A stretch of DNA of 64,000 bases from contig NC_009440.1 of assembly GCF_000016605.1 (NCBI RefSeq), forward strand, positions 2,082,001-2,146,000, read 5' to 3'. The position numbers were made by a program, and so were the translations under genes. The notes beneath the pieces are model-generated. The model saw only the letters and a program-made list of their open reading frames with translations, made no database searches and was not told the origin of the DNA. Shown here one piece after another: positions 1 to 64,000 of the stretch; the first letter of the stretch is position 1; each line of letters begins with the position of its first letter. This DNA is from Metallosphaera sedula DSM 5348 (lineage in GTDB: Archaea > Thermoproteota > Thermoprotei_A > Sulfolobales > Sulfolobaceae).

Positions 1-692
1 CTCCTAAAAGTCCTATATCTGACTAGCTCCTTTGAGGTTAGAAAGTCAAATGTCCTCTTTGCCCTATCCCTGTAGAACTTTGCCATCTTATCCGCAAGGA
101 AGAGTGGATAGTTGTAGCCCAGAGCCTCGGGTATGGGCTCTCTGGACATCGCGTACAACAGGGAGAGGACATCCTCAGAGTTCCAGTCCACGTTTGTCTC
201 GACGCGGAAAATCCAGCCGTGGTTAGCAAGTTTCACATATCCTTTTCTAATTGGACCATCTTGGGATATGATTAACCAGGGTGGGTTGGGTATATCCAGG
301 TTATTTCTTTCCCTCTGATCAAAGTCCTTCACTATCCCTATCACAGATCTGGGTATACTCAGTCCCAGATCCATGTCCATGGTTATCTTCCTGTCCATTA
401 GGATTAACCCGTTCAAGGAGTTGGCCTCCTCATACTCCATTCTTCGCATTAAGTCTTCCCCATTTCCATCAGAAACAATCTCCTTAACCCTGGAGCCAAG
501 ATATTCTAATCTAGATCCCCTGAGCCTAAAGAACACCGTTGCGACCACAACGTAGGTCTTTTCTCCCTCTTCAGTAAAGAAATCATGAAGACTTCCATCC
601 ACGGCTGAAATCTCCAGATCAAAAACGTAATTACTCCCCTCCCTCAATCTTACTACCGTGCTAGATACACCACTGTCGCTAATCACGGACAT
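1..692 (-). CDS. NurA-domain nuclease, C-terminus cut by window edge
   Basis: The reverse strand is open from the left edge to about 692. Translation gives the NurA pattern: an early AVDGS motif, a second acidic motif in LILMDRK, and near the edge a YPLFLADKMAKFYRD block typical of the NurA C-terminal region. NurA proteins are 5'-3' exonucleases/endonucleases that in archaea work with the HerA translocase in end resection; no HerA gene is visible here. The ATG at 692 would overlap the start of the divergent regulator by 35 bp; a TTG at 647 would avoid the overlap and still keep the first acidic motif, so the start is unsettled. The stop lies outside the window. Confidence 0.75.
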   Translation of the reverse strand, partial: MSVISDSGVSSTVVRLREGSNYVFDLEISAVDGSLHDFFTEEGEKTYVVVATVFFRLRGSRLEYLGSRVKEIVSDGNGEDLMRRMEYEEANSLNGLILMDRKITMDMDLGLSIPRSVIGIVKDFDQRERNNLDIPNPPWLIISQDGPIRKGYVKLANHGWIFRVETNVDWNSEDVLSLLYAMSREPIPEALGYNYPLFLADKMAKFYRDRAKRTFDFLTSKELVRYRTFR

Positions 693-1572
693 ACTACTAC
701 CTAACGTTAGGGGATTAGTAGCTAAAAGGCTTAGAGCTCAGGGTATGAGCCAGAACAGGATTGCTGTATTGGTGGGCGTAACACAACCGGCGATAAAGCA
801 GTACCTGGACGAGGATGAAGATGATCTCCGCGGGAAGCTTGGTGAAGCGGGCCTCAGTAACGAGGAAATTGACTCCCTGGTATCTAACCTGGTAAGCCTG
901 GTTTCCAGCGGGAGAAAAGAGGAGGCCTCTCTTTACTTCACCACGTTCGGATTGATGATGCTAAGTCAATTGAAACTGTGCAACTTTCACAGACGCGTGA
1001 ACTCCTCGATTTCCTCGGACTGCAGAATCTGTCAGTCTCTCTACAAGGAGGATGAGGAGAGCCAATTACAGTTAGCCCTATCCCTTCTAAGGAACGAGAG
1101 CGTATCTAAACTGATCCCTGAGATCTTAAGCAATTTAGCTTACTCCAAGAGGGATGCGAGGGAAATACTTGACGTGCTAGCCATTCCAGGAAGGATAGCG
1201 GTGATAGGTGGGGTTCCAACCCCGGCATCCAGACCCACGTGGGGCGGTAGCAGGCACCTTGCCACCATACTCCTTGAAACTAGAAGGAAATGTGAAAGGT
1301 GGAGGTCAGTAATGAACATCAAATATGACGAGAAAGTGGAGGAGGCCATATTGAAATCTGGACTCAGGCTAGTTAAGGTTGGTCCCTCGGATAGAAGGGA
1401 CGATCAATCCATTGCTAACATGGTAGCCTCCGTCATATCCTCCTGCCCTGATGTGGTCGTTCACCTTGGAGGGAACGGGGTTGAGCCGAACTGTTACATT
1501 TTCGGGGAGAATCCCTTAGAGGTATCCTCCAAGGTAAACAAGATAGCTAAGCTTTGTTGCGAGTCCTCCTAA
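658..1572 (+). CDS. HTH-ThiN domain transcriptional regulator
   Basis: The N-terminus (about residues 12-45) is a helix-turn-helix with a SQNRIAVLVGVTQPAIKQYL core. The last 130 residues match the ThiN fold (IPGRIAVIGG near the start, then DVVVHLGGNGVEPNCYIFG). In archaea ThiN occurs as thiamine-phosphate synthase fused to ThiD, or fused to an HTH as a thiamine-responsive repressor (ThiR type). The HTH fusion favours a regulator; whether it still has synthase activity cannot be seen. The GTG at 658 is chosen because the segment DILLPNVRGLVAKRL before the HTH looks conserved in such proteins. The 3' end overlaps the convergent exporter gene by 26 bp. A thi4 gene lies 45 kb downstream. Confidence 0.75.
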   Translation: MLDTPLSLITDILLPNVRGLVAKRLRAQGMSQNRIAVLVGVTQPAIKQYLDEDEDDLRGKLGEAGLSNEEIDSLVSNLVSLVSSGRKEEASLYFTTFGLMMLSQLKLCNFHRRVNSSISSDCRICQSLYKEDEESQLQLALSLLRNESVSKLIPEILSNLAYSKRDAREILDVLAIPGRIAVIGGVPTPASRPTWGGSRHLATILLETRRKCERWRSVMNIKYDEKVEEAILKSGLRLVKVGPSDRRDDQSIANMVASVISSCPDVVVHLGGNGVEPNCYIFGENPLEVSSKVNKIAKLCCESS

Positions 1573-4024
1573 CGCCCGGCCACCAATTATACTTCCCAAG
1601 TATTGACATTACCGCAGGAACTATGAAGGGCCTGACTATAAACGTGTCAAACAGGATGGAGAAGCCCACTGCAAACCCTATCTCCCTTAGGAATTGCATG
1701 TTCACGGCAGTGAGGGAGATGAATGCTCCAGTTAACACAAGGCCGGCTGCAGTAACTACTAGGCCAGTCTTCTCAACTCCCTTCCTTATCCTCTCATCCT
1801 CTGTTCCCTGCTCTTCCCTTATCCTAAGCACAATGAACATGTCATAGTCTATCCCCAGGCTGAAGAGTAGAGCGAACACGATGAGCGGAGAAAGCCAGTA
1901 AACACTTCCAAAGACCAGAAACATTACCGCAACCCCCACAAGTGAGCTGAAAAGAAGGGACAGTACCAGCCTAATGGGTAGCGCCACCGACCTTAGCAAG
2001 ACGCCAAGGTACACTAGAATGAAAAGGATTGTGAGGGGCAGGGTTAGGGAGTAGTAAACGTGAACCGTGTTAGAGACGATATCTATCCTCTGCGCGTTGC
2101 TACCCCCTACCTGGAGACCCTTGGATATGAGCCAAGTGGTGAAATTTATGGCCCCGTCGCTGAACACGGGGTAGGGAACATAGAACTCCACGAGGGTGTA
2201 TCCGTGAGAGTAAAACTTGTTAGTTAAAGCTGTGGGTTCGCTGAAAGCGACCTTACCAAGGGAGGCTGGACCATAAACCAGTGCTCCCCTTGAGATTGCC
2301 TGGGCAGAAACGTTGTAGATGAAGGAATAGGTCGAGTTTGGATTTCCCTTGATGATAGCGTAGTCCAGGCTGTAATTGAAGAATCTCGTCAACTCGTTTA
2401 GCCCTACCAGGGACTCTGAGAAGGAAGGTACAATCTCGTTCGCGTTTATGTTGGTGGTATGGGTTAGGAACACTCCCATGGCTAGAACCGAGGATATTAC
2501 CATGAAAACTACCACTAGATACTTCCGTCTTATGGACAGATTGACCATGAACCTCAAATACCTGCTCCTCGAGTCAGAAGGATTTGGAATCTCCCTTCTG
2601 GGGAAGGAAAGGGCTCTGACACTGATTTCCCTTAGGGTCGTATAAGTAAATCCTATGGAGGGAAGGAGGGAAAAAACGGAACTTAGGACTAGGGCTATCC
2701 CTATATTCCTAAGCAGGGGAGACGGAGAAAGAAGGAATGAGGCGAAGGCTAGGGTAATGGAGAGTCCGCTAAAGAGTGCGCCCCTCCCCGCCGTCCTAAA
2801 TGCAGTCGTTAAGGGATTCTTTGATCCTGCTCTCAATTCCTCAAAATACCTGTAGATAAAGAGGAGAGAATAGTCAATCGCTATTCCGAACACTATGGGG
2901 GGTATGACCAGACCTGAAATATAGTAAATTTGATAACCCAGCAACCTCAGTCCCAGGAGAGACGCGTATGCGACCTCTACGCCTATTAATGCACTACCCA
3001 CGAGCAAGAGAATGGGAACAAGTGATCTAAGTAACAGAATGAGTAGGACCCCAACTAAGGTCACCGTGACTACGTCAATTATCCTCAAGTTCTGCTCAGT
3101 ATATAGTTCAGACTGGGCATAGATTGGAAGATGGCCTGTGACAACTCCGTGAAGATTCTCCATGAAGATATTGATACTGCTCAGACTCTCGTTCCTGGGA
3201 ACTTGGACTATGAAGAGCCAGGAGTTGTTCCTGTGGAAATAGGACAAGGATACTCCAGGTTGTGGCACCTCCCTCTCCACAAGCTGAACGGCGTACTCGT
3301 GCGGATTCTCATAGGCCAATGGTGGTAAGTCCTCACCGGTGAGCAAGCGGATAAGGATAGAGTAATTGTTGAAGTTAAGAAGGAACTGCCTAACCAAGGT
3401 TTCGTTTGTGTAATTGTTATAACCAAAGAAGATAACGTAAGGGTCCTTAAAGGTTAGGTAACCAGCTAGTCTCGACGCGTTTATCTGGGAAAGGTTTTGC
3501 AACGCCAGAAAGTAATAGGTCTTATACGTGGAGATAACGTTCGCCGGTGCGTTCACGTTTTTCCCTAGAGGGACTCCATAAGTCACGTTTAACTGGCACA
3601 TGAAATTGGATATGTTGTCTAGAAGTGCGTTCCTGAGCTCTGTGAGATTTAAGTAAAGTTGATGTACCCGAAGTAGCTTTGCCTCAGTACTATTGATCAG
3701 AGGAGATACCTGTTGTAGGTACTGTTGTTGATACTGGGATATTATCTCGTAAGGAGTTATTATCCTTGCATCTTGAAGATAATGTAAGTTACTCTCCACC
3801 GAATCTAATGACTCATTGTAAGAGCCATTAACGATGACATATATCTCGCTATATGACGTCTGGGACAGGTTAAAGTAATCCTTAACTAGGTTCTCTACGA
3901 CAATACTTTGATAAGTGGAAGAAAGAAAGGGCGAATCGCTGTAAACGAAATAGTTTTGCACCTGAAGTACCACTGGAGCAAGTATTACCATCAGAACTAT
4001 CCATGCGATGGCGAGATGTTTCAT
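1547..4024 (-). CDS. MMPL/RND-superfamily membrane transporter
   Basis: An 825-residue protein with the RND layout: one N-terminal TM helix, a large extracytoplasmic loop rich in Asn glycosylation-type sites, five or so TM helices, a second external loop, and another TM bundle. The paired motifs GIAIDYSLLF and SLGIDYDMFI are the GxxxDY motifs of TM4 and TM10 used for proton relay in the MMPL/HAE2 family. Substrate is unknown; archaeal relatives are annotated as drug or lipid exporters. ATG at 4024 precedes a typical signal-anchor. It is convergent with the ThiN regulator and divergent from the 53-residue gene at 4118. Confidence 0.85.
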   Translation of the reverse strand: MKHLAIAWIVLMVILAPVVLQVQNYFVYSDSPFLSSTYQSIVVENLVKDYFNLSQTSYSEIYVIVNGSYNESLDSVESNLHYLQDARIITPYEIISQYQQQYLQQVSPLINSTEAKLLRVHQLYLNLTELRNALLDNISNFMCQLNVTYGVPLGKNVNAPANVISTYKTYYFLALQNLSQINASRLAGYLTFKDPYVIFFGYNNYTNETLVRQFLLNFNNYSILIRLLTGEDLPPLAYENPHEYAVQLVEREVPQPGVSLSYFHRNNSWLFIVQVPRNESLSSINIFMENLHGVVTGHLPIYAQSELYTEQNLRIIDVVTVTLVGVLLILLLRSLVPILLLVGSALIGVEVAYASLLGLRLLGYQIYYISGLVIPPIVFGIAIDYSLLFIYRYFEELRAGSKNPLTTAFRTAGRGALFSGLSITLAFASFLLSPSPLLRNIGIALVLSSVFSLLPSIGFTYTTLREISVRALSFPRREIPNPSDSRSRYLRFMVNLSIRRKYLVVVFMVISSVLAMGVFLTHTTNINANEIVPSFSESLVGLNELTRFFNYSLDYAIIKGNPNSTYSFIYNVSAQAISRGALVYGPASLGKVAFSEPTALTNKFYSHGYTLVEFYVPYPVFSDGAINFTTWLISKGLQVGGSNAQRIDIVSNTVHVYYSLTLPLTILFILVYLGVLLRSVALPIRLVLSLLFSSLVGVAVMFLVFGSVYWLSPLIVFALLFSLGIDYDMFIVLRIREEQGTEDERIRKGVEKTGLVVTAAGLVLTGAFISLTAVNMQFLREIGFAVGFSILFDTFIVRPFIVPAVMSILGKYNWWPGVRRTRNKA

Positions 4025-4117
4025 TAATGATCGTTAATTCAACTGCATAAAATGGTTTAGGAAATACCAGTTTTACGAATGTAACCCATTTATTCACTCA
4101 GACCTACTATTTACTCC

Positions 4118-4279
4118 ATGCAGTCCCTTAAAGATGCGTTAGCCCTCCTGGAGCAGGTGGAAAAGATACTAAGCTCCTATAACCCTAGGGGTGAGGAGGA
4201 TAGAAATCTCCTCAATTTACTCATAACTAAAAACATGAAAATTGAAGCAGAGGCCTATGCAAAATATATAAGGACTTAA
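4118..4279 (+). CDS. Small conserved-looking protein, 53 aa
   Basis: An ATG-initiated frame of 53 codons: two amphipathic helical stretches (QSLKDALALLEQVEKILSSY and a LLNLLITKNMKIEAEAYAKY-like tail) joined by a charged NPRGEED turn. A TATA-like TTTATT lies about 27 bp upstream, as expected for a leaderless Sulfolobales gene, and it sits just before the 4297 gene in the same direction. No family recognised. Composition is that of a small soluble helical protein, possibly an adaptor. Confidence 0.6.
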   Translation: MQSLKDALALLEQVEKILSSYNPRGEEDRNLLNLLITKNMKIEAEAYAKYIRT

Positions 4280-4296
4280 TCCCATTATTATTTTTC

Positions 4297-4896
4297 GTGG
4301 TATTTGAGGTTCAATTAAATGTAACAGACTGTCAGGGTAGAAGGGGAATAACCCGAGACGGTCATCTTTTCTGTATCTCAAGTTTCCTGGACCAGGAGCT
4401 TCAGAGGTTAAAAATACCGCCTATCGTGTTAGCTGAGACGATTATTGACTTTCTTAAGGAGGGAACTGCAAGTTATACTTCGTATTGGGGCTCCGGAGAG
4501 GACGGAGGAATTACCAGGATCCTAGATTTGAGCGTAGTAACTCCTGATAGGACCAGAAGATTATTCCTAGTTATCTCAAGATTTAATGGAATAAATGAGA
4601 TTACTCTGCTGGAACCATTTTACTTTACCAACGTTATGGAGAAATTAATCTTGTATGGAAAGAACCTAGATAAGTACCAGGTCACTATGCCTTTCCTGTA
4701 TAAATTCGTTATCTTCGAAGCTTTCCATACGTTCAACAAGGTAACCAATGTCAAATACCAGGGAATAATATCAGATGGTAAAGAAAAATACATGGTAGCC
4801 CTAGAGAAGCAGAAGGCCCTCCTTTGGAAAATCGAGGAGCCTAAAATGAAACTGGTAAATAGGGAAGATATTACGCTTATGCATTTAAACTACTGA
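4297..4896 (+). CDS. Conserved-type hypothetical protein, 199 aa
   Basis: A soluble 199-residue protein with no TM segment and no motif I recognise. It starts with GTG 17 bp after the small gene at 4118 and is followed 22 bp later by the M50 protease gene, so it probably belongs to the same transcription unit. Mixed alpha/beta composition with a hydrophobic core around residues 85-150. Function unknown. Confidence 0.65.
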   Translation: MVFEVQLNVTDCQGRRGITRDGHLFCISSFLDQELQRLKIPPIVLAETIIDFLKEGTASYTSYWGSGEDGGITRILDLSVVTPDRTRRLFLVISRFNGINEITLLEPFYFTNVMEKLILYGKNLDKYQVTMPFLYKFVIFEAFHTFNKVTNVKYQGIISDGKEKYMVALEKQKALLWKIEEPKMKLVNREDITLMHLNY

Positions 4897-4918
4897 GCTA
4901 ATCCTGTGAAGAAGAGAT

Positions 4919-5530
4919 TTGTCATGGCTTAGAGAGTGGGAATGGAGGTTCAGTAGGCTAAACGAGATTGAGTCATTCTTGTTAGCCATATTCTCCATAG
5001 CGGTAAAAGGGATATCATTGTATCTTCTATCTGGTTTCTTTGGGTTCGGCGTTATAGCTGCCCTAGTAGCGGCAACAATAGCTATTGTACCTCACGAGTT
5101 GGCACATAGACAATCCGCAAGAAGATATGGATGCTATTCCAGGTTTACCCTGAACTTCACTGGGTTTCTCTTCACCACCATTATCAACTTGCTACCATTC
5201 TTTGGTCTAGTATTCTTTTCTGGATATACCCTTATTTCCTGCAGATTTTTCTCCGCAGATAAGAGAATCGAGGGAATAACCGCAGCTGCAGGACCTGCAA
5301 CTAACATTGCAATATCAGTGCTTTTCCTACTTGGGGCCATTGCAGTATCAAACCCACTATTGGCCTTCTTCCTTCAGGTGATTTCGGGATTTAATGCCGT
5401 TGTAGCGTTCTTCAATTTACTTCCCTTCTGGATACTGGACGGCCTAAAGGTATTTAGGTGGAACATCGGAGTGTGGATAGTACTTATTGCACTGTCTCTA
5501 GTATTAATGTATTTTACAGGGGAGATCTAG
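4919..5530 (+). CDS. Site-2-protease family (M50) intramembrane metalloprotease
   Basis: 203 residues with four or more TM helices. H59-E60-x-x-H63 (HELAH) gives the HExxH zinc motif inside a membrane helix and D174 in LLPFWILDG supplies the third ligand, the order found in S2P/SpoIVFB-type proteases that cut membrane-anchored substrates within the bilayer. It lacks PDZ or CBS domains, so it is a minimal form. TTG start is preceded by GAAGAGA. The rhomboid gene follows 3 bp after the stop, which indicates co-transcription of two unrelated intramembrane proteases. Confidence 0.88.
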   Translation: MSWLREWEWRFSRLNEIESFLLAIFSIAVKGISLYLLSGFFGFGVIAALVAATIAIVPHELAHRQSARRYGCYSRFTLNFTGFLFTTIINLLPFFGLVFFSGYTLISCRFFSADKRIEGITAAAGPATNIAISVLFLLGAIAVSNPLLAFFLQVISGFNAVVAFFNLLPFWILDGLKVFRWNIGVWIVLIALSLVLMYFTGEI

Positions 5531-5533
5531 ATA

Positions 5534-6085
5534 TTGATAAAACCAACCATAGTCCTAATGGTACTAATTCTCGTGGGATTTCTTGTGGGGATTATCACAT
5601 ATAGTGTTAGCCCGTATCTTTTTTCGTTCCTAATTCAGGTGAACTACCTAGTGTTAAGGGGAGATTACCTCTCTCTGATAACCTCAATCTTTGTAACCAA
5701 TAGTTTCACTGACTTTATTTTCAATTTTTTCTCTATGGGTGTAATATACTACCTCTTTGGATCTAAGGCGGGTAAGCTTGAATACGTAGTCTTCTTGCTC
5801 TCTGGACTGGTAGGAAATATACTAACTCTCATTTTCTTTCCTCCTTACGTGGCCTCGGCTGGGGCCTCAGGAGGTATATTCGGTGTACTAGCGTATTATA
5901 TTTTGGATGACATGCTAGAGTTCAATAGGTTTGACTGGAACGGTCTAGCTTTGCTTATAATCGTTTTTGTTCTCAGTGACATAATACCAGGCGTTAACTA
6001 CGTAGCTCACATTGGAGGTATAGTAGGTGGGGTAATTCTAGCTGTCGGGAGAAAGAAGCTTTTAGGAGATACACAAGGAAAATGA
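5534..6085 (+). CDS. Rhomboid family serine protease
   Basis: 183 residues, six predicted TM helices. GASGGIFG contains the catalytic Ser112 (GxSG motif) and YVAHIGG provides the partner His159, the rhomboid dyad. Starts with TTG 3 bp after the M50 gene and its TGA overlaps the ATG of the next small gene. Rhomboids cleave single-pass membrane proteins in the bilayer; substrates here are unknown. Sequence and length agree with archaeal minimal six-helix rhomboids. Confidence 0.88.
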   Translation: MIKPTIVLMVLILVGFLVGIITYSVSPYLFSFLIQVNYLVLRGDYLSLITSIFVTNSFTDFIFNFFSMGVIYYLFGSKAGKLEYVVFLLSGLVGNILTLIFFPPYVASAGASGGIFGVLAYYILDDMLEFNRFDWNGLALLIIVFVLSDIIPGVNYVAHIGGIVGGVILAVGRKKLLGDTQGK

Positions 6086-6252
6086 AATATATGAACTTGC
6101 TTGAACTAATTCTATTTGCCATAGGCCTAGCCATGTTTCCATATGGAATGTACGAAGTTGTGAAGGGTGACGGAACTACAAAGACAAAGCTTACTCTCAT
6201 CGTCACTTCACTAACGTTATTTATTGTCGAAAGCATCCTTGTATTCAGATGA
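6082..6252 (+). CDS. Small two-TM membrane protein, 56 aa
   Basis: A 56-codon frame that starts with an ATGA overlap with the rhomboid stop and ends with an ATGA overlap with the Fap7-like kinase start. Two hydrophobic helices (about residues 5-22 and 37-54) flank a short polar loop with GDGTTKTK. The double stop-start overlap is strong evidence for translation although the product is tiny. Its place next to two intramembrane proteases suggests a partner or substrate of them, which is inference only. Confidence 0.75.
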
Positions 6253-6794
6253 TCATTGTAATTACTGGAACGCCTGGAGTAGGCAAGACCACCGTGAGTC
6301 TCCTCTTATCACAACGCCTAGGACTAGAGTATCTACATGTATCTACCTTTGTAATTGAGAGGAAATTATACAGAAGTTACGATGAACTGAGATCGTCATT
6401 TGAGATAGATGATGAGGAAGTCGCCAAGGAGCTTAACCGGTATCTAAGTGAAAGGAAAAACGTGGTTTTGGAGACGGTGTATCCCTCGCTAGTGGATAAC
6501 GCCGATAAGGTAGTTGTGTTGAGAAAACATCCTAAGGTGCTTTATGACGAACTGAAAAAGCGCGGGTGGAATGACATTAAGGTTATAGAGAATGTCGAGG
6601 CAGAGATCATAGGTTACGTGGCACAGGAGGCCAATGAATGGTTTAAGGAGACTTGCGAGATAGATGTAACGAACCTCTCTCCTGAGGAAGTAGTTAATAG
6701 AATCCTTGGGAATATTTGCGACAAACCCGTAGACTGGTTAGATCTTCCAGATGTCCAAGATCTGCTCCTAGCTTTAGATAAGATTATTAGTTGA
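6249..6794 (+). CDS. Fap7/hCINAP-like adenylate kinase family NTPase
   Basis: 181 residues with an N-terminal P-loop GTPGVGKT (residues 7-14) followed by a LGLEYLHVS segment and a late NMP-binding part, the pattern of the atypical adenylate kinase family that includes yeast Fap7 and archaeal Fap7. These bind ribosomal protein uS11 (Rps14) and act in small-subunit maturation. The ATG overlaps the preceding small gene. The Mrp gene follows 26 bp later. Confidence 0.8.
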
Positions 6795-6820
6795 CCATGA
6801 AGATATGTTAATTGAGAAAA

Positions 6821-7729
6821 ATGAGCTCCAATCCGTTTAGACTGCAATCACCACAACCTACGAAGCAACCTAGGGATCTTAGAAAGGCGCCTGCACCTCA
6901 AGTTCAGGGCGCTGACCTTAAGATTCAATCCAGAATGAAGAACGTGAAGTATAAGATCGCAATTCTCAGTGGAAAGGGAGGAGTGGGCAAATCTTTCGTG
7001 TCATCTAACTTGGCCATGGCCCTTGCTGCTGCTGGAAAGAGCGTGGGAATCATTGACGTTGATTTTCATGGTCCATCCGTTCCTAAGATGCTTGGAGTTA
7101 GGGGACAAATGCTTACAGCAGACGATAACGGAATAAATCCTGTTAACGGTCCCTTTGGTATAAAGGTAGTTTCCATTGACTTCCTACTTCCTAGAGATGA
7201 TACTCCTGTTATATGGAGAGGGTCCATAAAGCACTCTGCAATTAGGCAGTTTCTTGGAGATGTGAACTGGGGTCAGCTAGACTACCTGATTATAGATATG
7301 CCTCCAGGGACCGGGGATGAAGCCCTCTCGGTTGCTCAGCTAGTCCCCAATATAACCGGCTTCATCATTGTCACTATTCCCTCAGAGGTATCCACTCTGG
7401 CCGTCAGAAGATCAATAAACTTCACCAAGACGGTGAATACTAAGATACTTGGGGTTGTGGAAAACATGAGCTACTTTGTGTGTCCGTCTGAGGGTAAGAA
7501 CTATTACATCTTTGGACAGGACAAGGGGAAGAAGATGGCTGAGGAATTGGGAGTTCCTCTCCTAGGACAGGTCCCACTAGATCCCAGAATCGCAGAGTCG
7601 AACGACCTTGGAGAACCGTTCTTCTTGAAGTACTTGGATTCACCGGCCTCTAAGGAGTTCCTAAAAATTGCCGATAAAGTAATAGAAATGGTTGAAAATC
7701 AGAAATTGTCTGACCTTAATCTGAAATAA
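6821..7729 (+). CDS. Mrp/Nbp35 family iron-sulfur carrier ATPase
   Basis: A deviant Walker A GKGGVGKS (residues 51-58 counted from the ATG at 6821), then VDFHGPSVPKMLG and DMPPGTGDEALS, are diagnostic of Mrp/ApbC/Nbp35 proteins that carry Fe-S clusters to target enzymes. The usual CxxC after ENMSYF is reduced to one cysteine (CPSEG), so cluster binding by a dimer may differ from the bacterial enzyme. A TTG at 6812 is in frame, but the ATG is preferred. The N-terminal 40 residues are Pro/Gln rich. Confidence 0.87.
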   Translation: MSSNPFRLQSPQPTKQPRDLRKAPAPQVQGADLKIQSRMKNVKYKIAILSGKGGVGKSFVSSNLAMALAAAGKSVGIIDVDFHGPSVPKMLGVRGQMLTADDNGINPVNGPFGIKVVSIDFLLPRDDTPVIWRGSIKHSAIRQFLGDVNWGQLDYLIIDMPPGTGDEALSVAQLVPNITGFIIVTIPSEVSTLAVRRSINFTKTVNTKILGVVENMSYFVCPSEGKNYYIFGQDKGKKMAEELGVPLLGQVPLDPRIAESNDLGEPFFLKYLDSPASKEFLKIADKVIEMVENQKLSDLNLK

Positions 7730-7914
7730 AACTTCCTTCTGTCATAGTCGGGATATTTTTCTATTTTCCCTTCTCTCACCATGGTAGCCAATGTCTCCCT
7801 AAGTTCCAACGGAGTAAAGCGAACACCTTTCTCCATTAGTTTGTCTCGTATTTCCTCTGATATCATTGGCCTTTCTCTAAGTAGAGATATTATCTCTTGT
7901 TCCAAGTTTTCCAT
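7699..7914 (-). CDS. Small winged-helix-like protein, 71 aa
   Basis: 71 residues, ATG start, overlapping the convergent Mrp gene by 31 bp. The order of helices (ISLLRERP, SEEIRDKLMEKG, TPLELRETLATMVREGKIEKY) followed by a short beta wing looks like a DNA-binding winged helix. No family name assigned. A regulator or nucleoid-type role is inference. Confidence 0.65.
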   Translation of the reverse strand: MENLEQEIISLLRERPMISEEIRDKLMEKGVRFTPLELRETLATMVREGKIEKYPDYDRRKFYFRLRSDNF

Positions 7915-8107
7915 GAGTACAAAGAACTCTCCTGATTTAAAAAAGTGGAGAACGAAACAACCTACACACAGTCCGCCCTATAGCACTCTTTTTCAATACC
8001 TTGATTTATTATAACAAAGATAGTATTACCATTTACCTACAAAGGTTGCCTAATCACAATAAAACTTTAAAAACAATAAAAACTAAATGTTAAACGGTGC
8101 AATTTAA

Positions 8108-8455
8108 TTGATAACTGAGCTCGCAGAAAGAAATATCCTCCTTAAGAGGTTCTTAATGGTAGGCTACGGGCTCTCAGAGGCTGATGTGGAGGCATTCATC
8201 AGGATAATTAAGGGTTCTGAGGGTAGAGATGTGGATTATATTGCTTCGGAACTGGGAATCAGTAAGAGCAGAGCCAGTTTAATACTTAAGAGATTATCAG
8301 ACGCTGGGTTGGTTACCAAGCAGAAAAGCACTGGTTCAAAGGGAGGTAGACCCAAATATGTGTACCGGGTGGACAGGAACGAGGTGATAGAAAAAATGAA
8401 GATAAGAGCCTCAGAGCTTTGCTCCGACCTATCATCTATAATATCTGGGTTATGA
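8108..8455 (+). CDS. HTH transcriptional regulator (MarR/TrmB-like)
   Basis: 115 residues; the centre reads DYIASELGISKSRASLILKRLSDAGLV, a classical winged helix, followed by a GGRPKYVYR wing. Start is TTG, preceded by an AT-rich stretch with several TATA-like elements. Its 3' end overlaps the convergent LysE-type exporter by 20 bp, so regulation of that gene is possible but not shown. Confidence 0.75.
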   Translation: MITELAERNILLKRFLMVGYGLSEADVEAFIRIIKGSEGRDVDYIASELGISKSRASLILKRLSDAGLVTKQKSTGSKGGRPKYVYRVDRNEVIEKMKIRASELCSDLSSIISGL

Positions 8456-9005
8456 GAAGAGCTCCTTGAACTAGAATATAGATTCCAAATCCAAGTAATA
8501 TAACAAATGAAGCTATTTTTATAGCCCTTGCTATCCTTTTCCCAAACTTATTTACTAGAAATGGAAATAAGGTAATCCATATTACTATCCCGCCAAAGAA
8601 ACCTGGTATTACTAGGATCCCAAATTCCTGGACCATGAATAGACCACTAGTCAGCCACCAGGTTATCTGAAAGGGGTTGGTTAGACCCATGGTTAGCCCC
8701 GTCAAGTAATTGGCCCTAGTGGTTCTATTAGACAAGGTAGATTTCATCACTCCGAAGGCTAACCATATCATCAAGGCTCCCCCAATCAAGTAGAAAATAT
8801 ACCTTACATCTCTCGGCAAAAAGTCTCCAAATACGAGAGTTAAAATGAAGAAGACTAGGTCAGCTGTCATGGCCCCAAGGCCTACGCTAACCCCATGTAA
8901 CTTTGACCTTAGAGACTCTGAGGCTATCATGGAGTTCACTGGACCTGGGGGAGCAGCTAGCGACAGCCCCAGCGCTAAGCCGAAGATCACAAGTAAGGCG
9001 TTCAC
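8436..9005 (-). CDS. LysE/RhtB family amino-acid exporter
   Basis: 189 residues with six hydrophobic helices. The N-terminus GLSLAAPPGPVNSMIASESL carries the PGP motif of the LysE/RhtB family and NPFQITWW in the middle is also typical. These are proton-coupled exporters of amino acids or analogues at the plasma membrane. Starts with ATG and is divergent from the Cbp1-like gene, with a 121-bp AT-rich intergenic region. Confidence 0.85.
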   Translation of the reverse strand: MNALLVIFGLALGLSLAAPPGPVNSMIASESLRSKLHGVSVGLGAMTADLVFFILTLVFGDFLPRDVRYIFYLIGGALMIWLAFGVMKSTLSNRTTRANYLTGLTMGLTNPFQITWWLTSGLFMVQEFGILVIPGFFGGIVIWITLFPFLVNKFGKRIARAIKIASFVILLGFGIYILVQGALLITQIL

Positions 9006-9126
9006 GTAAGCTGATTACATTATGTGCTTTAAATAGGTTAATCAGGCTCCCTTGTGAAGGGTTTATAGGCAGAATAAAAAAGATTTTGGGGAAAAATATA
9101 AAAAGAGTGGAAGAGAGGTTTTCATT

Positions 9127-9546
9127 ATGCAAGAGGATATTACTGAAAAAGCAAAGAAAATGTATGAGAGCGGGAGATCCATAAGGGAGATAGCCAAGGA
9201 GCTTAGCCTAAGTTACTCCAGAGCCAGAAGAATACTTAAGGATAGTGGGGTTCAATTTCGAGGTAAGACACCACCTGAACTGATTCAGCAGGTGATCGAG
9301 TATGGAAAGCAAGGGTATAGTGCAAACAAGATCAGCAAGCTTCTCAAGATGAACTCCAACACTGTTCTCAGAATACTGAAGAAGCATAATCTAGTTAAGA
9401 CCAAAAGAAAGCTAACACAGGACAAGATTCAACGTATCATGGAAATGTATAAGAATGGTTCGTCCATTTACAAGATAGCAAAGGAACTTGATATCTCTAC
9501 TAACTTGGTAGTATACTACCTGAAAAAGTTACAGTTGAAAAGCTGA
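9127..9546 (+). CDS. cbp1: Tripartite HTH protein, probable CRISPR repeat-binding protein Cbp1
   Basis: 139 residues made of three consecutive helix-turn-helix units at about 12-45, 55-90 and 100-135, each with a S/Y-x-x-x-I-x-K-x-L core. This tripartite architecture and size match Sulfolobales Cbp1 (first found as the SRSR/CRISPR repeat-binding protein), which binds CRISPR repeats together with chromatin protein and controls internal transcription of long arrays. From memory, a CdvB paralogue and Cbp1 are also near neighbours in Saccharolobus, which supports the call. No CRISPR repeats are in this window. The TrpRS gene ends next to it, tail to tail. Confidence 0.7.
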   Translation: MQEDITEKAKKMYESGRSIREIAKELSLSYSRARRILKDSGVQFRGKTPPELIQQVIEYGKQGYSANKISKLLKMNSNTVLRILKKHNLVKTKRKLTQDKIQRIMEMYKNGSSIYKIAKELDISTNLVVYYLKKLQLKS

Positions 9547-10692
9547 TTATTCGTGAATTTTCTCCCACATCTGAACTGCTAGCTTGCCCTCGTACTTGAA
9601 ATCCTTAACCATTTCCTTGGCCTTCTCCCTTCTTTCGCGGTGCTTCTCTAGGAAGTTGTTGAGTTTCTCGACTAGGATTTGCTTTATCTCGCCCGTAAGC
9701 ATCTTCCCTGATTTGTACTCCTCCCCAATTTTACGTATTCTTTCATCGTCCTCCTCAAAGAAGTAATAGAGCCACTGATAGGGAACGTCTATATCCAAGT
9801 TGGCACCAAGTTTTCTCTGAAGCTCAATTGTGGGCTGCCCCCCAGAGAAAGCGTACTTCATGATCTTTCTCTCCACAGTCTTTGGATCATCTGAAAGATA
9901 TATTGCGGATTCAGGAATCGAGGAGCTCATCTTTCCTTCAGGACCTGTTAATGGGGGTAGAAATTTGCTATGTATTTGTGCCGCCTTATAATATCCTAGG
10001 CTCTCTGCAATGTCCCTCTGCAACCTCCAATACGGGTCCTGGTCTATTCCTGCTGGTATGAGACATCTCCTTTTCTCAAACATTGTGGGTACTATCTGAA
10101 GGGACGGATAGAAGATGATTCCTATATTTGAGGATACGTCTAACCCAAAGGTAGCCTTCACTTCCGAGAAAGTTAGCTTCTTCGCAATCTTAATGGCTAG
10201 AGGATACATGTTTCTGATATACTCAGTGTCCTGGAAGATGAAGGTCTTGTCAGGATCGAAACCGGCAGCTATAATGTCAAGAATATTGTCTAAGGCCCAT
10301 TGCCTAGTTTGATCCAAGGTGTAATCCAGGTTTCTCATGAACTTTTCGTCGTCTGTAATCTCTATGTAGACGTTAACTCCAAATTTCTGCTGGAGCCATG
10401 CAGTGAAAATGAACGGAATCATGTGACCTATATGCATACCTAGTGATGGAGCCCTACCCGTGTATAGGAAGAAACCCTTACCTGCCTTCCAATCCTTAAG
10501 GACAAGGTCAAGGTCCCTATGGGAGAAAAAGATTTCCCTCCTAAGCATGGGGTGCATTTCCCCAACTATTGAACGTATCTCCTGTCTTAACTCCTCGGTT
10601 ATCTTCTGAGTTCCAAACTGGATAATCAACCTATCATAGTCAACCTTACCCTTAACTTCCCAAGGGGTAACAGAGTAGTTTCCTTCGGCCAC
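9547..10692 (-). CDS. trpS: Tryptophanyl-tRNA synthetase
   Basis: 381-residue class I aminoacyl-tRNA synthetase. It has the signature pair: GMHIGHMIPF (HIGH motif, about residue 86) and GKMSSSIP (KMSKS-type motif, about residue 253). N-terminal VTPWEVKGKVDYDRLI is the conserved start of archaeal/eukaryotic TrpRS. Charges tRNA-Trp in the cytoplasm. ATG start; convergent with the Cbp1-like gene and in the same direction as the CdvB gene upstream. Confidence 0.95.
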   Translation of the reverse strand: MAEGNYSVTPWEVKGKVDYDRLIIQFGTQKITEELRQEIRSIVGEMHPMLRREIFFSHRDLDLVLKDWKAGKGFFLYTGRAPSLGMHIGHMIPFIFTAWLQQKFGVNVYIEITDDEKFMRNLDYTLDQTRQWALDNILDIIAAGFDPDKTFIFQDTEYIRNMYPLAIKIAKKLTFSEVKATFGLDVSSNIGIIFYPSLQIVPTMFEKRRCLIPAGIDQDPYWRLQRDIAESLGYYKAAQIHSKFLPPLTGPEGKMSSSIPESAIYLSDDPKTVERKIMKYAFSGGQPTIELQRKLGANLDIDVPYQWLYYFFEEDDERIRKIGEEYKSGKMLTGEIKQILVEKLNNFLEKHRERREKAKEMVKDFKYEGKLAVQMWEKIHE

Positions 10693-10739
10693 AAGAAGAA
10701 GTAAAACTTAGGAAAATAAAATATCTTGGGCCCTAGGGC

Positions 10740-11375
10740 TTATGCCCTTTGGGCCAGCGCATTCACGGGAAGGTCTGGGAACTTCTCTTTCATTCTCTGT
10801 TCCGCTATTGCGGATGCCTCTTCCAAGATCTTCCTGGCCTCTGGAGTAGCTGCGGATGCGTAGGAGTATCCTCCTGCGAAGTCACCTGCCTCTATTACCA
10901 CCGTCTGCAAGTCCTCGGATAGCGAGGAGAGCTCCAAAGATATCTCTGGCATAACTCCCTTCAGCACGGACTTTAGCTCATTAACTACACCTACCACGGG
11001 TATAAGATTTACAAAGACCTCACTGATCTCGCTTACTGTCTCGAGCCTAAGCTGAACCTGCTCTAGAGCTATTTGCGTCATTATAAGTTGCTTGCTCATT
11101 TTTCTAATCTCGGCTACCTCGTTTGCGTACATTGCAGCCCTGCTTGTATCCTTCGCCATTTGGGCACTTACTACCCTCTCAAAGAGTGTCCTGTCCCTCT
11201 CCTGTAGCCTCGCTATATGAACATCCAATCTATTTATCATTGATCCAAGCTTGTATCTAGCCTGGACAATCCTGTATTTCAGGGGTTCCTTGCTCTTGAA
11301 AGCACCCTTGAATCCTTCCCATGCACTCTTATCATCAGATCCAGCCCAATACTTTTGGAAATCTTTTCCAAGCAT
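10740..11375 (-). CDS. ESCRT-III homologue, CdvB paralogue (CdvB1/CdvB2 type)
   Basis: 211 residues with the ESCRT-III core: basic first helical hairpin ([20 protein letters not shown]), a second helix rich in Arg/Glu ([20 protein letters not shown]) and an acidic C-terminal helix ending in a KFPDLP-like segment that may be a MIM2-type motif for CdvC/Vps4. It lacks the long linker and winged-helix CdvA-binding tail of CdvB itself, so it is one of the short paralogues that constrict the membrane during division. The exact paralogue is not certain. Confidence 0.82.
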
Positions 11376-11612
11376 CTTGATATGTATATTGGACCTGCTA
11401 CGGTTAAAAGAGAGAGGAGACAGTAATATGGAATTAACAGAAAGGAATTGGTAAATTGAAAATCATCAATTTACTTTTAATATATGCAAGCGCGACCGTC
11501 CGCACCCTTGAATCTGAGGGCTTAAGTTCGTTGCCTTTTGTGTCTATCCCTAGGGTTCACCAGGATCCAATGTTTATAACTTACGGTAACGCTAATAATA
11601 ACGTGATATTTC

Positions 11613-11873
11613 TTGCCCTCCGTTCAGATTGACGACGCGGACGTGGATATCCTCACGATGGAAAATAGGGTAAATGTTTACATCGATCTCAGAGGAATGG
11701 AGACGAGAGAATCGAGCATCGCAATCCGAGCAGATATCTCAACAGTTTACGTCTATGATATGGATTCTAGAAACGTAATAAAGATAGTGAGATTACCAGT
11801 CCAAATTAAGACCTCTCCTGTCTCCTATTACCTGAGAAACGGGGTACTTGGTATAACCCTTGAGAGGTTATAG
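11613..11873 (+). CDS. Hsp20/alpha-crystallin-like small protein
   Basis: 86 residues that follow the alpha-crystallin domain order: VNVYIDLRGMETRESSIAIR (strands 2-3), VYVYD, then a LP-x5-SPVSYYLRNGVLGITLERL end that mirrors the conserved A-x-x-x-N-G-V-L motif. Too short for a full sHsp; there is no IxI tail, so a chaperone-like or CS-domain role is only inferred. TTG start; the AlaX gene begins 2 bp after its stop, so they are one operon. Confidence 0.65.
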   Translation: MPSVQIDDADVDILTMENRVNVYIDLRGMETRESSIAIRADISTVYVYDMDSRNVIKIVRLPVQIKTSPVSYYLRNGVLGITLERL

Positions 11874-11875
11874 AC

Positions 11876-12583
11876 ATGGTTACTGAGGAGTTATATGCAA
11901 AGGATTCGTATATAAAGAATTTTTCAGCAAAAGTAACTAAGATAGTGCCATCAGGTGTTATTCTGGATCGAACGGCCTTTCATCCCAGAGGTGGGGGACT
12001 AGAGTCTGACACGGGCGCACTCATTCTAGGGGGGAACACATACAGGGTAACGGAGGTCAAGTTTGAGGGAAATGAGATCGTTCATGTCCTTGAAAAGTTA
12101 GATGGTTTAAGAGAAGGAGACGAGGTTGAGGGCAGGATAGACTGGGAGCGAAGGTACAGGATGATGAGACTTCATACCGCGTCCCATATCATAGCATCAA
12201 TTGCGTTTTCTAAGTACAACGCCCTTATCACTGGGGGGAATATTACCCCTGAGTACGCCAAGGACGATTTCAATGTGGAGAACAAGGATTTACTTCCAAA
12301 AATAGTGGAGGAGGCAAATGAAATAGCAAAGAGGGGGATTAAGGTAAAGGTATACTTCTTACCTAGGGAGGAGGCTATGAAGATACCGGGTGTAGTTAAG
12401 CTAGCAGAGAAGATGCCACCTGAACTGGAAACCTGGAGAATTGTGGAGATTGAGGGAATAGACATACAGGCCGACGGTGGACCTCACGTAAGCAACACGG
12501 AGGAAATAGGAAGCATAGAGGTTATCAAGGTCGAGAACCGTGGTAAGGGAAAGAAAAGGCTCTACTACACCGTAAAGCCGTAG
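11876..12583 (+). CDS. alaX: AlaX-type alanyl-tRNA editing protein
   Basis: 235 residues resembling the editing domain of alanyl-tRNA synthetase. Features: DRTAFHPRGGG near residue 31-41, the zinc motif H100-TAS-H104, and DGGPHVSNTEEIG near 203. The third ligand, often Cys in CGGTH, is Asp in this copy (DGGPH), as may be a lineage variant. The enzyme hydrolyses Ser- or Gly-mischarged tRNA-Ala in trans. Downstream is the convergent aminotransferase gene. Confidence 0.87.
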   Translation: MVTEELYAKDSYIKNFSAKVTKIVPSGVILDRTAFHPRGGGLESDTGALILGGNTYRVTEVKFEGNEIVHVLEKLDGLREGDEVEGRIDWERRYRMMRLHTASHIIASIAFSKYNALITGGNITPEYAKDDFNVENKDLLPKIVEEANEIAKRGIKVKVYFLPREEAMKIPGVVKLAEKMPPELETWRIVEIEGIDIQADGGPHVSNTEEIGSIEVIKVENRGKGKKRLYYTVKP

Positions 12584-12584
12584 G

Positions 12585-13556
12585 TCAGGATATGTAACTG
12601 AGATTCTCGATGATTTCCTGGATGGTTGAGAGTAGATCTGAGTAACCAGGTCTTAGGGAAAATCTAACATGGTTTTGCCTCAAACCCACGAAGTTTGAGC
12701 AATCCCTCACGTAGTATCCTCGCCTTAGTAATTCCTTGTTTAGTAACTCTGCGGTGACCGTGGCCTCAGCTAGAACGTAAGGTGCATGGGATCTATATAT
12801 TTTCAATCCATGGCCTTGAATTCTCTCAACCTCCTCTAAACTTCTTCTCACCTCTTCACGGGATCTAACTAGGAAGCTTCTCGCCTCTTTGAGATCCATG
12901 TTGGAGAATACATAGTACGCGATTGCGTTAATCCTCCAGGGAGGGGCTCGACGCTCCAGGAGACTACTCTTACTTCCTATGGTGAAGCCTATCCTTAATC
13001 CAGGAACCGAGAAGGTCTTTGTGAAGGAGGATATTAAGAGTAGGTTGGGGAATTCCTTCACCAAGTCAACAAAGGAATCCACGGGACTTATGTCAGCGAA
13101 AGACTGGTCAATCACCAGGGTCTTACCCTCCTGTAGGAATGGGATCACCTCTTCTCTGGGGAGTGAGGCACCAGTTGGATTATTGGGATGACTAGTAATT
13201 ACCTTTTGTCCCTGAAGGGTGAACCTGAACTCGTAGTCCTCGTGAGCCAGGTAAACTGATCCCCTGGGATATTCTTGGTAGTTGGGTTCTGGTACGAAGA
13301 AGTCGTGATCGAGAAGAGAGATGGCCTCGCTAGCTCCATTGAATACGCCTATCATTTCCTCGTCTACGTCATAAAGGTCTGAAATGACCCTTTTCAGTTG
13401 CCTATATTCGTCTGGGTAGAAGGAGTAAACCCTGTTCCTCACCGCATCCTCAACTAATTCCTCAAGGAATCTAGGAACACCTAACGGATTGAGGTTGACA
13501 CTGAAGTCCCTGATTGACGATGGTCTCCCCTTTTCCCATTTCAAGCCTCCGTGCAT
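12585..13556 (-). CDS. Class I/II aminotransferase, CobD/HisC-like
   Basis: About 323 residues. The N-terminus (HGGLKWEKG then DFSVNLNPLGVP) is characteristic of threonine-phosphate decarboxylase CobD and histidinol-phosphate aminotransferase relatives. SHPNNPTGASLP is the fold I PLP-binding segment, SSFTKTFSVPGLRIGF holds the Schiff-base Lys, and VRFSLRP the substrate Arg. Cobalamin side-chain synthesis is the preferred role; no other cob gene is next to it, so HisC activity is an alternative. ATG at 13556 or GTG at 13559 both overlap the upstream regulator stop. Confidence 0.75.
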   Translation of the reverse strand: MHGGLKWEKGRPSSIRDFSVNLNPLGVPRFLEELVEDAVRNRVYSFYPDEYRQLKRVISDLYDVDEEMIGVFNGASEAISLLDHDFFVPEPNYQEYPRGSVYLAHEDYEFRFTLQGQKVITSHPNNPTGASLPREEVIPFLQEGKTLVIDQSFADISPVDSFVDLVKEFPNLLLISSFTKTFSVPGLRIGFTIGSKSSLLERRAPPWRINAIAYYVFSNMDLKEARSFLVRSREEVRRSLEEVERIQGHGLKIYRSHAPYVLAEATVTAELLNKELLRRGYYVRDCSNFVGLRQNHVRFSLRPGYSDLLSTIQEIIENLSYIS

Positions 13557-14134
13557 CACAATCCCTTTTCGTCGAAATAGTTCACTATCACGTTCTTTTC
13601 AGCTCTCCTGATGATCTCAGATAGCGAGGATACGCTTAACTCCAGCTTCTCTGCCAGAGCCCTTATGGTGATCTTCCTAGGAAACTCGTAATAACCGGCC
13701 TCAAGCGCTATCCTAAGTATTTGTTCTTGCCTGGCCGTGAGAATATCCTCTGTCTTATACTTAGTGACCTTTATCACCTTTACGTTGATGCCATGCTCAT
13801 GAAGCTCCCGCAACAGCTTTTTCAGTTCCTGGTACCCGCTTAAGATAACAGTCCAAACAGTTGAGTTTCCGTTGATCACACCATTAACGATGATGTACTT
13901 TGACAATATCTCCTCGACTACTCCTCTTACCTTAACCGTCCCGAGGTATTTCAGTTTAGAGACCTTACTGAAGTTTCCCTGTATTTTACCTAAATCATCT
14001 ACGCCCTTCACCTCAACGAGGAGCCTCTGAAGCTCTCCCTCCTGCTTTATATCGAGAATGGTAAGGGTCCCTTTTCCCAGGTTAAGGTCTAAGGGAGGTG
14101 CTGTAGGACTGATTAAAGTGACCCTAAGAATCAC
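13556..14134 (-). CDS. HTH-10 (bacterio-opsin activator-like) regulator
   Basis: 192 residues. The C-terminal 60 residues (TARQEQILRIALEAGYYEFP, then ITIRALAEKLELSVSSLSEIIRRAE) are the archaeal HTH-10 domain. The N-terminal 120 residues look like a small ligand-sensing or ACT-like alpha/beta region. It overlaps the aminotransferase start by 1-4 bp and is thus co-transcribed, which suggests control of cobalamin or amino-acid metabolism. Confidence 0.8.
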   Translation of the reverse strand: MILRVTLISPTAPPLDLNLGKGTLTILDIKQEGELQRLLVEVKGVDDLGKIQGNFSKVSKLKYLGTVKVRGVVEEILSKYIIVNGVINGNSTVWTVILSGYQELKKLLRELHEHGINVKVIKVTKYKTEDILTARQEQILRIALEAGYYEFPRKITIRALAEKLELSVSSLSEIIRRAEKNVIVNYFDEKGL

Positions 14135-14359
14135 GAGTATACACGGATTTCATGGTTATTTAGATTTGCTTTATGATTCATGTGAAATTGTGAAGTTCCG
14201 ACAGCTAGGAGGTTAGTAAGCCTCTAGGAAATAGTAGTAGATAGAACTAGATCTAATCCCTCTCATGAACATTTAAAAAACTATAACTTAAGGAGATCGA
14301 GATAAGTTTTATATATCTTGTTGTATTATTTTCATTGCCGCGGTAGTATAGCCCGGCCA

Positions 14360-14374
14360 TGCTCTGCGCCGAGA
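14360..14374 (+). other. Probable non-canonical tRNA intron
   Basis: About 14-15 nt that do not fit the tRNA fold, between D-loop GGCCA and the 3' strand of the D stem (about position 20/21). Introns at non-canonical sites, including the D-loop of tRNA-Glu, are known from Crenarchaeota and are cut by the heterotetrameric EndA enzyme at bulge-helix-bulge sites. Exact ends are ambiguous by one or two bases from sequence alone. Confidence 0.6.
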
Positions 14375-14382
14375 GTATGCGG

Positions 14383-14425
14383 GCCTTTCGAGCCCGTGAC
14401 CCGGGTTCAAATCCCGGCCGCGGCA
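14383..14425. repeat. attL: 43-bp direct repeat within the tRNA-Glu 3' part
   Basis: Identical over 43 bp to 30065-30107. It starts in the anticodon stem at GCCTTTCGAG and runs through the last tRNA base. This is the standard attachment core for integrases that use the 3' part of a tRNA gene. The intact tRNA lies on this side. Confidence 0.92.
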
Positions 14426-14538
14426 CTAATTTTACGTCGATTTGAAAGAGAGCTACGTTCTCTTTATAAAGGCGTAAATGGAACATAGAGCCTTATTTTT
14501 GGAACAGTGTCACTTTCTAATAAGTAAGGTAGGAAAAT

Positions 14539-16187
<1,649 letters not shown>

Positions 16188-16210
<23 letters not shown>

Positions 16211-16601
16211 CTTCCTTCACCCACTGTTCCTCAATGTACTTCTTTATGGTTTCACTGGACACGTTGCCGGCTGTGGATACAAAATAACTTCTGGACCAGA
16301 GCTTTTTATACTTCCTTAGCTCTGGGAATTTCTTCAGTATTAGTCTAGCAGACTTCCCCTTGAAGTAGTTTGCTAGATATGACGGCGAGTATCTTGGCGG
16401 GCAGTTTATGAAGAGGTGTATGTGGTCTGGCATGACTTCTAAGGCTATAATCTCACATCCTAGCTCCTTTGCTATTGATTTCAAAACCTCTTTAGTGTAT
16501 TCAGCTACCTTATTAGTTAGTATAGCTATTCGATATTTGGGGATCCATACGAAGTGGTAGTTGCACAGATATTTTACGTGTCTCGTGGATTTTAGTTCCA
16601 C
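16188..16601 (-). CDS. tnpA: TnpA Y1 HUH transposase
   Basis: 137 residues, the standard size of IS200-type Y1 transposases. HUH motif at H60-I-H62 (MPDHIHLF) and the catalytic tyrosine Y122 in TIKKYIEEQ. N-terminal STRHVKYLCNYHFVWIPKYR is the family signature. Acts as a dimer that cuts and joins single-stranded DNA at subterminal hairpins. Coding frame appears intact, so this copy could be mobile. Confidence 0.95.
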
Positions 16602-16740
16602 AATACTTTAAAGTATTCCATAGTATAAAAGCTTTACCCCGCCCCTAGAAGGGGCGAGGCTTGTCGTTCATTTGTCAAATCACGTTATAAATCGAAGACT
16701 ATTATACTCGTCGAGTACATGTTACACTAAGGGTAAAGGG

Positions 16741-17427
16741 ATGTTAAATCGTGAGGTACTAGCAAACGTATGGAACGATACTATAATTTGGTATATTGAA
16801 AGGTGTAGGTATTGGGCTAGATTGGTCGATTTGATGAGAATGGAGGATAATCATGACAAGAAATTGAGTCTTCTTGATAAGGCTTACGGTCTCTGGGGTC
16901 ATATATGGCATGAGCAGGACCTCGTTATGATATTTTCTCACATTCTTTTAAAAAACCTGGAGAATACGTCCGATGTACATCTTCATATAAGCTACGAGTT
17001 GAAACCGGAGAATTTCAGTGTTATAACGAGCTTTCATGAGAGATTGAGTAAGGCAGTTACCACCCTAAGAAAGGAGCTTAATATGAAAAGAGCATGGTTT
17101 CCTGAAATGGACCTAATTGTTACCGAAGATGAGCCGCCTTTCTTTTACTGTATAGAATTTAAATATTATCATTATTTTCCGACCACTTGGAATATAGTAG
17201 AAGATCTCAAAAGGAAAGTAGTTATATTGAACACTTTGAAGAAATATGAAGTCTGTAAAGATGCCGGGATATTTCTTTTAGATGATGGAATATGTAGAAA
17301 AAATGAAGAATTATGTAACAAGATAAATGAGGTGCTCAATGAGGCGAATTCGCTAATGATACTTAGTTATTACGTAAAATATGAAGAACTTCTGAACGCT
17401 TTAGCAAAGATTTCCTCCAAATCTTAA
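16741..17427 (+). CDS. PD-(D/E)XK nuclease-like protein
   Basis: 228 residues from the ATG at 16741 (a TTG at 16672 would add 23 low-complexity residues that reach into the IS end). The central part has D124 in EMDLIV, then E139-F-K141 after a hydrophobic strand (FYCIEF), the spacing of the PD-(D/E)XK nuclease active site. The N-terminal 100 residues are helical and Trp-rich. It might be a restriction-like, resolvase-like or defence nuclease; the motif alone does not decide. It follows directly after the IS605 insertion. Confidence 0.5.
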   Translation: MLNREVLANVWNDTIIWYIERCRYWARLVDLMRMEDNHDKKLSLLDKAYGLWGHIWHEQDLVMIFSHILLKNLENTSDVHLHISYELKPENFSVITSFHERLSKAVTTLRKELNMKRAWFPEMDLIVTEDEPPFFYCIEFKYYHYFPTTWNIVEDLKRKVVILNTLKKYEVCKDAGIFLLDDGICRKNEELCNKINEVLNEANSLMILSYYVKYEELLNALAKISSKS

Positions 17428-17530
17428 GCTTAACTTCCGTTATGGACTATATACAGTAATTCAAGGAAGAAACGATGCGAAGGGGAGGAGAAAGAGAATA
17501 TCGACTACTCGGCAAAGTAAAACTTTTCTC

Positions 17531-17626
17531 TAACTGCCCTAGAGTTAAACCTCATTCTTCCTTCAACTCTAACTTGGAACTTTCCTTCAGTTCAAGGTAA
17601 ATTTAGGGCTAACTCCCGTGGAGTTA
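17531..17626. promoter_or_regulatory. Two 17-bp palindromes, operator-like
   Basis: TAACTGCCCTAGAGTTA at 17531-17547 and TAACTCCCGTGGAGTTA at 17610-17626, 79 bp apart. The second has perfect 7-bp arms (TAACTCC/GGAGTTA); the first matches in five arm positions. They lie between the nuclease-like gene and the 200-residue membrane protein gene, in 253 bp without any open frame. They suit a dimeric repressor or an iteron-type origin element. Confidence 0.45.
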
Positions 17627-17681
17627 AAAATTTCGCCGAAAAGTATTTAGCTATAGAAGAAGAGTAAAAAAGTGAAAGATT

Positions 17682-18284
17682 ATGAGGAAGTTCAACTATA
17701 ATGAAATAGTGGTACTCAACCCGCTCCAGACTAGGTACCAAATGGTGTCGTCTAGGGTTTTCGTCCCTCTCTACGCTGCGGCTAATGACGGAATTTATAG
17801 AATGAATAGGAGAAAATTTGTGACAAAGTACGGTCCAAAGACTATAGGAACGTATATGCTAGGAACTTTCGGTGTCCTCATTTTACTTATAGGTATAGGT
17901 ATAGCAGTTTATCCATTCACTCCAACTACTGGAATGACTAGTGTTGATGGTCTAATTGCTATGCTCATAGGAGGGCTTATGCTGTATTTTGCTAGAAAAA
18001 ATGCAAGCAAACTGAATCAAAGAATAAGTGAAGAAAAAGGCATGGAAGGCGAAATAGTTTTACTGTGGAGCCAAGTGAAAACGATAACTGTAATGAACGT
18101 CAGGCAGGAAAACGTAGCTAACAGACCTAGTTTAGTTCTAAATACTGTAGCCCCTACTTACAAAGAAATAGGGGATTGGCACGTATTGACAACTGACGGG
18201 AGAGATGTAACAATACCAAATGTCGACGATCCTTATAACAAACTAAATTACGTAAAAAATAGATTTGATTTAAGTTTTTTATGA
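17682..18284 (+). CDS. Element membrane protein, 200 aa, unknown
   Basis: Two adjacent TM helices (about 57-80 and 88-104) divide a basic N-terminal region from a soluble C-terminal part of about 95 residues with alternating beta pattern ending in WHVLTTDGRDVTIPNVDDP. This looks like a membrane-anchored cytoplasmic PH-like domain, but I recognise no family. Its 3' end overlaps the convergent polytopic membrane protein by 6 bp. Confidence 0.7.
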   Translation: MRKFNYNEIVVLNPLQTRYQMVSSRVFVPLYAAANDGIYRMNRRKFVTKYGPKTIGTYMLGTFGVLILLIGIGIAVYPFTPTTGMTSVDGLIAMLIGGLMLYFARKNASKLNQRISEEKGMEGEIVLLWSQVKTITVMNVRQENVANRPSLVLNTVAPTYKEIGDWHVLTTDGRDVTIPNVDDPYNKLNYVKNRFDLSFL

Positions 18285-19697
18285 AGACAATTCTCTAATT
18301 GCTCCTACCATATGTTGTCCTGGTCTCAAACTAAACACAAAAAGCACTAACGAGAACAGGAATTCTCCATCAATCGCTATAGGGTCTATGATAAACAGCA
18401 AGGCTCCGATAGGTAATGTTGCTAAGATTGCAAAAGTTATTGCGGCTACCAAACCCGCTACCATTAAGCCTATTAGCAAATCTACTACCATCATCGCAAT
18501 TTTTCTAGTCCATTCAAATATCCAGAGTGAAGCCCATAGTGGAATAGTAGATACAACAGATAACATTACAGCATATTTTATTGTTGCTACCGCTAATGTG
18601 AAAGCTAAGAGAAACATAACTAGAGATAAAAACATATCTAAAGAATCCCCAAACCCAAAGGGAACCCCGTTCATTAATGCAAATAGGGCCGTGTAGAGAG
18701 TTGCTCCTCCTGTATATTCTATCGTTGCTATTCCTAGATATGGACCTGCGACTGAGTAAATGATAGAATTAATGAAATTCGCAGCATAAGTGTATACTAT
18801 CATCCCACCTGCATAGAATAGTCCCCATACGCCGAGCTTGTAAAGGACATCACCAGCAAGATCAACGAGGTCCGAATAGAACCCTCTGAATGCGTTGTAT
18901 GCTATCGAGAAAGATACGAACAACATAGCTAGCCCGATAGCATAATCTTGGATTTCATTATATATCGTTTGAGTAATTGGAGAAATATTGGGCGTAGGGG
19001 AATAAGTCATCCATTCTAGAGGTGCTCCGAAAATCTGTAAAAGTGTAGTCAAAAATCCTTCAAATGTGTTAGCTGCAGTGTTAATAAATCCAGAGATTGC
19101 GCTCGTTATAGCCCCAGTAAGCCAGCCCAAGGGGCTAGGTGGGTTCGTTACAGTTATTAAGACTGCTCCAGACCCTCCTGCATAGTTTTGATCATTAATT
19201 ACAGCCGCAGCAATTATGTATTTTCCAGGTTCATTGAATGTATAGGTGAACGAAGTTCCGCCTGTGGAATTGTATACTATGCTCCCATTATATAATACTG
19301 TCCATATCACTGTTCCAGACATAGATGGGCTCCAGGACACTGTATAAGTTTCAGCGTTTCCAGTATAAGCCGAAGTGGGACCAGAAACTGTTACTTTCAG
19401 TTCTACTAATGTTATGTTTACGCTTCCTCCTAGTTTTCCTCCCGTAGCAGCTGCTAGAAATAACGCTGAAGCTAAAGCAGCTGCGAACAACACTAAAGCA
19501 TAACGTTGATCGTATCTGTTTGCCAAAATTGCAAGCAATAGCAGTGCTGCAGGTATCAATGTTTGTAGTGTCGAGATAAAGGTCCCTAAATTATTACTAC
19601 CGCTTCCACTTTGAGCAAATGCCACGATATTGCTTAGTCCTGAAAGTAGGCTCGGAAGTATCAATATAACTAATAGGATAGTTAGAGCTTTCCTCAT
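18279..19697 (-). CDS. Polytopic membrane protein, candidate VirB6/TrbL-like channel
   Basis: 472 residues. A cleavable-type signal (ends near FAQSGSG) and two TM helices are followed by one Ig/PKD-like external domain (residues about 97-190, with YTVSWSPSMSGTVIW and FTYTFNEPGKYIIAA), then six to eight TM helices. It is divergent from the VirB4 gene and shares a symmetric promoter with it. A polytopic protein next to VirB4 is the layout of archaeal conjugation/Ced-like DNA-transfer systems; the VirB6/TrbL/CedA assignment is inference from topology and context only. Confidence 0.7.
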   Translation of the reverse strand: MRKALTILLVILILPSLLSGLSNIVAFAQSGSGSNNLGTFISTLQTLIPAALLLLAILANRYDQRYALVLFAAALASALFLAAATGGKLGGSVNITLVELKVTVSGPTSAYTGNAETYTVSWSPSMSGTVIWTVLYNGSIVYNSTGGTSFTYTFNEPGKYIIAAAVINDQNYAGGSGAVLITVTNPPSPLGWLTGAITSAISGFINTAANTFEGFLTTLLQIFGAPLEWMTYSPTPNISPITQTIYNEIQDYAIGLAMLFVSFSIAYNAFRGFYSDLVDLAGDVLYKLGVWGLFYAGGMIVYTYAANFINSIIYSVAGPYLGIATIEYTGGATLYTALFALMNGVPFGFGDSLDMFLSLVMFLLAFTLAVATIKYAVMLSVVSTIPLWASLWIFEWTRKIAMMVVDLLIGLMVAGLVAAITFAILATLPIGALLFIIDPIAIDGEFLFSLVLFVFSLRPGQHMVGAIRELSS

Positions 19698-19715
19698 TTC
19701 CTTCGTTAGTAGAGT

Positions 19716-19725
19716 CTTTTAAAAG
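19716..19725. promoter_or_regulatory. Symmetric TATA box between membrane channel and VirB4 genes
   Basis: CTTTTAAAAG, a perfect 10-bp palindrome, lies 21-24 bp from both divergent start codons (19697 on minus, 19742 on plus). One box could serve both directions with nearly leaderless transcripts. Confidence 0.55.
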
Positions 19726-19741
19726 GCGGAATAACGAGAAC

Positions 19742-21610
19742 ATGTCTTTCTTGTTCGGAAGTAAAAATGACGGCCAAAAGACAGCACAAAAAACTAGGTA
19801 CTATCGTTTAGAAGGGATCCCATTCTTCTTACTGAGTCCTGAGGATCGTGATATGAAAATGAAAGAACTATCGACGCTCTTATCACAAGCAGAGCGTGGC
19901 TATATCTACATTAGCAGAGCTCCAGGTGAGTATGAGTTCGAAGGGACGAAATTCCCCATCATTACATCTTCTTTTAATTTAATCACAGAGAAAGAGATGG
20001 ACCTCGAAACAGCAGAGCCTCCCAAGAGACCTAAGATAAAGAAGGAACATGCTAAGTACTTGCAAACAATGGAAGGATATGCTAGAGTTTTAGTATCATA
20101 TAGATATAGTACCAGAATTTACGAGGGAGCTCTTGGAAGGGTCGACTTCAAACAGATGAACCCAGAGCTCTTTGAAACGATTATTCAGTTTCAAAAGATT
20201 CCCCAACTCTCTGTTAGAAATTATCTCAATTCGCTAGAAATGAAGAAGATGAAGATGGCCAAGTATGCTAATGTCTCAACTGCCGTTGAAGAAATGTTAA
20301 CAAGTGGAACCCAACTTAAGAAGGACATAGACGAGGAAGCTGCGGAGCCCATCAAGTTCCGATATATCTTTGTAATCCATGCAAAGACCCTACAAGAGCT
20401 CGAAAGTCTAACAAGGGAATTAATGAAGACCGCACAAGAAAACGGGGTGCTCCTCGATACTCCATGTTGCGCTCAGAGTGAGTTGTATAATTTTGAAGGA
20501 GGTGTAGGGTATCGCATAAGCAGCAACGTCAGTCTCGCTAAGTTCTACCCCCTGGTCGGGTTTAACTTAGTCGAGCCTAATGGCATCTTCTTAGGAACGG
20601 ATGAAAAAGGAGCTCCAATATCAATCAATCCATATTTGGCGACCAACGGAAGACAAAATCCTCATTGGGCGATAACAGGAACAACTGGAGCAGGAAAGAC
20701 TACTACAGGTGCCGCTTTGATTGATAGGCTACGCAGGGCCCATGGCGAGATATATGTTATTATCATCGATCCGATGAGCAACTATAACCGTTTCTTCACT
20801 AATGAAGCGGATTTGAATATCGCATTCAAGGACGGGGACTATGTTGGACTGGATCCGGTAGCTTTAGCAGCTGAAGGAGTGGTCTCAAGCGGTGACATAG
20901 CAGACTTCCTCATCGAGTCATATGGAATTCCATTGGAGCTCCGAGGAATCCTAGTGTCCCAGTTGGAGCAAAACAGGAGTTTGAAGGACCTAACAGACAA
21001 TCTAGAGAGCTTGGCTAGTAAGAAGTTTGCGACTGAATATAGAAAATTAGAGAACTTCTTACTCAATATGACTAGCGGAGCTGACAAGTATGTTTTCACT
21101 GGAACTCCTCCTAACCTTAAGGGCAAACGTTTCATCATACTAGGGCTTCAAACTGAGGATACGAGAAAGAAGAGATTAGCAGCTACAATGTTAATGCTTT
21201 ATGCCTATTCGTTAATCAATAAACTCCCTCGTTCAGTCGAGAAATTGATATTGATAGATGAAGCTCACTTCCTATTCGAATACCAGAGTGTGGCGAAAAT
21301 CATAGCGATAATTTACAGGACTGCTAGAGCCCTTAAAACCAGTATGATTACTATGACACAGCTCATTCAACATTTTAATATGAATCAATACAGCAAGGAA
21401 GCATGGCAACTTGCAGATAACAAACTGATTCTTAAACAGGAAAAGGAGGCTAAGGACGACTTAGTTAACTTGGCTCACCTGAGCGAAGAGGAGGTCGATT
21501 ACGTGCTCAAATCTTCAAGGGGTAGGGGGATATTGAGGACAGGCGCAATAACGACCCATATTCAGGTCCAGCTCACGGAAGAAGAGAAACAGCGCTGGAG
21601 GACTGAGTAA
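19742..21610 (+). CDS. VirB4/TrbE-HerA family ATPase
   Basis: 622 residues. The P-loop GTTGAGKTTTG is near residues 315-324 and Walker B is LILIDEAHFLF near 501-511, followed by MTQLIQHF, a sensor-type motif. The N-terminal 300 residues form the VirB4-type region with the YRLEGIPFFLL start. VirB4/TrbE/CedB ATPases power type IV secretion or DNA import at the membrane. It is divergent from the polytopic membrane protein and 2 bp ahead of an 85-residue gene. Length is near that of Sulfolobus conjugative-plasmid TrbE proteins. Confidence 0.87.
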   Translation: MSFLFGSKNDGQKTAQKTRYYRLEGIPFFLLSPEDRDMKMKELSTLLSQAERGYIYISRAPGEYEFEGTKFPIITSSFNLITEKEMDLETAEPPKRPKIKKEHAKYLQTMEGYARVLVSYRYSTRIYEGALGRVDFKQMNPELFETIIQFQKIPQLSVRNYLNSLEMKKMKMAKYANVSTAVEEMLTSGTQLKKDIDEEAAEPIKFRYIFVIHAKTLQELESLTRELMKTAQENGVLLDTPCCAQSELYNFEGGVGYRISSNVSLAKFYPLVGFNLVEPNGIFLGTDEKGAPISINPYLATNGRQNPHWAITGTTGAGKTTTGAALIDRLRRAHGEIYVIIIDPMSNYNRFFTNEADLNIAFKDGDYVGLDPVALAAEGVVSSGDIADFLIESYGIPLELRGILVSQLEQNRSLKDLTDNLESLASKKFATEYRKLENFLLNMTSGADKYVFTGTPPNLKGKRFIILGLQTEDTRKKRLAATMLMLYAYSLINKLPRSVEKLILIDEAHFLFEYQSVAKIIAIIYRTARALKTSMITMTQLIQHFNMNQYSKEAWQLADNKLILKQEKEAKDDLVNLAHLSEEEVDYVLKSSRGRGILRTGAITTHIQVQLTEEEKQRWRTE

Positions 21611-21612
21611 AA

Positions 21613-21870
21613 ATGAGCGTCGTAGATATTATCGAGAAAGTTGCGAAAAGAATGGGACTTCAACTGAATATTCTACCTAACGGCGTCGTAATCGTAATAA
21701 AGGACGGCATCGCTTTCGTTCAGATCTCTGTAGTAAGAGAGGTGTACTATATACGCTATTTAATAAAGAACGAGGCTTATATCTTGAGAAGGCTTAACGA
21801 AAAGACTGCAGAGCTTATACTAGATGAAAAATTAGATGAAACTAACGCTCTCAAAATCCCTGATGTTTAG
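21613..21870 (+). CDS. Small element protein, 85 aa, unknown
   Basis: Begins 2 bp after the VirB4 stop, so it is translationally coupled to it. 85 residues with a beta-rich centre (GVVIVIKDGIAFVQISVVREVYYIRYLI) and helical ends; no TM helix. It ends inside the convergent TFB-like gene (39-bp overlap). A VirB4 partner by context only. Confidence 0.65.
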   Translation: MSVVDIIEKVAKRMGLQLNILPNGVVIVIKDGIAFVQISVVREVYYIRYLIKNEAYILRRLNEKTAELILDEKLDETNALKIPDV

Positions 21871-22503
21871 CAACAAGACCGTGTTCCTCAATTCCTCAAT
21901 TTTCTCTTTTTCAAGTACCTCGTTTAGAAGTTTTTTATCATTTAAATACTTTAATAATATTTGCTTCCTCTTTTTTGCATTACCATAAGCTAAGTTATGT
22001 TTCTTCAGTAGTTCATAAACTCTTAATGCTTCCTCTTTGTTGCCCTGATATTCATAATACATGTATATAACAACAGGGTCCTCTTTCAGCATCTGTCTAA
22101 GTAACTTCTTACGTTGACGTATCGCATATCTTCCTATTCCCCTCGATTTTAGAAACTTCAAATATTCCCTCCTAACCTGCTTATTCTCTTTAGCTAGGAT
22201 ATGCTCATATATTGCTAAGTACAGGGCTGCCTCTGCTTTCCCATGTTTCTCAGTTTGGTTCAGAATTCTGTAGAACTCGTCTTTTTCCTTCCCTGTCATA
22301 ATACTGAGCAAGTAGTTCAGGACTATCTTCTTCATGTCTCTTATTTCATTCTCTTCTCTTTTCCTCGCTGAAGAGCTTACTCTCTCATAATATTGCAAGC
22401 TGCTGTAGTCAGTACTGCTATAGTTCTCAAAGTCTACTACTTCCCCCGTGCAACTGTTTACAAGAAATCCTTCATGATTAGTGATTATGGTGCACTCTTC
22501 CAT
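21832..22503 (-). CDS. Putative TFB (TFIIB)-like protein
   Basis: 223 residues. The first 25 hold two cysteines with C4-x13-C18-TGEVVDFE, reminiscent of the two-cysteine B-ribbon of the host TFB in this window (C15-x15-C31-SETGEV). Later, AEAALYLAIYEHILAK followed by a basic helix and RQRKKLLRQML resembles the order of a cyclin-fold repeat in TFB, and a weaker second helical set follows. It is much shorter than TFB (about 305 aa). The similarity is from inspection only; the alternative is an unrelated small helical protein with a zinc-less ribbon. Confidence 0.4.
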   Translation of the reverse strand: MEECTIITNHEGFLVNSCTGEVVDFENYSSTDYSSLQYYERVSSSARKREENEIRDMKKIVLNYLLSIMTGKEKDEFYRILNQTEKHGKAEAALYLAIYEHILAKENKQVRREYLKFLKSRGIGRYAIRQRKKLLRQMLKEDPVVIYMYYEYQGNKEEALRVYELLKKHNLAYGNAKKRKQILLKYLNDKKLLNEVLEKEKIEELRNTVLLLNIRDFESVSFI

Positions 22504-22516
22504 CCAGAAACAGACG

Positions 22517-22524
22517 TTTTAAAA
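22517..22524. promoter_or_regulatory. TTTTAAAA box upstream of TFB-like gene
   Basis: TTTTAAAA centred 17.5 bp before the ATG at 22503, set in GACGTTTTAAAAGCCTC. Same type of symmetric box as at 19716, 24757, 25596 and 26132. Confidence 0.45.
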
Positions 22525-22599
22525 GCCTCTAAGGATTTCCGTGGAAAAATCGGTATTACATTTAACTCCCCAGTTTACTGAGAAAAAATTCAAAATAAC

Positions 22600-24738
22600 T
22601 TAGGAAATCCATGCGGTACCGTTCCAGATAGCTATGATTTTCGTAGGCGTGCCGTATACAGTCCCAGAAGTGGCGTAGAATATGGATGGTACGTAGTTCG
22701 AATCGAAGAAGTTTAGAGTCTCTCCGAGGTATGGCAACTCTCCTCCAGACTGGTTCAGGTAGAAGTAGACTGTCCTACCGCCTACTGGACCGAAATAGAA
22801 AGAATTCCCAAAGGGAACCTTATTCCACCCTGGATACCCTAGCGCATTGTACACATCGACGAGATATGTCTCGCTGTCTCCGGTCACGTTGAAGTACACA
22901 GAGGAGTTGTATATACCGGGTATCCTAGAGACGTTGAAGAGCGATAGTTGGCCCGTTTCATATTTCAGGCTGGGCCACGCCGATAGGTTTAGTATCTGAG
23001 CAGGGACCACGCTCCAGTTCTCGTAAAAGCTCTCTAATTCTAGAAGATTATTGAAGGCGTTATATGTAGTATTGAAAGTGTACATGGTGTACTCCGCAGC
23101 TAGATCGAAGTACTCGAACTTCCAGAATTGGGTATCTGATTCGTTTATCGTGTGATTGATGAACTCGTAAAGGGAATGAGCTAAAGTCGCATTTTGCTCC
23201 AGGTAGAACCAGTCGATTGTAGCATATTTGTTATAATTCATGCTCTGATAGATCCATGAAGGTGCCTGAGTTATATTTGGAATAAGGTTGAAGTTTAGAT
23301 AGTAATCATTAATGGACTCAGTACCTCCTCCGTAGGGTATATAGAAGGACTGAGAGCCAGAGACCTCGTTAGATGTCGGAGTTATGGTTAGATTGCCAGC
23401 GTTCCATGTCCTTCCCACCGTGTAATTTGCCAGGCCGAGACTGTCATGTGTCGTTATCTTATAGGAATTCGTGAACGGGAGGGAGCTCCAGATCGTATAC
23501 CAGGGAGTTACCTGGAAATTGTTGAGGCCAGTATTGTATGAGTAGGACTTGCCAACTATCGAGGTAGAGGGGGAGGTCCCGTTGTACACCTCTATCCTGA
23601 GAGGTAGGCTCACGTTGTACTCGTACCAGGTGTCGCTCACCGTATCCGCGATGGAGTGTATCGAAGGATAGTACGTGTTTACCGTGTAAGTGTAATGGCA
23701 CTCGTGTCTCACCCAATAGCATCGAGTTATTGTTGTGTTTCCCTCGTGATAGTGATGACACACACGCGTATAGTAAACGTACACTCCCGATCCGCTGGAT
23801 ACCGAGTGTCCGGGGCTCCAGGAGAGGCCTACAGTAGCGCTCACGGTTTCAGGTACTCCAGGAGGAACTGTCACCGTGTCTGAAGCGGTGTGAGAGATCT
23901 GTCCGCTGCTGTCGTAGGAGAGCGATAGAGTTCCCTTGTATTGGTCTAGAAACGTAGTGGTTCCGTTCTGGTCCACGAAGTATCTGAAATTGTAGTTCAC
24001 TTGATCATCGTAGTATTGATAATATGTGACGTGGCCCGAACAGAAGCTCCCTGTACTATATGAGTTCACCAGTTGCTGACTAACGGATATAATAGGATCG
24101 ACCTGAGTGTTCACGTTGTAAGAGTTTATGATACTGTAATTCATACCATAGTTGAGATTATCCGAAGGCGGATAACTCCATCCCCTCTGAAAGCTATTAG
24201 GAACCTCGAAGTTTTTAGCGTACTTTACAATTATCTCAGCTTTACTATAATTCTCTGTATCGTTCTGATTAAGCGGAAACGGTTGTAAAGTAGTATTACC
24301 GTAATTGATAATGTTAACATATGCTGAAGATCCAACGCTGAGCAAAGCCCCATATGGACCTGGTGCTATTTGGCTCGCGTTCCAGGCCAATGCGTTAAGC
24401 AACAGCTGTAGCATATTACTTGATGGAGTTGAGAAGTTGAATAAGATGTAAGCTTCTGGGGAAATATTGTAGTAGGGTGCTAGAAGATTACTATAGCTTC
24501 CCCTAACGTAAGCTAAGTCTTGAATATCTGGAGCTAATGTTATTGTTTTATTGTAAATATATTTATACGGTATAGTTTCAGTGTATTGCTCGTTCTGCGT
24601 CGATGTCCCAACTTGAACAGAAGTGTTCTGCTGAGGTGTTTTTATATTTGCAAAACTTGCTACAAATGATAGAATTATTATTATCGCTATGAAGAGAACG
24701 CTAAATCTCTTTATGTCCATTCCGAAGACGTTACTCAC
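22600..24738 (-). CDS. Large Tyr/Asn/Ser-rich surface protein, 712 aa
   Basis: GTG start, then one N-terminal TM/signal anchor (about residues 13-32, LFIAIIIILSFVASFA) and a long exported body with many N-x-S/T sequons and very high Tyr content. A patch near the middle (RVCHHYHEG, RCYWVRHECHYTY) packs three Cys and five His within about 28 residues and could bind metal or make disulfides. There is no C-terminal anchor. It is the largest product of the element and probably the adhesin, pilus or particle-surface component. No family recognised. Confidence 0.75.
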   Translation of the reverse strand: MSNVFGMDIKRFSVLFIAIIIILSFVASFANIKTPQQNTSVQVGTSTQNEQYTETIPYKYIYNKTITLAPDIQDLAYVRGSYSNLLAPYYNISPEAYILFNFSTPSSNMLQLLLNALAWNASQIAPGPYGALLSVGSSAYVNIINYGNTTLQPFPLNQNDTENYSKAEIIVKYAKNFEVPNSFQRGWSYPPSDNLNYGMNYSIINSYNVNTQVDPIISVSQQLVNSYSTGSFCSGHVTYYQYYDDQVNYNFRYFVDQNGTTTFLDQYKGTLSLSYDSSGQISHTASDTVTVPPGVPETVSATVGLSWSPGHSVSSGSGVYVYYTRVCHHYHEGNTTITRCYWVRHECHYTYTVNTYYPSIHSIADTVSDTWYEYNVSLPLRIEVYNGTSPSTSIVGKSYSYNTGLNNFQVTPWYTIWSSLPFTNSYKITTHDSLGLANYTVGRTWNAGNLTITPTSNEVSGSQSFYIPYGGGTESINDYYLNFNLIPNITQAPSWIYQSMNYNKYATIDWFYLEQNATLAHSLYEFINHTINESDTQFWKFEYFDLAAEYTMYTFNTTYNAFNNLLELESFYENWSVVPAQILNLSAWPSLKYETGQLSLFNVSRIPGIYNSSVYFNVTGDSETYLVDVYNALGYPGWNKVPFGNSFYFGPVGGRTVYFYLNQSGGELPYLGETLNFFDSNYVPSIFYATSGTVYGTPTKIIAIWNGTAWIS

Positions 24739-24756
24739 TTCTTTTCCCCATCATTT

Positions 24757-24770
24757 GCTTTTTAAAAAGC
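24757..24770. promoter_or_regulatory. Symmetric TATA box between surface protein and 63-aa gene
   Basis: GCTTTTTAAAAAGC, a perfect 14-bp palindrome, centred exactly 25.5 bp from both start codons (GTG 24738 on minus, ATG 24789 on plus). This spacing is right for leaderless transcription in both directions from one box. Confidence 0.65.
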
Positions 24771-24788
24771 AGAATCTCAGGTGGAAAA

Positions 24789-24980
24789 ATGATCCCATTC
24801 GAGGTCTTAATAAAGATAATGTTATTGATTCCTTCGATAGTTTTCCTGTTCTATAGCGCAGTGTATATTCTGCTATTCGAGCTCAACGTGCAACCGAGTC
24901 TATCTAAGACATATAGAAACCTTTCAATTATTCTTATAGGAGGTGGGGCGATATTACTTTCGATATATTTGATAGTGTAG
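24789..24980 (+). CDS. 63-aa two-TM protein, pilin-like candidate
   Basis: 63 residues: TM helix 1 about 5-30, short polar loop (NVQPSLSKTYRN), TM helix 2 about 43-63. This hairpin topology and size resemble VirB2/TrbC pilins and the CedA1/TedC proteins of archaeal DNA-import pili, though there is no sequence proof. It shares the symmetric promoter with the surface protein and is followed 8 bp later by a wHTH gene. Confidence 0.6.
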   Translation: MIPFEVLIKIMLLIPSIVFLFYSAVYILLFELNVQPSLSKTYRNLSIILIGGGAILLSIYLIV

Positions 24981-24988
24981 AATCGATA

Positions 24989-25207
24989 ATGCTGACCATC
25001 CTAGCTAATGCCGACATGAAAACAGCAAGAGAAATTTCAAATGAGACCGGAATTAAGGAGGAACTCGTATATCACGTCCTGGAGGTTCTGAGACGTTTCG
25101 AGCTCGTTCAGGTAGTTGATGGAAAATATTACTCGGAGTATTCTGAAGTCGCGAAGTTACTCCTGGATTTGAAAAATCTTCCTGACGGTTATACAATAAC
25201 GAATTAG
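24989..25207 (+). CDS. Small winged-helix DNA-binding protein, 72 aa
   Basis: 72 residues forming one wHTH: MKTAREISNETGIKEELVYHVLEVLRRFELV then a short wing. Likely an element regulator. It ends with a 4-bp overlap with the convergent 126-residue gene and follows the 63-residue gene in the same direction. Confidence 0.75.
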   Translation: MLTILANADMKTAREISNETGIKEELVYHVLEVLRRFELVQVVDGKYYSEYSEVAKLLLDLKNLPDGYTITN

Positions 25208-25584
25208 TATTTCCTCAGCGCATCGAGAAGGTCCTTAAGCAGCTCAACCCCGGAATTCACCTCGTTTTCCAGTGATCTTTTGAGAGGAAGTATCCTGGTG
25301 GTCTCAAACGTGAGATGTACACCCGTATCGTCGTCTACCGTATATAGAAATACCTTAATTTTGTCCCTCAACTTATCGTTTTTCGAGTAGACCTCCCAAA
25401 TTATGTCGGTATTACTAAAGTAAACTATGGCGTTGTACTTCTTGTTAACTAGATAACTCAGGTGTCCAGTCTTCTCCAGGCTTTTAACGTCGTAGAAGAG
25501 CCTGAGGACCCCCTGGGTGAGGAAGAAGGCCCTTATCTTCCTAGGGTGGATGGGGAGTACAGTGTGGAGTTGGATGGTCTTCAT
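25204..25584 (-). CDS. Element protein, possible SRPBCC-like fold, 126 aa
   Basis: Starts at the ATG at 25584; an upstream in-frame ATG at 25611 would place the start across the TTTTTAAAAA box and is rejected. 126 residues, N-terminal strand IQLHTVLPIHPRKIRAFF, beta-rich centre and a long C-terminal helix, an order seen in START/SRPBCC ligand-binding proteins. No active site visible. Divergent from the YdjM-like gene. Confidence 0.6.
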   Translation of the reverse strand: MKTIQLHTVLPIHPRKIRAFFLTQGVLRLFYDVKSLEKTGHLSYLVNKKYNAIVYFSNTDIIWEVYSKNDKLRDKIKVFLYTVDDDTGVHLTFETTRILPLKRSLENEVNSGVELLKDLLDALRKY

Positions 25585-25595
25585 CAACTTTTGGG

Positions 25596-25605
25596 TTTTT
25601 AAAAA
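25596..25605. promoter_or_regulatory. Symmetric TATA box between the 25584 and 25618 genes
   Basis: TTTTTAAAAA centred 16.5 bp from the minus-strand ATG (25584) and 17.5 bp from the plus-strand ATG (25618). Symmetry is kept although the distance is shorter than at 24757. Confidence 0.5.
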
Positions 25606-25617
25606 GCGCATCTGCCG

Positions 25618-26142
25618 ATGAGACTGGTCACCCATTACGTCTTCACTATGGGGTTGCTTTCCCTGATTATGAGTATGTTCACACCTTACTACTTGGTTTT
25701 GTCTGGAGTGGTAGCAATTGCAGGGAACTTGATCATAGACGGGCTGGGGCACAAGGAGGTACAAACCAGGAGAGGTATTACAATACCTACAAGGACTCCG
25801 TTGACTCACACCTATCCCCGTTCAGTGGTGTGGGGCTTCCTGCCCGTGATACCCTTCCTAGCCTTTGGGTTCATGTACGGGGACTTCCCGTGGTGGCTCC
25901 TCCTAGCAGGCGTCCTAGTGGGTCCTTCTCACATGTTCTTAGATATGTTCACTGAGGCAGGGGTATACGTGAGAAGGAGAGGGAAGTGGAGGAGGTACGC
26001 TTTAGCTCACTTCAGGTATAACAACCCTCTAGCTAACGGGGTGGCTATCCTCCTGGGGTTCCTCATGTTGGTCCTTTCCCTGCATGGAAGCTATCATTAT
26101 TATCATCATTATGAGTATCATGATTACGACTGGCCTTTTTAA
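25618..26142 (+). CDS. DUF1286/YdjM-like membrane protein
   Basis: 174 residues, four TM helices, with conserved polar positions HYVF near the start, LIIDGLGHKE (about 39-48), THTYPRSVVWG and LVGPSHMFLDMFTEAGV. This is the pattern of the YdjM-type membrane-bound hydrolase relatives found in Sulfolobales plasmids and viruses (DUF1286 from memory). His and Asp residues on the membrane face could bind a metal. C-terminus is His/Tyr rich (YHYYHHYEYHDYDW). The 3' end lies inside the next palindromic box. Confidence 0.7.
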   Translation: MRLVTHYVFTMGLLSLIMSMFTPYYLVLSGVVAIAGNLIIDGLGHKEVQTRRGITIPTRTPLTHTYPRSVVWGFLPVIPFLAFGFMYGDFPWWLLLAGVLVGPSHMFLDMFTEAGVYVRRRGKWRRYALAHFRYNNPLANGVAILLGFLMLVLSLHGSYHYYHHYEYHDYDWPF

Positions 26143-26148
26143 AAGGCC
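26132..26148. promoter_or_regulatory. Palindromic TATA box before the small ATPase gene
   Basis: GGCCTTTTTAAAAGGCC (17 bp, arms of eight bases around a central T) overlaps the end of the YdjM-like gene and is centred 29 bp before the TTG start at 26169, a normal distance for a leaderless start. GAGGTGA at 26156 also lies before the start. Confidence 0.5.
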
Positions 26149-26168
26149 ATAGTTTGAGGTGAAGTGAT

Positions 26169-26915
26169 TTGGAACCAATCGTAATTGGTAAAAACGAAGA
26201 TGAGAATCCAGTTTTTTTAGATCTTGAAAGACATGCCATCTTAATGGGAGAGACTGGAGTCGGAAAAACGATAGCATTAAAAACAATCGTAAAAAAGGCA
26301 CAAAATAAAGCGAAAATAATAATCGATGCTGACGGCGATATAATCAAAGAAAACGGCAATAAATACCCAGTCGTAACGATGACGGAAGAAGAATTAGAAA
26401 GTCTAAATGAAAAATTGAAAAAGGCGTATATAGAAGGCAATGTTCCAGACCTGGAGGAAAAGGTAGGAAAGCTGAACGGCATAATTTTAGTAGATGCTTC
26501 GACGGAAGGGAGAGGATTTACGTTCTCTGAGAAGCTAATAGAACTCTGGACAAAATGGGTTATAGAATACGCTTTCTGGAATAAAATCAGAGGAATATTA
26601 TTGGCAATAGATACAGTCAGATATATCGATAATAAAGGTGATTTAGAAGAAATGGTCATGGCTAGGAAGGCTGGAGTTAATGTAGTTTTAACAACGAGAG
26701 AGTTTGAAGTGTTTAAAGAAATACACATTGACTTCGGGACTAACATACTAATGAGAACAGACAATAGGGCTTATCGTTACGTGGCTGATTATTTCCACGA
26801 ATTCAAAAATACATTACCTAATATATTATCAGAATTGAAACCTAGAGAAGCTGTAGTCGTTAAACTGCAGCAGAGAGAATATGAGTATGTGAAGGTTGAT
26901 AAGGAGGAGTTATAA
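26169..26915 (+). CDS. Small FtsK/HerA-VirD4-like P-loop ATPase
   Basis: 248 residues with Walker A GETGVGKT (27-34) and Walker B GIILVDAS (about 105-112), the compact core seen in HerA/FtsK and virus packaging ATPases. There is no extra domain and no TM helix. In the element it may be the coupling ATPase (VirD4/TraG role) or a packaging motor. TTG start; it ends with a 1-bp overlap with the next gene. Confidence 0.7.
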   Translation: MEPIVIGKNEDENPVFLDLERHAILMGETGVGKTIALKTIVKKAQNKAKIIIDADGDIIKENGNKYPVVTMTEEELESLNEKLKKAYIEGNVPDLEEKVGKLNGIILVDASTEGRGFTFSEKLIELWTKWVIEYAFWNKIRGILLAIDTVRYIDNKGDLEEMVMARKAGVNVVLTTREFEVFKEIHIDFGTNILMRTDNRAYRYVADYFHEFKNTLPNILSELKPREAVVVKLQQREYEYVKVDKEEL

Positions 26916-27214
26916 TGGAGCCCTTCTATTTCAAATCGTATAACAAAGTAATAGGAGTCGCTCATGATGTAAAAGAATTGGAAAAAGAGATAGAAAGACT
27001 GTCTAAAGAGGATCCTGCCGCACTTCAATACCACTTGAAAGAAGGACATATAGTATCCTGGCTGAATTACCTGGGTGAAAACGGTCTTGCAGAGATGCTG
27101 AAAGGAGTAACTGAACCCGAAGAGGCTTTAGCGAGGATAAAGGAGTACGAGGTGCTGAAGAATTCAGCACAACCAATTAAAACTAAGGCAAAAAGATCTA
27201 GAAGAAAGAAATAG
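26915..27214 (+). CDS. 99-aa element protein, DUF5752-like
   Basis: The centre (PAALQYHLKEGHIVSWLNYL, then LAEMLKGVTEPEEALARI) resembles a short archaeal domain with the pattern YHxxxGHxxxWL followed by ELAxxLxG, which I recall as DUF5752. The C-terminus is strongly basic (KTKAKRSRRKK) and may bind nucleic acid. Overlaps the ATPase gene (ATAATG), so the two are coupled. Confidence 0.6.
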   Translation: MEPFYFKSYNKVIGVAHDVKELEKEIERLSKEDPAALQYHLKEGHIVSWLNYLGENGLAEMLKGVTEPEEALARIKEYEVLKNSAQPIKTKAKRSRRKK

Positions 27215-27288
27215 CAGAACTATTATTCCTAATGCGATATTAAACTAAAAGAGAAAGATTTTTAAATATACATTCTATTTCTTTTATT

Positions 27289-27477
27289 GTGTTTTGCAAG
27301 AAGTGGGAGATAAAGTTCATGATGAGGAAAGTTAAGGAAGCTAGAGATTTAGCTAAATTCGTTGCTAGAGAATTTTCTAATTTAGAATATTTGATGCTAA
27401 TTGTTGATAAACTAGAATTGTTAAAAGAAGACCCCGTTATAGGGGGCGGGCATGAGGTAATATCATGGAAGTGCTAA
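27289..27477 (+). CDS. 62-aa element protein, perhaps truncated by IS256 insertion
   Basis: GTG start 25 bp after a good TATA box (ATTTTTAAATATA). Helical sequence KVKEARDLAKFVAREFSNLEYLMLIVDKLELLKED looks native, but the last dozen codons run into the G/C-rich IS256 region, so the true C-terminus may be lost. Function unknown. Confidence 0.5.
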   Translation: MFCKKWEIKFMMRKVKEARDLAKFVAREFSNLEYLMLIVDKLELLKEDPVIGGGHEVISWKC

Positions 27478-28529
27478 CTGTTAACGAGGTAACCCTCTAC
27501 GTCCCAATAAGGGAGCTCGTAGAGGGACCTGGGAAGATATCCCTCACGCTCGTCCCCAAGATATTACCCGATGACGCGTTAAACAAATCGGTCCGGGAGA
27601 TCGAGAGGATGGCCTTGGAGGCTGAGAGGGTGAGTCCCAACTACGAGAGGGATAAGGAGGTGAGGAGGAAGGGTTACACGAGATATAGGTTCCTGAAGGG
27701 GTTCAAGATCGTGATGGACGGGAGGGAGACTAGGTACGAGTTGGAGTGGATCTCGGTGAAGCTGCCGGTGCTTTACGGGAAAGGGAGGGTGAGGACGCAG
27801 GTCTAGGAGGCATTGCCGAGGGAGGAGAGGAAGGTCTTCGCGTCCTTGATGCTGATCTACTCGGTTAAGGGAGGTAAGTTGAACGCTAAGCTCTGGATGC
27901 CCGAGATTGAAACGGGCGGCGACTTCAAGTACGTGATAGTTGACGGGAAGTACGTGAAGCTCAAGAGGCGAAAGGCAGTGCTCTTGGTTATTGGCGTGAC
28001 CCAGGAAGGAAACAGGGCGGTCCTCGAGGTCATCATGAGCGAGGCTGAGGACGCAATCTATTGGAGTCTCCTGGTCAGGGTCTGGAAGAAGACGAGCTTC
28101 GTCCTGGTCGTGGCTGACGGGATTAAGGCTTTGGATAAGGCGATCTCCCTCGCTGAACTTCGCGTGGAAAGGCAGGGCTGCCTGGTCCACCTCAAGCGTC
28201 GCGCGACCAAGGAGGAAAGGGAGGCTTTAGACGCGATCACCTCGTCAGCGGAGCTCGGAAAGATCAAGCCAGAGACCAACCCAACCCTTCTAAGCTACCT
28301 CATCGCCGACAAGAAGCTCTGGAAATGGCTCAAGTCCAACAACCTGGTCGAGTCCTTCAACTCCCTCCTGGAGAGGAGGAGGTTCGGGTTGTTTCACTCT
28401 CCCTGGAGGATACTCCAGATCGCGCGGGCAATAGCCCTCTACTACAACCTATTAACCTGTTTTCTCGTTACTGTAATAATATTACAGTCTCCTTCATCAC
28501 TCTCACTTTCATCGAAATATACCCAATAA
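27465..28529 (+). pseudogene. IS256-family (Mutator) transposase broken by an in-frame TAG
   Basis: Two frames in the same phase, 27465-27806 and 27813-28529, are separated by one TAG at 27804. The DDE catalytic residues are in the second part: D in VIVDGKYVKL, D in VVADGIKAL, and E in NNLVESFNSLLERRR. Base composition is far richer in G/C than its neighbours, which shows recent arrival from another genome. The C-terminus reads past the usual end into AT-rich element DNA (after about 28455), so the IS right end may also be damaged. Terminal inverted repeats were not found. Confidence 0.8.
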
Positions 28530-28662
28530 TTTATACATTGGATAAATGTAATTCAGAGCTCGAAAATACAATTCGCAATTGACTCCTGAGCCGCCCTAAT
28601 CCTGCCTGGATCCCCGATTTTTTCGTAGAAAGAGCTGGCTCTTGCGATAATGACGACAAACC

Positions 28663-28740
28663 TAACACTTTGTTAATCCTGATATACCCGGGTCAGGAAG
28701 CCAATTTTTGAGTCCTTCAATGGAGGTAACACTTTGTTAA
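28663..28740. promoter_or_regulatory. Twin TAACACTTTGTTAA operators before the HTH/DUF4145 pair
   Basis: Identical 14-bp copies at 28663-28676 and 28727-28740, 64 bp apart. Each contains the palindrome TAACA-CTT-TGTTA. The second ends 9 bp before a TATA-like TTTAATAA (about 28752) that is 28 bp ahead of the ATG at 28784. This fits autoregulation by the HTH protein. Confidence 0.55.
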
Positions 28741-28783
28741 GCCTAGTTAAGGTTTAATAAGGAGAAATTTCCAATACAATTTT

Positions 28784-29035
28784 ATGGAGAGCAAGATTGA
28801 GAAACACAAGAAACGCTTCACAATCACACAGATCGTTTTGATGGTAATGGCAAAAGCCCCGGGGAGTTGCTGCAGTTTGGAGTATCTCAGTGAGAAAACG
28901 TCTGTAGACAAGGACGAGTTGTTGGTCTATCTATCCAGGTTGGCACAGAGGGGGATAATAGAGAGGAAGTGGCATAAGGGAAGGGCAGGGAAAGAGAGGA
29001 TGTATTGCTTAAAGTATAAGGATGAGTTGTTATGA
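28784..29035 (+). CDS. Winged-helix regulator, 83 aa, of HTH/DUF4145 pair
   Basis: 83 residues with a wHTH: SLEYLSEKTSVDKDELLVYLSRLAQRGIIERKWHKGRAGKE, ending in a short wing. The TGA overlaps the ATG of the next gene (ATGA). With the two operators upstream it is the likely autoregulator or antitoxin of the pair. Confidence 0.75.
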   Translation: MESKIEKHKKRFTITQIVLMVMAKAPGSCCSLEYLSEKTSVDKDELLVYLSRLAQRGIIERKWHKGRAGKERMYCLKYKDELL

Positions 29036-29910
29036 GTGCATACAAGAATCCACTGCAAATTGACATCATGCGAGTTTCTAGTGGAGCAAGAGGTTTCCTT
29101 ATCTCTTTAGCTTTCAAAAACACGGATCGACGCAACAGTATTGAGATATGGTTTCCTATAGATGGATATCTTGACCTACAAAGAAACGAGAAAAATGGAT
29201 ATATAAGGAATGAGTACGTTTGCAGGATTTTAGAAACCAACTCTAATATCAAAAAGATAGAATTAGACGATTATCTCTTAGCACCGAACCAGATCAAATA
29301 CAGTACTTTCCTTTGTAATGTTGAACCTCATATTGTCCATAGGCTGTATAATTATACTAATAACATCAATATGAACAATATCACCTTTAATTTAAGGCTC
29401 CTCTTCAGTGCTTTAATCAACGCAGGTACACCTTATCAAAAAACGAAGAAAGTGATGTCATCTATTCCTTTTAGCTTTAAAAAGAATGCACTTAGAGGTT
29501 TTATTAATCAATGGTATACGTCTTATATGGAAGCTGAAAATCTACCCGGTAATATTCCTTCCGATATAGCTGATAACTATTTCGAAGCAGTTAGGAGCTT
29601 TAATGCTAATGCGTATAGAGCATCTGTAGTAATGGCTAGGAGAACCTTAGAATTAGCATTGCTTAGAAAAGGATTAATAAAAGAAAAAGAGGCTATAGCA
29701 AGTTTTATACAAGGTGAAAAGGAAAAGAAAAAGTCTTCTGAGCAAAGGGTACTTAGTGATAAAGTGTTTGATCTATTAAATGCTATTAGGGTGTTCGGTA
29801 ATTATGGAGCACATGTGTCTGATGACATGCTGAATGATATAACTGAAGAAGATGCAATACTAACAATAGTAATCTCAAAGAAGGCCCTAAGTGAGCTATT
29901 CAGTAAATAA
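29032..29910 (+). CDS. DUF4145-domain protein
   Basis: 292 residues. The N-terminal 130 residues are unassigned (beta-rich). The C-terminal 110 residues fit DUF4145: DNYFEAVRSFNANAYRASVVMARRTLELALLRKG, then VFDLLNAIRVFGNYGAH. DUF4145 is often fused to, or located near, restriction and other defence proteins. The GNYGAH end recalls the His of HEPN-like folds, but the Arg-His spacing is not the classical RNase motif. Overlap with the wHTH gene suggests a two-gene module. Confidence 0.72.
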   Translation: MSAYKNPLQIDIMRVSSGARGFLISLAFKNTDRRNSIEIWFPIDGYLDLQRNEKNGYIRNEYVCRILETNSNIKKIELDDYLLAPNQIKYSTFLCNVEPHIVHRLYNYTNNINMNNITFNLRLLFSALINAGTPYQKTKKVMSSIPFSFKKNALRGFINQWYTSYMEAENLPGNIPSDIADNYFEAVRSFNANAYRASVVMARRTLELALLRKGLIKEKEAIASFIQGEKEKKKSSEQRVLSDKVFDLLNAIRVFGNYGAHVSDDMLNDITEEDAILTIVISKKALSELFSK

Positions 29911-30344
29911 TAGTATCTATTGCGTAAACCGGGGAGTTAACTTGAAACGCCTAACGTATTCTACTACTTCACTATTCTACTTTTCTTTTATAGTTTGATT
30001 CTATTTCTGCTTCTACGTGCAACATAAAACGATTCTGATAGTCGTTTCATTGAAACAGTAACTAGCCTTTCGAGCCCGTGACCCGGGTTCAAATCCCGGC
30101 CGCGGCATTGATTTTATTTCTGGATCTATAAGACTTACAACCTCTTACGAAATTCAGAGTTTGGAATAAAGTTCATAGGTTAGACGGACTTCTCGCTATT
30201 AGGCCTTTACTGTTCTGGAGAATTAAATAGATATATTTCTCTTGATAGAATTTGCTCATGTCCAGTGTTTCTTCTTTTTTAAAATATAAATCTCCAAAGC
30301 AAGTAAACCTTAAAAAGGTTCAAAATGAGTAAAACGTGATTGAT
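29911..30344. other. Gene-free right junction of the element
   Basis: This AT-rich stretch of about 430 bp holds no convincing gene. It contains the element end and attR (30065-30107), and then the host promoter region of the ABC importer with several TATA-like runs (for example TTTTTTAAAATATAAA near 30280). No remnant of an integrase C-terminal domain is visible left of attR. Confidence 0.7.
30065..30107. repeat. attR: second copy of the 43-bp repeat
   Basis: Exact copy of 14383-14425, the tRNA-Glu part from the anticodon stem to the discriminator base. The 5' half of the tRNA is absent, so this is not a functional tRNA. It marks the right boundary of the integrated element. Confidence 0.92.
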
Positions 30345-32963
30345 ATGTATAAAGCCAAAAGGATTAAATTCTCAAGAGCTCTTTCAAGAACTGCGGCTAT
30401 AGCTATTGCAATTATCATCATTATTGCAGCGATAGCGGGAATATATCTTCTCACTTCCACGCATAAAAGTGTTACTGTCCAAGCAATTTCCCTTGCTCCT
30501 ACGAGCTTTGCTAGTGAACAAGGCAACACAATAACCTTTACTATATACGGAGTAACTCCTGGTTCCAACGTAGTTCTATACCTTGGTGATGGTCACGAGA
30601 TTAACGAAACTGCGACATCTAACACCCTTGAGGTCTCTTATACATACAACCAGCCTGGAACATACCTGGTTTACGCGGTTGAATACCTCAATGGGAAACC
30701 TGTACAAAACACAAGTACCTCTCTTCTACAGATTCAGGTTCTAGGCGTCCTAAACTCCACTGCGACCCAATTTCTCTCTATTCCGGTAATCTCCTTTGAC
30801 ACTGCCAAGAACCCCTCAGCACCTATTGTTCAAGCTGGAACCCCAGTGTTTTTCTACGGCGGTTATCTACAACCCCCCTCCGGACAAAACATAACCATCT
30901 CAAAGTACATATGGAACTTTGGAAATGGCCAGACCCTCACCGTGAATGCTAATTCTTCGACCTTAGACCCTGAGATCAACCCTGTCAACACCACCTACAC
31001 TACCCCAGGTCTCTACACGGTTACCCTTACCCTAGTTACTCAGAACACTTCCTCTGGTACTACATACGAGTACACCACATATCAATCAATAGCAGTCACA
31101 GGTTCAGGTGTCTCCTTTGCCCTTAAACTCTTTAATGGTACCGTGCCAAATCCAGGTGTTATAACAGTTGCTGAAAACGTACCAGGAGGTCCTTATTCCT
31201 TCGATCCTCAGATTGACTATGAGAGCGTCGGATTTGAAGTGGTATCAAATATTTTCATGACACTCGTACTGTACAACGGCTCTAGCACAACTTCCTTTAT
31301 ACCCTTTGCTGCCACAGAAATTCCCACGGTGCAAAACGGAGGAATCCAGGACAACTACACAGTATACACATTCCACATCAGGAGTGGACTCCATTTCAGC
31401 AACGGTGATAATCTAACCGCCTACGATGTCTGGTACTCCACGATAAGGGCCTTACTCTTCGTTGGAGGATCTCCAGGCACTCCTGATTGGATCTTGGCCC
31501 AATATCTAGTACCAGGAGCTACCATAGGCGTACCCATAGTCACATCGTCCAACATGAATCAGACCTTCCAGGAAATCATGAACGCTGTTACCTACAATAA
31601 CCAAACCAACACAGTCACGTTCCATCTAGTTAAGCCCACTCCACCTCAGTTATTCTTCACTGCGGTGGCTGACCCACTAGGCTCAGGTATAGTTGATGCC
31701 AAGTGGCTAGAACAGGTAGGTGCTGGGATCACATTCACACCCCAAGGGTTCCTTCAATATGAACAATACGCAAACGAGGGTAACTATAACACACAGGTTC
31801 AGAATAATCCCGTCGCATCCGGTCCCTACATGATAAAGACCTATGTCCCTGGACAATACATTGTTCTAGTACCAAACCCATACTTCCATGGTGTTCCTGG
31901 AGTTCCTGCACCTAATGACACTGTCATCATCAACTGGGTCAAGGATCCGCAGACTGCTTACGAATTATTCACTTCCGGAAAGGCTGACATAGTCACAGAG
32001 CTTCCTACCAACTACTTCCCCTCCCTGAAACAGCTTGAGGCCCAAGGACAGGCTAACATTTATCAGTTCCCGACTCTGTCCGAGTTCTTCTTCGTATTTA
32101 ACATCAATATCAGCAACTCAAGCCTTAAGACCTTGGGATCTCAGTATCATATTCCCTCAGATTACTTTGCGAACTTATACGTGAGAGAAGCCTTCGCGTA
32201 TGCCTTCAATTACACAAACTACATTGACAATATAGTAGGGAACGAGAAGTACGGGTTTGATTTCGCATCGCCCTACGCCGGCGTAATAATACCGGGTTTA
32301 CCCTACTACGTGCCACCCAGCGAGCTAAGTAATGTACCGACTTTCAATTTAACATATGCTAAGGAGCTGCTAATCAAGTCTGGCATGTATAATGTATCAA
32401 TTAATATTCCAATAATAGTCTCATCAGGAGACACTGTAGATTACGCGGCAGCCCAAATGTGGGCACAGGCGCTAAACCAGATAGATCCCAACATACAGGC
32501 CCAACCACTTTACCTACCGTTCTCTGAAATTATAGGTCTTGAAGTTCCTGGGCAAAACCCAATGCCCATCTATTACCTAGGATGGATAGCAGACTATCCA
32601 TATCCCTCAGACTTCGTTAATGCCATGTACCTTGAGAACGGGACCTATCCAGCACCAGACGGATGGACAGTTCAATACCTGCAATCATTGGGTCACACTA
32701 ACCAGGCCCGCCTATACCAAGAACTTAACACTTACATAGAGGAGGCCGACAACACTGCAAATGCGACTCAGGCAGCTTACTACTACAAACAGGCAGAACA
32801 GATAGCAATAGATCTGTATATGTACGTATATACCCAACAGCCCAACGCGTTCTGGGTTGTTAAGCCATACATGACAGGATATCAAGGTCATATTTCGTAT
32901 GAAGAGAACCCCATGATTGGAGGGGCTGGAGACAGCCTATACTTCTGGTGGGTTAAGGGATAA
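30345..32963 (+). CDS. ABC transporter substrate-binding protein, family 5 (peptide type)
   Basis: About 872 residues from the ATG at 30345 (GTG at 30336 also in frame). The N-terminus (SRALSRTAAIAIAIIII) looks like a class III, pilin-like signal as used for Sulfolobales bindosome proteins. Two PKD/Ig-like repeats (up to about 280) are followed by an SBP family 5 domain with YDPQIDYESVGFEVVSNIF and later the TNYIDNIVG type core. It captures peptides or related solutes at the cell surface. Four further importer genes follow in the same operon. T-rich tract follows the stop. Confidence 0.9.
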   Translation: MYKAKRIKFSRALSRTAAIAIAIIIIIAAIAGIYLLTSTHKSVTVQAISLAPTSFASEQGNTITFTIYGVTPGSNVVLYLGDGHEINETATSNTLEVSYTYNQPGTYLVYAVEYLNGKPVQNTSTSLLQIQVLGVLNSTATQFLSIPVISFDTAKNPSAPIVQAGTPVFFYGGYLQPPSGQNITISKYIWNFGNGQTLTVNANSSTLDPEINPVNTTYTTPGLYTVTLTLVTQNTSSGTTYEYTTYQSIAVTGSGVSFALKLFNGTVPNPGVITVAENVPGGPYSFDPQIDYESVGFEVVSNIFMTLVLYNGSSTTSFIPFAATEIPTVQNGGIQDNYTVYTFHIRSGLHFSNGDNLTAYDVWYSTIRALLFVGGSPGTPDWILAQYLVPGATIGVPIVTSSNMNQTFQEIMNAVTYNNQTNTVTFHLVKPTPPQLFFTAVADPLGSGIVDAKWLEQVGAGITFTPQGFLQYEQYANEGNYNTQVQNNPVASGPYMIKTYVPGQYIVLVPNPYFHGVPGVPAPNDTVIINWVKDPQTAYELFTSGKADIVTELPTNYFPSLKQLEAQGQANIYQFPTLSEFFFVFNINISNSSLKTLGSQYHIPSDYFANLYVREAFAYAFNYTNYIDNIVGNEKYGFDFASPYAGVIIPGLPYYVPPSELSNVPTFNLTYAKELLIKSGMYNVSINIPIIVSSGDTVDYAAAQMWAQALNQIDPNIQAQPLYLPFSEIIGLEVPGQNPMPIYYLGWIADYPYPSDFVNAMYLENGTYPAPDGWTVQYLQSLGHTNQARLYQELNTYIEEADNTANATQAAYYYKQAEQIAIDLYMYVYTQQPNAFWVVKPYMTGYQGHISYEENPMIGGAGDSLYFWWVKG

Positions 32964-32964
32964 G

Positions 32965-32987
32965 TTATTTTTTAATTTTATTTTCTT
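32965..32987 (+). terminator. T-rich tract after the binding-protein gene
   Basis: TTATTTTTTAATTTTATTTTC between the binding protein and the first permease, typical of archaeal intrinsic termination. It may give partial termination and so more binding protein than permease. Confidence 0.45.
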
Positions 32988-33001
32988 ACTATTCTTAAGA
33001 G

Positions 33002-34066
33002 GTGATAATTATCAAACTATGGATGTTCGTTTTGAGAAGGATTGCTATCCTTATCCCGACATTGATCGGACTTACCCTTCTTGTGTTCGTACTAATCCAT
33101 CTTCAGGGTAATAATTTAATTCTTTCTGAATATCTAAATCCTAGATTAACCGGTCAGGCAAGAGAACTCGCTATTCAAAGATTAACTCAAGAATTTCACC
33201 TGAATCAACCGGTGTATATACAGTACTTTTATTGGTTAGCGCAAGTTTTTAGCGGGAACTTTGGCTACACCAACACTCCCATATTTAGCGGACCAGTCTC
33301 GACTGCAATTGTACTTTTCCTCCCAAACACGGTAATATTATCCCTCTTTGCTGCCCTGCTGATCTGGCTGATTGGGATTCCCCTTGGCGTATTCTCGGCA
33401 GTGAATAGGGACTCGGCAGCTGATCAGGGAATAAGAGTTTTCTCCTTCACTCTCTACTCTATGCCAATTTACTTGATCGCTATTGCCCTAATCCTTATCC
33501 TTGGGGTGTATACGGGTATATTACCCTTCAGCGGAGAAGTCTCTCCTCAACTTGTTTCCGGTCTACCCTGGTACGTTAACGGAATATCTTATCCCACCCA
33601 TGTCCTTCTAATTGACGCAATCATACACGGGGATTTCGCAGTAGCATGGAACGCATTCCTACATCTAATAATGCCAGCCCTTACATTAGCCTTGGCGGTT
33701 ATGGCTGGGATTATCAGAATATTGAGAGCCAGCATGCTTGAAACTCTAGAGCAGGACTACATTAAACTGGCCAGAGCTAAGGGTGTGCCTGAAAAGGTCG
33801 TTAACAATCTTCACGCAAGAAAGAGCGCAATGCTTCCAGTAGTTACGTCGTTTGGATACACAGTCGCAGGGTTACTGGGAGGGGTAGTAGTGGTTGAGAC
33901 GGTATTCGATTTTCCTGGAATCGGGTATTGGACAACGCAAGCATTGTTGAACGATGACGTAGGCGGCGTCATGGCATCAACCCTAATATTCGGTATAATA
34001 CTGGTAGTAACGACTTTAGTGCTGGACATCATCTACGCAATCATAGATCCAAGGATTAGATATTGA
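33002..34066 (+). CDS. ABC peptide permease, DppB/OppB type
   Basis: 354 residues; starts GTG after GAGGTGA-like bases. N-terminal RRIAILIPTLIGLTLLVFVLIHL and the permease EAA-type loop (TLEQDYIKLARAKGVPEKVV) are typical of DppB. Six TM helices. Forms the membrane channel with the next permease. Confidence 0.92.
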   Translation: MIIIKLWMFVLRRIAILIPTLIGLTLLVFVLIHLQGNNLILSEYLNPRLTGQARELAIQRLTQEFHLNQPVYIQYFYWLAQVFSGNFGYTNTPIFSGPVSTAIVLFLPNTVILSLFAALLIWLIGIPLGVFSAVNRDSAADQGIRVFSFTLYSMPIYLIAIALILILGVYTGILPFSGEVSPQLVSGLPWYVNGISYPTHVLLIDAIIHGDFAVAWNAFLHLIMPALTLALAVMAGIIRILRASMLETLEQDYIKLARAKGVPEKVVNNLHARKSAMLPVVTSFGYTVAGLLGGVVVVETVFDFPGIGYWTTQALLNDDVGGVMASTLIFGIILVVTTLVLDIIYAIIDPRIRY

Positions 34067-34067
34067 G

Positions 34068-34973
34068 GTGAATCACATGGAAAAACAGATCCAAGAGGAA
34101 GAGGAGAAGAGATTTTACAACTTGAAATTATCATTAAAGGTCTTCTTTTCCAATAGGACCGCTGTAGCTGGCTTAATTATCTTCCTAGGTTATGTTGCTG
34201 ACGCTCTACTGATGCAGTTTTACCCTGAGATTGTGGGCGTTAGAAATCCAAATACCTTGATTTACAACTTCATTAATCCTGTTCCCCAACCGCCTTCGGC
34301 TAAGTATCCCCTTGGAACAACTTATCCTGGTGTAAATCTACTGCAGGCAATAATGGAGGCCATAAGGATAGATCTAGGATTCTCGTTGCTGATTGTGGTT
34401 AGCGGTGCATTAATCGGAGCAGTCATAGGAGTACTAGCGGCGTACGTGGGAGGGTACTTGGATGAGGTTCTAATGAGAATCACTGATATTTTCTTTAGCG
34501 TACCCTTCCTAGTCTTGGCTCTCGCGGTAGGCTTTGTTCTAGGACGCAGTCTAAACAGCATGGTAATAGCACTGATCATAGTATGGTGGCCCATTTACGC
34601 TAGATATTCCAGGAGTCTTACTCTGAGCCTCAGGGAGAGCATGTTCATTGAGGCTGCTAAGGCGTCAGGTGCCAGTAACGCTAGAATTATGTTCAGGCAT
34701 ATCCTTCCCAACACCTTACCACCAATCCTAGTACAGATCTCGTTAGATCTAGGATCAGTTGTGGGCATATTCGCCACTCTCGCGTTTATAGGGTTCATCC
34801 CAAACGCAAACATACCTGAACTTGGATACCTGACAAGTTTAGGCCTAAACTACATACAATCTGCTCCCTGGACTGTGATATTTCCAGGATTAGCCATAAC
34901 CTTATTCGCTCTCTCTGTGAATCTAATGGGAGATGGTCTTAGAGACGTCATAGATCCCAGGAGGAGAAGCTGA
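34068..34973 (+). CDS. ABC peptide permease, DppC/OppC type
   Basis: 301 residues, about six TM helices. It has the EAA loop SMFIEAAKASGASNARIMFRHILPN and the DppC-type ending (FALSVNLMGDGLRDVIDPR). GTG at 34068 begins 1 bp after the DppB stop; an ATG at 34077 is also possible. Its stop overlaps the next ATPase start. Confidence 0.92.
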   Translation: MNHMEKQIQEEEEKRFYNLKLSLKVFFSNRTAVAGLIIFLGYVADALLMQFYPEIVGVRNPNTLIYNFINPVPQPPSAKYPLGTTYPGVNLLQAIMEAIRIDLGFSLLIVVSGALIGAVIGVLAAYVGGYLDEVLMRITDIFFSVPFLVLALAVGFVLGRSLNSMVIALIIVWWPIYARYSRSLTLSLRESMFIEAAKASGASNARIMFRHILPNTLPPILVQISLDLGSVVGIFATLAFIGFIPNANIPELGYLTSLGLNYIQSAPWTVIFPGLAITLFALSVNLMGDGLRDVIDPRRRS

Positions 34974-36334
34974 TGTCTCAAGTAAAAACTAGGGAAAAGG
35001 TACTAGAGGTCCAGAACCTCAGGTTGAGCTTTTACACGAGAAGAGGAGTCTACAAGGCACTGAGGGGGCCTACCCTTAATCTCTACTCAGGAGAAGTACT
35101 TGGGATTGCAGGTGAAAGCGGATCTGGTAAATCCACACTGGGACTGGCAATAATGGGGCTTCTACCGAGAAACGCTAGGGTAGAGGATGGAACAGTTCTT
35201 CTAGATGGAATGGACATGATTAAGCCCCTAAGGGACTACGGTTCTCAAGGCTCTAGGTTTAGCGTAAAGAAAAATGAGAAAATTATCAAGAGGCTCAACA
35301 AGACACTCCAAACCGTAAGGGGAAAGAAGATATCCATGGTATTTCAGGAGCCGTTAACAGCACTTAACCCAGTACTGCCCGTTGGATATCAGATAGCTGA
35401 AGCCGTTTACTTCCACGATCCAGAAAGGCTAATCAGAAGGGCATTGAGCAGGCAGAAGGTTACTCATGAGGAACTTCGTGAGCTCTTGAACGTTCTTAAG
35501 GCTCAAGGAGAGGAGAGATTGCTAGAGGAAATTGAGAGGAAAGGCTTACAGGGATTAGATGAGCAAATTCTCTCCATCTGGAGACGCAGGGATATACATG
35601 AAGCCAGAAAAGAGAAAATGATCCTAAACCTAGCTAACGTAAAGTTATCCAGGACGGACTTGATGGGTATCTCCCTTTATCAAAGAAACATGGGGAAGTT
35701 TCCACTAGCGTCTAGGTTCGCAAAAAATGCACTAATTAGGGAAGGTTACAGACTAGCTGTCGAATTGTTAACATTTCTAGGTATACCTCACCCCGAGAAA
35801 GTAGTGAGACTATATCCTCACGAGTTATCAGGCGGAATGAGACAGAGGATAGTTATTGCTATAGCTCTTGCCAACAACCCGAAAGTCGTGATAATGGACG
35901 AACCCACAAGCGCCCTAGACGTCACAATACAGGCTCAGATCTTGGATCTGGTGAAGGATCTGAAATCCGATTTCAATACCTCATTCATATTTATATCCCA
36001 TGACCTATCCGTCCTCGCTGAAGTTTCAGACAGAATTGGGATCATGTATGCTGGACAAATAGTCGAGATCGGTTCAGCAAAGGAAATCTTCCAGGAGCCT
36101 CTTCATCCTTACACTAAGATGCTGATGGAGGCCATACCAACCATGGATAAGACTGTCCTGAAAACAGTTCCAGGCTCAGTCCCAGACATGAGAAATCCAC
36201 CTCCAGGTTGTGCCTTCTCACCAAGGTGTCCCTTTGCCATGGAGGAATGCAGGACAAACGAGCCAAGAATGGTGGAGGTAAATGATGAGCACTCCGTGGC
36301 GTGTTTCCTTGTGAGGAAGGGTGATAAGAAGTGA
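34973..36334 (+). CDS. ABC ATPase, OppD/DppD type
   Basis: 453 residues with Walker A GESGSGKS, Q-loop VFQEPLTALNP, signature LSGGMRQR and Walker B VVIMDEPTSALD; the C-terminal C-x6-CPFAMEEC oligopeptide-transporter tail is present. It is about 120 residues longer than usual, with a charged helical insert between the Q-loop and the signature (about residues 145-265). Starts with ATG overlapping the permease stop. Confidence 0.93.
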   Translation: MSQVKTREKVLEVQNLRLSFYTRRGVYKALRGPTLNLYSGEVLGIAGESGSGKSTLGLAIMGLLPRNARVEDGTVLLDGMDMIKPLRDYGSQGSRFSVKKNEKIIKRLNKTLQTVRGKKISMVFQEPLTALNPVLPVGYQIAEAVYFHDPERLIRRALSRQKVTHEELRELLNVLKAQGEERLLEEIERKGLQGLDEQILSIWRRRDIHEARKEKMILNLANVKLSRTDLMGISLYQRNMGKFPLASRFAKNALIREGYRLAVELLTFLGIPHPEKVVRLYPHELSGGMRQRIVIAIALANNPKVVIMDEPTSALDVTIQAQILDLVKDLKSDFNTSFIFISHDLSVLAEVSDRIGIMYAGQIVEIGSAKEIFQEPLHPYTKMLMEAIPTMDKTVLKTVPGSVPDMRNPPPGCAFSPRCPFAMEECRTNEPRMVEVNDEHSVACFLVRKGDKK

Positions 36335-37581
36335 TTGGGGCATTCAATCTAAAGAAATACTTTCCTGTGAGAGGTTCTGCCCTAAAGAGCCTCTACGTTA
36401 AGGCTGTAGATAATGTCTCCATAAAAGTAAACAGGGGTGAGGTCCTAGGAATAGTTGGGGAAAGTGGTTCAGGCAAATCGACCCTGGGAAGATTACTCAT
36501 ACGCTTACTAGAACCGACTGCCGGAGAGATACTCTTCGATGCACCAGAAGAAGAATTGAAAAGATACGAGGATGCTCTCCTAACTAACGACGAAAAAACC
36601 ATGAAGGAGATATCTACCCGGTATTCCCTTCTATCGAAAAAGGGGTCAGAACTCAGAAAACTAAGAACAAGAATGAACATGGTTTTTCAGGATCCCTATT
36701 CGTCAATAGACCCCAGATATAGGATTCTTGACGTGATAATGGAGCCCATGATATCAACCGGATACCTTAAAGGGGAAGAAGCAAGGAGAAAGGTCTATGA
36801 CCTTCTAGAGGAAGTTGGTCTACCTAGAAACTTTGCCATGAGATACCCGCACGAACTATCGGGAGGACAAAGACAAAGAGTTGCTATAGCCCGTGCTCTT
36901 GCCACCGATCCTGACCTACTCATTCTTGATGAACCCACAAGTGCCTTAGATGTATCGGTTCAAGCTCAGATACTGAACCTACTCAACGAGTTAAGGAGGA
37001 AGAAAAACATAACCATGGTCCTAATAACGCATAACATCGCTGTAGTAAGTTACATGGCAAATAGGGTTGCAGTCATGTACTCTGGACGACTTATGGAGAT
37101 TGGGGATAAGGAGAGCGTATTAAACAACCCGAAGCACCCTTACACGATGGCACTTATCTCCTCTGTCCCAAGGCCTGAGCCAGGATCCACTAGAAAAAGA
37201 ATAATTCTGAAGGGAGATCCACCCAACCTAATAAATCCACCAAGAGGATGCGTCTTTCACCCTAGATGTCCCATGGCATTTGAGAAGTGTGGATGGAGCG
37301 TCGACGAGATAATGGAAGATATGAACTACCTTCTACAAGGAAAGTATTATAACCTGTTTGAGAAGGCTAGCGTCATTATCGAGGGGACTAAGATGTACGT
37401 AAGAAACGCAAATATTGAACTGCTAAGGAAAGTCATTAATGAGGAAAAGGACAAAATAAGATCTCTTACCTCTATCGTAGATGTGACGGAAGACGGAGAA
37501 GTGAGGATATCTGAGTTCGAGGAACCTAAGCTCTTCAAGGAAAACGATAACAGGGAAGTAGCTTGCCTCCTTTTCAAGTAG
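36331..37581 (+). CDS. ABC ATPase, OppF/DppF type
   Basis: 416 residues with GESGSGKS, VFQDPYSSIDPR, LSGGQRQR and LLILDEPTSALD, then a Cys tail (GCVFHPRCPMAFEKC). A C-terminal extension of about 90 residues after the Cys motif is longer than in bacterial OppF. GTG start overlaps the OppD stop by 4 bp. Together with the four genes upstream it makes a complete importer. Confidence 0.93.
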   Translation: MIGAFNLKKYFPVRGSALKSLYVKAVDNVSIKVNRGEVLGIVGESGSGKSTLGRLLIRLLEPTAGEILFDAPEEELKRYEDALLTNDEKTMKEISTRYSLLSKKGSELRKLRTRMNMVFQDPYSSIDPRYRILDVIMEPMISTGYLKGEEARRKVYDLLEEVGLPRNFAMRYPHELSGGQRQRVAIARALATDPDLLILDEPTSALDVSVQAQILNLLNELRRKKNITMVLITHNIAVVSYMANRVAVMYSGRLMEIGDKESVLNNPKHPYTMALISSVPRPEPGSTRKRIILKGDPPNLINPPRGCVFHPRCPMAFEKCGWSVDEIMEDMNYLLQGKYYNLFEKASVIIEGTKMYVRNANIELLRKVINEEKDKIRSLTSIVDVTEDGEVRISEFEEPKLFKENDNREVACLLFK

Positions 37582-38457
37582 CTAGGGTACAAGATACCCT
37601 GCTACCCTAGGTTTTCCCTGTTTTATGTTCACATTTAAAATCACTACCCTTTTAGGTATGGGAATAGGCTGATTAAGTATCACCCTGAATTCCTCTCCAT
37701 TTCTTTGCAATGAACCAGTAACTGAGACGCCATACGCTACGAAATGAAACTGGCCCTCAGATGCCTGACTCCAAGGAAACATTGCCCCTTTACCTGTAAA
37801 TTCTTTCTGAACCTTCAAGCCAGGTTTCACCATAAGGTATGAATCCTTTACCTCCTCTTCCTTTACGTTCCTCAATGCTAACCCAACCCTGACACCAGGA
37901 CCCACGGCCTCCTGATCTTCATCCAAAACCTGAATACTCTTGACCTCGGTTTCCTTCATTGATGGAAGGAGTAATAGCTTGTCGTGGACCTTTATACCTG
38001 TCATGGAAAATCCAGTTACAACAACACCCACTCCCTTCACTACGAAGGCCTTGTCTATGTACACGACTCCACTATCTTCCATAACATTTTCCTCATCTGC
38101 GGGTTCCTGAACTATGGGTGAAGTTTCAAGAGAAGTACCCTTGAAAATCTTCCTAATTTCCGCCTCCTGTCTATTCGTTACAATGGAGGTAGGTAAGCCT
38201 GAGGCCGTGGATAGGAGAGCTAACTCGCCTTCAACCCAGGATAGATTTTCCCCTATATACACGAAGAGCTTGGAGGAAAGGGTTACTATCTCAGCAATGT
38301 TCAACACCTTTTCAGGGTATTCTGTAGACGATAGAACCGATCTAATATAATCTCCATTTCTCCTATAGAATATCCTTATTTTCCCATCTTCATGAAGTTT
38401 TCCCAATTTCTCAGCGATGCTCCTTGCCGTCTCCTTATTCCCAGCTAGAACGGACAT
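37582..38457 (-). CDS. EF-Tu/SelB-like protein without GTPase motifs
   Basis: About 291 residues from the ATG at 38457 (38475 is also in frame, but the TATA-like box near 38490 favours 38457). Residues about 130-215 match EF-Tu domain 2 (VYIDKAFVVKGVGVVVTGF), and the end resembles domain 3. The N-terminal 120 residues replace the G domain but have no G1 GxxxxGK(S/T), no DxxG and no NKxD. It may be a degenerate SelB/EF1A homologue; a role in translation or RNA binding is unknown. Confidence 0.75.
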   Translation of the reverse strand: MSVLAGNKETARSIAEKLGKLHEDGKIRIFYRRNGDYIRSVLSSTEYPEKVLNIAEIVTLSSKLFVYIGENLSWVEGELALLSTASGLPTSIVTNRQEAEIRKIFKGTSLETSPIVQEPADEENVMEDSGVVYIDKAFVVKGVGVVVTGFSMTGIKVHDKLLLLPSMKETEVKSIQVLDEDQEAVGPGVRVGLALRNVKEEEVKDSYLMVKPGLKVQKEFTGKGAMFPWSQASEGQFHFVAYGVSVTGSLQRNGEEFRVILNQPIPIPKRVVILNVNIKQGKPRVAGYLVP

Positions 38458-38516
38458 AATGTTGCCCTTGTACAAGTTTAGTCACCAATATTAGGGAGAT
38501 CAGTGAGTCTGATATT

Positions 38517-38777
38517 ATGAGGTTAACCATTGCGGGGATTATTCTAATCTTTGCCGGATTCATTTTGCTCTTTGCAAGCGCATTTTCGTCTACTCAACCG
38601 TCAAATACCACTGTGGGTGGCATTGTTCTGATAGGCCCTGTTCCCATAATATTTGGAAAAGGTTATTCAAGCGAGCTTGTCCCACTAATGATAATAGGTG
38701 TGATCTTCACTATTATCGCTATTATATTCTTCTTTGGATCCATTCTCCTGTTCAGAAGGCCAAGGAGCGAAACTTAA
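38517..38777 (+). CDS. DUF131 (TIGR00304) small membrane protein
   Basis: 86 residues with two TM helices (4-24 and 58-80) and the central [19 protein letters not shown], a conserved archaeal signature of the DUF131 family. Function unknown. Located upstream of the TFB gene in the same direction. Confidence 0.85.
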
Positions 38778-38919
38778 TTACAAGAAATCTCGATACCATC
38801 TCTCTTTACATAGACGGCTTACAAGGTCGCCCTTCTATCAAGTACGTACTTATAGAAAAGCTTATATAGTAGTGAAAGTAAAATTTATAAATGCTTTTGT
38901 CTCGGTTCAGGTTTTCCAC

Positions 38920-39849
38920 ATGGTGAACCTCATGAGTAAGGAAAATTCATCTGATACTCAATGCCCCCCTGATAAAATAATTTTCGACGCTGACAGGGGG
39001 GAGTACATATGCTCTGAAACTGGTGAAGTTATAGAGGAAAGGATAGTAGACCAAGGTCCAGAGTGGAGAGCCTTCACTCCGGAGGAAAAGGAGAAAAGGA
39101 GCAGGGTTGGTGGACCCCTCAATCAGACCATACATGATCGCGGGTTGTCCACACTGATTGACTGGAAGGATAAGGATGCCATAGGAAGAAACCTTGACCC
39201 AAAGAGGAGATTGGAAGTACTGAGATGGAGAAAGTGGCAGATTAGGGCCAGGATTCAGAGTTCCATAGATAGGAACCTCGCCCAAGCCATGAATGAGCTG
39301 GAAAGGATTGGCAACCTGCTAGGTCTTCCAAAATCCGTAAAGGATGAGGGCGCTCTCATTTACAGGAAGGCAGTTGAGAAGGGTCTAGTCAGAGGAAGAT
39401 CAATAGAGAGCGTCGTAGCTGCGGCAATCTACGCTTCCTGTAGACGTATGAAAATTGCTAGAACTTTGGATGAAATAGCGCAATACACAAAGGCAAACAG
39501 AAAGGAAGTGGCCAGGTGTTATAGGCTTCTATTGAGGGAACTTAACGTTGATGTTCCAGTTAGTGATCCAAAGGACTACGTTACCAGAATAGGATCCTTA
39601 CTTGGGCTCAGCGGAGCATCCATGAAGCTTGCCGCAGAGATATTGGAGAAGGCCAAGAATGTTGGGTTAACAGCTGGAAAAGATCCAGCAGGACTGGCTG
39701 CAGCTGCAATTTACATTGCTGCACTCCTCAACGAGGAGAGAAGAACCCAGAAAGAGATAGCTCAGGTCGCTGGAGTAACCGAAGTGACTGTCAGAAACAG
39801 ATACAAAGAACTTATCCAAGAGCTAAAGATTGAAATACAAAATCAATAA
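38920..39849 (+). CDS. tfb: Transcription initiation factor B (TFB)
   Basis: About 309 residues from the ATG at 38920 (38932 also possible). An N-terminal ribbon with two cysteines (C15 and C31, the crenarchaeal type), the B-finger/reader ([21 protein letters not shown]) and two cyclin repeats. The whole is nearly what I recall for Sulfolobus TFB1. It bridges TBP at the TATA box and RNA polymerase. A TATA box ATTTATAAAT lies around 38887. Upstream in-frame codons to 38734 are not needed. Confidence 0.95.
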
Positions 39850-39850
39850 T

Positions 39851-39872
39851 TCTTTTTTCTTTCTTATTGTTT
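39851..39872 (+). terminator. T-rich terminator after TFB
   Basis: TCTTTTTTCTTTCTTATTG directly after the TFB stop and between convergent TFB and aIF1 genes. Confidence 0.5.
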
Positions 39873-39878
39873 AGTAGC

Positions 39879-40178
39879 TTATTCTATTACCATTATGTTA
39901 GACTCTGGGAAACCTAACTTTACCAGAAGATCTCTCGCCCTTTCCCTATGATCTCCTTGTATCTCTATGCGTCCATTTTTGACAGTACCTCCTGCAGCCA
40001 GTTTAGACTTAAGTTCAGAAGCGATTTTCTTCAGATCAGCATCGTCCCCTAAACCCTCTATAACAGTTACCTCTTTTCCATACCTTCTCTTTTCCAGTTT
40101 TATCTTAATAAACTGTTCTTCTTTATTTAACTGCTCACATACTTCCGGTGGAAGTCCTCCACACAAATTGTCTGCCAT
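39879..40178 (-). CDS. Translation initiation factor aIF1 (SUI1 family)
   Basis: 99 residues with the SUI1 core: [20 protein letters not shown], then [42 protein letters not shown]. It monitors start-codon selection on the small ribosomal subunit. ATG start; convergent with TFB. Confidence 0.93.
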
Positions 40179-40269
40179 TTTGTAACTTCATATTATGAAA
40201 GGGCCTTTTTAGGCTTTTCTATCGAGGATAAGATTTAAAACGCCGTAGTAAAATCTGAACTGGACTGAA

Positions 40270-40419
40270 ATGGGAGATCTGTTTAGATGTGGTAAATGTT
40301 GGAAAACCTTCGATAGCGATAAGCTCAGAGTACTACCTGGAGTAAGGTGCCCCTATTGCGGATATAACATTATTTACATGATTAGGAAGCCAACTATCAA
40401 GGCAGTTAAGGCAATTTAG
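40270..40419 (+). CDS. rpoP: RNA polymerase subunit P (Rpo12)
   Basis: 49 residues with [10 protein letters not shown] and [11 protein letters not shown], the two CxxC knuckles of the Rpb12/RpoP zinc ribbon, and a basic C-terminal tail. It binds at the Rpo3/Rpo10 assembly platform. ATG start; the TATA-like stretch GATTTAAAAC is about 37 bp upstream. The stop overlaps the convergent agmatinase gene by 14 bp. Confidence 0.93.
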
Positions 40420-41287
40420 TTTTCAATTTTGCAGCAGTCTCTAGTATTAATTTTGCTCCAAGTACTGAGGTTATTTCAGACGGGTCGTAAGAAGGGGATA
40501 CCTCAACTACGTCAAATCCCACTACCCTTCTGTCCACTACAAGGTTCATTATGTCCAAGACCGTCGATGGATCAAGACCCTCGGGTTCAGGCGTCGCAAC
40601 TCCTGGTGCATAGGCGGGATCTATTGCATCCATATCATACGTAATATATATCCTGTTACAGGGCTTAAGGAAGTTTATAGCTCTCATTGCAACTTCCCTG
40701 GGACCTAGTAGCTTTACCTCGTGTGACGTTATGAAGGGAACGTTACTGGCCTTAGCATACTCTATTTCATCTCTTCCCATAGCTCTATTTCCTATTTCCA
40801 TTATTTTTACGCCTCTTTCGCTCAACCTTCTTTGGACGCATGCATGATCGTACTTGTATCCCATATACTCGTCCCTAAGATCTAGGTGAGCGTCGAAACT
40901 GAGCACGCAATCGGCTCTAGCTCCAATAACAGTCCCTACAGTGACCGTATGCTCACCACCTATGGATACAACGATCTTACCTTGATCAGAAATGTAGCTC
41001 ACTACCTGAGATATTCTCTCCACATTTTCCTCGACGTCCGATGGATGCAATATCACGTCGCCATAGTCTTGGAATCCTATCTCTGACATATCCACGCCAG
41101 ACCTTATGGAAAGAAACTCAATGAATTGAGACACATGCCTTATTTTCTGTGGTGCGAATCTGCTCCCTGGCCTAAAACTGCTGGTTATATCCATGGGAAT
41201 TCCCAGGATAGCGAATGGGGAGTTAGCCTTGAAGACACCAAATTTTTGCACAGTCTCGTTTAAATATAGCAACCTTGGGTCGGACAT
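40406..41287 (-). CDS. Agmatinase/arginase (ureohydrolase) family enzyme
   Basis: About 293 residues from the ATG at 41287; upstream in-frame ATGs at 41341 and 41356 would run into the divergent GlyRS gene. The Mn-binding motifs are [21 protein letters not shown] and [22 protein letters not shown]. Agmatinase (urea + putrescine from agmatine) is the best guess; other ureohydrolases are possible. Confidence 0.88.
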
Positions 41288-41339
41288 AACTAAAGGATAA
41301 CTAAGGAAGTTTATAAGCTCGGCTTTATGAAAAGGTCCC

Positions 41340-43055
41340 ATGCCAGAGTCTGACAAAGTGATCGAGTTAGCGAAGAGGAGAGGGATATTCTGGCCCTCCT
41401 ATGAGATATATGGTGGAGTAGCTGGGTTGTATGATATAGGACCTGTTGGTGCAAGAATTAAGAACAAAATAATTAATACTTGGAGGAAAATATTTGTTGA
41501 AGAGAACAGCGAATTTGTTGTAGAAATTGAAACTCCCATGATAACTCCATCTAAAGTGCTTGAGGCCAGCGGACATGTGGAGAACTTCACTGACCCCATA
41601 GTGGAGTGTACTAAGTGTCACAAAATATACAGGGCCGACCATTTGGTGGAGGAAATGTTAAAGATCAATGTGGAGAGACTTAAACCATCTGAGCTGACTT
41701 CCCTCATATCTGAGAAGGGACTTAAGTGTCCATCATGCGGAGGCGATTTAGGAGAAGTTAGAAGTTTCAATCTTCTCTTTGCGACCAACATAGGTCCCTA
41801 CTCTGGTACGACCGGATATCTAAGGCCAGAGACAGCTCAGGGCATGTTTACCTCCTTTAAGAGGGTTTATGAGGCTACGAGGCAGAGGTTACCCCTTGGG
41901 ATAGCCCAAGTGGGAAGGGTAGCTAGGAACGAGATCTCCCCGAGGCAAGGTTTAGTTAGAATGAGGGAGTTTACCATCATGGAGGTGGAATTTTTCATTG
42001 ACCCCGATGACAGGAATGTTCCCTGGTTAGATAGATACTACAATGAGGAGTTTAGAGTTCTATTTGGGGATGCTAAGGTAAAGGGTCTGAAACCGGCTAC
42101 GATGAAGGTAAAGGAAATGATTGAGGAGGGTCTGCTCGTAAATCCGTGGATGGGCTTTTGGATGGCATCAGCGTCCAGGTTTGTCCAGGCACTGGGTATA
42201 TCTAAGGATAGTTTCTATTTCGAAGAGAAATTACCTGAGGAAAGGGCTCACTACTCATCGCAAACCTTTGATCAGATAGTCGAGATCATGGGGGAGAAGG
42301 TGGAAATATCGGGGCATGCGTACAGGGGAAACTATGACCTGAGCAGGCACTCAAAGTTCAGTAACGAAGATCTAACTGTTTTCAAGAAGTTCGATCAACC
42401 TAGGACAGTGGTAAAGAAGACCGTCATAGTGAACAGGGATAGGTTCAAGGATAATCCAGAACTTCAGAAGGAAGTCATGATGCTGGTGTCTGGAAAATCG
42501 CCAGAGCAAGTTGAGGAGTTGCTAAATAAACAGGTCCAGGTTGCTGGAAGACCGCTGTCTGAGTTTGTCCGGATTATGAACAGGGAAGAGAAGGAACACG
42601 GAATTAAGTTCTACCCACATGTGGTTGAACCGTCATTTGGGGTAGAAAGATGTCTCTACCTAAGCGTGCTTTCAGCTTACAGAGAGAAGAAGGATCGAGT
42701 GGTATTGGCCTTACCTAAGGATTTAGCTCCCTATCAAGTCGCAGTATTTCCGCTTTTAGAGAGGGATGAACTCATAAAGAAGGCTAGGGAGATATATAAT
42801 CTCCTTTCCGGGAAGTATGAGGTCCTATTTGATGACGCAGGAAGCATAGGAAAGAGATATGCAAGAGTGGATGAGATTGGTGTACCATACGCAGTCACGG
42901 TTGACCCACAGACATTGTCTGATGATTCTGTGACCATTAGGGACAGGGACTCTTGGAGCCAAATTAGAATCAAAACATCCGATCTGGAATCTGTTATGGA
43001 CAAGTTATTTAGTGGGCAAGATTTTAGTATGTTAACAGGAGAGGCGAAAAGATGA
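41340..43055 (+). CDS. glyS: Glycyl-tRNA synthetase
   Basis: 571-residue class II enzyme of the archaeal/eukaryotic dimeric type. N-terminal [22 protein letters not shown] (motif 1 region), two-Cys zinc-like insertion with CTKCHKIY and CPSCGG, motif 2 [19 protein letters not shown], and motif 3 GVERCLYL near residue 430. The anticodon-binding domain is at the C-terminus. The stop overlaps the ATG of the next gene by 4 bp. Confidence 0.96.
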
Positions 43056-43402
43056 ATCCGGAGAATTCGGAGGAAGAGAAGAAACCGGACATTAAGTCCC
43101 TAGTCAATATAATTCCTCCGGCTTCAGCCCTAAGGGGTAGAGAAAAGGAAACTATCAAAGAGAAGAGGGTCAAGGTCAGGAAAAGACCTGAGGTGAAAAG
43201 TGGTACTGTTCTTGTGTCCTCAAAGCTTGTCAAGGACATGGGGATAAAGGGGGAAGTAGAGATATCAGTGAAGGGAAAGAGAGCTAGGTTCAAGGCACTC
43301 ACGCAGGACAGTCTGCCCGAGATCGAGATATGGGCTAGTCCAGAGGACATGTTGAAATTGGGAATCGAGGATAATAGCACAGTGACCATGAGGTCTGTAT
43401 AA
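43052..43402 (+). CDS. Hypothetical protein downstream of GlyRS, 116 aa
   Basis: Acidic N-terminal 35 residues, then a basic [16 protein letters not shown] segment and a beta-rich C-terminal half ([26 protein letters not shown]) that resembles a small OB or AbrB-like barrel. Overlaps both neighbours by 1-4 bp, so it is in one transcript with GlyRS, the next two genes and endA. No family named. Confidence 0.7.
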
Positions 43403-43803
43403 TGGATGGAGAGCAGAAAATTAGGGATGTACTGGTTAAGTTCGAAGAGATCATTGAAAATCACTCGAATAATCTCAATCAATTAGAGAATTTGGTTGCA
43501 ATAAACCGACCGGATATAGAGAGATGCCATAGAATAGTCAAGCGGATAAGAAGAACGCGCAAGGAGTTATATGATGGTCTCAAGATAATAATTGAATATT
43601 ACCCTTCTTTGAAGGACGAAAAAGTAAAACAGGAAACGTTAGGGATAGTGAGTTACCTTAATCTAATCGGGTTTACGGACGAAATGCAACTTCTCAAAAG
43701 CGCGGAGGATCTTTTAAAAAGGGCAGGGGTTTCATTGGATATAGAGACAGACTTAACACAGTTAGAAGAGTTAGTGAAGATGACTTCCAAGCTTAGTTTT
43801 TAA
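43402..43803 (+). CDS. Helical hypothetical protein, 133 aa
   Basis: Almost entirely alpha-helical with heptad-like leucine spacing ([20 protein letters not shown]). No TM helix. ATG overlaps the preceding stop by 1 bp. Together with the DUF47-like gene that follows it may form a helical complex; function unknown. Confidence 0.68.
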
Positions 43804-43820
43804 ACCATTATTACACTAAC

Positions 43821-44462
43821 ATGTCAATGAGTATCGCCCACATGAACCTTGAGGAGAGACTACAACAGATATCGCTTAAGGTCATTGATCAGGTCAGAAT
43901 ACTTTATGAATTAATGAAATCCGAGGATAATGTTACGCCGATGCAGGTTTACTCCAAGATTAACGGAATAAAGAATAGTGTTGAGACTGATAAATTCATG
44001 CTAGGGGAGTATATTATCAGGGTAAAGGAAGGGATACAGGATAAGGAACTTTACATTGATATTTTGAACAACCTGGAAAAGATTTCCCAGAATCTGGACG
44101 CTGCCTCCTACAGGCTTAGCGTTCTGATCTCCAGAGGAACTCAGATTGATGAATTGATGTATAAATTGATTACTGTTATAGCGGAGAAGCTTCTCGCGTC
44201 ATTAATGCATTTAGTGGAATCGCTTAGGTTACTTTCAGTTAATGCACAAAAATCAGTTGAGGCTGCAAGAAATATAATAAAACTGGAGGAGGAAGTAGAC
44301 GATTTGTACAGAAGCCTGGAACTTAAGCTATTTGAGAAAAAGTATGATGACCTGATCTACGTTATGTTAATGAAGGATGTAGCTGATAGACTAGAGGATA
44401 GCGAGGACATGGTGAGGGATTCGGCGACTTCTATAACCTATATAGCCTTCGGGAGAATATAA
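43821..44462 (+). CDS. DUF47/PhoU-like helical protein
   Basis: 213 residues; the second half ([20 protein letters not shown] and [20 protein letters not shown]) is the acidic metal-binding E-x3-D motif pair of DUF47/PhoU-related proteins. These accompany phosphate transport, but no transporter gene is beside it. Its stop overlaps the EndA start. Confidence 0.72.
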
Positions 44463-45010
44463 TGAAAATTTCTGGAGAGTTGTTGGGAGATAAAATAGTA
44501 ATTTTCAACTTAGATGAGGCAAGAACCCTTTACCAGATGGGTTTCTATGGGAAACCATTAACCATTTCCAAACCTAAGTCTGCCAAGGATATAAACAAAC
44601 CACTGGAACTTTCATTGATTGAGGGCTTATACTTATCTGAGCAGGGGATTCTAGAGGTTAGACACTTAGGTGAAGTTCTAGATATAGCGCGACTGGAGAA
44701 TTACGCTACCTCTGTTGTAGCTAAGTTCAAACCCATTTATCTGGTTTACAAGGATCTGAAGAGAAGAGGTTTCATAGTCAGATCTGGCATAAAGTTTGGT
44801 TCAGATTTCGCAATTTACACCTTAGGACCTGGAGTGGAACATGCACCATTTGTAGTATCTGTAATAGACTCGTCTGAGAGACTTTCTGTAAACGAACTGA
44901 TGAGTTATGGAAGAGTTTCACACAGCACGAGGAAAAAATTGGTGTTAGCTATTGTCAACACTCAACTAAATGAGATCAAGTACATAATGTTTAAATGGGT
45001 GAAGCTATGA
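44462..45010 (+). CDS. endA: tRNA-splicing endonuclease catalytic subunit
   Basis: 182 residues with the EndA catalytic triad Y119 (FAIYTLG), H127 (VEHAPF) and K158/K159 (STRKKLVLAIV), and the GIKFGSDF loop. In Crenarchaeota it pairs with a second subunit into an alpha2-beta2 enzyme of broad specificity that removes introns at non-canonical positions, relevant to the tRNA-Glu intron of this window. ATG start with 1-bp overlap. Confidence 0.9.
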   Translation: MKISGELLGDKIVIFNLDEARTLYQMGFYGKPLTISKPKSAKDINKPLELSLIEGLYLSEQGILEVRHLGEVLDIARLENYATSVVAKFKPIYLVYKDLKRRGFIVRSGIKFGSDFAIYTLGPGVEHAPFVVSVIDSSERLSVNELMSYGRVSHSTRKKLVLAIVNTQLNEIKYIMFKWVKL

Positions 45011-45050
45011 AATTAAATGTGTAATCACGACTATTGGGGGTTCAGCTACT

Positions 45051-45461
45051 TTGAGGGATGATTTTGAACAAAGGAGGGAACAGCCCAGGGATAGGAGGAG
45101 TAGACCGACTGATGGTGAGCCTAGACCACTTCCCCTTGGGGATAAATGTAACTACTTGTGCCCCTATTTCAGGTGCAACAAGAGAGCCCTAATGATCCAG
45201 ACAAGATACGTGAAGGGTAATCCACAGAAGGTAGGTTTCTGTAGATGGGTTGGAGATACCTGCATTACCGGCGAATGCCAGTACGCATATTGTGAGAAAA
45301 GGGCTCTATTGCCTGGAAATAAGTGCGCTTTTGCTATCAACAGGAACAATGGGGGAGATGATGTGGAGAGGGATCTTAAACAGGACGAACTATATGAGGA
45401 CGATAAGGTTAAGGAGATAATTTCCAAGAAATTTGGCAAGAGGGATCTGGATCTTATCTAG
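45051..45461 (+). CDS. Cys-rich protein with basic N-terminus, 136 aa
   Basis: Disordered, Arg-rich N-terminus (RREQPRDRRSRPTDG), then eight cysteines in about 60 residues (CNYLCPYFRCN, FCRWVGDTCITGECQYAYC, KCAF), an arrangement suited to zinc or Fe-S binding, then a charged C-terminal helix. TTG start. I know no family; the RNA-processing neighbours suggest nucleic-acid binding, an inference. Confidence 0.7.
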   Translation: MRDDFEQRREQPRDRRSRPTDGEPRPLPLGDKCNYLCPYFRCNKRALMIQTRYVKGNPQKVGFCRWVGDTCITGECQYAYCEKRALLPGNKCAFAINRNNGGDDVERDLKQDELYEDDKVKEIISKKFGKRDLDLI

Positions 45462-46062
45462 TCCATCGCCTGTAAATATCATGCTCTATCTCCAAGGCAT
45501 CTAAGGTTTTTCCCACTACGAAGTTTATCATGTCCTCTATGGTCTTAGGTTTTGTGTAAAATCCTGGAGATGCAGGTAGAATTATGCCACCAGCAACAGA
45601 GACTTTGAGAGCATTTTCTAATTCTATGGTTCCAAGCGGCGTCTCTCTCACGACCAAAACTAGCCTTTTCTTGAGTCTAAGCATGTTTATGGCAGTTCTG
45701 GAGACCAAGTTTGAGGATATCCCCGCAGCAATCTGTGCCAATGTTCTGATACTACAAGGTATAATAGCCATTCCCAGAGTCTTCACTAACGCACTAGAAC
45801 TTGATGGAGGAGCATCCATCTCGTTTTCGAGGTAAACTTCCTTGGCTATGTCCCTTACCGCACCGATCAGATCTATTCCTTGCTCCGCTTTAGCTACCTT
45901 CAGAGCGCCCTTACTAACTATAACAACAGGTTCAAGTCCCAAGGAAACGAGGATTTTAATCATTGATATTCCGTAGATGACCCCGCTTGCACCCGTGACA
46001 CCAACTACAACTTTCCTTTTTGCCTTGTCTGCTCCTGTTTCCTTAGCCAATCTCTCATCCAT
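45454..46062 (-). CDS. ubiX: UbiX-family flavin prenyltransferase
   Basis: About 202 residues (ATG at 46062; 46074 also in frame). KVVVGVTGASGVIYGISMIK is the FMN-binding start and SNLVSRTAINMLRLKKRLVLVVRETPL the second signature. UbiX makes prenylated FMN, the cofactor of UbiD-type decarboxylases. The 5' end overlaps the TRASH-like gene by up to 70 bp; a start nearer the KVVVG is possible. Confidence 0.9.
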   Translation of the reverse strand: MDERLAKETGADKAKRKVVVGVTGASGVIYGISMIKILVSLGLEPVVIVSKGALKVAKAEQGIDLIGAVRDIAKEVYLENEMDAPPSSSSALVKTLGMAIIPCSIRTLAQIAAGISSNLVSRTAINMLRLKKRLVLVVRETPLGTIELENALKVSVAGGIILPASPGFYTKPKTIEDMINFVVGKTLDALEIEHDIYRRWTR

Positions 46063-46202
46063 ATAGTGTAACACCTGTTGCTACAGAATGTCCATGGTCT
46101 ATTATTACAACATGTTTTAACCACTATTGGTTTAGTCTTTATAATCGCATTACAAACGTCGCATCGCAGCGACCTAGTTGCGGTATTTAACTCGAGTGGC
46201 AT
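46005..46202 (-). CDS. TRASH/YHS-like zinc-binding small protein
   Basis: 65 residues with six cysteines, LRCDVCNAI, KTCCNN and WTFCSNRCYTIW, resembling the CxxC/CSxxC pattern of TRASH/YHS metal-binding modules. The overlap with ubiX start implies translational coupling. Role unknown, perhaps metal or redox sensing. Confidence 0.7.
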   Translation of the reverse strand: MPLELNTATRSLRCDVCNAIIKTKPIVVKTCCNNRPWTFCSNRCYTIWMRDWLRKQEQTRQKGKL

Positions 46203-46291
46203 AGGTAAGTTTTACAAATAACTTTAATATCGATTCTCATCGTCACCTATTTATAACTTAGTTTATAAGTGAGTTAAATGAAGATTTTGTC

Positions 46292-47107
46292 ATGAACATA
46301 AAGCAAGTAGATGAGATCAAAATAACAAGATATATTCTAAAGGCCACATTTGAGGATTGGATGGATTTTTCAGTTAATGATGTAGTAATTGTAGGAGCAG
46401 GTCCCTCTGGGCTAGCTGCTGCATATTATTCAGCCAAGGCTGGGCTAAAAACTACGGTGTTTGAGAGAAGGCTTAGTTTTGGTGGGGGTATCGGAGGAGG
46501 GGCAATGTTATTCCATAAGATAGTGATTGAAAGTCCTGCAGACGAGATATTGAGGGAAATAGGAGTGAAATTACAAAAGTTTGAGGAAGGTGTTTACGTT
46601 GTGGATAGCTCTGAATTTATGGCTAAACTAGCGGCAGCTACTATTGATGCAGGAGCTAAAATTATTCACGGGGTAACAGTAGATGATGTGATATTCAGGG
46701 AAAATCCCCTTAGGGTGACAGGTGTAGCCGTGGAATGGACAGCTACTCAGATGGCAAGTCTTCACGTAGATCCTCTTTTCATATCTGCCAAGGCAGTGGT
46801 AGACGCCACTGGACATGACGCTGAAGTAATATCTGTCGCATCAAGGAAAATCCCCGAACTTGGAATAGTTATACCTGGCGAGAAATCAGCTTACAGCGAA
46901 ATCGCTGAGCAACTAACTGTGGAGCAGTCTGGCGAAGTCGCGCCTGGACTCTATGCAGCCGGTATGGCTGTAACGGAAATTAAGGCAATACCTAGAATGG
47001 GGCCCATATTTGGTGCCATGCTACTTTCAGGGAAAAAGGTTGCCGAGGATATAATAAAGAATCTTCAGGCCAACTCCGCAACACTTAAATCCGTCCAAAA
47101 AGAGTAA
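46292..47107 (+). CDS. thi4: Thi4 thiazole synthase (archaeal, His-type)
   Basis: 271 residues. [21 protein letters not shown] is the FAD/NAD dinucleotide fold, followed by [11 protein letters not shown] and late [14 protein letters not shown]. At the position of the sacrificial Cys of yeast Thi4 it has His158 (SLHVDP), the form known from methanogens to use free sulfide as sulfur donor and turn over repeatedly. TTTATAAG (about 46262) is 27 bp upstream, so transcription is leaderless. No TPP riboswitch is visible upstream. Confidence 0.92.
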
Positions 47108-47113
47108 GGAGAG

Positions 47114-47455
47114 ATGTCGCAGGCACAACAGATCAAGGTCTCTGACAAGGCTGAAGCCTTAGTTGAGAATTTGAAGGAGAATAAGGTAATCGGGAGAAAA
47201 GAGATCAAGATAAAGGTTTACCACATAGGTAGTCCAACTCCCTCTAGGGCTGATATAAGGAAAGCCATTTCAAGTTTCATAGGGGCCAAGGAGGATTTGG
47301 TGGTTATTAGGAAAATAAATACTGGTTATGGAGCCGGAATAAGTGAGGCTACTATACACGTATACTCCGAGAAGGACGTACTAAGTAAATTTGAGCCAGC
47401 TCATCTAGTTAATAGAGGCAATAAAGCCAAGACTCAAGGTGAGGCCAGTGGCTAA
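47114..47455 (+). CDS. rps24e: Ribosomal protein eS24
   Basis: 113 residues with [23 protein letters not shown] and [17 protein letters not shown], standard for eS24. A small-subunit protein. Start ATG after GGAGAG. Operon with S27ae, Kae1 and Bud32. Confidence 0.93.
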
Positions 47456-47633
47456 GGGAGAACAGAAGGCATCAGCTAGGTTATATTACGAGATTGTGGA
47501 TGGGAAAATAAAGCTGAAGAACAAGAAGTGCCCAAAGTGTGGAAGTGTCATGGCTCACCACATGAAGCCAAGGGAAAGATGGTCATGTGGTAGGTGCGGA
47601 TATACTGAATTTGCGGGTAAATCTAAGGCATGA
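47448..47633 (+). CDS. rps27ae: Ribosomal protein eS31 (S27ae)
   Basis: About 61 residues from the GTG at 47448 (47439 possible). Zinc ribbon [13 protein letters not shown] and [12 protein letters not shown]. Overlaps S24e at its start and Kae1 at its end (ATGATAG). Confidence 0.9.
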
Positions 47634-48625
47634 TAGTTTTAGGTATTGAGTCAACAGCTCACACTTTTGGAGTAGGCGTTGCGCAGGATCAAGTTCCCTT
47701 TATTCTAGCTAACGAGAGGCACACGTTTGTACCTCAAACTGGAGGGATGAAGCCAAGCGAAGCAGCGAGGCATCATACCTTAGTGGCTCATGAAATTCTA
47801 AGAGGAGCGTTAGATCGAGCAAGAATATCAATTAGGGACGTGGATGGAATAGCAGTAGCTCTTGGACCTGGTATGGGTCCAACTCTTCGTGTTGGAGCCG
47901 TGGTAGCACGCGCCCTCTCCCTTAGATTTAACAAGAAACTCGTTCCCGTGAACCATGGAATAGGTCACATCGAGATAGGATATCTCACGACTGAGGCTAA
48001 GGACCCACTTATCCTCTACCTATCTGGAGGGAACACTATAATCACCACATATTATAGGAGAAGGTTCAGAATATTTGGTGAGACCCTCGACATAGCGCTT
48101 GGCAATATGATGGACACTTTCGTTAGAGAGGTAGGTCTCGCTCCGCCTTATATAGTGGATGGTAAACATAAGATAGATATATGCGCTGAGCAAGGCTCCA
48201 GTATAATCGATCTACCATATACTGTGAAAGGAGAAGATATGTCATTCTCTGGGTTACTTACTGCCGCCCTTAGGGCAGTTAAGAAGCATAACCTTCACGA
48301 TGTGTGCTTGAGCCTTAGGGAGATCGCATATGGCATGCTTTTAGAGGCTACAGAGAGAGCACTAGCCCTAACAGAGAAGGGAGAAATCATGATTGTTGGA
48401 GGAGTTGCAGCTAGTGGAAGCCTGAGGTCAAAGCTCGAAAAGTTGAGCAATGATTGGGGTGTTGGACTTAAGGTTGTGCCTACGTCTTTTGCAGGAGATA
48501 ACGGTGCCATGATAGCCTATGCCGGCTTGCTGGCCTTGAAGCATGGGGTTCACATAGACGTGAAAGATTCTACTATTCGACCACGTTGGCGCATAGATGA
48601 GGTTGATATTCCATGGAGGGATTAA
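47630..48625 (+). CDS. kae1: tRNA N6-threonylcarbamoyladenosine synthase Kae1
   Basis: 331 residues, ASKHA fold. [16 protein letters not shown] start, metal-binding [21 protein letters not shown] and [11 protein letters not shown]. It is the catalytic subunit of the KEOPS complex that makes t6A in ANN-decoding tRNAs. Here it is unfused but followed by bud32 with a 13-bp overlap. Confidence 0.95.
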
Positions 48626-49260
48626 CGCTTATCAAGCGGGGCGCCGAGTCCTTAATTTATCACGGCAGATTTCTGGGCATAGAGGCAATATACAAGGTGA
48701 GGGTCTCGAAGAGCTATAGACATCCTCTTTTAGACCGTAGGATAAACATGGAGAGGACGATCTCAGAGGCAAAGATCATGCTATCTGCCCTCACAAGTGG
48801 AGTTAATGTGCCTGCCCTCCTTTACGTTGATGTCGATAAATTCACAATAATCATGGAGTTTCTTGAAGGTAAGACCATAAAGGATGCCGTCAACGTCAAT
48901 GGATTGGAAATATTCAAGGAAATAGGGACAATGACGGGAAAGATGCACTTGAATGAAATCATACACGGGGATCTTACCACAAACAACATGATATTTCATG
49001 ACGATCAAGTATTTTTCATTGATTTCGGTTTATCTAAAAGATCAAGGGAACTGGAAGATAAGGCTACTGAAGTTCACGTATTCCTCAGATCCCTAGAGAG
49101 CGTACATCCTGACATAAAAGACCAAGCCTTCTCCCTCTTTCTTGAAGGATATGACGAGGTAACTGGAATGGGGAAAGAGATAATGGAAAAGGTGGAGGAA
49201 ATTAGAATGAGAGGTAGATACGTGGATGAAAGGAGAAATAAAGTTAGTAACAGGGAATAA
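48613..49260 (+). CDS. bud32: KEOPS kinase/ATPase Bud32
   Basis: 215 residues, small RIO/PKL kinase: [13 protein letters not shown] start, [11 protein letters not shown] catalytic loop and [11 protein letters not shown] metal motif, then the [15 protein letters not shown] helix. Partner and activity regulator of Kae1. ATG overlaps kae1. Its tail overlaps the ITPase by 35 bp. Confidence 0.94.
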
Positions 49261-49786
49261 TTACAAGTTCATGGAATTTCGGGATCTTGCCAAGGATAAG
49301 ATATCACTGATCAAGGTTGATGCCCCTAAAATAGAGATACAGGCTGATAGCTTGGAAGAGATAGTCCGATACTCGGCGGTAACATTTTTCTCCCTTTTCA
49401 AGTCGCCGTTGATAGTTGAGGATAGTGGATTGTTCGTTGAGGCTTTGAAGGGCTTTCCTGGTCCATACACAAACTATGTAAAAAGGACACTCGATTGTGA
49501 AGGGATCCTCAAACTTATGGAAGGGGAAAGTAATAGAAGAGCATTCTTCAAGTCCGTGATAGCATATATAGACCAGGAGAGATTGGCCCTCTTTAAGGGA
49601 GAGATATTTGGTAAAATAGCTGAGAATGTGAGGGGGAATAAAGGATTTGGCTTCGATCCGATATTCGTTCCAGATGGATATGGGATTACATTTGGAGAAA
49701 TGGAGCTAAGCGAGAAGAACGTCATATCCCATAGGGGCAGAGCCTTTTCAAACTTCTTGAAATATTATGAGAGTATCCAGAACTAG
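49226..49786 (+). CDS. rdgB: XTP/dITP pyrophosphatase (HAM1/RdgB)
   Basis: 186 residues. [34 protein letters not shown] and GFGFDPIFVPDG with SHRGRAFSNF are the family motifs. Removes non-canonical purine nucleotides from the pool. ATG start overlapping bud32. Confidence 0.93.
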   Translation: MKGEIKLVTGNNYKFMEFRDLAKDKISLIKVDAPKIEIQADSLEEIVRYSAVTFFSLFKSPLIVEDSGLFVEALKGFPGPYTNYVKRTLDCEGILKLMEGESNRRAFFKSVIAYIDQERLALFKGEIFGKIAENVRGNKGFGFDPIFVPDGYGITFGEMELSEKNVISHRGRAFSNFLKYYESIQN

Positions 49787-49843
49787 ACTTCGTGGAATAC
49801 TCTATACTTCATGCAAGTAGACTATACTTCAAGAAAATTTTCT

Positions 49844-50812
49844 TCATTTGTAAGCTTGCGTTTCTTTAATACTCTCTTCGTTAAGGTCCCTATAATTCCT
49901 CTCGTAATAGTCCATAAGGAAATTCACGTCATCGTTGTTCAAAACAAATTCTGTGGATTTCACAAACTCTTCCAATTCCCTGACCGTAGTGATGTTGGGA
50001 ATTACTGTTGAAACCCTTTTGTGGGACAGCACGAAACTTAAGGCTAGCTGGCTTAGCGTAACTCCAAGCTTACTAGCGTAGTCCAGTAGACCCTTAGTCC
50101 TATCCACTGCAGTATTTATCCATTGCTGACTCTTGAAGTGTCTGTGCAACTTCGGATCGTAGTTCAGGGGCCACTTTGATTCGTTTAGCACGTCAGATGC
50201 ATGTGGTACCCTAACTATATGGCCCACATCAAACTCTAGAAACCTTAACCCTGGATATAGCTCGATTAGATTGAATATGTGTTCCAGGGCCTCATACCCC
50301 ATCTCTATGGCCTTCAACCCTTCATCTTCCCAACCCAATGTGGGGCCCAACGCCACCCCAACTGCCCTCGCAATCCCATCTGATTTAAGTGACCTCATAA
50401 AATCTAACAGATCCCTCCTGGTTATGTCCTTCATCTTCGGATTATGTATCATGAGAATGTCGACATAGTTAGTTGAGAGTCTTTTCAGCGATCTATCCAC
50501 AGCGGTCCTGAGATAATCTAGATCGAACCTTTGTCTAGGCCTTTGCGGTGACGAATAGAAATCGTAACCCACCTTAGTTAGGATTACTACCTTGTCCCTC
50601 TTAGATCCTAGGGATCTTCCCAGTACCTCCTCTGCCCTTCCGTTGCCATACATATCTGCCGTGTCAAAGAAGTTAATTCCTAGCTCAATAGCGCGCCGAA
50701 CTATCTCCTGTGCTTTATCTGGTTCACCCCACCAATCTGTAACCAATGTCCACATTCCAATTCCCAGCTCTGAAGTCTTTATGCCAGTATGACCCAAGTC
50801 CCTGAGCAACAT
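49844..50812 (-). CDS. Aldo/keto reductase
   Basis: 322 residues, TIM-barrel [21 protein letters not shown] has catalytic Asp and Tyr, [10 protein letters not shown] the Lys, and ILMIHNP the His; the [12 protein letters not shown] motif follows. NADPH-dependent; substrate not known. ATG start. Confidence 0.9.
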
Positions 50813-50870
50813 GTCATACTACCTCTTTTTAACAGGTAGGATTTTATCCTAATAAGGTGATTTCCATTTT

Positions 50871-51212
50871 ATGCAGGTAAGAATGGGTGAAAGGGAATTT
50901 GATAAAGTTCTATCTGCCCTAAAGTCCCTTGTTTATGACTACAACACGAAGATAAGGGAGCATGGAGTTTACCTAAAGCCCTTCCATGTGGTGTATAAGA
51001 AGGGAAAGAGATATATCTATATAGGGAAATACTGGTACAGATTGGAGAAACTGAATGGAAAACTAAAATGGATATACCTTGGTAAAACAAAACCCGTGGA
51101 GCAACTTCCTGATCCTCCCTCCATACCTGAAATTACCATAGTGAGGGAGGACTCCGAGTACGTGTTTGATGACTCTCTTTTAAACCAGTTGAAAAGATAC
51201 AGAGGACTTTAG
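50871..51212 (+). CDS. Hypothetical protein, 113 aa
   Basis: Basic Tyr-rich core (VVYKKGKRYIYIGKYWYRLEKLNGKLKWIYLGK) with a repeat-like beta pattern and a proline-rich linker before the acidic tail. Possibly RNA- or DNA-binding. ATG at 50871 has a TATA-like box (TTTTATCC) 27 bp upstream. Convergent with the ATPase C subunit gene, overlapping by 33 bp. Confidence 0.7.
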   Translation: MQVRMGEREFDKVLSALKSLVYDYNTKIREHGVYLKPFHVVYKKGKRYIYIGKYWYRLEKLNGKLKWIYLGKTKPVEQLPDPPSIPEITIVREDSEYVFDDSLLNQLKRYRGL

Positions 51213-52151
51213 TTTTTCTGGCATGACCCCAAGTTTCATCCCATTAACCAAGGTAATCAGGTCTTCTGTGTCAAGCTTAATAAGTTCACAAACCCCCATG
51301 GCCACTATTGGATTGAACGGTGAACCCATGAAAACTCCTAAAGCCCCAAACCTAGCATTGCTTCTAGCAATATTATTGAAAGACGCTAACGCGTTGTATA
51401 CTCCGGATAGGTCTAGATTCTTAGAGTAAGTAGTCCTTCTGAGTACATTCAATATATCCTCTGGAGTTTTTGCTGAAGCTAGATCCCTGATATCATCTTC
51501 ACTCATATGACATGTAGGCCCGAATGCAAGTTTCTGCCTGACTGCCAAGCTAGCGGAGTAATAATCTTTATACCCGCACAAGATACTGTTTGCAGATACT
51601 TTCCAATCTCCTTTCAATCCCTCAGTCAATGTGGACATGTAATGAATGAAGAAGTATTCTAGTAGGGAATTGAATTGGGATAAGTCCTTAGGTGATTTAG
51701 ATTGTGCGAACCCCAAAGCCTGCCCGTATATGGTTCCTTGAAGCGTGGAATTCAGTTCTTCCAGGGTTGAAGGCATTTGATCCAGTTTGGTTTTGAAATA
51801 GATCAGCCTAGATGTATCTCCCTTTACCTTGTTCCAGATAGTTGAGACAATATACGTTAGCTCGTCCAGCGTCATTCTGTAGATATATCCCTGTACTATG
51901 TCCCTCGCAAGTTTCAATGAATTAGACAAGTTGTAAAGTTCCTGTAACTGATCTAAAGCCCTCTTCTTAAGTAGAAGTTCGGCCTTATCCACAGAATCAG
52001 GAGTTTCCTCAAGAATTCCCTTTTCCTTCAAAATCCCAAGAAGTTCCTTCCAATCCCTTGACGAGAAGAGCTCGTTAATAGTCCCTTTAGTCAGAGTTGT
52101 CGCCTTGAATAGCCTAGATACGGAGGAAATATAGGCGGAAGTCGAGCTCAC
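51180..52151 (-). CDS. atpC: A-type ATP synthase subunit C
   Basis: 323 residues, all-helical; AYISSVSRLFKATTLTKGTINELFSSRDWKELLGILK is the typical start of V/A-ATPase subunit C (d-type), which links the central rotor to the membrane ring. It overlaps the upstream H-type subunit by 4 bp. The other subunits are not in the window. Confidence 0.85.
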   Translation of the reverse strand: MSSTSAYISSVSRLFKATTLTKGTINELFSSRDWKELLGILKEKGILEETPDSVDKAELLLKKRALDQLQELYNLSNSLKLARDIVQGYIYRMTLDELTYIVSTIWNKVKGDTSRLIYFKTKLDQMPSTLEELNSTLQGTIYGQALGFAQSKSPKDLSQFNSLLEYFFIHYMSTLTEGLKGDWKVSANSILCGYKDYYSASLAVRQKLAFGPTCHMSEDDIRDLASAKTPEDILNVLRRTTYSKNLDLSGVYNALASFNNIARSNARFGALGVFMGSPFNPIVAMGVCELIKLDTEDLITLVNGMKLGVMPEKLKSSVSFQLV

Positions 52152-52480
52152 TTATAAGCCCCCTCTAAGGCCTTTATGGTCTCCTCGATGGCCTGCTCCA
52201 GATTCTTTTCGGCTCTTTGCCTTATCTGGGCTAAAAGTGACTCCTTTTCTTCGTTAAACTTTTTCCTCAAAGCGTCGATAGTTGCCTGTTTCTCGCCTTC
52301 TATAGACTTCTCAGCCTCGTCAAGGGTAGCCTCTGCCACTTTCTCCAGCTCAGAGGAGAGACTCTGAGCCTTTAGAATGAGTGCCTTTGCGTTATCTGAG
52401 GTGTCATGTTTTGCTTTCTTTACTTCCTCCTCAAACTCCACTATAGCCTTGGTCAAAATGTTAAGCTTAGCCTCGCTCAT
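52148..52480 (-). CDS. A-type ATP synthase peripheral-stalk subunit (H-like)
   Basis: 110 residues forming one long charged coiled coil (KAIVEFEEEVKKAKHD to EQAIEETIKALEGAYK). This is the form of AtpH/G-type stalk subunits, and it is coupled to subunit C by an ATGA overlap. Sequence alone would not distinguish it from other coiled coils. Confidence 0.72.
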   Translation of the reverse strand: MSEAKLNILTKAIVEFEEEVKKAKHDTSDNAKALILKAQSLSSELEKVAEATLDEAEKSIEGEKQATIDALRKKFNEEKESLLAQIRQRAEKNLEQAIEETIKALEGAYK

Positions 52481-52486
52481 TACGAC

Positions 52487-53272
52487 TCACTCACCTATTT
52501 CAGAACTCCCTTTTATGGATTTTCTACCTGTTATGATAAAACCAGTGTGAGTTACCCCGATACTCCTGGGCCGAGTTGCGTTCTCCTTCACTTGATATTC
52601 TCTAAGTATAAGTTCAACAGCTTCTACATCCACAAAGCCGTTCTTTCTCAAGTAGAGAAAAGTCTTCTCTATTTGACTTACTGTGGGAACAAAAACCACC
52701 ACGGTGCCAGAGGGTTTAAGGGCTTTATAAACATTCTCTGCAGCTAACCATGGATCTGGCATATCAAGGAAAATGGCATCTACGCCAGTCTCCTCAATTT
52801 TCTCCCTTACATCTCCCAGTTTAAATACAACCCTATCCACGAGCCCCACTAACTCCAGGTTCTTCTTGGCACGCTCTTGCATATCCTCCCTTATATCATA
52901 GGTTATTACTTTCCCGCTGGCTCCTAGGAAATGTGAAAGCGAGATCGTAAGGAAACCGGACCCAGTACCAGCCTCTACCACAGTATCCCCAGGCTTTATC
53001 CCCGACTTGAAAATCATGTACCCTATATCTTTAGGATATAGGACCTGAGACGGTCTATGGAGCCCATCATAGATGTAATCTAAACTGGGATACATGAGAA
53101 ATGCCTTTCCTTTACTAATCTCGACGTAGTCTCCATACTCTTTACCTATAACACTGTCAAATGATAGTGAACCCCTATCGGTATCAAGTTTCTTTCCCTT
53201 TTCTAGCTTTACTAGGTAAACGCGCCTTGGGTCTATCCAAACTACCACTAAGTCTCCTTCCCGTAAAACCAC
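52487..53272 (-). CDS. trmI: tRNA (adenine-N1)-methyltransferase TrmI
   Basis: 261 residues. N-terminal barrel, then [30 protein letters not shown], the SAM-binding TrmI signature, and [11 protein letters not shown] (motif IV). Methylates A57/A58 in the tRNA T-loop. GTG/ATG start choice is not critical; it is 6 bp ahead of the ATPase H-like gene. Confidence 0.93.
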
Positions 53273-53360
53273 GATGGTTAGAGAGGACTATTGCGTAAAA
53301 AATCTTGTCTTGTCAGAATTGGTGTCTCAAGTCACCAATCATGAATACCAGCCTTCATCA

Positions 53361-53507
53361 TCAATCTTTAATCCATAACTCCTTTCTAATAAAGTCCCCT
53401 ATAGCGGCCCTTATTACCTCACTCCTCGTCTCATATCTACCCGTATTTACTAACTCATCCATAGCTTCTAGAAATTGTTCTGGCAGTTTTACCGTAATTA
53501 TTTTCAT
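53361..53507 (-). CDS. Ribbon-helix-helix (CopG/Arc) regulator, 48 aa
   Basis: 48 codons: [19 protein letters not shown], then [20 protein letters not shown], the exact beta-helix-helix pattern of CopG-type DNA-binding proteins. ATG at 53507, TGA at 53361. Stands between trmI and the TrmB-type regulator, both in the same direction. Confidence 0.88.
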
Positions 53508-53543
53508 TTGACCTCGATATAGATCATAACCTCGCGTTTTCTT

Positions 53544-54290
53544 TTAAGGGTTTGTGCCTATAGGCGAAGCCTGCTCCCAAAGATGGTTGAAATACACCTG
53601 GGCTATGTCCACAAGATATCTGTGATTGGAAATTATACCTGACAAGCTTTCATGGGATTTGATCACAAGCAAAACCGATGAGGAGGTAACTATCCCACTC
53701 CCGAACATATTATCCAGGACCTTTAGCTGGATGCTTACCTTTTCAGGTATTTTAATCCCCCTTTGAATTATAACCCTTACTTCGGAGGTGAAGGATTTTC
53801 CATTAATTATCTGATAAACCTCGTCATCCAGCAGTTCTTGAGATGAAATAGCTATCAGATACTGCTTGCTGGGCTCGTTGAGGACGTCGATTAATGTCTT
53901 CTTCAGATTGGCTGATGGAACCACGACTACGGTATAGGCCGAAGAGGAATCTATCATAGTGGAGAGAGGTTCAATAAACTCTCTTTCAAACTGAGAAACC
54001 CTCAGTTCAAGTAATTTCTTGATATTAGACCATAGATCCCTTAGTGAGACAGCCTCGTACCTAACTGGTCTCTTTCCTACCTTTTTTATCCAACCCCTCT
54101 CCTCGAGCCTGTTTAAAATAGAGTAAATCTTTGTATAGGAAATATTTAACTTATCTGAAAGGTCCCTAGCACTACTCTGTCCCTCAAGGAGAAGGGTAGA
54201 GTAAATTTTCAATTCGCTTCTAGAGATGCCCAAGATCGATGCAAATCGGCTAACCCTAGATAGGAGATCGTCCAGTAGATCCTGATCCAT
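53544..54290 (-). CDS. TrmB-family transcriptional regulator
   Basis: 248 residues. N-terminal wHTH (SELKIYSTLLLEGQSSARDL, then ISYTKIYSILNRLEERGWI) followed by a coiled-coil and sensor domain of the TrmB type. TrmB proteins respond to sugars or other ligands; no transporter is adjacent. ATG start. Confidence 0.88.
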   Translation of the reverse strand: MDQDLLDDLLSRVSRFASILGISRSELKIYSTLLLEGQSSARDLSDKLNISYTKIYSILNRLEERGWIKKVGKRPVRYEAVSLRDLWSNIKKLLELRVSQFEREFIEPLSTMIDSSSAYTVVVVPSANLKKTLIDVLNEPSKQYLIAISSQELLDDEVYQIINGKSFTSEVRVIIQRGIKIPEKVSIQLKVLDNMFGSGIVTSSSVLLVIKSHESLSGIISNHRYLVDIAQVYFNHLWEQASPIGTNP

Positions 54291-54339
54291 TAAAGATTAT
54301 TATCCCTGTCTCCATTAATGAATAAAACGGGTGAATGGA

Positions 54340-54663
54340 TTGGGTGGAGCCTCAAAAAAGCCTATTAGTAATATCGAGAAGAGAATAAAGAAGGAAGCTG
54401 AAGCTCAGCAGAAGAAGGAGAAGAAAAAGGTAAGCAAAACAGGGAACGAAGTTATCTCCAAGAACATCACCATAAGCGACGAGATGATAAAGAGAGTACA
54501 AGAGGAGATAAAGAAGGAGAAGATAATTACACCTTACACGTTAGCGACGAAGGCCAACATAACACTTAGCGTGGCAAAGAGGATACTGAAGGATCTGAAC
54601 GAGCAAGGAACCATAAAGGAAGCTTTCAGAAATAGAAGAACGGCTATTTACGTAGCTGCATGA
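54340..54663 (+). CDS. rps25e: Ribosomal protein eS25
   Basis: 107 residues from the TTG at 54340 (GGASKKPIS start as in Sulfolobus eS25; a GTG at 54331 is also in frame). Basic lysine-rich N-terminus and the wHTH core [24 protein letters not shown]. Convergent with the nitrilase-like gene (16-bp overlap). Confidence 0.9.
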
Positions 54664-55523
54664 TCCTTAATTGGTTGAACGTTATTTGCAGTCTTAGCTC
54701 TTTTTACACTCTTACATAACCCAGTTATAATCGATTCTAGGTCGCCCGCCTTTGACATTAAGTTATCATGGTTCGTGGTTATCATCGTACTTTCCACCAG
54801 CACAATGGAGTCCTCCTCATTGGCCTCCTTATAAATCAGGGAGTCAGGAGTGGTAATAAAAGTAGGTGAATAGCCCACTATATCTCCCTCCTCGTTCTCT
54901 ATTATCTCCCCATTAATTAGATATGACATATCGTTCTCCAATGTCCTTGCTATGGCCAAATGTTTCACAGAGTCTTGCTTTCTTGGATAGGCCTTCATTG
55001 TTCCTATAACTGCCTGCGAACCCCCAAAGTAGAGAAGCCTGTTTATCTCAGGCGACATAAGATCATCCTCTGCTATAAGGCCATACTTCTTGTCGAGGAG
55101 TACGTGCATTGGTTCCTTACCATTAGATATTCCCAACCTGATATCCTTCTCTGATGACGCTACCTTCCTATATTTACCAATTATTTCACCATCAGGAGAT
55201 ATAACAAGTGTTGTCAAAAATACCTTAGGACCTGCCTGTTCCAATAAAGGACCAGCTATCACATGCACCTGTCCTTCCATAGCCAATTTTATTACGATTT
55301 CTGAAGTATTACCTGGTATCTTCTCGGCCAAGTTCTTCACAACACTTCTCATCTTCTTCTCGTTATCATATACCTCAAATCCATTGCCCACAGGAAAGAG
55401 AGAAGGTAAAACCACAAGCTTTGCTCCTCTTTCCTTTGCAGTCTTAACCAGCCTTTTCGCTTTCTCTATATTATGCTTCTTTGCCATTTCCTTGAGCTTT
55501 AAGTGTGTGAGCGAGATCAGCAT
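54648..55523 (-). CDS. Nitrilase-superfamily protein, catalytic residues lost
   Basis: 291 residues with the carbon-nitrogen hydrolase fold: [33 protein letters not shown] and [17 protein letters not shown]. In active members these hold Glu (PELF), Lys and Cys (ICYD). Here Glu is Ser41, Lys120 is kept, and Cys is Glu152, so it should not act as amidase. It may be a scaffold or sensor. Coupled to reverse gyrase, 7 bp apart. Confidence 0.82.
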
Positions 55524-55530
55524 AATTATT

Positions 55531-58500
55531 TCACCTTATGTCCTGTATTTCGTTGTACAATTGCTTTAATACTTGCCTATAATCCTCCTTCCCTTCCTCA
55601 ATGAGATCCATTCTTTCAAGGAGTGATCTTGTTCTGTCCTCTGAGACGAAATTAGAATACCTAGAGTTCAGGAATTCATAAACGTGCTGACCTAACTTAG
55701 AGGGTATCAGTCTCTTCACCTTCATGGTCTCAAAGACGTAACCTCTTTTTAGGAGAGTAGAGATAATAAATGCGTAAGTGCTGGGTCTCCCAATTTTTCT
55801 TTGCTTCATCAAGGATACTAATTCACCCTGAGTATAAAGTGCATGATCGCTTTTCTGGAAGGAGCTCGTTATAACTGCGTCAATTTCTGCTGGAAGTTTA
55901 TCCTTAATTTGTGTAAGGAGAGTTTCCCCAATAGATCTGAAAGGAATGTAGAGGATCTCGGAAGGAATTGGAACATCCTTGGAAAGTCTGACATTGGTCA
56001 CAATTTCAAGGGTATCACTCTCTAATTTCAAAGTCTCATCACCCTTTTTAGCGGATATCTGCAATATTTCCTTCTCTACGACTAGTGGAACAAGTTGGCT
56101 TGATAGGAATCTCCTGAATATCATGTCATATAATCTGTAATGGTTATAAGTAAGGCGTTTCGATGGCTCTATTTCACCTTGCTCTACCATGGCCCTCAAC
56201 TGTTCCCCGTTTAAAGGTCTTGTCGGTCTTATCGCCTCATGTGCTCCCCCCTCTCCCCAACTCCTGGGTACAAATATCTCCCTATACCTTTCACCCAAGA
56301 GATCCTTGAGATAGGACTCAGCAATACCTATACCTACATTGGATATCCTAGTGCTGTCTGTTCTATGATATGTTATGAGACCGTTCTCGAAGAGATCTTG
56401 GGCTATACGCATGGCCTCTTGGGCAGAAATGAAGAAGAACCCAGAAGCGTCAGATAAATAGGTATCAGTAGTATAGGCCGGAAATGGACCTAGAGTATCC
56501 TGTTTTCTCTCAGCTGATTGGATTACTATCTTTATTTTGGAATTTTTCCTTATACCCTGTTGCTTAGGTATGAGAATGTTAAGGTTACCAGCCTTTGCCA
56601 CATACATTGTCCTCTTTGTTCTGAGATACTCCTCATACCTGGAAATGACCCAACCTAAAACGGGTGTTTGAACCCTGCCTGCGCTGAGGTTCCTATTCTC
56701 AGTATCACAGTCCTTATTACCCAACGTCTTGGTACAATACTCTTTCCAAAATTCCTCTTTGAGTTTATTTGACAATTTGAAACCTATCCACCTGTCTTCT
56801 ATTCTCCTGACCAACTGGGAACGTAACATGTTGATAGAGAAAGTTCTGGGCGAGTTCAACGCCTCAGTTATGGCCCTTCTGGTCACCTCATGAAACTCGG
56901 CCCTAAATATATTCGAGTTGAAGGGCTTAAGGTTAAGGTATAGATCCCATGCAATCTTCTCTCCTTCCACATCTGGATCTGTTCCTATGAGAACTTCGTC
57001 GGCTTCAAGCACTAGCCTTCTTAGAACATTTATGGCCGATCTCTTATCTCTCACGTTAGTTGACATACAGATTGGACATTTACCTCCCTCAGCGTATTCG
57101 GTGAATTGATGACCATTTTCACATCGCTTCAATGTGTTATAGAAGGGAATAACATTAACATCCCCGTTACTTTTTACTTCAACTCCGTAGACTCCAAGAT
57201 CCTTCGTGGTAAGGTCATATACATGACCACCGCTTGAAGTTACCATCAATATCTTATCCCCAATTACAGTTTCATATACACGTAATCCATCAAAATCCCT
57301 TATACTTGGCCTGGAAAAGAAATTGGAAATAGTTTTGGCCTTATTCGGAGATTCAACAATTAATAACACGGTCTTAATTTTCTCCATTGGCATGGAAATT
57401 GGCTCTATCTTCCTTCTTCTTATGATCTCTGCCCTCTCCTTATCTATCTGCTTCACTATTTCCTGAAGATCTCTATCTCCAATTTTTTGACTATCTAGGT
57501 CCAAGGGATTCCACTTCATGTCATCCAGAATAAAGGATAGCTTCTTTTTCAAGAGATCAAAGAGGATCATATCATCCACAAGAAGAACAGATAAGCCTGT
57601 AGTTAGGTGTCCCCCATAAAGTCTTGATGTTCTCCCGCTGGCTTGTATATAGGTAAGATAATCTGGAATAGAAATATAATCTCCGGAAAATGAAATATCG
57701 CCAAACTTGGATATGGCCTCAACAATCCTTTTGTCCTTCAGATAAGTATTTACTATCTCATATGCCCTTATCATGGTTCTATCCTCTAAAGCTCCGTCCT
57801 TAACTGCCTTAGCTAACATGGCTAAAGCCGCAGTTGAGGTCCTCCTTAGTCTATATTTCACGAATCTGAGGATCCTAGTTATCTCAGGGTCCTTAAGAAC
57901 AACAGAAAGTAGGGTAAGTATTCTCAACATAGCCAGCGGATGCATTGTCTCTCCAAGTTTGAATCTGAACTTAGGTATCCCAGCGAAGATAGCATATCTA
58001 ACTCTCCAGGGAATATCTATTCCCCTGACTAGGAGTCCATAATGGGTAGCTACCCCAATTAATACATCAATTGAGCCCTGTTCGAATTCTTCTAATTTCT
58101 TGGTGGTATTGGAAGAAACCACAGAAGCCTTGAGGAAATCAATCTTCTGAGATATTTCTCTGGCGAAGTTTAAGCCTTTATCCACTGGGACAAAGACCAG
58201 GCCCCCAGGCCCTAATCTTTTTACCAATTCGACTGTTTGAGACACTATGTCCGTTCCTATGATATATGAATCTATAACGTTCCGGAGATAGATTGTTGCA
58301 CCGCCGGGCTTGAACCCCATTAGGGAAGTGAAAACCGGGTTACTTCTTGTAATTGTTGCAGACGAAAATATAGCTACCCTGTCCTTGGCGAATCTTTCTC
58401 GAATTTTTCTTATCTCATCAAATGATGAAGTATTATCTCTAGATGTCTTCAATAACTCCCTTACCTTTGTTACATTTTCGTCGCTGAAGCCCATCAATTT

Positions 58501-59193
58501 CAGGATAGTGAGCGAACTCTTGCCCGACTTTAGAACTGCATCAACATCGTCAACAAACAGATACTTATAATTGATCTTGTTTATCTCATCCAGATGCTGA
58601 ATTACGTAACGTGAGGTAGAGATAAAAATATCAAAATCCTCCTCGGCCAACGATTTACTCAATTCATCCTTTTTAGATTGGGTTAGTCCACTTACGTAAT
58701 ATACTAATCTAGGAGTGAAGTCCAGAGACTTTCCCATTTCCTGAATCTTTTGGACCACTTGGGAAACCAAAGTCCTTGTTGGAAAAATCATCAAAGACTT
58801 CTCTGACCTTGAGGCGTAATACAATGACATGACTATGCCAAATGTAGTTTTCCCAAGTCCCGGAGGAGCAATTATGGGAAAGCTCTCACCTCGGAGTGCC
58901 CTAATAATCCAAGATCGCTGAGGGCCCAACGGTTCTGAGCCAATCACGCGTTTGAATAGATCTATTACCTTTCTCTCCTCTTCAAGGATGTTCTTCTCTC
59001 TCAATAGTGATTTTATGGTGCCTGCATTTTGTAGTATTTCAACCAGTTGTTGCAAACTCCCTATATCAATTTCCTCTCCCAAACACCTTTCACATACACT
59101 CCCTTTCCCTAGGCGAACTGACGTTATGTCAGAACCACAATTGGGGCAAGAGCCCATATACACTACGTCTGGAAGTCGTTCATCAGCATTCAT
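55531..59193 (-). CDS. rgy: Reverse gyrase
   Basis: 1220 residues. N-terminal zinc ribbon (C16, C19, C34, C37), SF2 helicase part with Walker [11 protein letters not shown] (about 110-119) and VDDVDAVL, then from about residue 605 a topoisomerase IA part with [17 protein letters not shown], a second zinc finger (CENGHQF, GKCPIC) and the catalytic Tyr in [12 protein letters not shown] (about 940). Introduces positive supercoils with ATP; the hallmark of hyperthermophiles. Sulfolobales have two paralogues (TopR1/TopR2); which one this is cannot be told by eye. Confidence 0.96.
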
Positions 59194-59243
59194 TATCTAC
59201 CATGTCAAAAAGACTTATTTAAATGGTTATACTAGATTCAGAT

Positions 59244-61505
59244 ATGTCGTCGAATCTGAGATTGAGAATATTGGAGGCGAGACAGAAGGACGTGGGTCGT
59301 AAGATAGCGCGAATGACGGAGCATACTATGAGAAGACTAGGAATTGAAACAGGGGACTACATTGAGCTTACAGGGCCTAGTGGCACCGCCCTGTTGCAGG
59401 CGATGCCGGCTTATGATATAAGCGACGGTGAAATAAGAGTAGACGGTTACGTTAGAAAGACCATAGGAGTTTCCATTGGAGACGAAGTGACAGTAAAGAA
59501 GGCTAAGGTGGATCCAGCCACAAAAGTTACTCTTGCTCCAACACAGCCTATTCGGTTTGATCAGACATTTGTAGATTATGTAAAGGAATACTTAATGTAT
59601 AAGCCCCTTATCAAGGGAGAGACAATCTCAATTCCCATCTACACCGGTACAATAGATCTAGTCGTATCCAACACACAACCCAGCAACTATGTCTTTGTTA
59701 CTAATAGTACAGAGATTACGATAAAGGAGGAACCAGTTAGGGAAGCCCAGGTGTATCCGAGAGTAACATGGGAGGACATTGGAGACCTAGACGAGGTTAA
59801 GGAGAAGTTAAGGGAGATGATAGAGCTTCCTATGAAACACCCAGAGTTATTTCAACACCTAGGCATAGAACCACCTAAGGGTGTGCTACTTTATGGACCT
59901 CCTGGAGTTGGGAAAACCTTACTTGCTAGAGCCTTGGCCAACGAGATAGGCGCTTACTTTGTCACTATTAACGGACCGGAAATAATGAGTAAATTCTATG
60001 GTGAAAGTGAGCAGAGACTTAGGGAGATCTTTGATGACGCCGACAAAAATGCACCTTCAATAATCTTCATCGACGAAATAGACGCCATTGCCCCGAAGAG
60101 AGAAGAGGTTACTGGAGAAGTTGAGAAGAGGGTGGTCTCACAATTACTAACGCTCATGGACGGAATAAAGGGACGCGGGAGAATTGTGGTCATAGGGGCT
60201 ACAAATAGGCCAGATGCTGTGGATCAAGCGCTTAGAAGACCTGGTAGATTTGATAGGGAAATAGAGATTAGGCCCCCAGACACTAAGGCTAGAAAGGAAA
60301 TACTTCAGGTTCACACCAGGAATATGCCCTTAGCTGATGACGTAAACTTGGACGTAATTGCAGAGATGACCAACGGTTACACGGGAGCGGATATAGCAGC
60401 GTTAGCCAAGGAGGCTGCCATGCATGCCCTGAGGAGATTCATCAACACGGGAGACAGAAAGAAACTACTGGAGCAAGAAAGGCTGTCCCCTGAAGTTCTT
60501 AAGGAACTCAAAGTCACCATGGACGACTTCATGAATGCCATGAAATTTGTTCAGCCCACCTTACTTAGGGAAGTATATGTGGAAGTACCAAGGGTTAGAT
60601 GGTCAGAGATTGGTGGGTTGGAGAACGTAAAACAGCAATTACGAGAAGCAATAGAGTGGCCCATGAGATTTCCAGAGGTTTTCAATAAAGCTGGGATAAG
60701 GCCACCCAAGGGTGTACTCCTGTTTGGCCCCCCTGGAACTGGAAAAACCATGCTTGCCAAGGCTGTTGCAACGGAGAGTGGTGCAAACTTCATCGCAGTT
60801 AGAGGACCAGAGGTTTTATCCAAGTGGGTTGGGGAGAGCGAGAAGGCCATTAGGGAGATCTTCAAGAGGGCCAGACAGACTGCACCCACTGTGGTGTTCT
60901 TTGACGAGATTGATTCAATAGCACCCATGAGAGGAATGGGACATGATAGCGGTGTTACCGAGAGAATGGTTAATCAATTGCTCTCTGAAATGGATGGAAT
61001 AGTGCCCCTGAGTAAGGTAGTGGTGATTGCGGCAACCAATAGACCCGATATAATAGATCCTGCATTGCTTAGACCTGGAAGATTTGATAGGCTAATTTAC
61101 GTTCCTCCACCAGACAAGCAGGCTAGATTAGAGATCCTGAAGGTACACACTAAATCCGTGCCCCTTAGTCCAGATGTTAATCTCGAGGCCCTAGCTGAGA
61201 AAACCGAGGGCTACACTGGGGCTGATCTAGAGGCGCTTGTTAGAGAGGCTACAATGATATCTTTAAGGGAGATTTACTCTAAGTGTAACACCTCCGCGGA
61301 GAAGGAATGCAAGAATGCTAAGGGAGATGGAGCTACCGAGTGCTACAATAGAGTAATTAAATCCTGCATTGATTCCAATGCTCCCAATGTAACCTCAGCT
61401 CATTTTGAGGAGGCCATGAAAGTTGTGACGCCCAGCTTGACTAAGGCCCAGATTGAGAGATATGAAAGAATGGCTAAGGAACTGAAGAGGAGTGCCCTAG
61501 GATGA
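59244..61505 (+). CDS. cdc48: Cdc48/VAT AAA+ ATPase
   Basis: About 753 residues from the ATG at 59244 (a 59223 ATG adds MVILDSD; the TATA-like CTTATTTAAA near 59211-59220 favours 59244). N domain, then two AAA modules: Walker A GPPGVGKT (about 218) and GPPGTGKT (about 495), Walker [11 protein letters not shown] and [10 protein letters not shown]. Near the C-terminus a four-cysteine insert ([23 protein letters not shown]) is present. Unfolds ubiquitin-like-tagged or proteasomal substrates. Divergent from reverse gyrase by about 50 bp. Confidence 0.95.
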
Positions 61506-62743
61506 AAAAGTATAAGATTCTCCTTGTCATAGGTGATGGGCTAGGTGATAGACAAGTAGCGTCACTAAACGGGAGAACACCCCTAGAGAATGCCGACAAA
61601 CCCACGATTGCATCCCTTCTTCGATCTTCCTTGGTCGGATTGATGGACCCCATAGGCCCGGGCATAGTGCCTGGTAGTGATACCTCTCATTTGGCTATTT
61701 TTGGATTGGATCCAAAAAAATACTATAAGGGAAGAGGTAGTTTTGAGGCTCTCGGCGCAGGAGCTATTCTAACCGAAGGAGATATCGCCTTCAGAGGGAA
61801 CTTTGCCACCGTAGATTCAAACTTAGTAGTTATAGACAGGAGAGCTGGAAGAAAAATTGAAGAAGCAGAGGATCTGGTTAAGGAACTAAATGATAAGATC
61901 CAGGAAATTGACGGGGTCAAGGTTAGATTCTATCATGGGACTGAGCATAGGGTCTCAGTGGTGTTATCAGGGGATAACCTAAGCGACAAGGTATCAGACA
62001 CCGATCCTCATGAGGTAGGTAAGCGGATATTAAATAGTGAACCTACCGACGATGCCCTGAGTTCAAAAAGGACTGCAAATATAATAAACGCACTCACAAG
62101 GAGGATCTACGAAGTTCTTTCTAATTCACAACTAAACGATAAAAGGGTTAGAGAAGGGTTACCGCCAGCTAATATAGTTCTATTGAGAGGTGCATCCATT
62201 CATACTGAACTACCGAAACTCAAGGATTATACTGGTCTAAGTGGAGCTGCCGTGTCAGCAACTGCACTAATCAAGGGAGTGTGCAAGTCTCTAGGGATGG
62301 AAGTGGTGACACCACCAGGTGCCACTGGTGGAATAGACACGGACTACATGGCGAAAGCCGAAGCTGCAGCCAAATTACTAGAGGACCATGACCTAGTGTT
62401 TCTTCATATCAAAGCCACCGATGCTGCCTCTCATGATGGTAAGGTGTCTGAGAAAGTTAAGGCAATAGAAATGATTGATAGATCCATAGGAAGAGTTTTG
62501 GATAGATATGGTTCTGAACTTGTAGTTCTTTTCACAGGAGATCATGCTACGCCAGTGGAACTGAGGGAACATTCAGGTGACCCTGTACCACTGATGCTCT
62601 ATGTTCCAACAAACATCATCCCGGATAACGTGGGGGACTTCAACGAAAGGCAGGCTAGAAAAGGTTCACTCAAGATCACTGGATTAAATATAATAGATTT
62701 GCTTTTGAACTTCTCTAACAGGGCTACTAAATACGGAGCATGA
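61502..62743 (+). CDS. apgM: 2,3-bisphosphoglycerate-independent phosphoglycerate mutase (archaeal)
   Basis: 413 residues of the alkaline-phosphatase superfamily. VIGDGLGDR (metal Asp), [12 protein letters not shown] (catalytic Ser and ligands), and late TDAASHDG and [18 protein letters not shown] match ApgM. Interconverts 3- and 2-phosphoglycerate in glycolysis/gluconeogenesis. The ATG overlaps the cdc48 stop. Confidence 0.94.
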
Positions 62744-62792
62744 TTGATGAAGCTCGAAAGGTCGGATAGGTGAAGAACTCGCGCAGGTCTGA

Positions 62793-63314
62793 TTAGCAGA
62801 GCTCTGCCGTGAACTTGGAAAAGATGTCCATTACCCTCCATCTTGAGCCTTCCCAATTTTCTAGACAAACCGCCCCAGCATTTGGTTGCCCATAAACAAC
62901 TAGGTCTCCATTTTTTCCATATAATATGATGGGTATTACCATCATGTCATCCTCGCCGTTAACGAAGAGGGATCTAGGCTCTCTCCCATACATTATCTCC
63001 TTTATCTTGGACATGGCGCTAAATCTAAGAATCCCCGCTTCATTGGTAATTACCTCGCTTGATCTCTCTCCGGAAATTGATACGTTTCTCCTCGTCTTTC
63101 CATCTACAACTGAAAGGAAAGGTCTTATCCCTGATCTAGTCACTAGGCTTGTTACAACATCTCCCACTGTAATTATCCTTTCGAATTGACCTAGATAGGA
63201 TAGTAACTTCGCGTTATTTGAGAAAAGAATACCATAAGGTCTGGATAGTTCTGCCCTAACGGTTCTAGGAGGTCTGAAACACAGATCTACTTTACGTTTA
63301 TAGCGTACCTCCAA
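62793..63314 (-). CDS. GTP-dependent dephospho-CoA kinase (DUF359)
   Basis: 173 residues with RPYGILF, ITVGDVVTSLV, SVVDGKTRR and LVVYGQPNAGAV, the DUF359 pattern now known as the archaeal GTP-dependent dephospho-CoA kinase, the last step of CoA synthesis. Its start overlaps the spt4 stop by 28 bp. Confidence 0.9.
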   Translation of the reverse strand: MEVRYKRKVDLCFRPPRTVRAELSRPYGILFSNNAKLLSYLGQFERIITVGDVVTSLVTRSGIRPFLSVVDGKTRRNVSISGERSSEVITNEAGILRFSAMSKIKEIMYGREPRSLFVNGEDDMMVIPIILYGKNGDLVVYGQPNAGAVCLENWEGSRWRVMDIFSKFTAELC

Positions 63315-63484
63315 GGTTTAGACTCACCTATTGTCTCTGCAAGCTCCGATTTCTCGCTCAGGAGTATAACCATGCCCTCCCACTCATCACTAAACGTTGT
63401 GCCGTTGCATATGGGACATTGCTGGACCTCTTTGCTAACCAATGCCTTGCACGACCTACAAGCCTTGAGGGTCTTGGCCGACAT
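63287..63484 (-). CDS. spt4: Transcription elongation factor Spt4
   Basis: 65 residues: KACRSCKALVSKE and QQCPICNGTTFSDEWEGMV with two CxxC knuckles, ending in WRYAINVK. It pairs with Spt5 on elongating RNA polymerase. Located 1 bp after the rpo7 stop; same operon as in other archaea. Confidence 0.94.
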   Translation of the reverse strand: MSAKTLKACRSCKALVSKEVQQCPICNGTTFSDEWEGMVILLSEKSELAETIGESKPWRYAINVK

Positions 63485-63485
63485 C

Positions 63486-64000
63486 TCAGTTCCTCCTCTC
63501 CACCTTTCCTAGACCCATCTGTCTCATGGTCAATCCAATCCTTGGTAGCCTATTGCTAGCAGTGGAGGAAATGGTCATTATTCTAGCCCTAACCATATCC
63601 CCCTTTTGAAAAGTCTTTTTTGATTTCTCCCCAATTAAAATTCCCCTAACAGAATCAAATTTGTAATTATCATCCCCGATTTGAGATACATGCACGAGAC
63701 CGTCCATGGGACCCATGTTTACATATATCCCGTAATTATCTACTTGAGTAATGTCGCCCTCTATAACTTCCTGAATCATGGGCGAGAAAGTCAGGAGCTC
63801 AAATTCCACCTCATGATAAGTTGCCCCGTCACCGAATATAATCATCCCCTCTTCATTTACGTCAGCCCTAATAACAGACAGAACTAGACCTAAATCTTTA
63901 AATAACCTTTCCTTATATTCATTATTAAGTATCTCAATGGCTGTTTTGTTTAAGGGTTCGCCAAAGAGTTCGGGTGGTATTCTAACAACTCCTCTGGCCT
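63486..64000 (-). CDS. rpoE: RNA polymerase subunit Rpo7 (RpoE'), start cut by window edge
   Basis: The minus strand is open to the right edge: [18 protein letters not shown], then [25 protein letters not shown] and an S1 domain ([32 protein letters not shown]). About 172 codons are in the window and only a few N-terminal residues seem missing. Rpo7 forms the stalk with Rpo4 and helps open promoters. An internal ATG at 63845 is not the start. Confidence 0.93.

Follow-up and report, generated by a model that had tools for sequence, protein, structure and literature searches.

Conjugative plasmids of the Sulfolobales have long been known as a family, and the genes of the locus described here are among those that the pTC paper, with its annotation of 2015 (PMC4390865), assigns to section A of Sulfolobus conjugative plasmids, where TrbE is ORF621, a 9-TM protein is ORF458, a 2-TM protein is ORF161, a small TM protein is ORF62, and ORF297/144/124 correspond to the family of the 712-aa exported protein that we describe below. 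tRNA genes often harbour such plasmids, in intact as well as degenerate form (PMC4390879), and transfer of pM164, a related integrated plasmid, requires TraG (PMC9899855). In a 2025 review, only VirB4 and VirD4 are listed as proteins of Sulfolobus conjugative plasmids with recognised T4SS homology. A pMGB1-like remnant with a GC content of 41.5% was named ICEmse in 2021 in the genome of Metallosphaera sedula DSM 5348 (PMC7962313). The DNA-exchange systems Ced (Sulfolobales) and Ted (Thermoproteales) follow a related logic, with a VirB4-type ATPase and a CedA/VirB6-like channel.

Our analysis covered a window of 64,000 nucleotides from the M. sedula DSM 5348 chromosome, and we observe that it contains an integrated element of 15.7 kb (positions 14383-30116, GC 41.6%), flanked by a 52-bp direct repeat of the tRNA-Ser 3′ half that is identical at 50 of 52 positions. 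The boundaries of the element, and the genes next to them, are as follows.

14337..14426, + strand: tRNA-Ser(CGA), the integration target (ARAGORN)
14383..14434: attL, 52-bp direct repeat including the tRNA-Ser 3′ half, 50/52 identical to attR
14539..14889, + strand: truncated integrase, the first 116 of 419 aa, 100% identical to the N-terminus of the pMGB1 tyrosine recombinase
14886..16678, − strand: IS200/IS605 element at the deletion junction (TnpA 16188-16601, TnpB 14903-16210), 97.5% identical to pMGB1 25482-27274
16672..17427, + strand: 251-aa protein with no family match, in the position of the resolvase-like gene of pAH1 and pYN01
26915..27214, + strand: 99-aa plasmid protein, 76% identical in pAH1 and 78% in pKEF9
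28784..29035, + strand: PlrA-like plasmid regulator, 83-89% identical to those of pYN01 and pBEU9E1
29032..29910, + strand: DUF4145 protein (PF13643, 1.3e-16), with a pMGB1 homologue
30065..30116: attR, 52-bp direct repeat, 50/52 identical to attL

The att sites at 14383 and 30116, the truncated integrase and the IS605 insertion were all missed by an earlier, sequence-only reading of this DNA, which had proposed a candidate minimal archaeal DNA-transfer machine. Of the pNOB8-type arrangement of a tyrosine integrase with a tRNA att site, both att sites are present, with their equivalent in pMGB1 (attP) at 22927-22978, and the integrase gene, which starts at 14539, runs for 116 of 419 residues as in pMGB1 before the IS200/IS605 element interrupts it, so that 303 of 419 residues are missing; they did not turn up at any other place in the genome. 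The 251-aa protein at 16672-17427 looks by eye like a possible nuclease. Between these two ends lies the transfer module.

17682..18284, + strand: two-TM protein (TM scan), 200 aa, pTC ORF161 family; 98% identical to pMGB1, 85% to pYN01, 52% to pARN4
18279..19697, − strand: multi-TM protein with an Ig/PKD-like domain, 472 aa, pTC ORF458 family; 97% identical to pMGB1
19742..21610, + strand: VirB4/TrbE ATPase, 622 aa; 98.9% identical to pMGB1, ~82% to pAH1, pARN3, pARN4 and pYN01, 57% to pTC ‘TraC’
21613..21870, + strand: section A protein, 85 aa, pTC ORF99c family; 98% identical to pMGB1, 62% to pAH1
21832..22503, − strand: 223-aa protein, pTC ORF213 family, annotated as TFIIB-like
22600..24738, − strand: exported surface protein, 712 aa, Tyr- and sequon-rich by composition; 99% identical to pMGB1, with an identity profile described below
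24789..24980, + strand: two-TM hairpin protein, 63 aa, pTC ORF62 family; 60-66% identical in plasmids
24989..25207, + strand: TrmB-like HTH regulator (PF01978, 5.6e-7), conserved in plasmids
25207..25584, − strand: conserved 126-aa plasmid protein, 62% identical
25618..26142, + strand: DUF1286 membrane protein (PF06939, 2.4e-43), conserved in plasmids
26169..26915, + strand: TraG/HerA-type P-loop ATPase, 248 aa (TrwB_AAD_bind, 3.6e-6); 25% identical to the ATPase region of pARN3 TraG

Every gene that the sequence-only reading had named is an open reading frame at its place in this list, and most of what it had said of the individual proteins is borne out. The 622-aa protein is a VirB4/HerA-type ATPase (DUF87 at 3.6e-8 and TraG P-loop at 8.6e-7 in Pfam, VirB4/TraC models to 3e-21 in NCBIfam), and its gene (19742-21610, +) is divergent from that of the multi-TM protein (18279-19697, −), whose external domain, predicted as Ig-like, matches PKD/CARDB domains in Foldseek (E 9e-6) at about residues 100-186. 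The 63-aa protein is a two-TM helical hairpin, as had been predicted, both by TM scan and in an AlphaFold model with a pLDDT of 93; the 712-aa protein carries the expected N-terminal TM/signal stretch, with 10.0% Tyr and 27 N-glycosylation sequons; and the small ATPase, which had been called FtsK/VirD4-like, is a P-loop protein of 248 aa with TrwB/HerA similarity.

The closest relative of the module is pMGB1 (NC_021914, from an S. solfataricus P2 culture, Monument Geyser Basin). Positions 17498-24749 form a gap-free alignment with pMGB1 7252-1, at 99.5% identity over 7252 bp and 35 differing positions, and pMGB1 has the same attP and the same IS200/IS605 element. Six genes of the region are 97-99% identical to pMGB1 proteins, and the gene set is therefore not a chance assembly. 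All the genes in 17682-24738 also have orthologues, in the same order, in pAH1, pARN3, pARN4 and pYN01, and most have them in pTC too, with the VirB4 proteins of these five plasmids 57-82% identical; a related transfer region, near-complete, is present in the Sulfolobus MAG contig L085. Thus the VirB4/TrbE ATPase is found here together with the section A gene order that marks Sulfolobales conjugative plasmids (pNOB8-like, pARN/pAH1 branch). Unlike pMGB1, the element carries the segment 24778-28634 with the 63-aa, HTH, 126-aa and DUF1286 genes, which occur in pAH1, pARN and pYN01. Ced and Ted, in contrast, are chromosomal, have no plasmid att or integrase, and are recognised by a VirB4-type ATPase unlinked to any mobile element, whereas the locus described here lies inside an att-bounded plasmid copy and its VirB4 is a plasmid TrbE-type ATPase.

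The comparison with intact plasmids also demonstrated what the element has lost. Unlike the integrated copy, pMGB1 has TraG, the remaining section A genes, a full integrase and section C, and pAH1, pARN3, pARN4, pYN01 and pTC are complete circular plasmids with TraG. The pMGB1 region 7253-22475 (about 15.2 kb) is absent from the M. sedula genome except for short fragments; it encodes TraG/VirD4 (1029 aa), proteins of 192 aa (with a weak PrgI match, 0.024), 115 aa (two-TM), 182 aa and 132 aa, the origin region and section C. A full TraG/VirD4 of ~1000 aa, which the sequence-only reading had rightly not seen, is missing from the window and from the genome, where the single match covers a short part of a different ATPase. 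Likewise, the DNA for the 115-, 132-, 182- and 192-aa section A membrane proteins is absent from the genome, and the proteins are absent from the window, so that at least five more section A genes, which stand in the same cluster in the relatives, are deleted here. Also lost are the origin region and the genes of section C for replication and copy number; one PlrA-like gene is left.

We conclude that the region is almost certainly a defective integrated copy of a Sulfolobales conjugative plasmid of the pMGB1/pAH1/pARN type. From its likeness to pMGB1 and the GC content (41.6%, against the published 41.5%), we infer that 14383-30116 is the element named ICEmse; as a novel find the element does not hold, since the plasmid family is long known and the integrated copy most likely already has a name. 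In the order of events that we consider probable, the plasmid would have entered tRNA-Ser by means of its own tyrosine recombinase, and the integrated copy would then have lost about 15 kb in a deletion that ends at the IS200/IS605 insertion within the integrase gene. This deletion would have carried away TraG/VirD4 along with the genes of four more membrane proteins, the origin region and the replication genes of section C. Because these transfer genes are missing, and because TraG is essential in pM164, the element is most likely inert by itself, with no autonomous transfer or excision.

The part of the intact plasmid that survives here would belong to a reduced T4SS, in which VirB4 would drive assembly or transport through a VirB6/CedA-like channel formed by the 472-aa protein, DNA would be coupled by TraG, and recipient cells would be contacted by the 712-aa exported protein. 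Profile searches gave no direct VirB6/TrbL match for the 472-aa protein, and its AlphaFold model, built from three usable sequences in the alignment, has a mean pLDDT of 47, with a poor TM part and the Ig/PKD-like domain (pLDDT 75-83) as its usable portion. However, the 472-aa family is homologous to proteins of 617-734 aa in pKEF9, pNOB8, pHVE14, pSOG1 and pB12E5 (hhalign probability 99.8%, E 4e-29), and the N-terminus of the 617-aa protein of pNOB8 and pKEF9 is similar to a 106-aa protein that these plasmids also encode (E about 1e-7), with the comparison of the two families by profile not significant (probability 18%). Because of the T4SS-pilin likeness of this N-terminus, we favour a VirB6/CedA-like identity for the 472-aa protein and regard it as a probable channel; a channel-pilin relation of the same kind was reported for CedA and CedA1 (PMC9905601). 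These profile and sequence matches suggest that a VirB6/CedA-like channel family is present in both plasmid branches, as the 472-aa proteins in one and the 617-734-aa proteins in the other.

The differences from pMGB1 show an unusual pattern. Across the six shared genes (17682-24738) we count 33 nonsynonymous and 0 synonymous changes, where 8.5 synonymous changes would be expected at random (P about 0.0005), these being small numbers from two compared sequences. For the transposase genes that the element carries, the same comparison with pMGB1 gives 20 synonymous and 22 nonsynonymous differences. Polarised by relatives, 12 of the 33 changes look derived in the window and 10 in pMGB1, with 11 undecided, so that both lineages changed, and 13 of the 33 amino-acid changes fall in the 472-aa protein. 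It is conceivable, but on balance doubtful, that strong positive selection acted on the transfer proteins of this plasmid family at about the time it moved between Metallosphaera and Saccharolobus hosts, with the 472-aa protein and its partners helping to decide host range or carriage cost.

The same pattern bears on whether the remnant is dead, since six retained genes that are intact, and differences from pMGB1 that all change amino acids, are not expected from passive decay. The VirB4, channel and surface protein might thus be kept in use, together with host factors, e.g., a chromosomal Ced system, or with the TraG and integrase of a co-resident plasmid, and might still move DNA or alter mating. 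The six open reading frames, the 33:0 ratio of changes and the nearly intact att repeats would all fit such a use, and the host encodes CedD, so that a Ced system is probably present. Nevertheless, we consider continued use improbable: TraG and the 115-, 132-, 182- and 192-aa section A proteins are gone, and the near-identity to pMGB1 suggests a recent arrival, in which case intact frames are expected without selection.

Far less of the original proposal survives where it described a compact T4SS, self-sufficient with a channel, VirB4, a 63-aa pilin, a surface protein and a small VirD4-like ATPase. The locus does encode archaeal conjugation machinery, in which a VirB4 is joined by a surface protein and a membrane protein that is probably CedA/VirB6-like, and the hairpin form of the 63-aa protein also speaks for the proposal. 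A complete system, though, is refuted by comparison with intact plasmids, in which the conserved section A cluster contains the five or more genes deleted here, and we consider this proposal highly improbable. For the 248-aa ATPase, none of the related plasmids had a counterpart, and a survey of the plasmid collection and of 147 genomes from the order gave no second copy.

The 63-aa protein, which had been proposed as VirB2/CedA1-like, matches the T4SS pilins (VirB2/CedA1/TedC) neither by profile nor by fold, and its distribution also argues against this role. Relatives with 60-66% identity are present in pAH1, pARN3/4, pYN01, pBEU9E1, pB12E5, pSOG1, pKEF9 and pHVE14, and searches of the conjugative plasmids pNOB8, pING1 and pMGB1 gave no match. 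Because it is absent from pNOB8 and pING1, and because pKEF9 carries it next to a T4SS-pilin-like (PF18895-like) protein of 106 aa, the hairpin is probably not the pilin. The adjoining 106-aa protein is the better candidate, with a Pfam T4SS_pilin match of 6.6e-4 that lies below the family cut-off, and we propose it as a pilin candidate for the Sulfolobus conjugative plasmids of the pNOB8/pKEF9/pING1/pHVE14 branch. In pKEF9 (5553-5873), pNOB8, pING1 and pHVE14, the match to the N-terminal end of the 617-aa channel candidate lies in the C-terminal two-helix part of this protein. Two proteins of the intact plasmids, of 115 and 132 aa, were also tried as pilins and gave no PDB match and no useful Pfam match.

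A provirus, in which VirB4 would serve for packaging and the 712-aa protein would sit on the virion surface, has a negligible probability and is refuted by the near-identity to a plasmid. Weak PHROG ATPase matches (including a terminase model at 3.1e-6) speak for it, but there are no IMG/VR relatives and no phage records with VirB4 or the 712-aa protein apart from one partial ATPase match; a virus structural set, which the sequence-only reading had named as evidence that would tell against it, was looked for and gave no matches.

The transfer module is therefore a known system that is broken, and not a new minimal machine: the candidate minimal archaeal conjugation machine is settled as a broken copy of a known plasmid, for which the missing parts are now listed. 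The putative channel family and the 106-aa pilin candidate provide a lead on T4SS parts of Sulfolobus plasmids beyond VirB4 and VirD4.

Two further genes of the module show variation among plasmids. Examination of 25207-25584 as an invertible segment revealed no convincing inverted repeats on its flanks; the 126-aa gene that it carries runs opposite to the genes around it in this element, as it does in pKEF9 and pSOG1. In pARN3, pARN4 and others it points the same way as its neighbours, among them the HTH gene in pARN3 and pARN4. In the 712-aa surface protein both ends are conserved and the centre (about residues 201-350) varies, with identities that are mostly 16-45%, a mosaic, adhesin-like pattern; the final ~150 residues of the protein are identical to those encoded on the Sulfolobus MAG contig.
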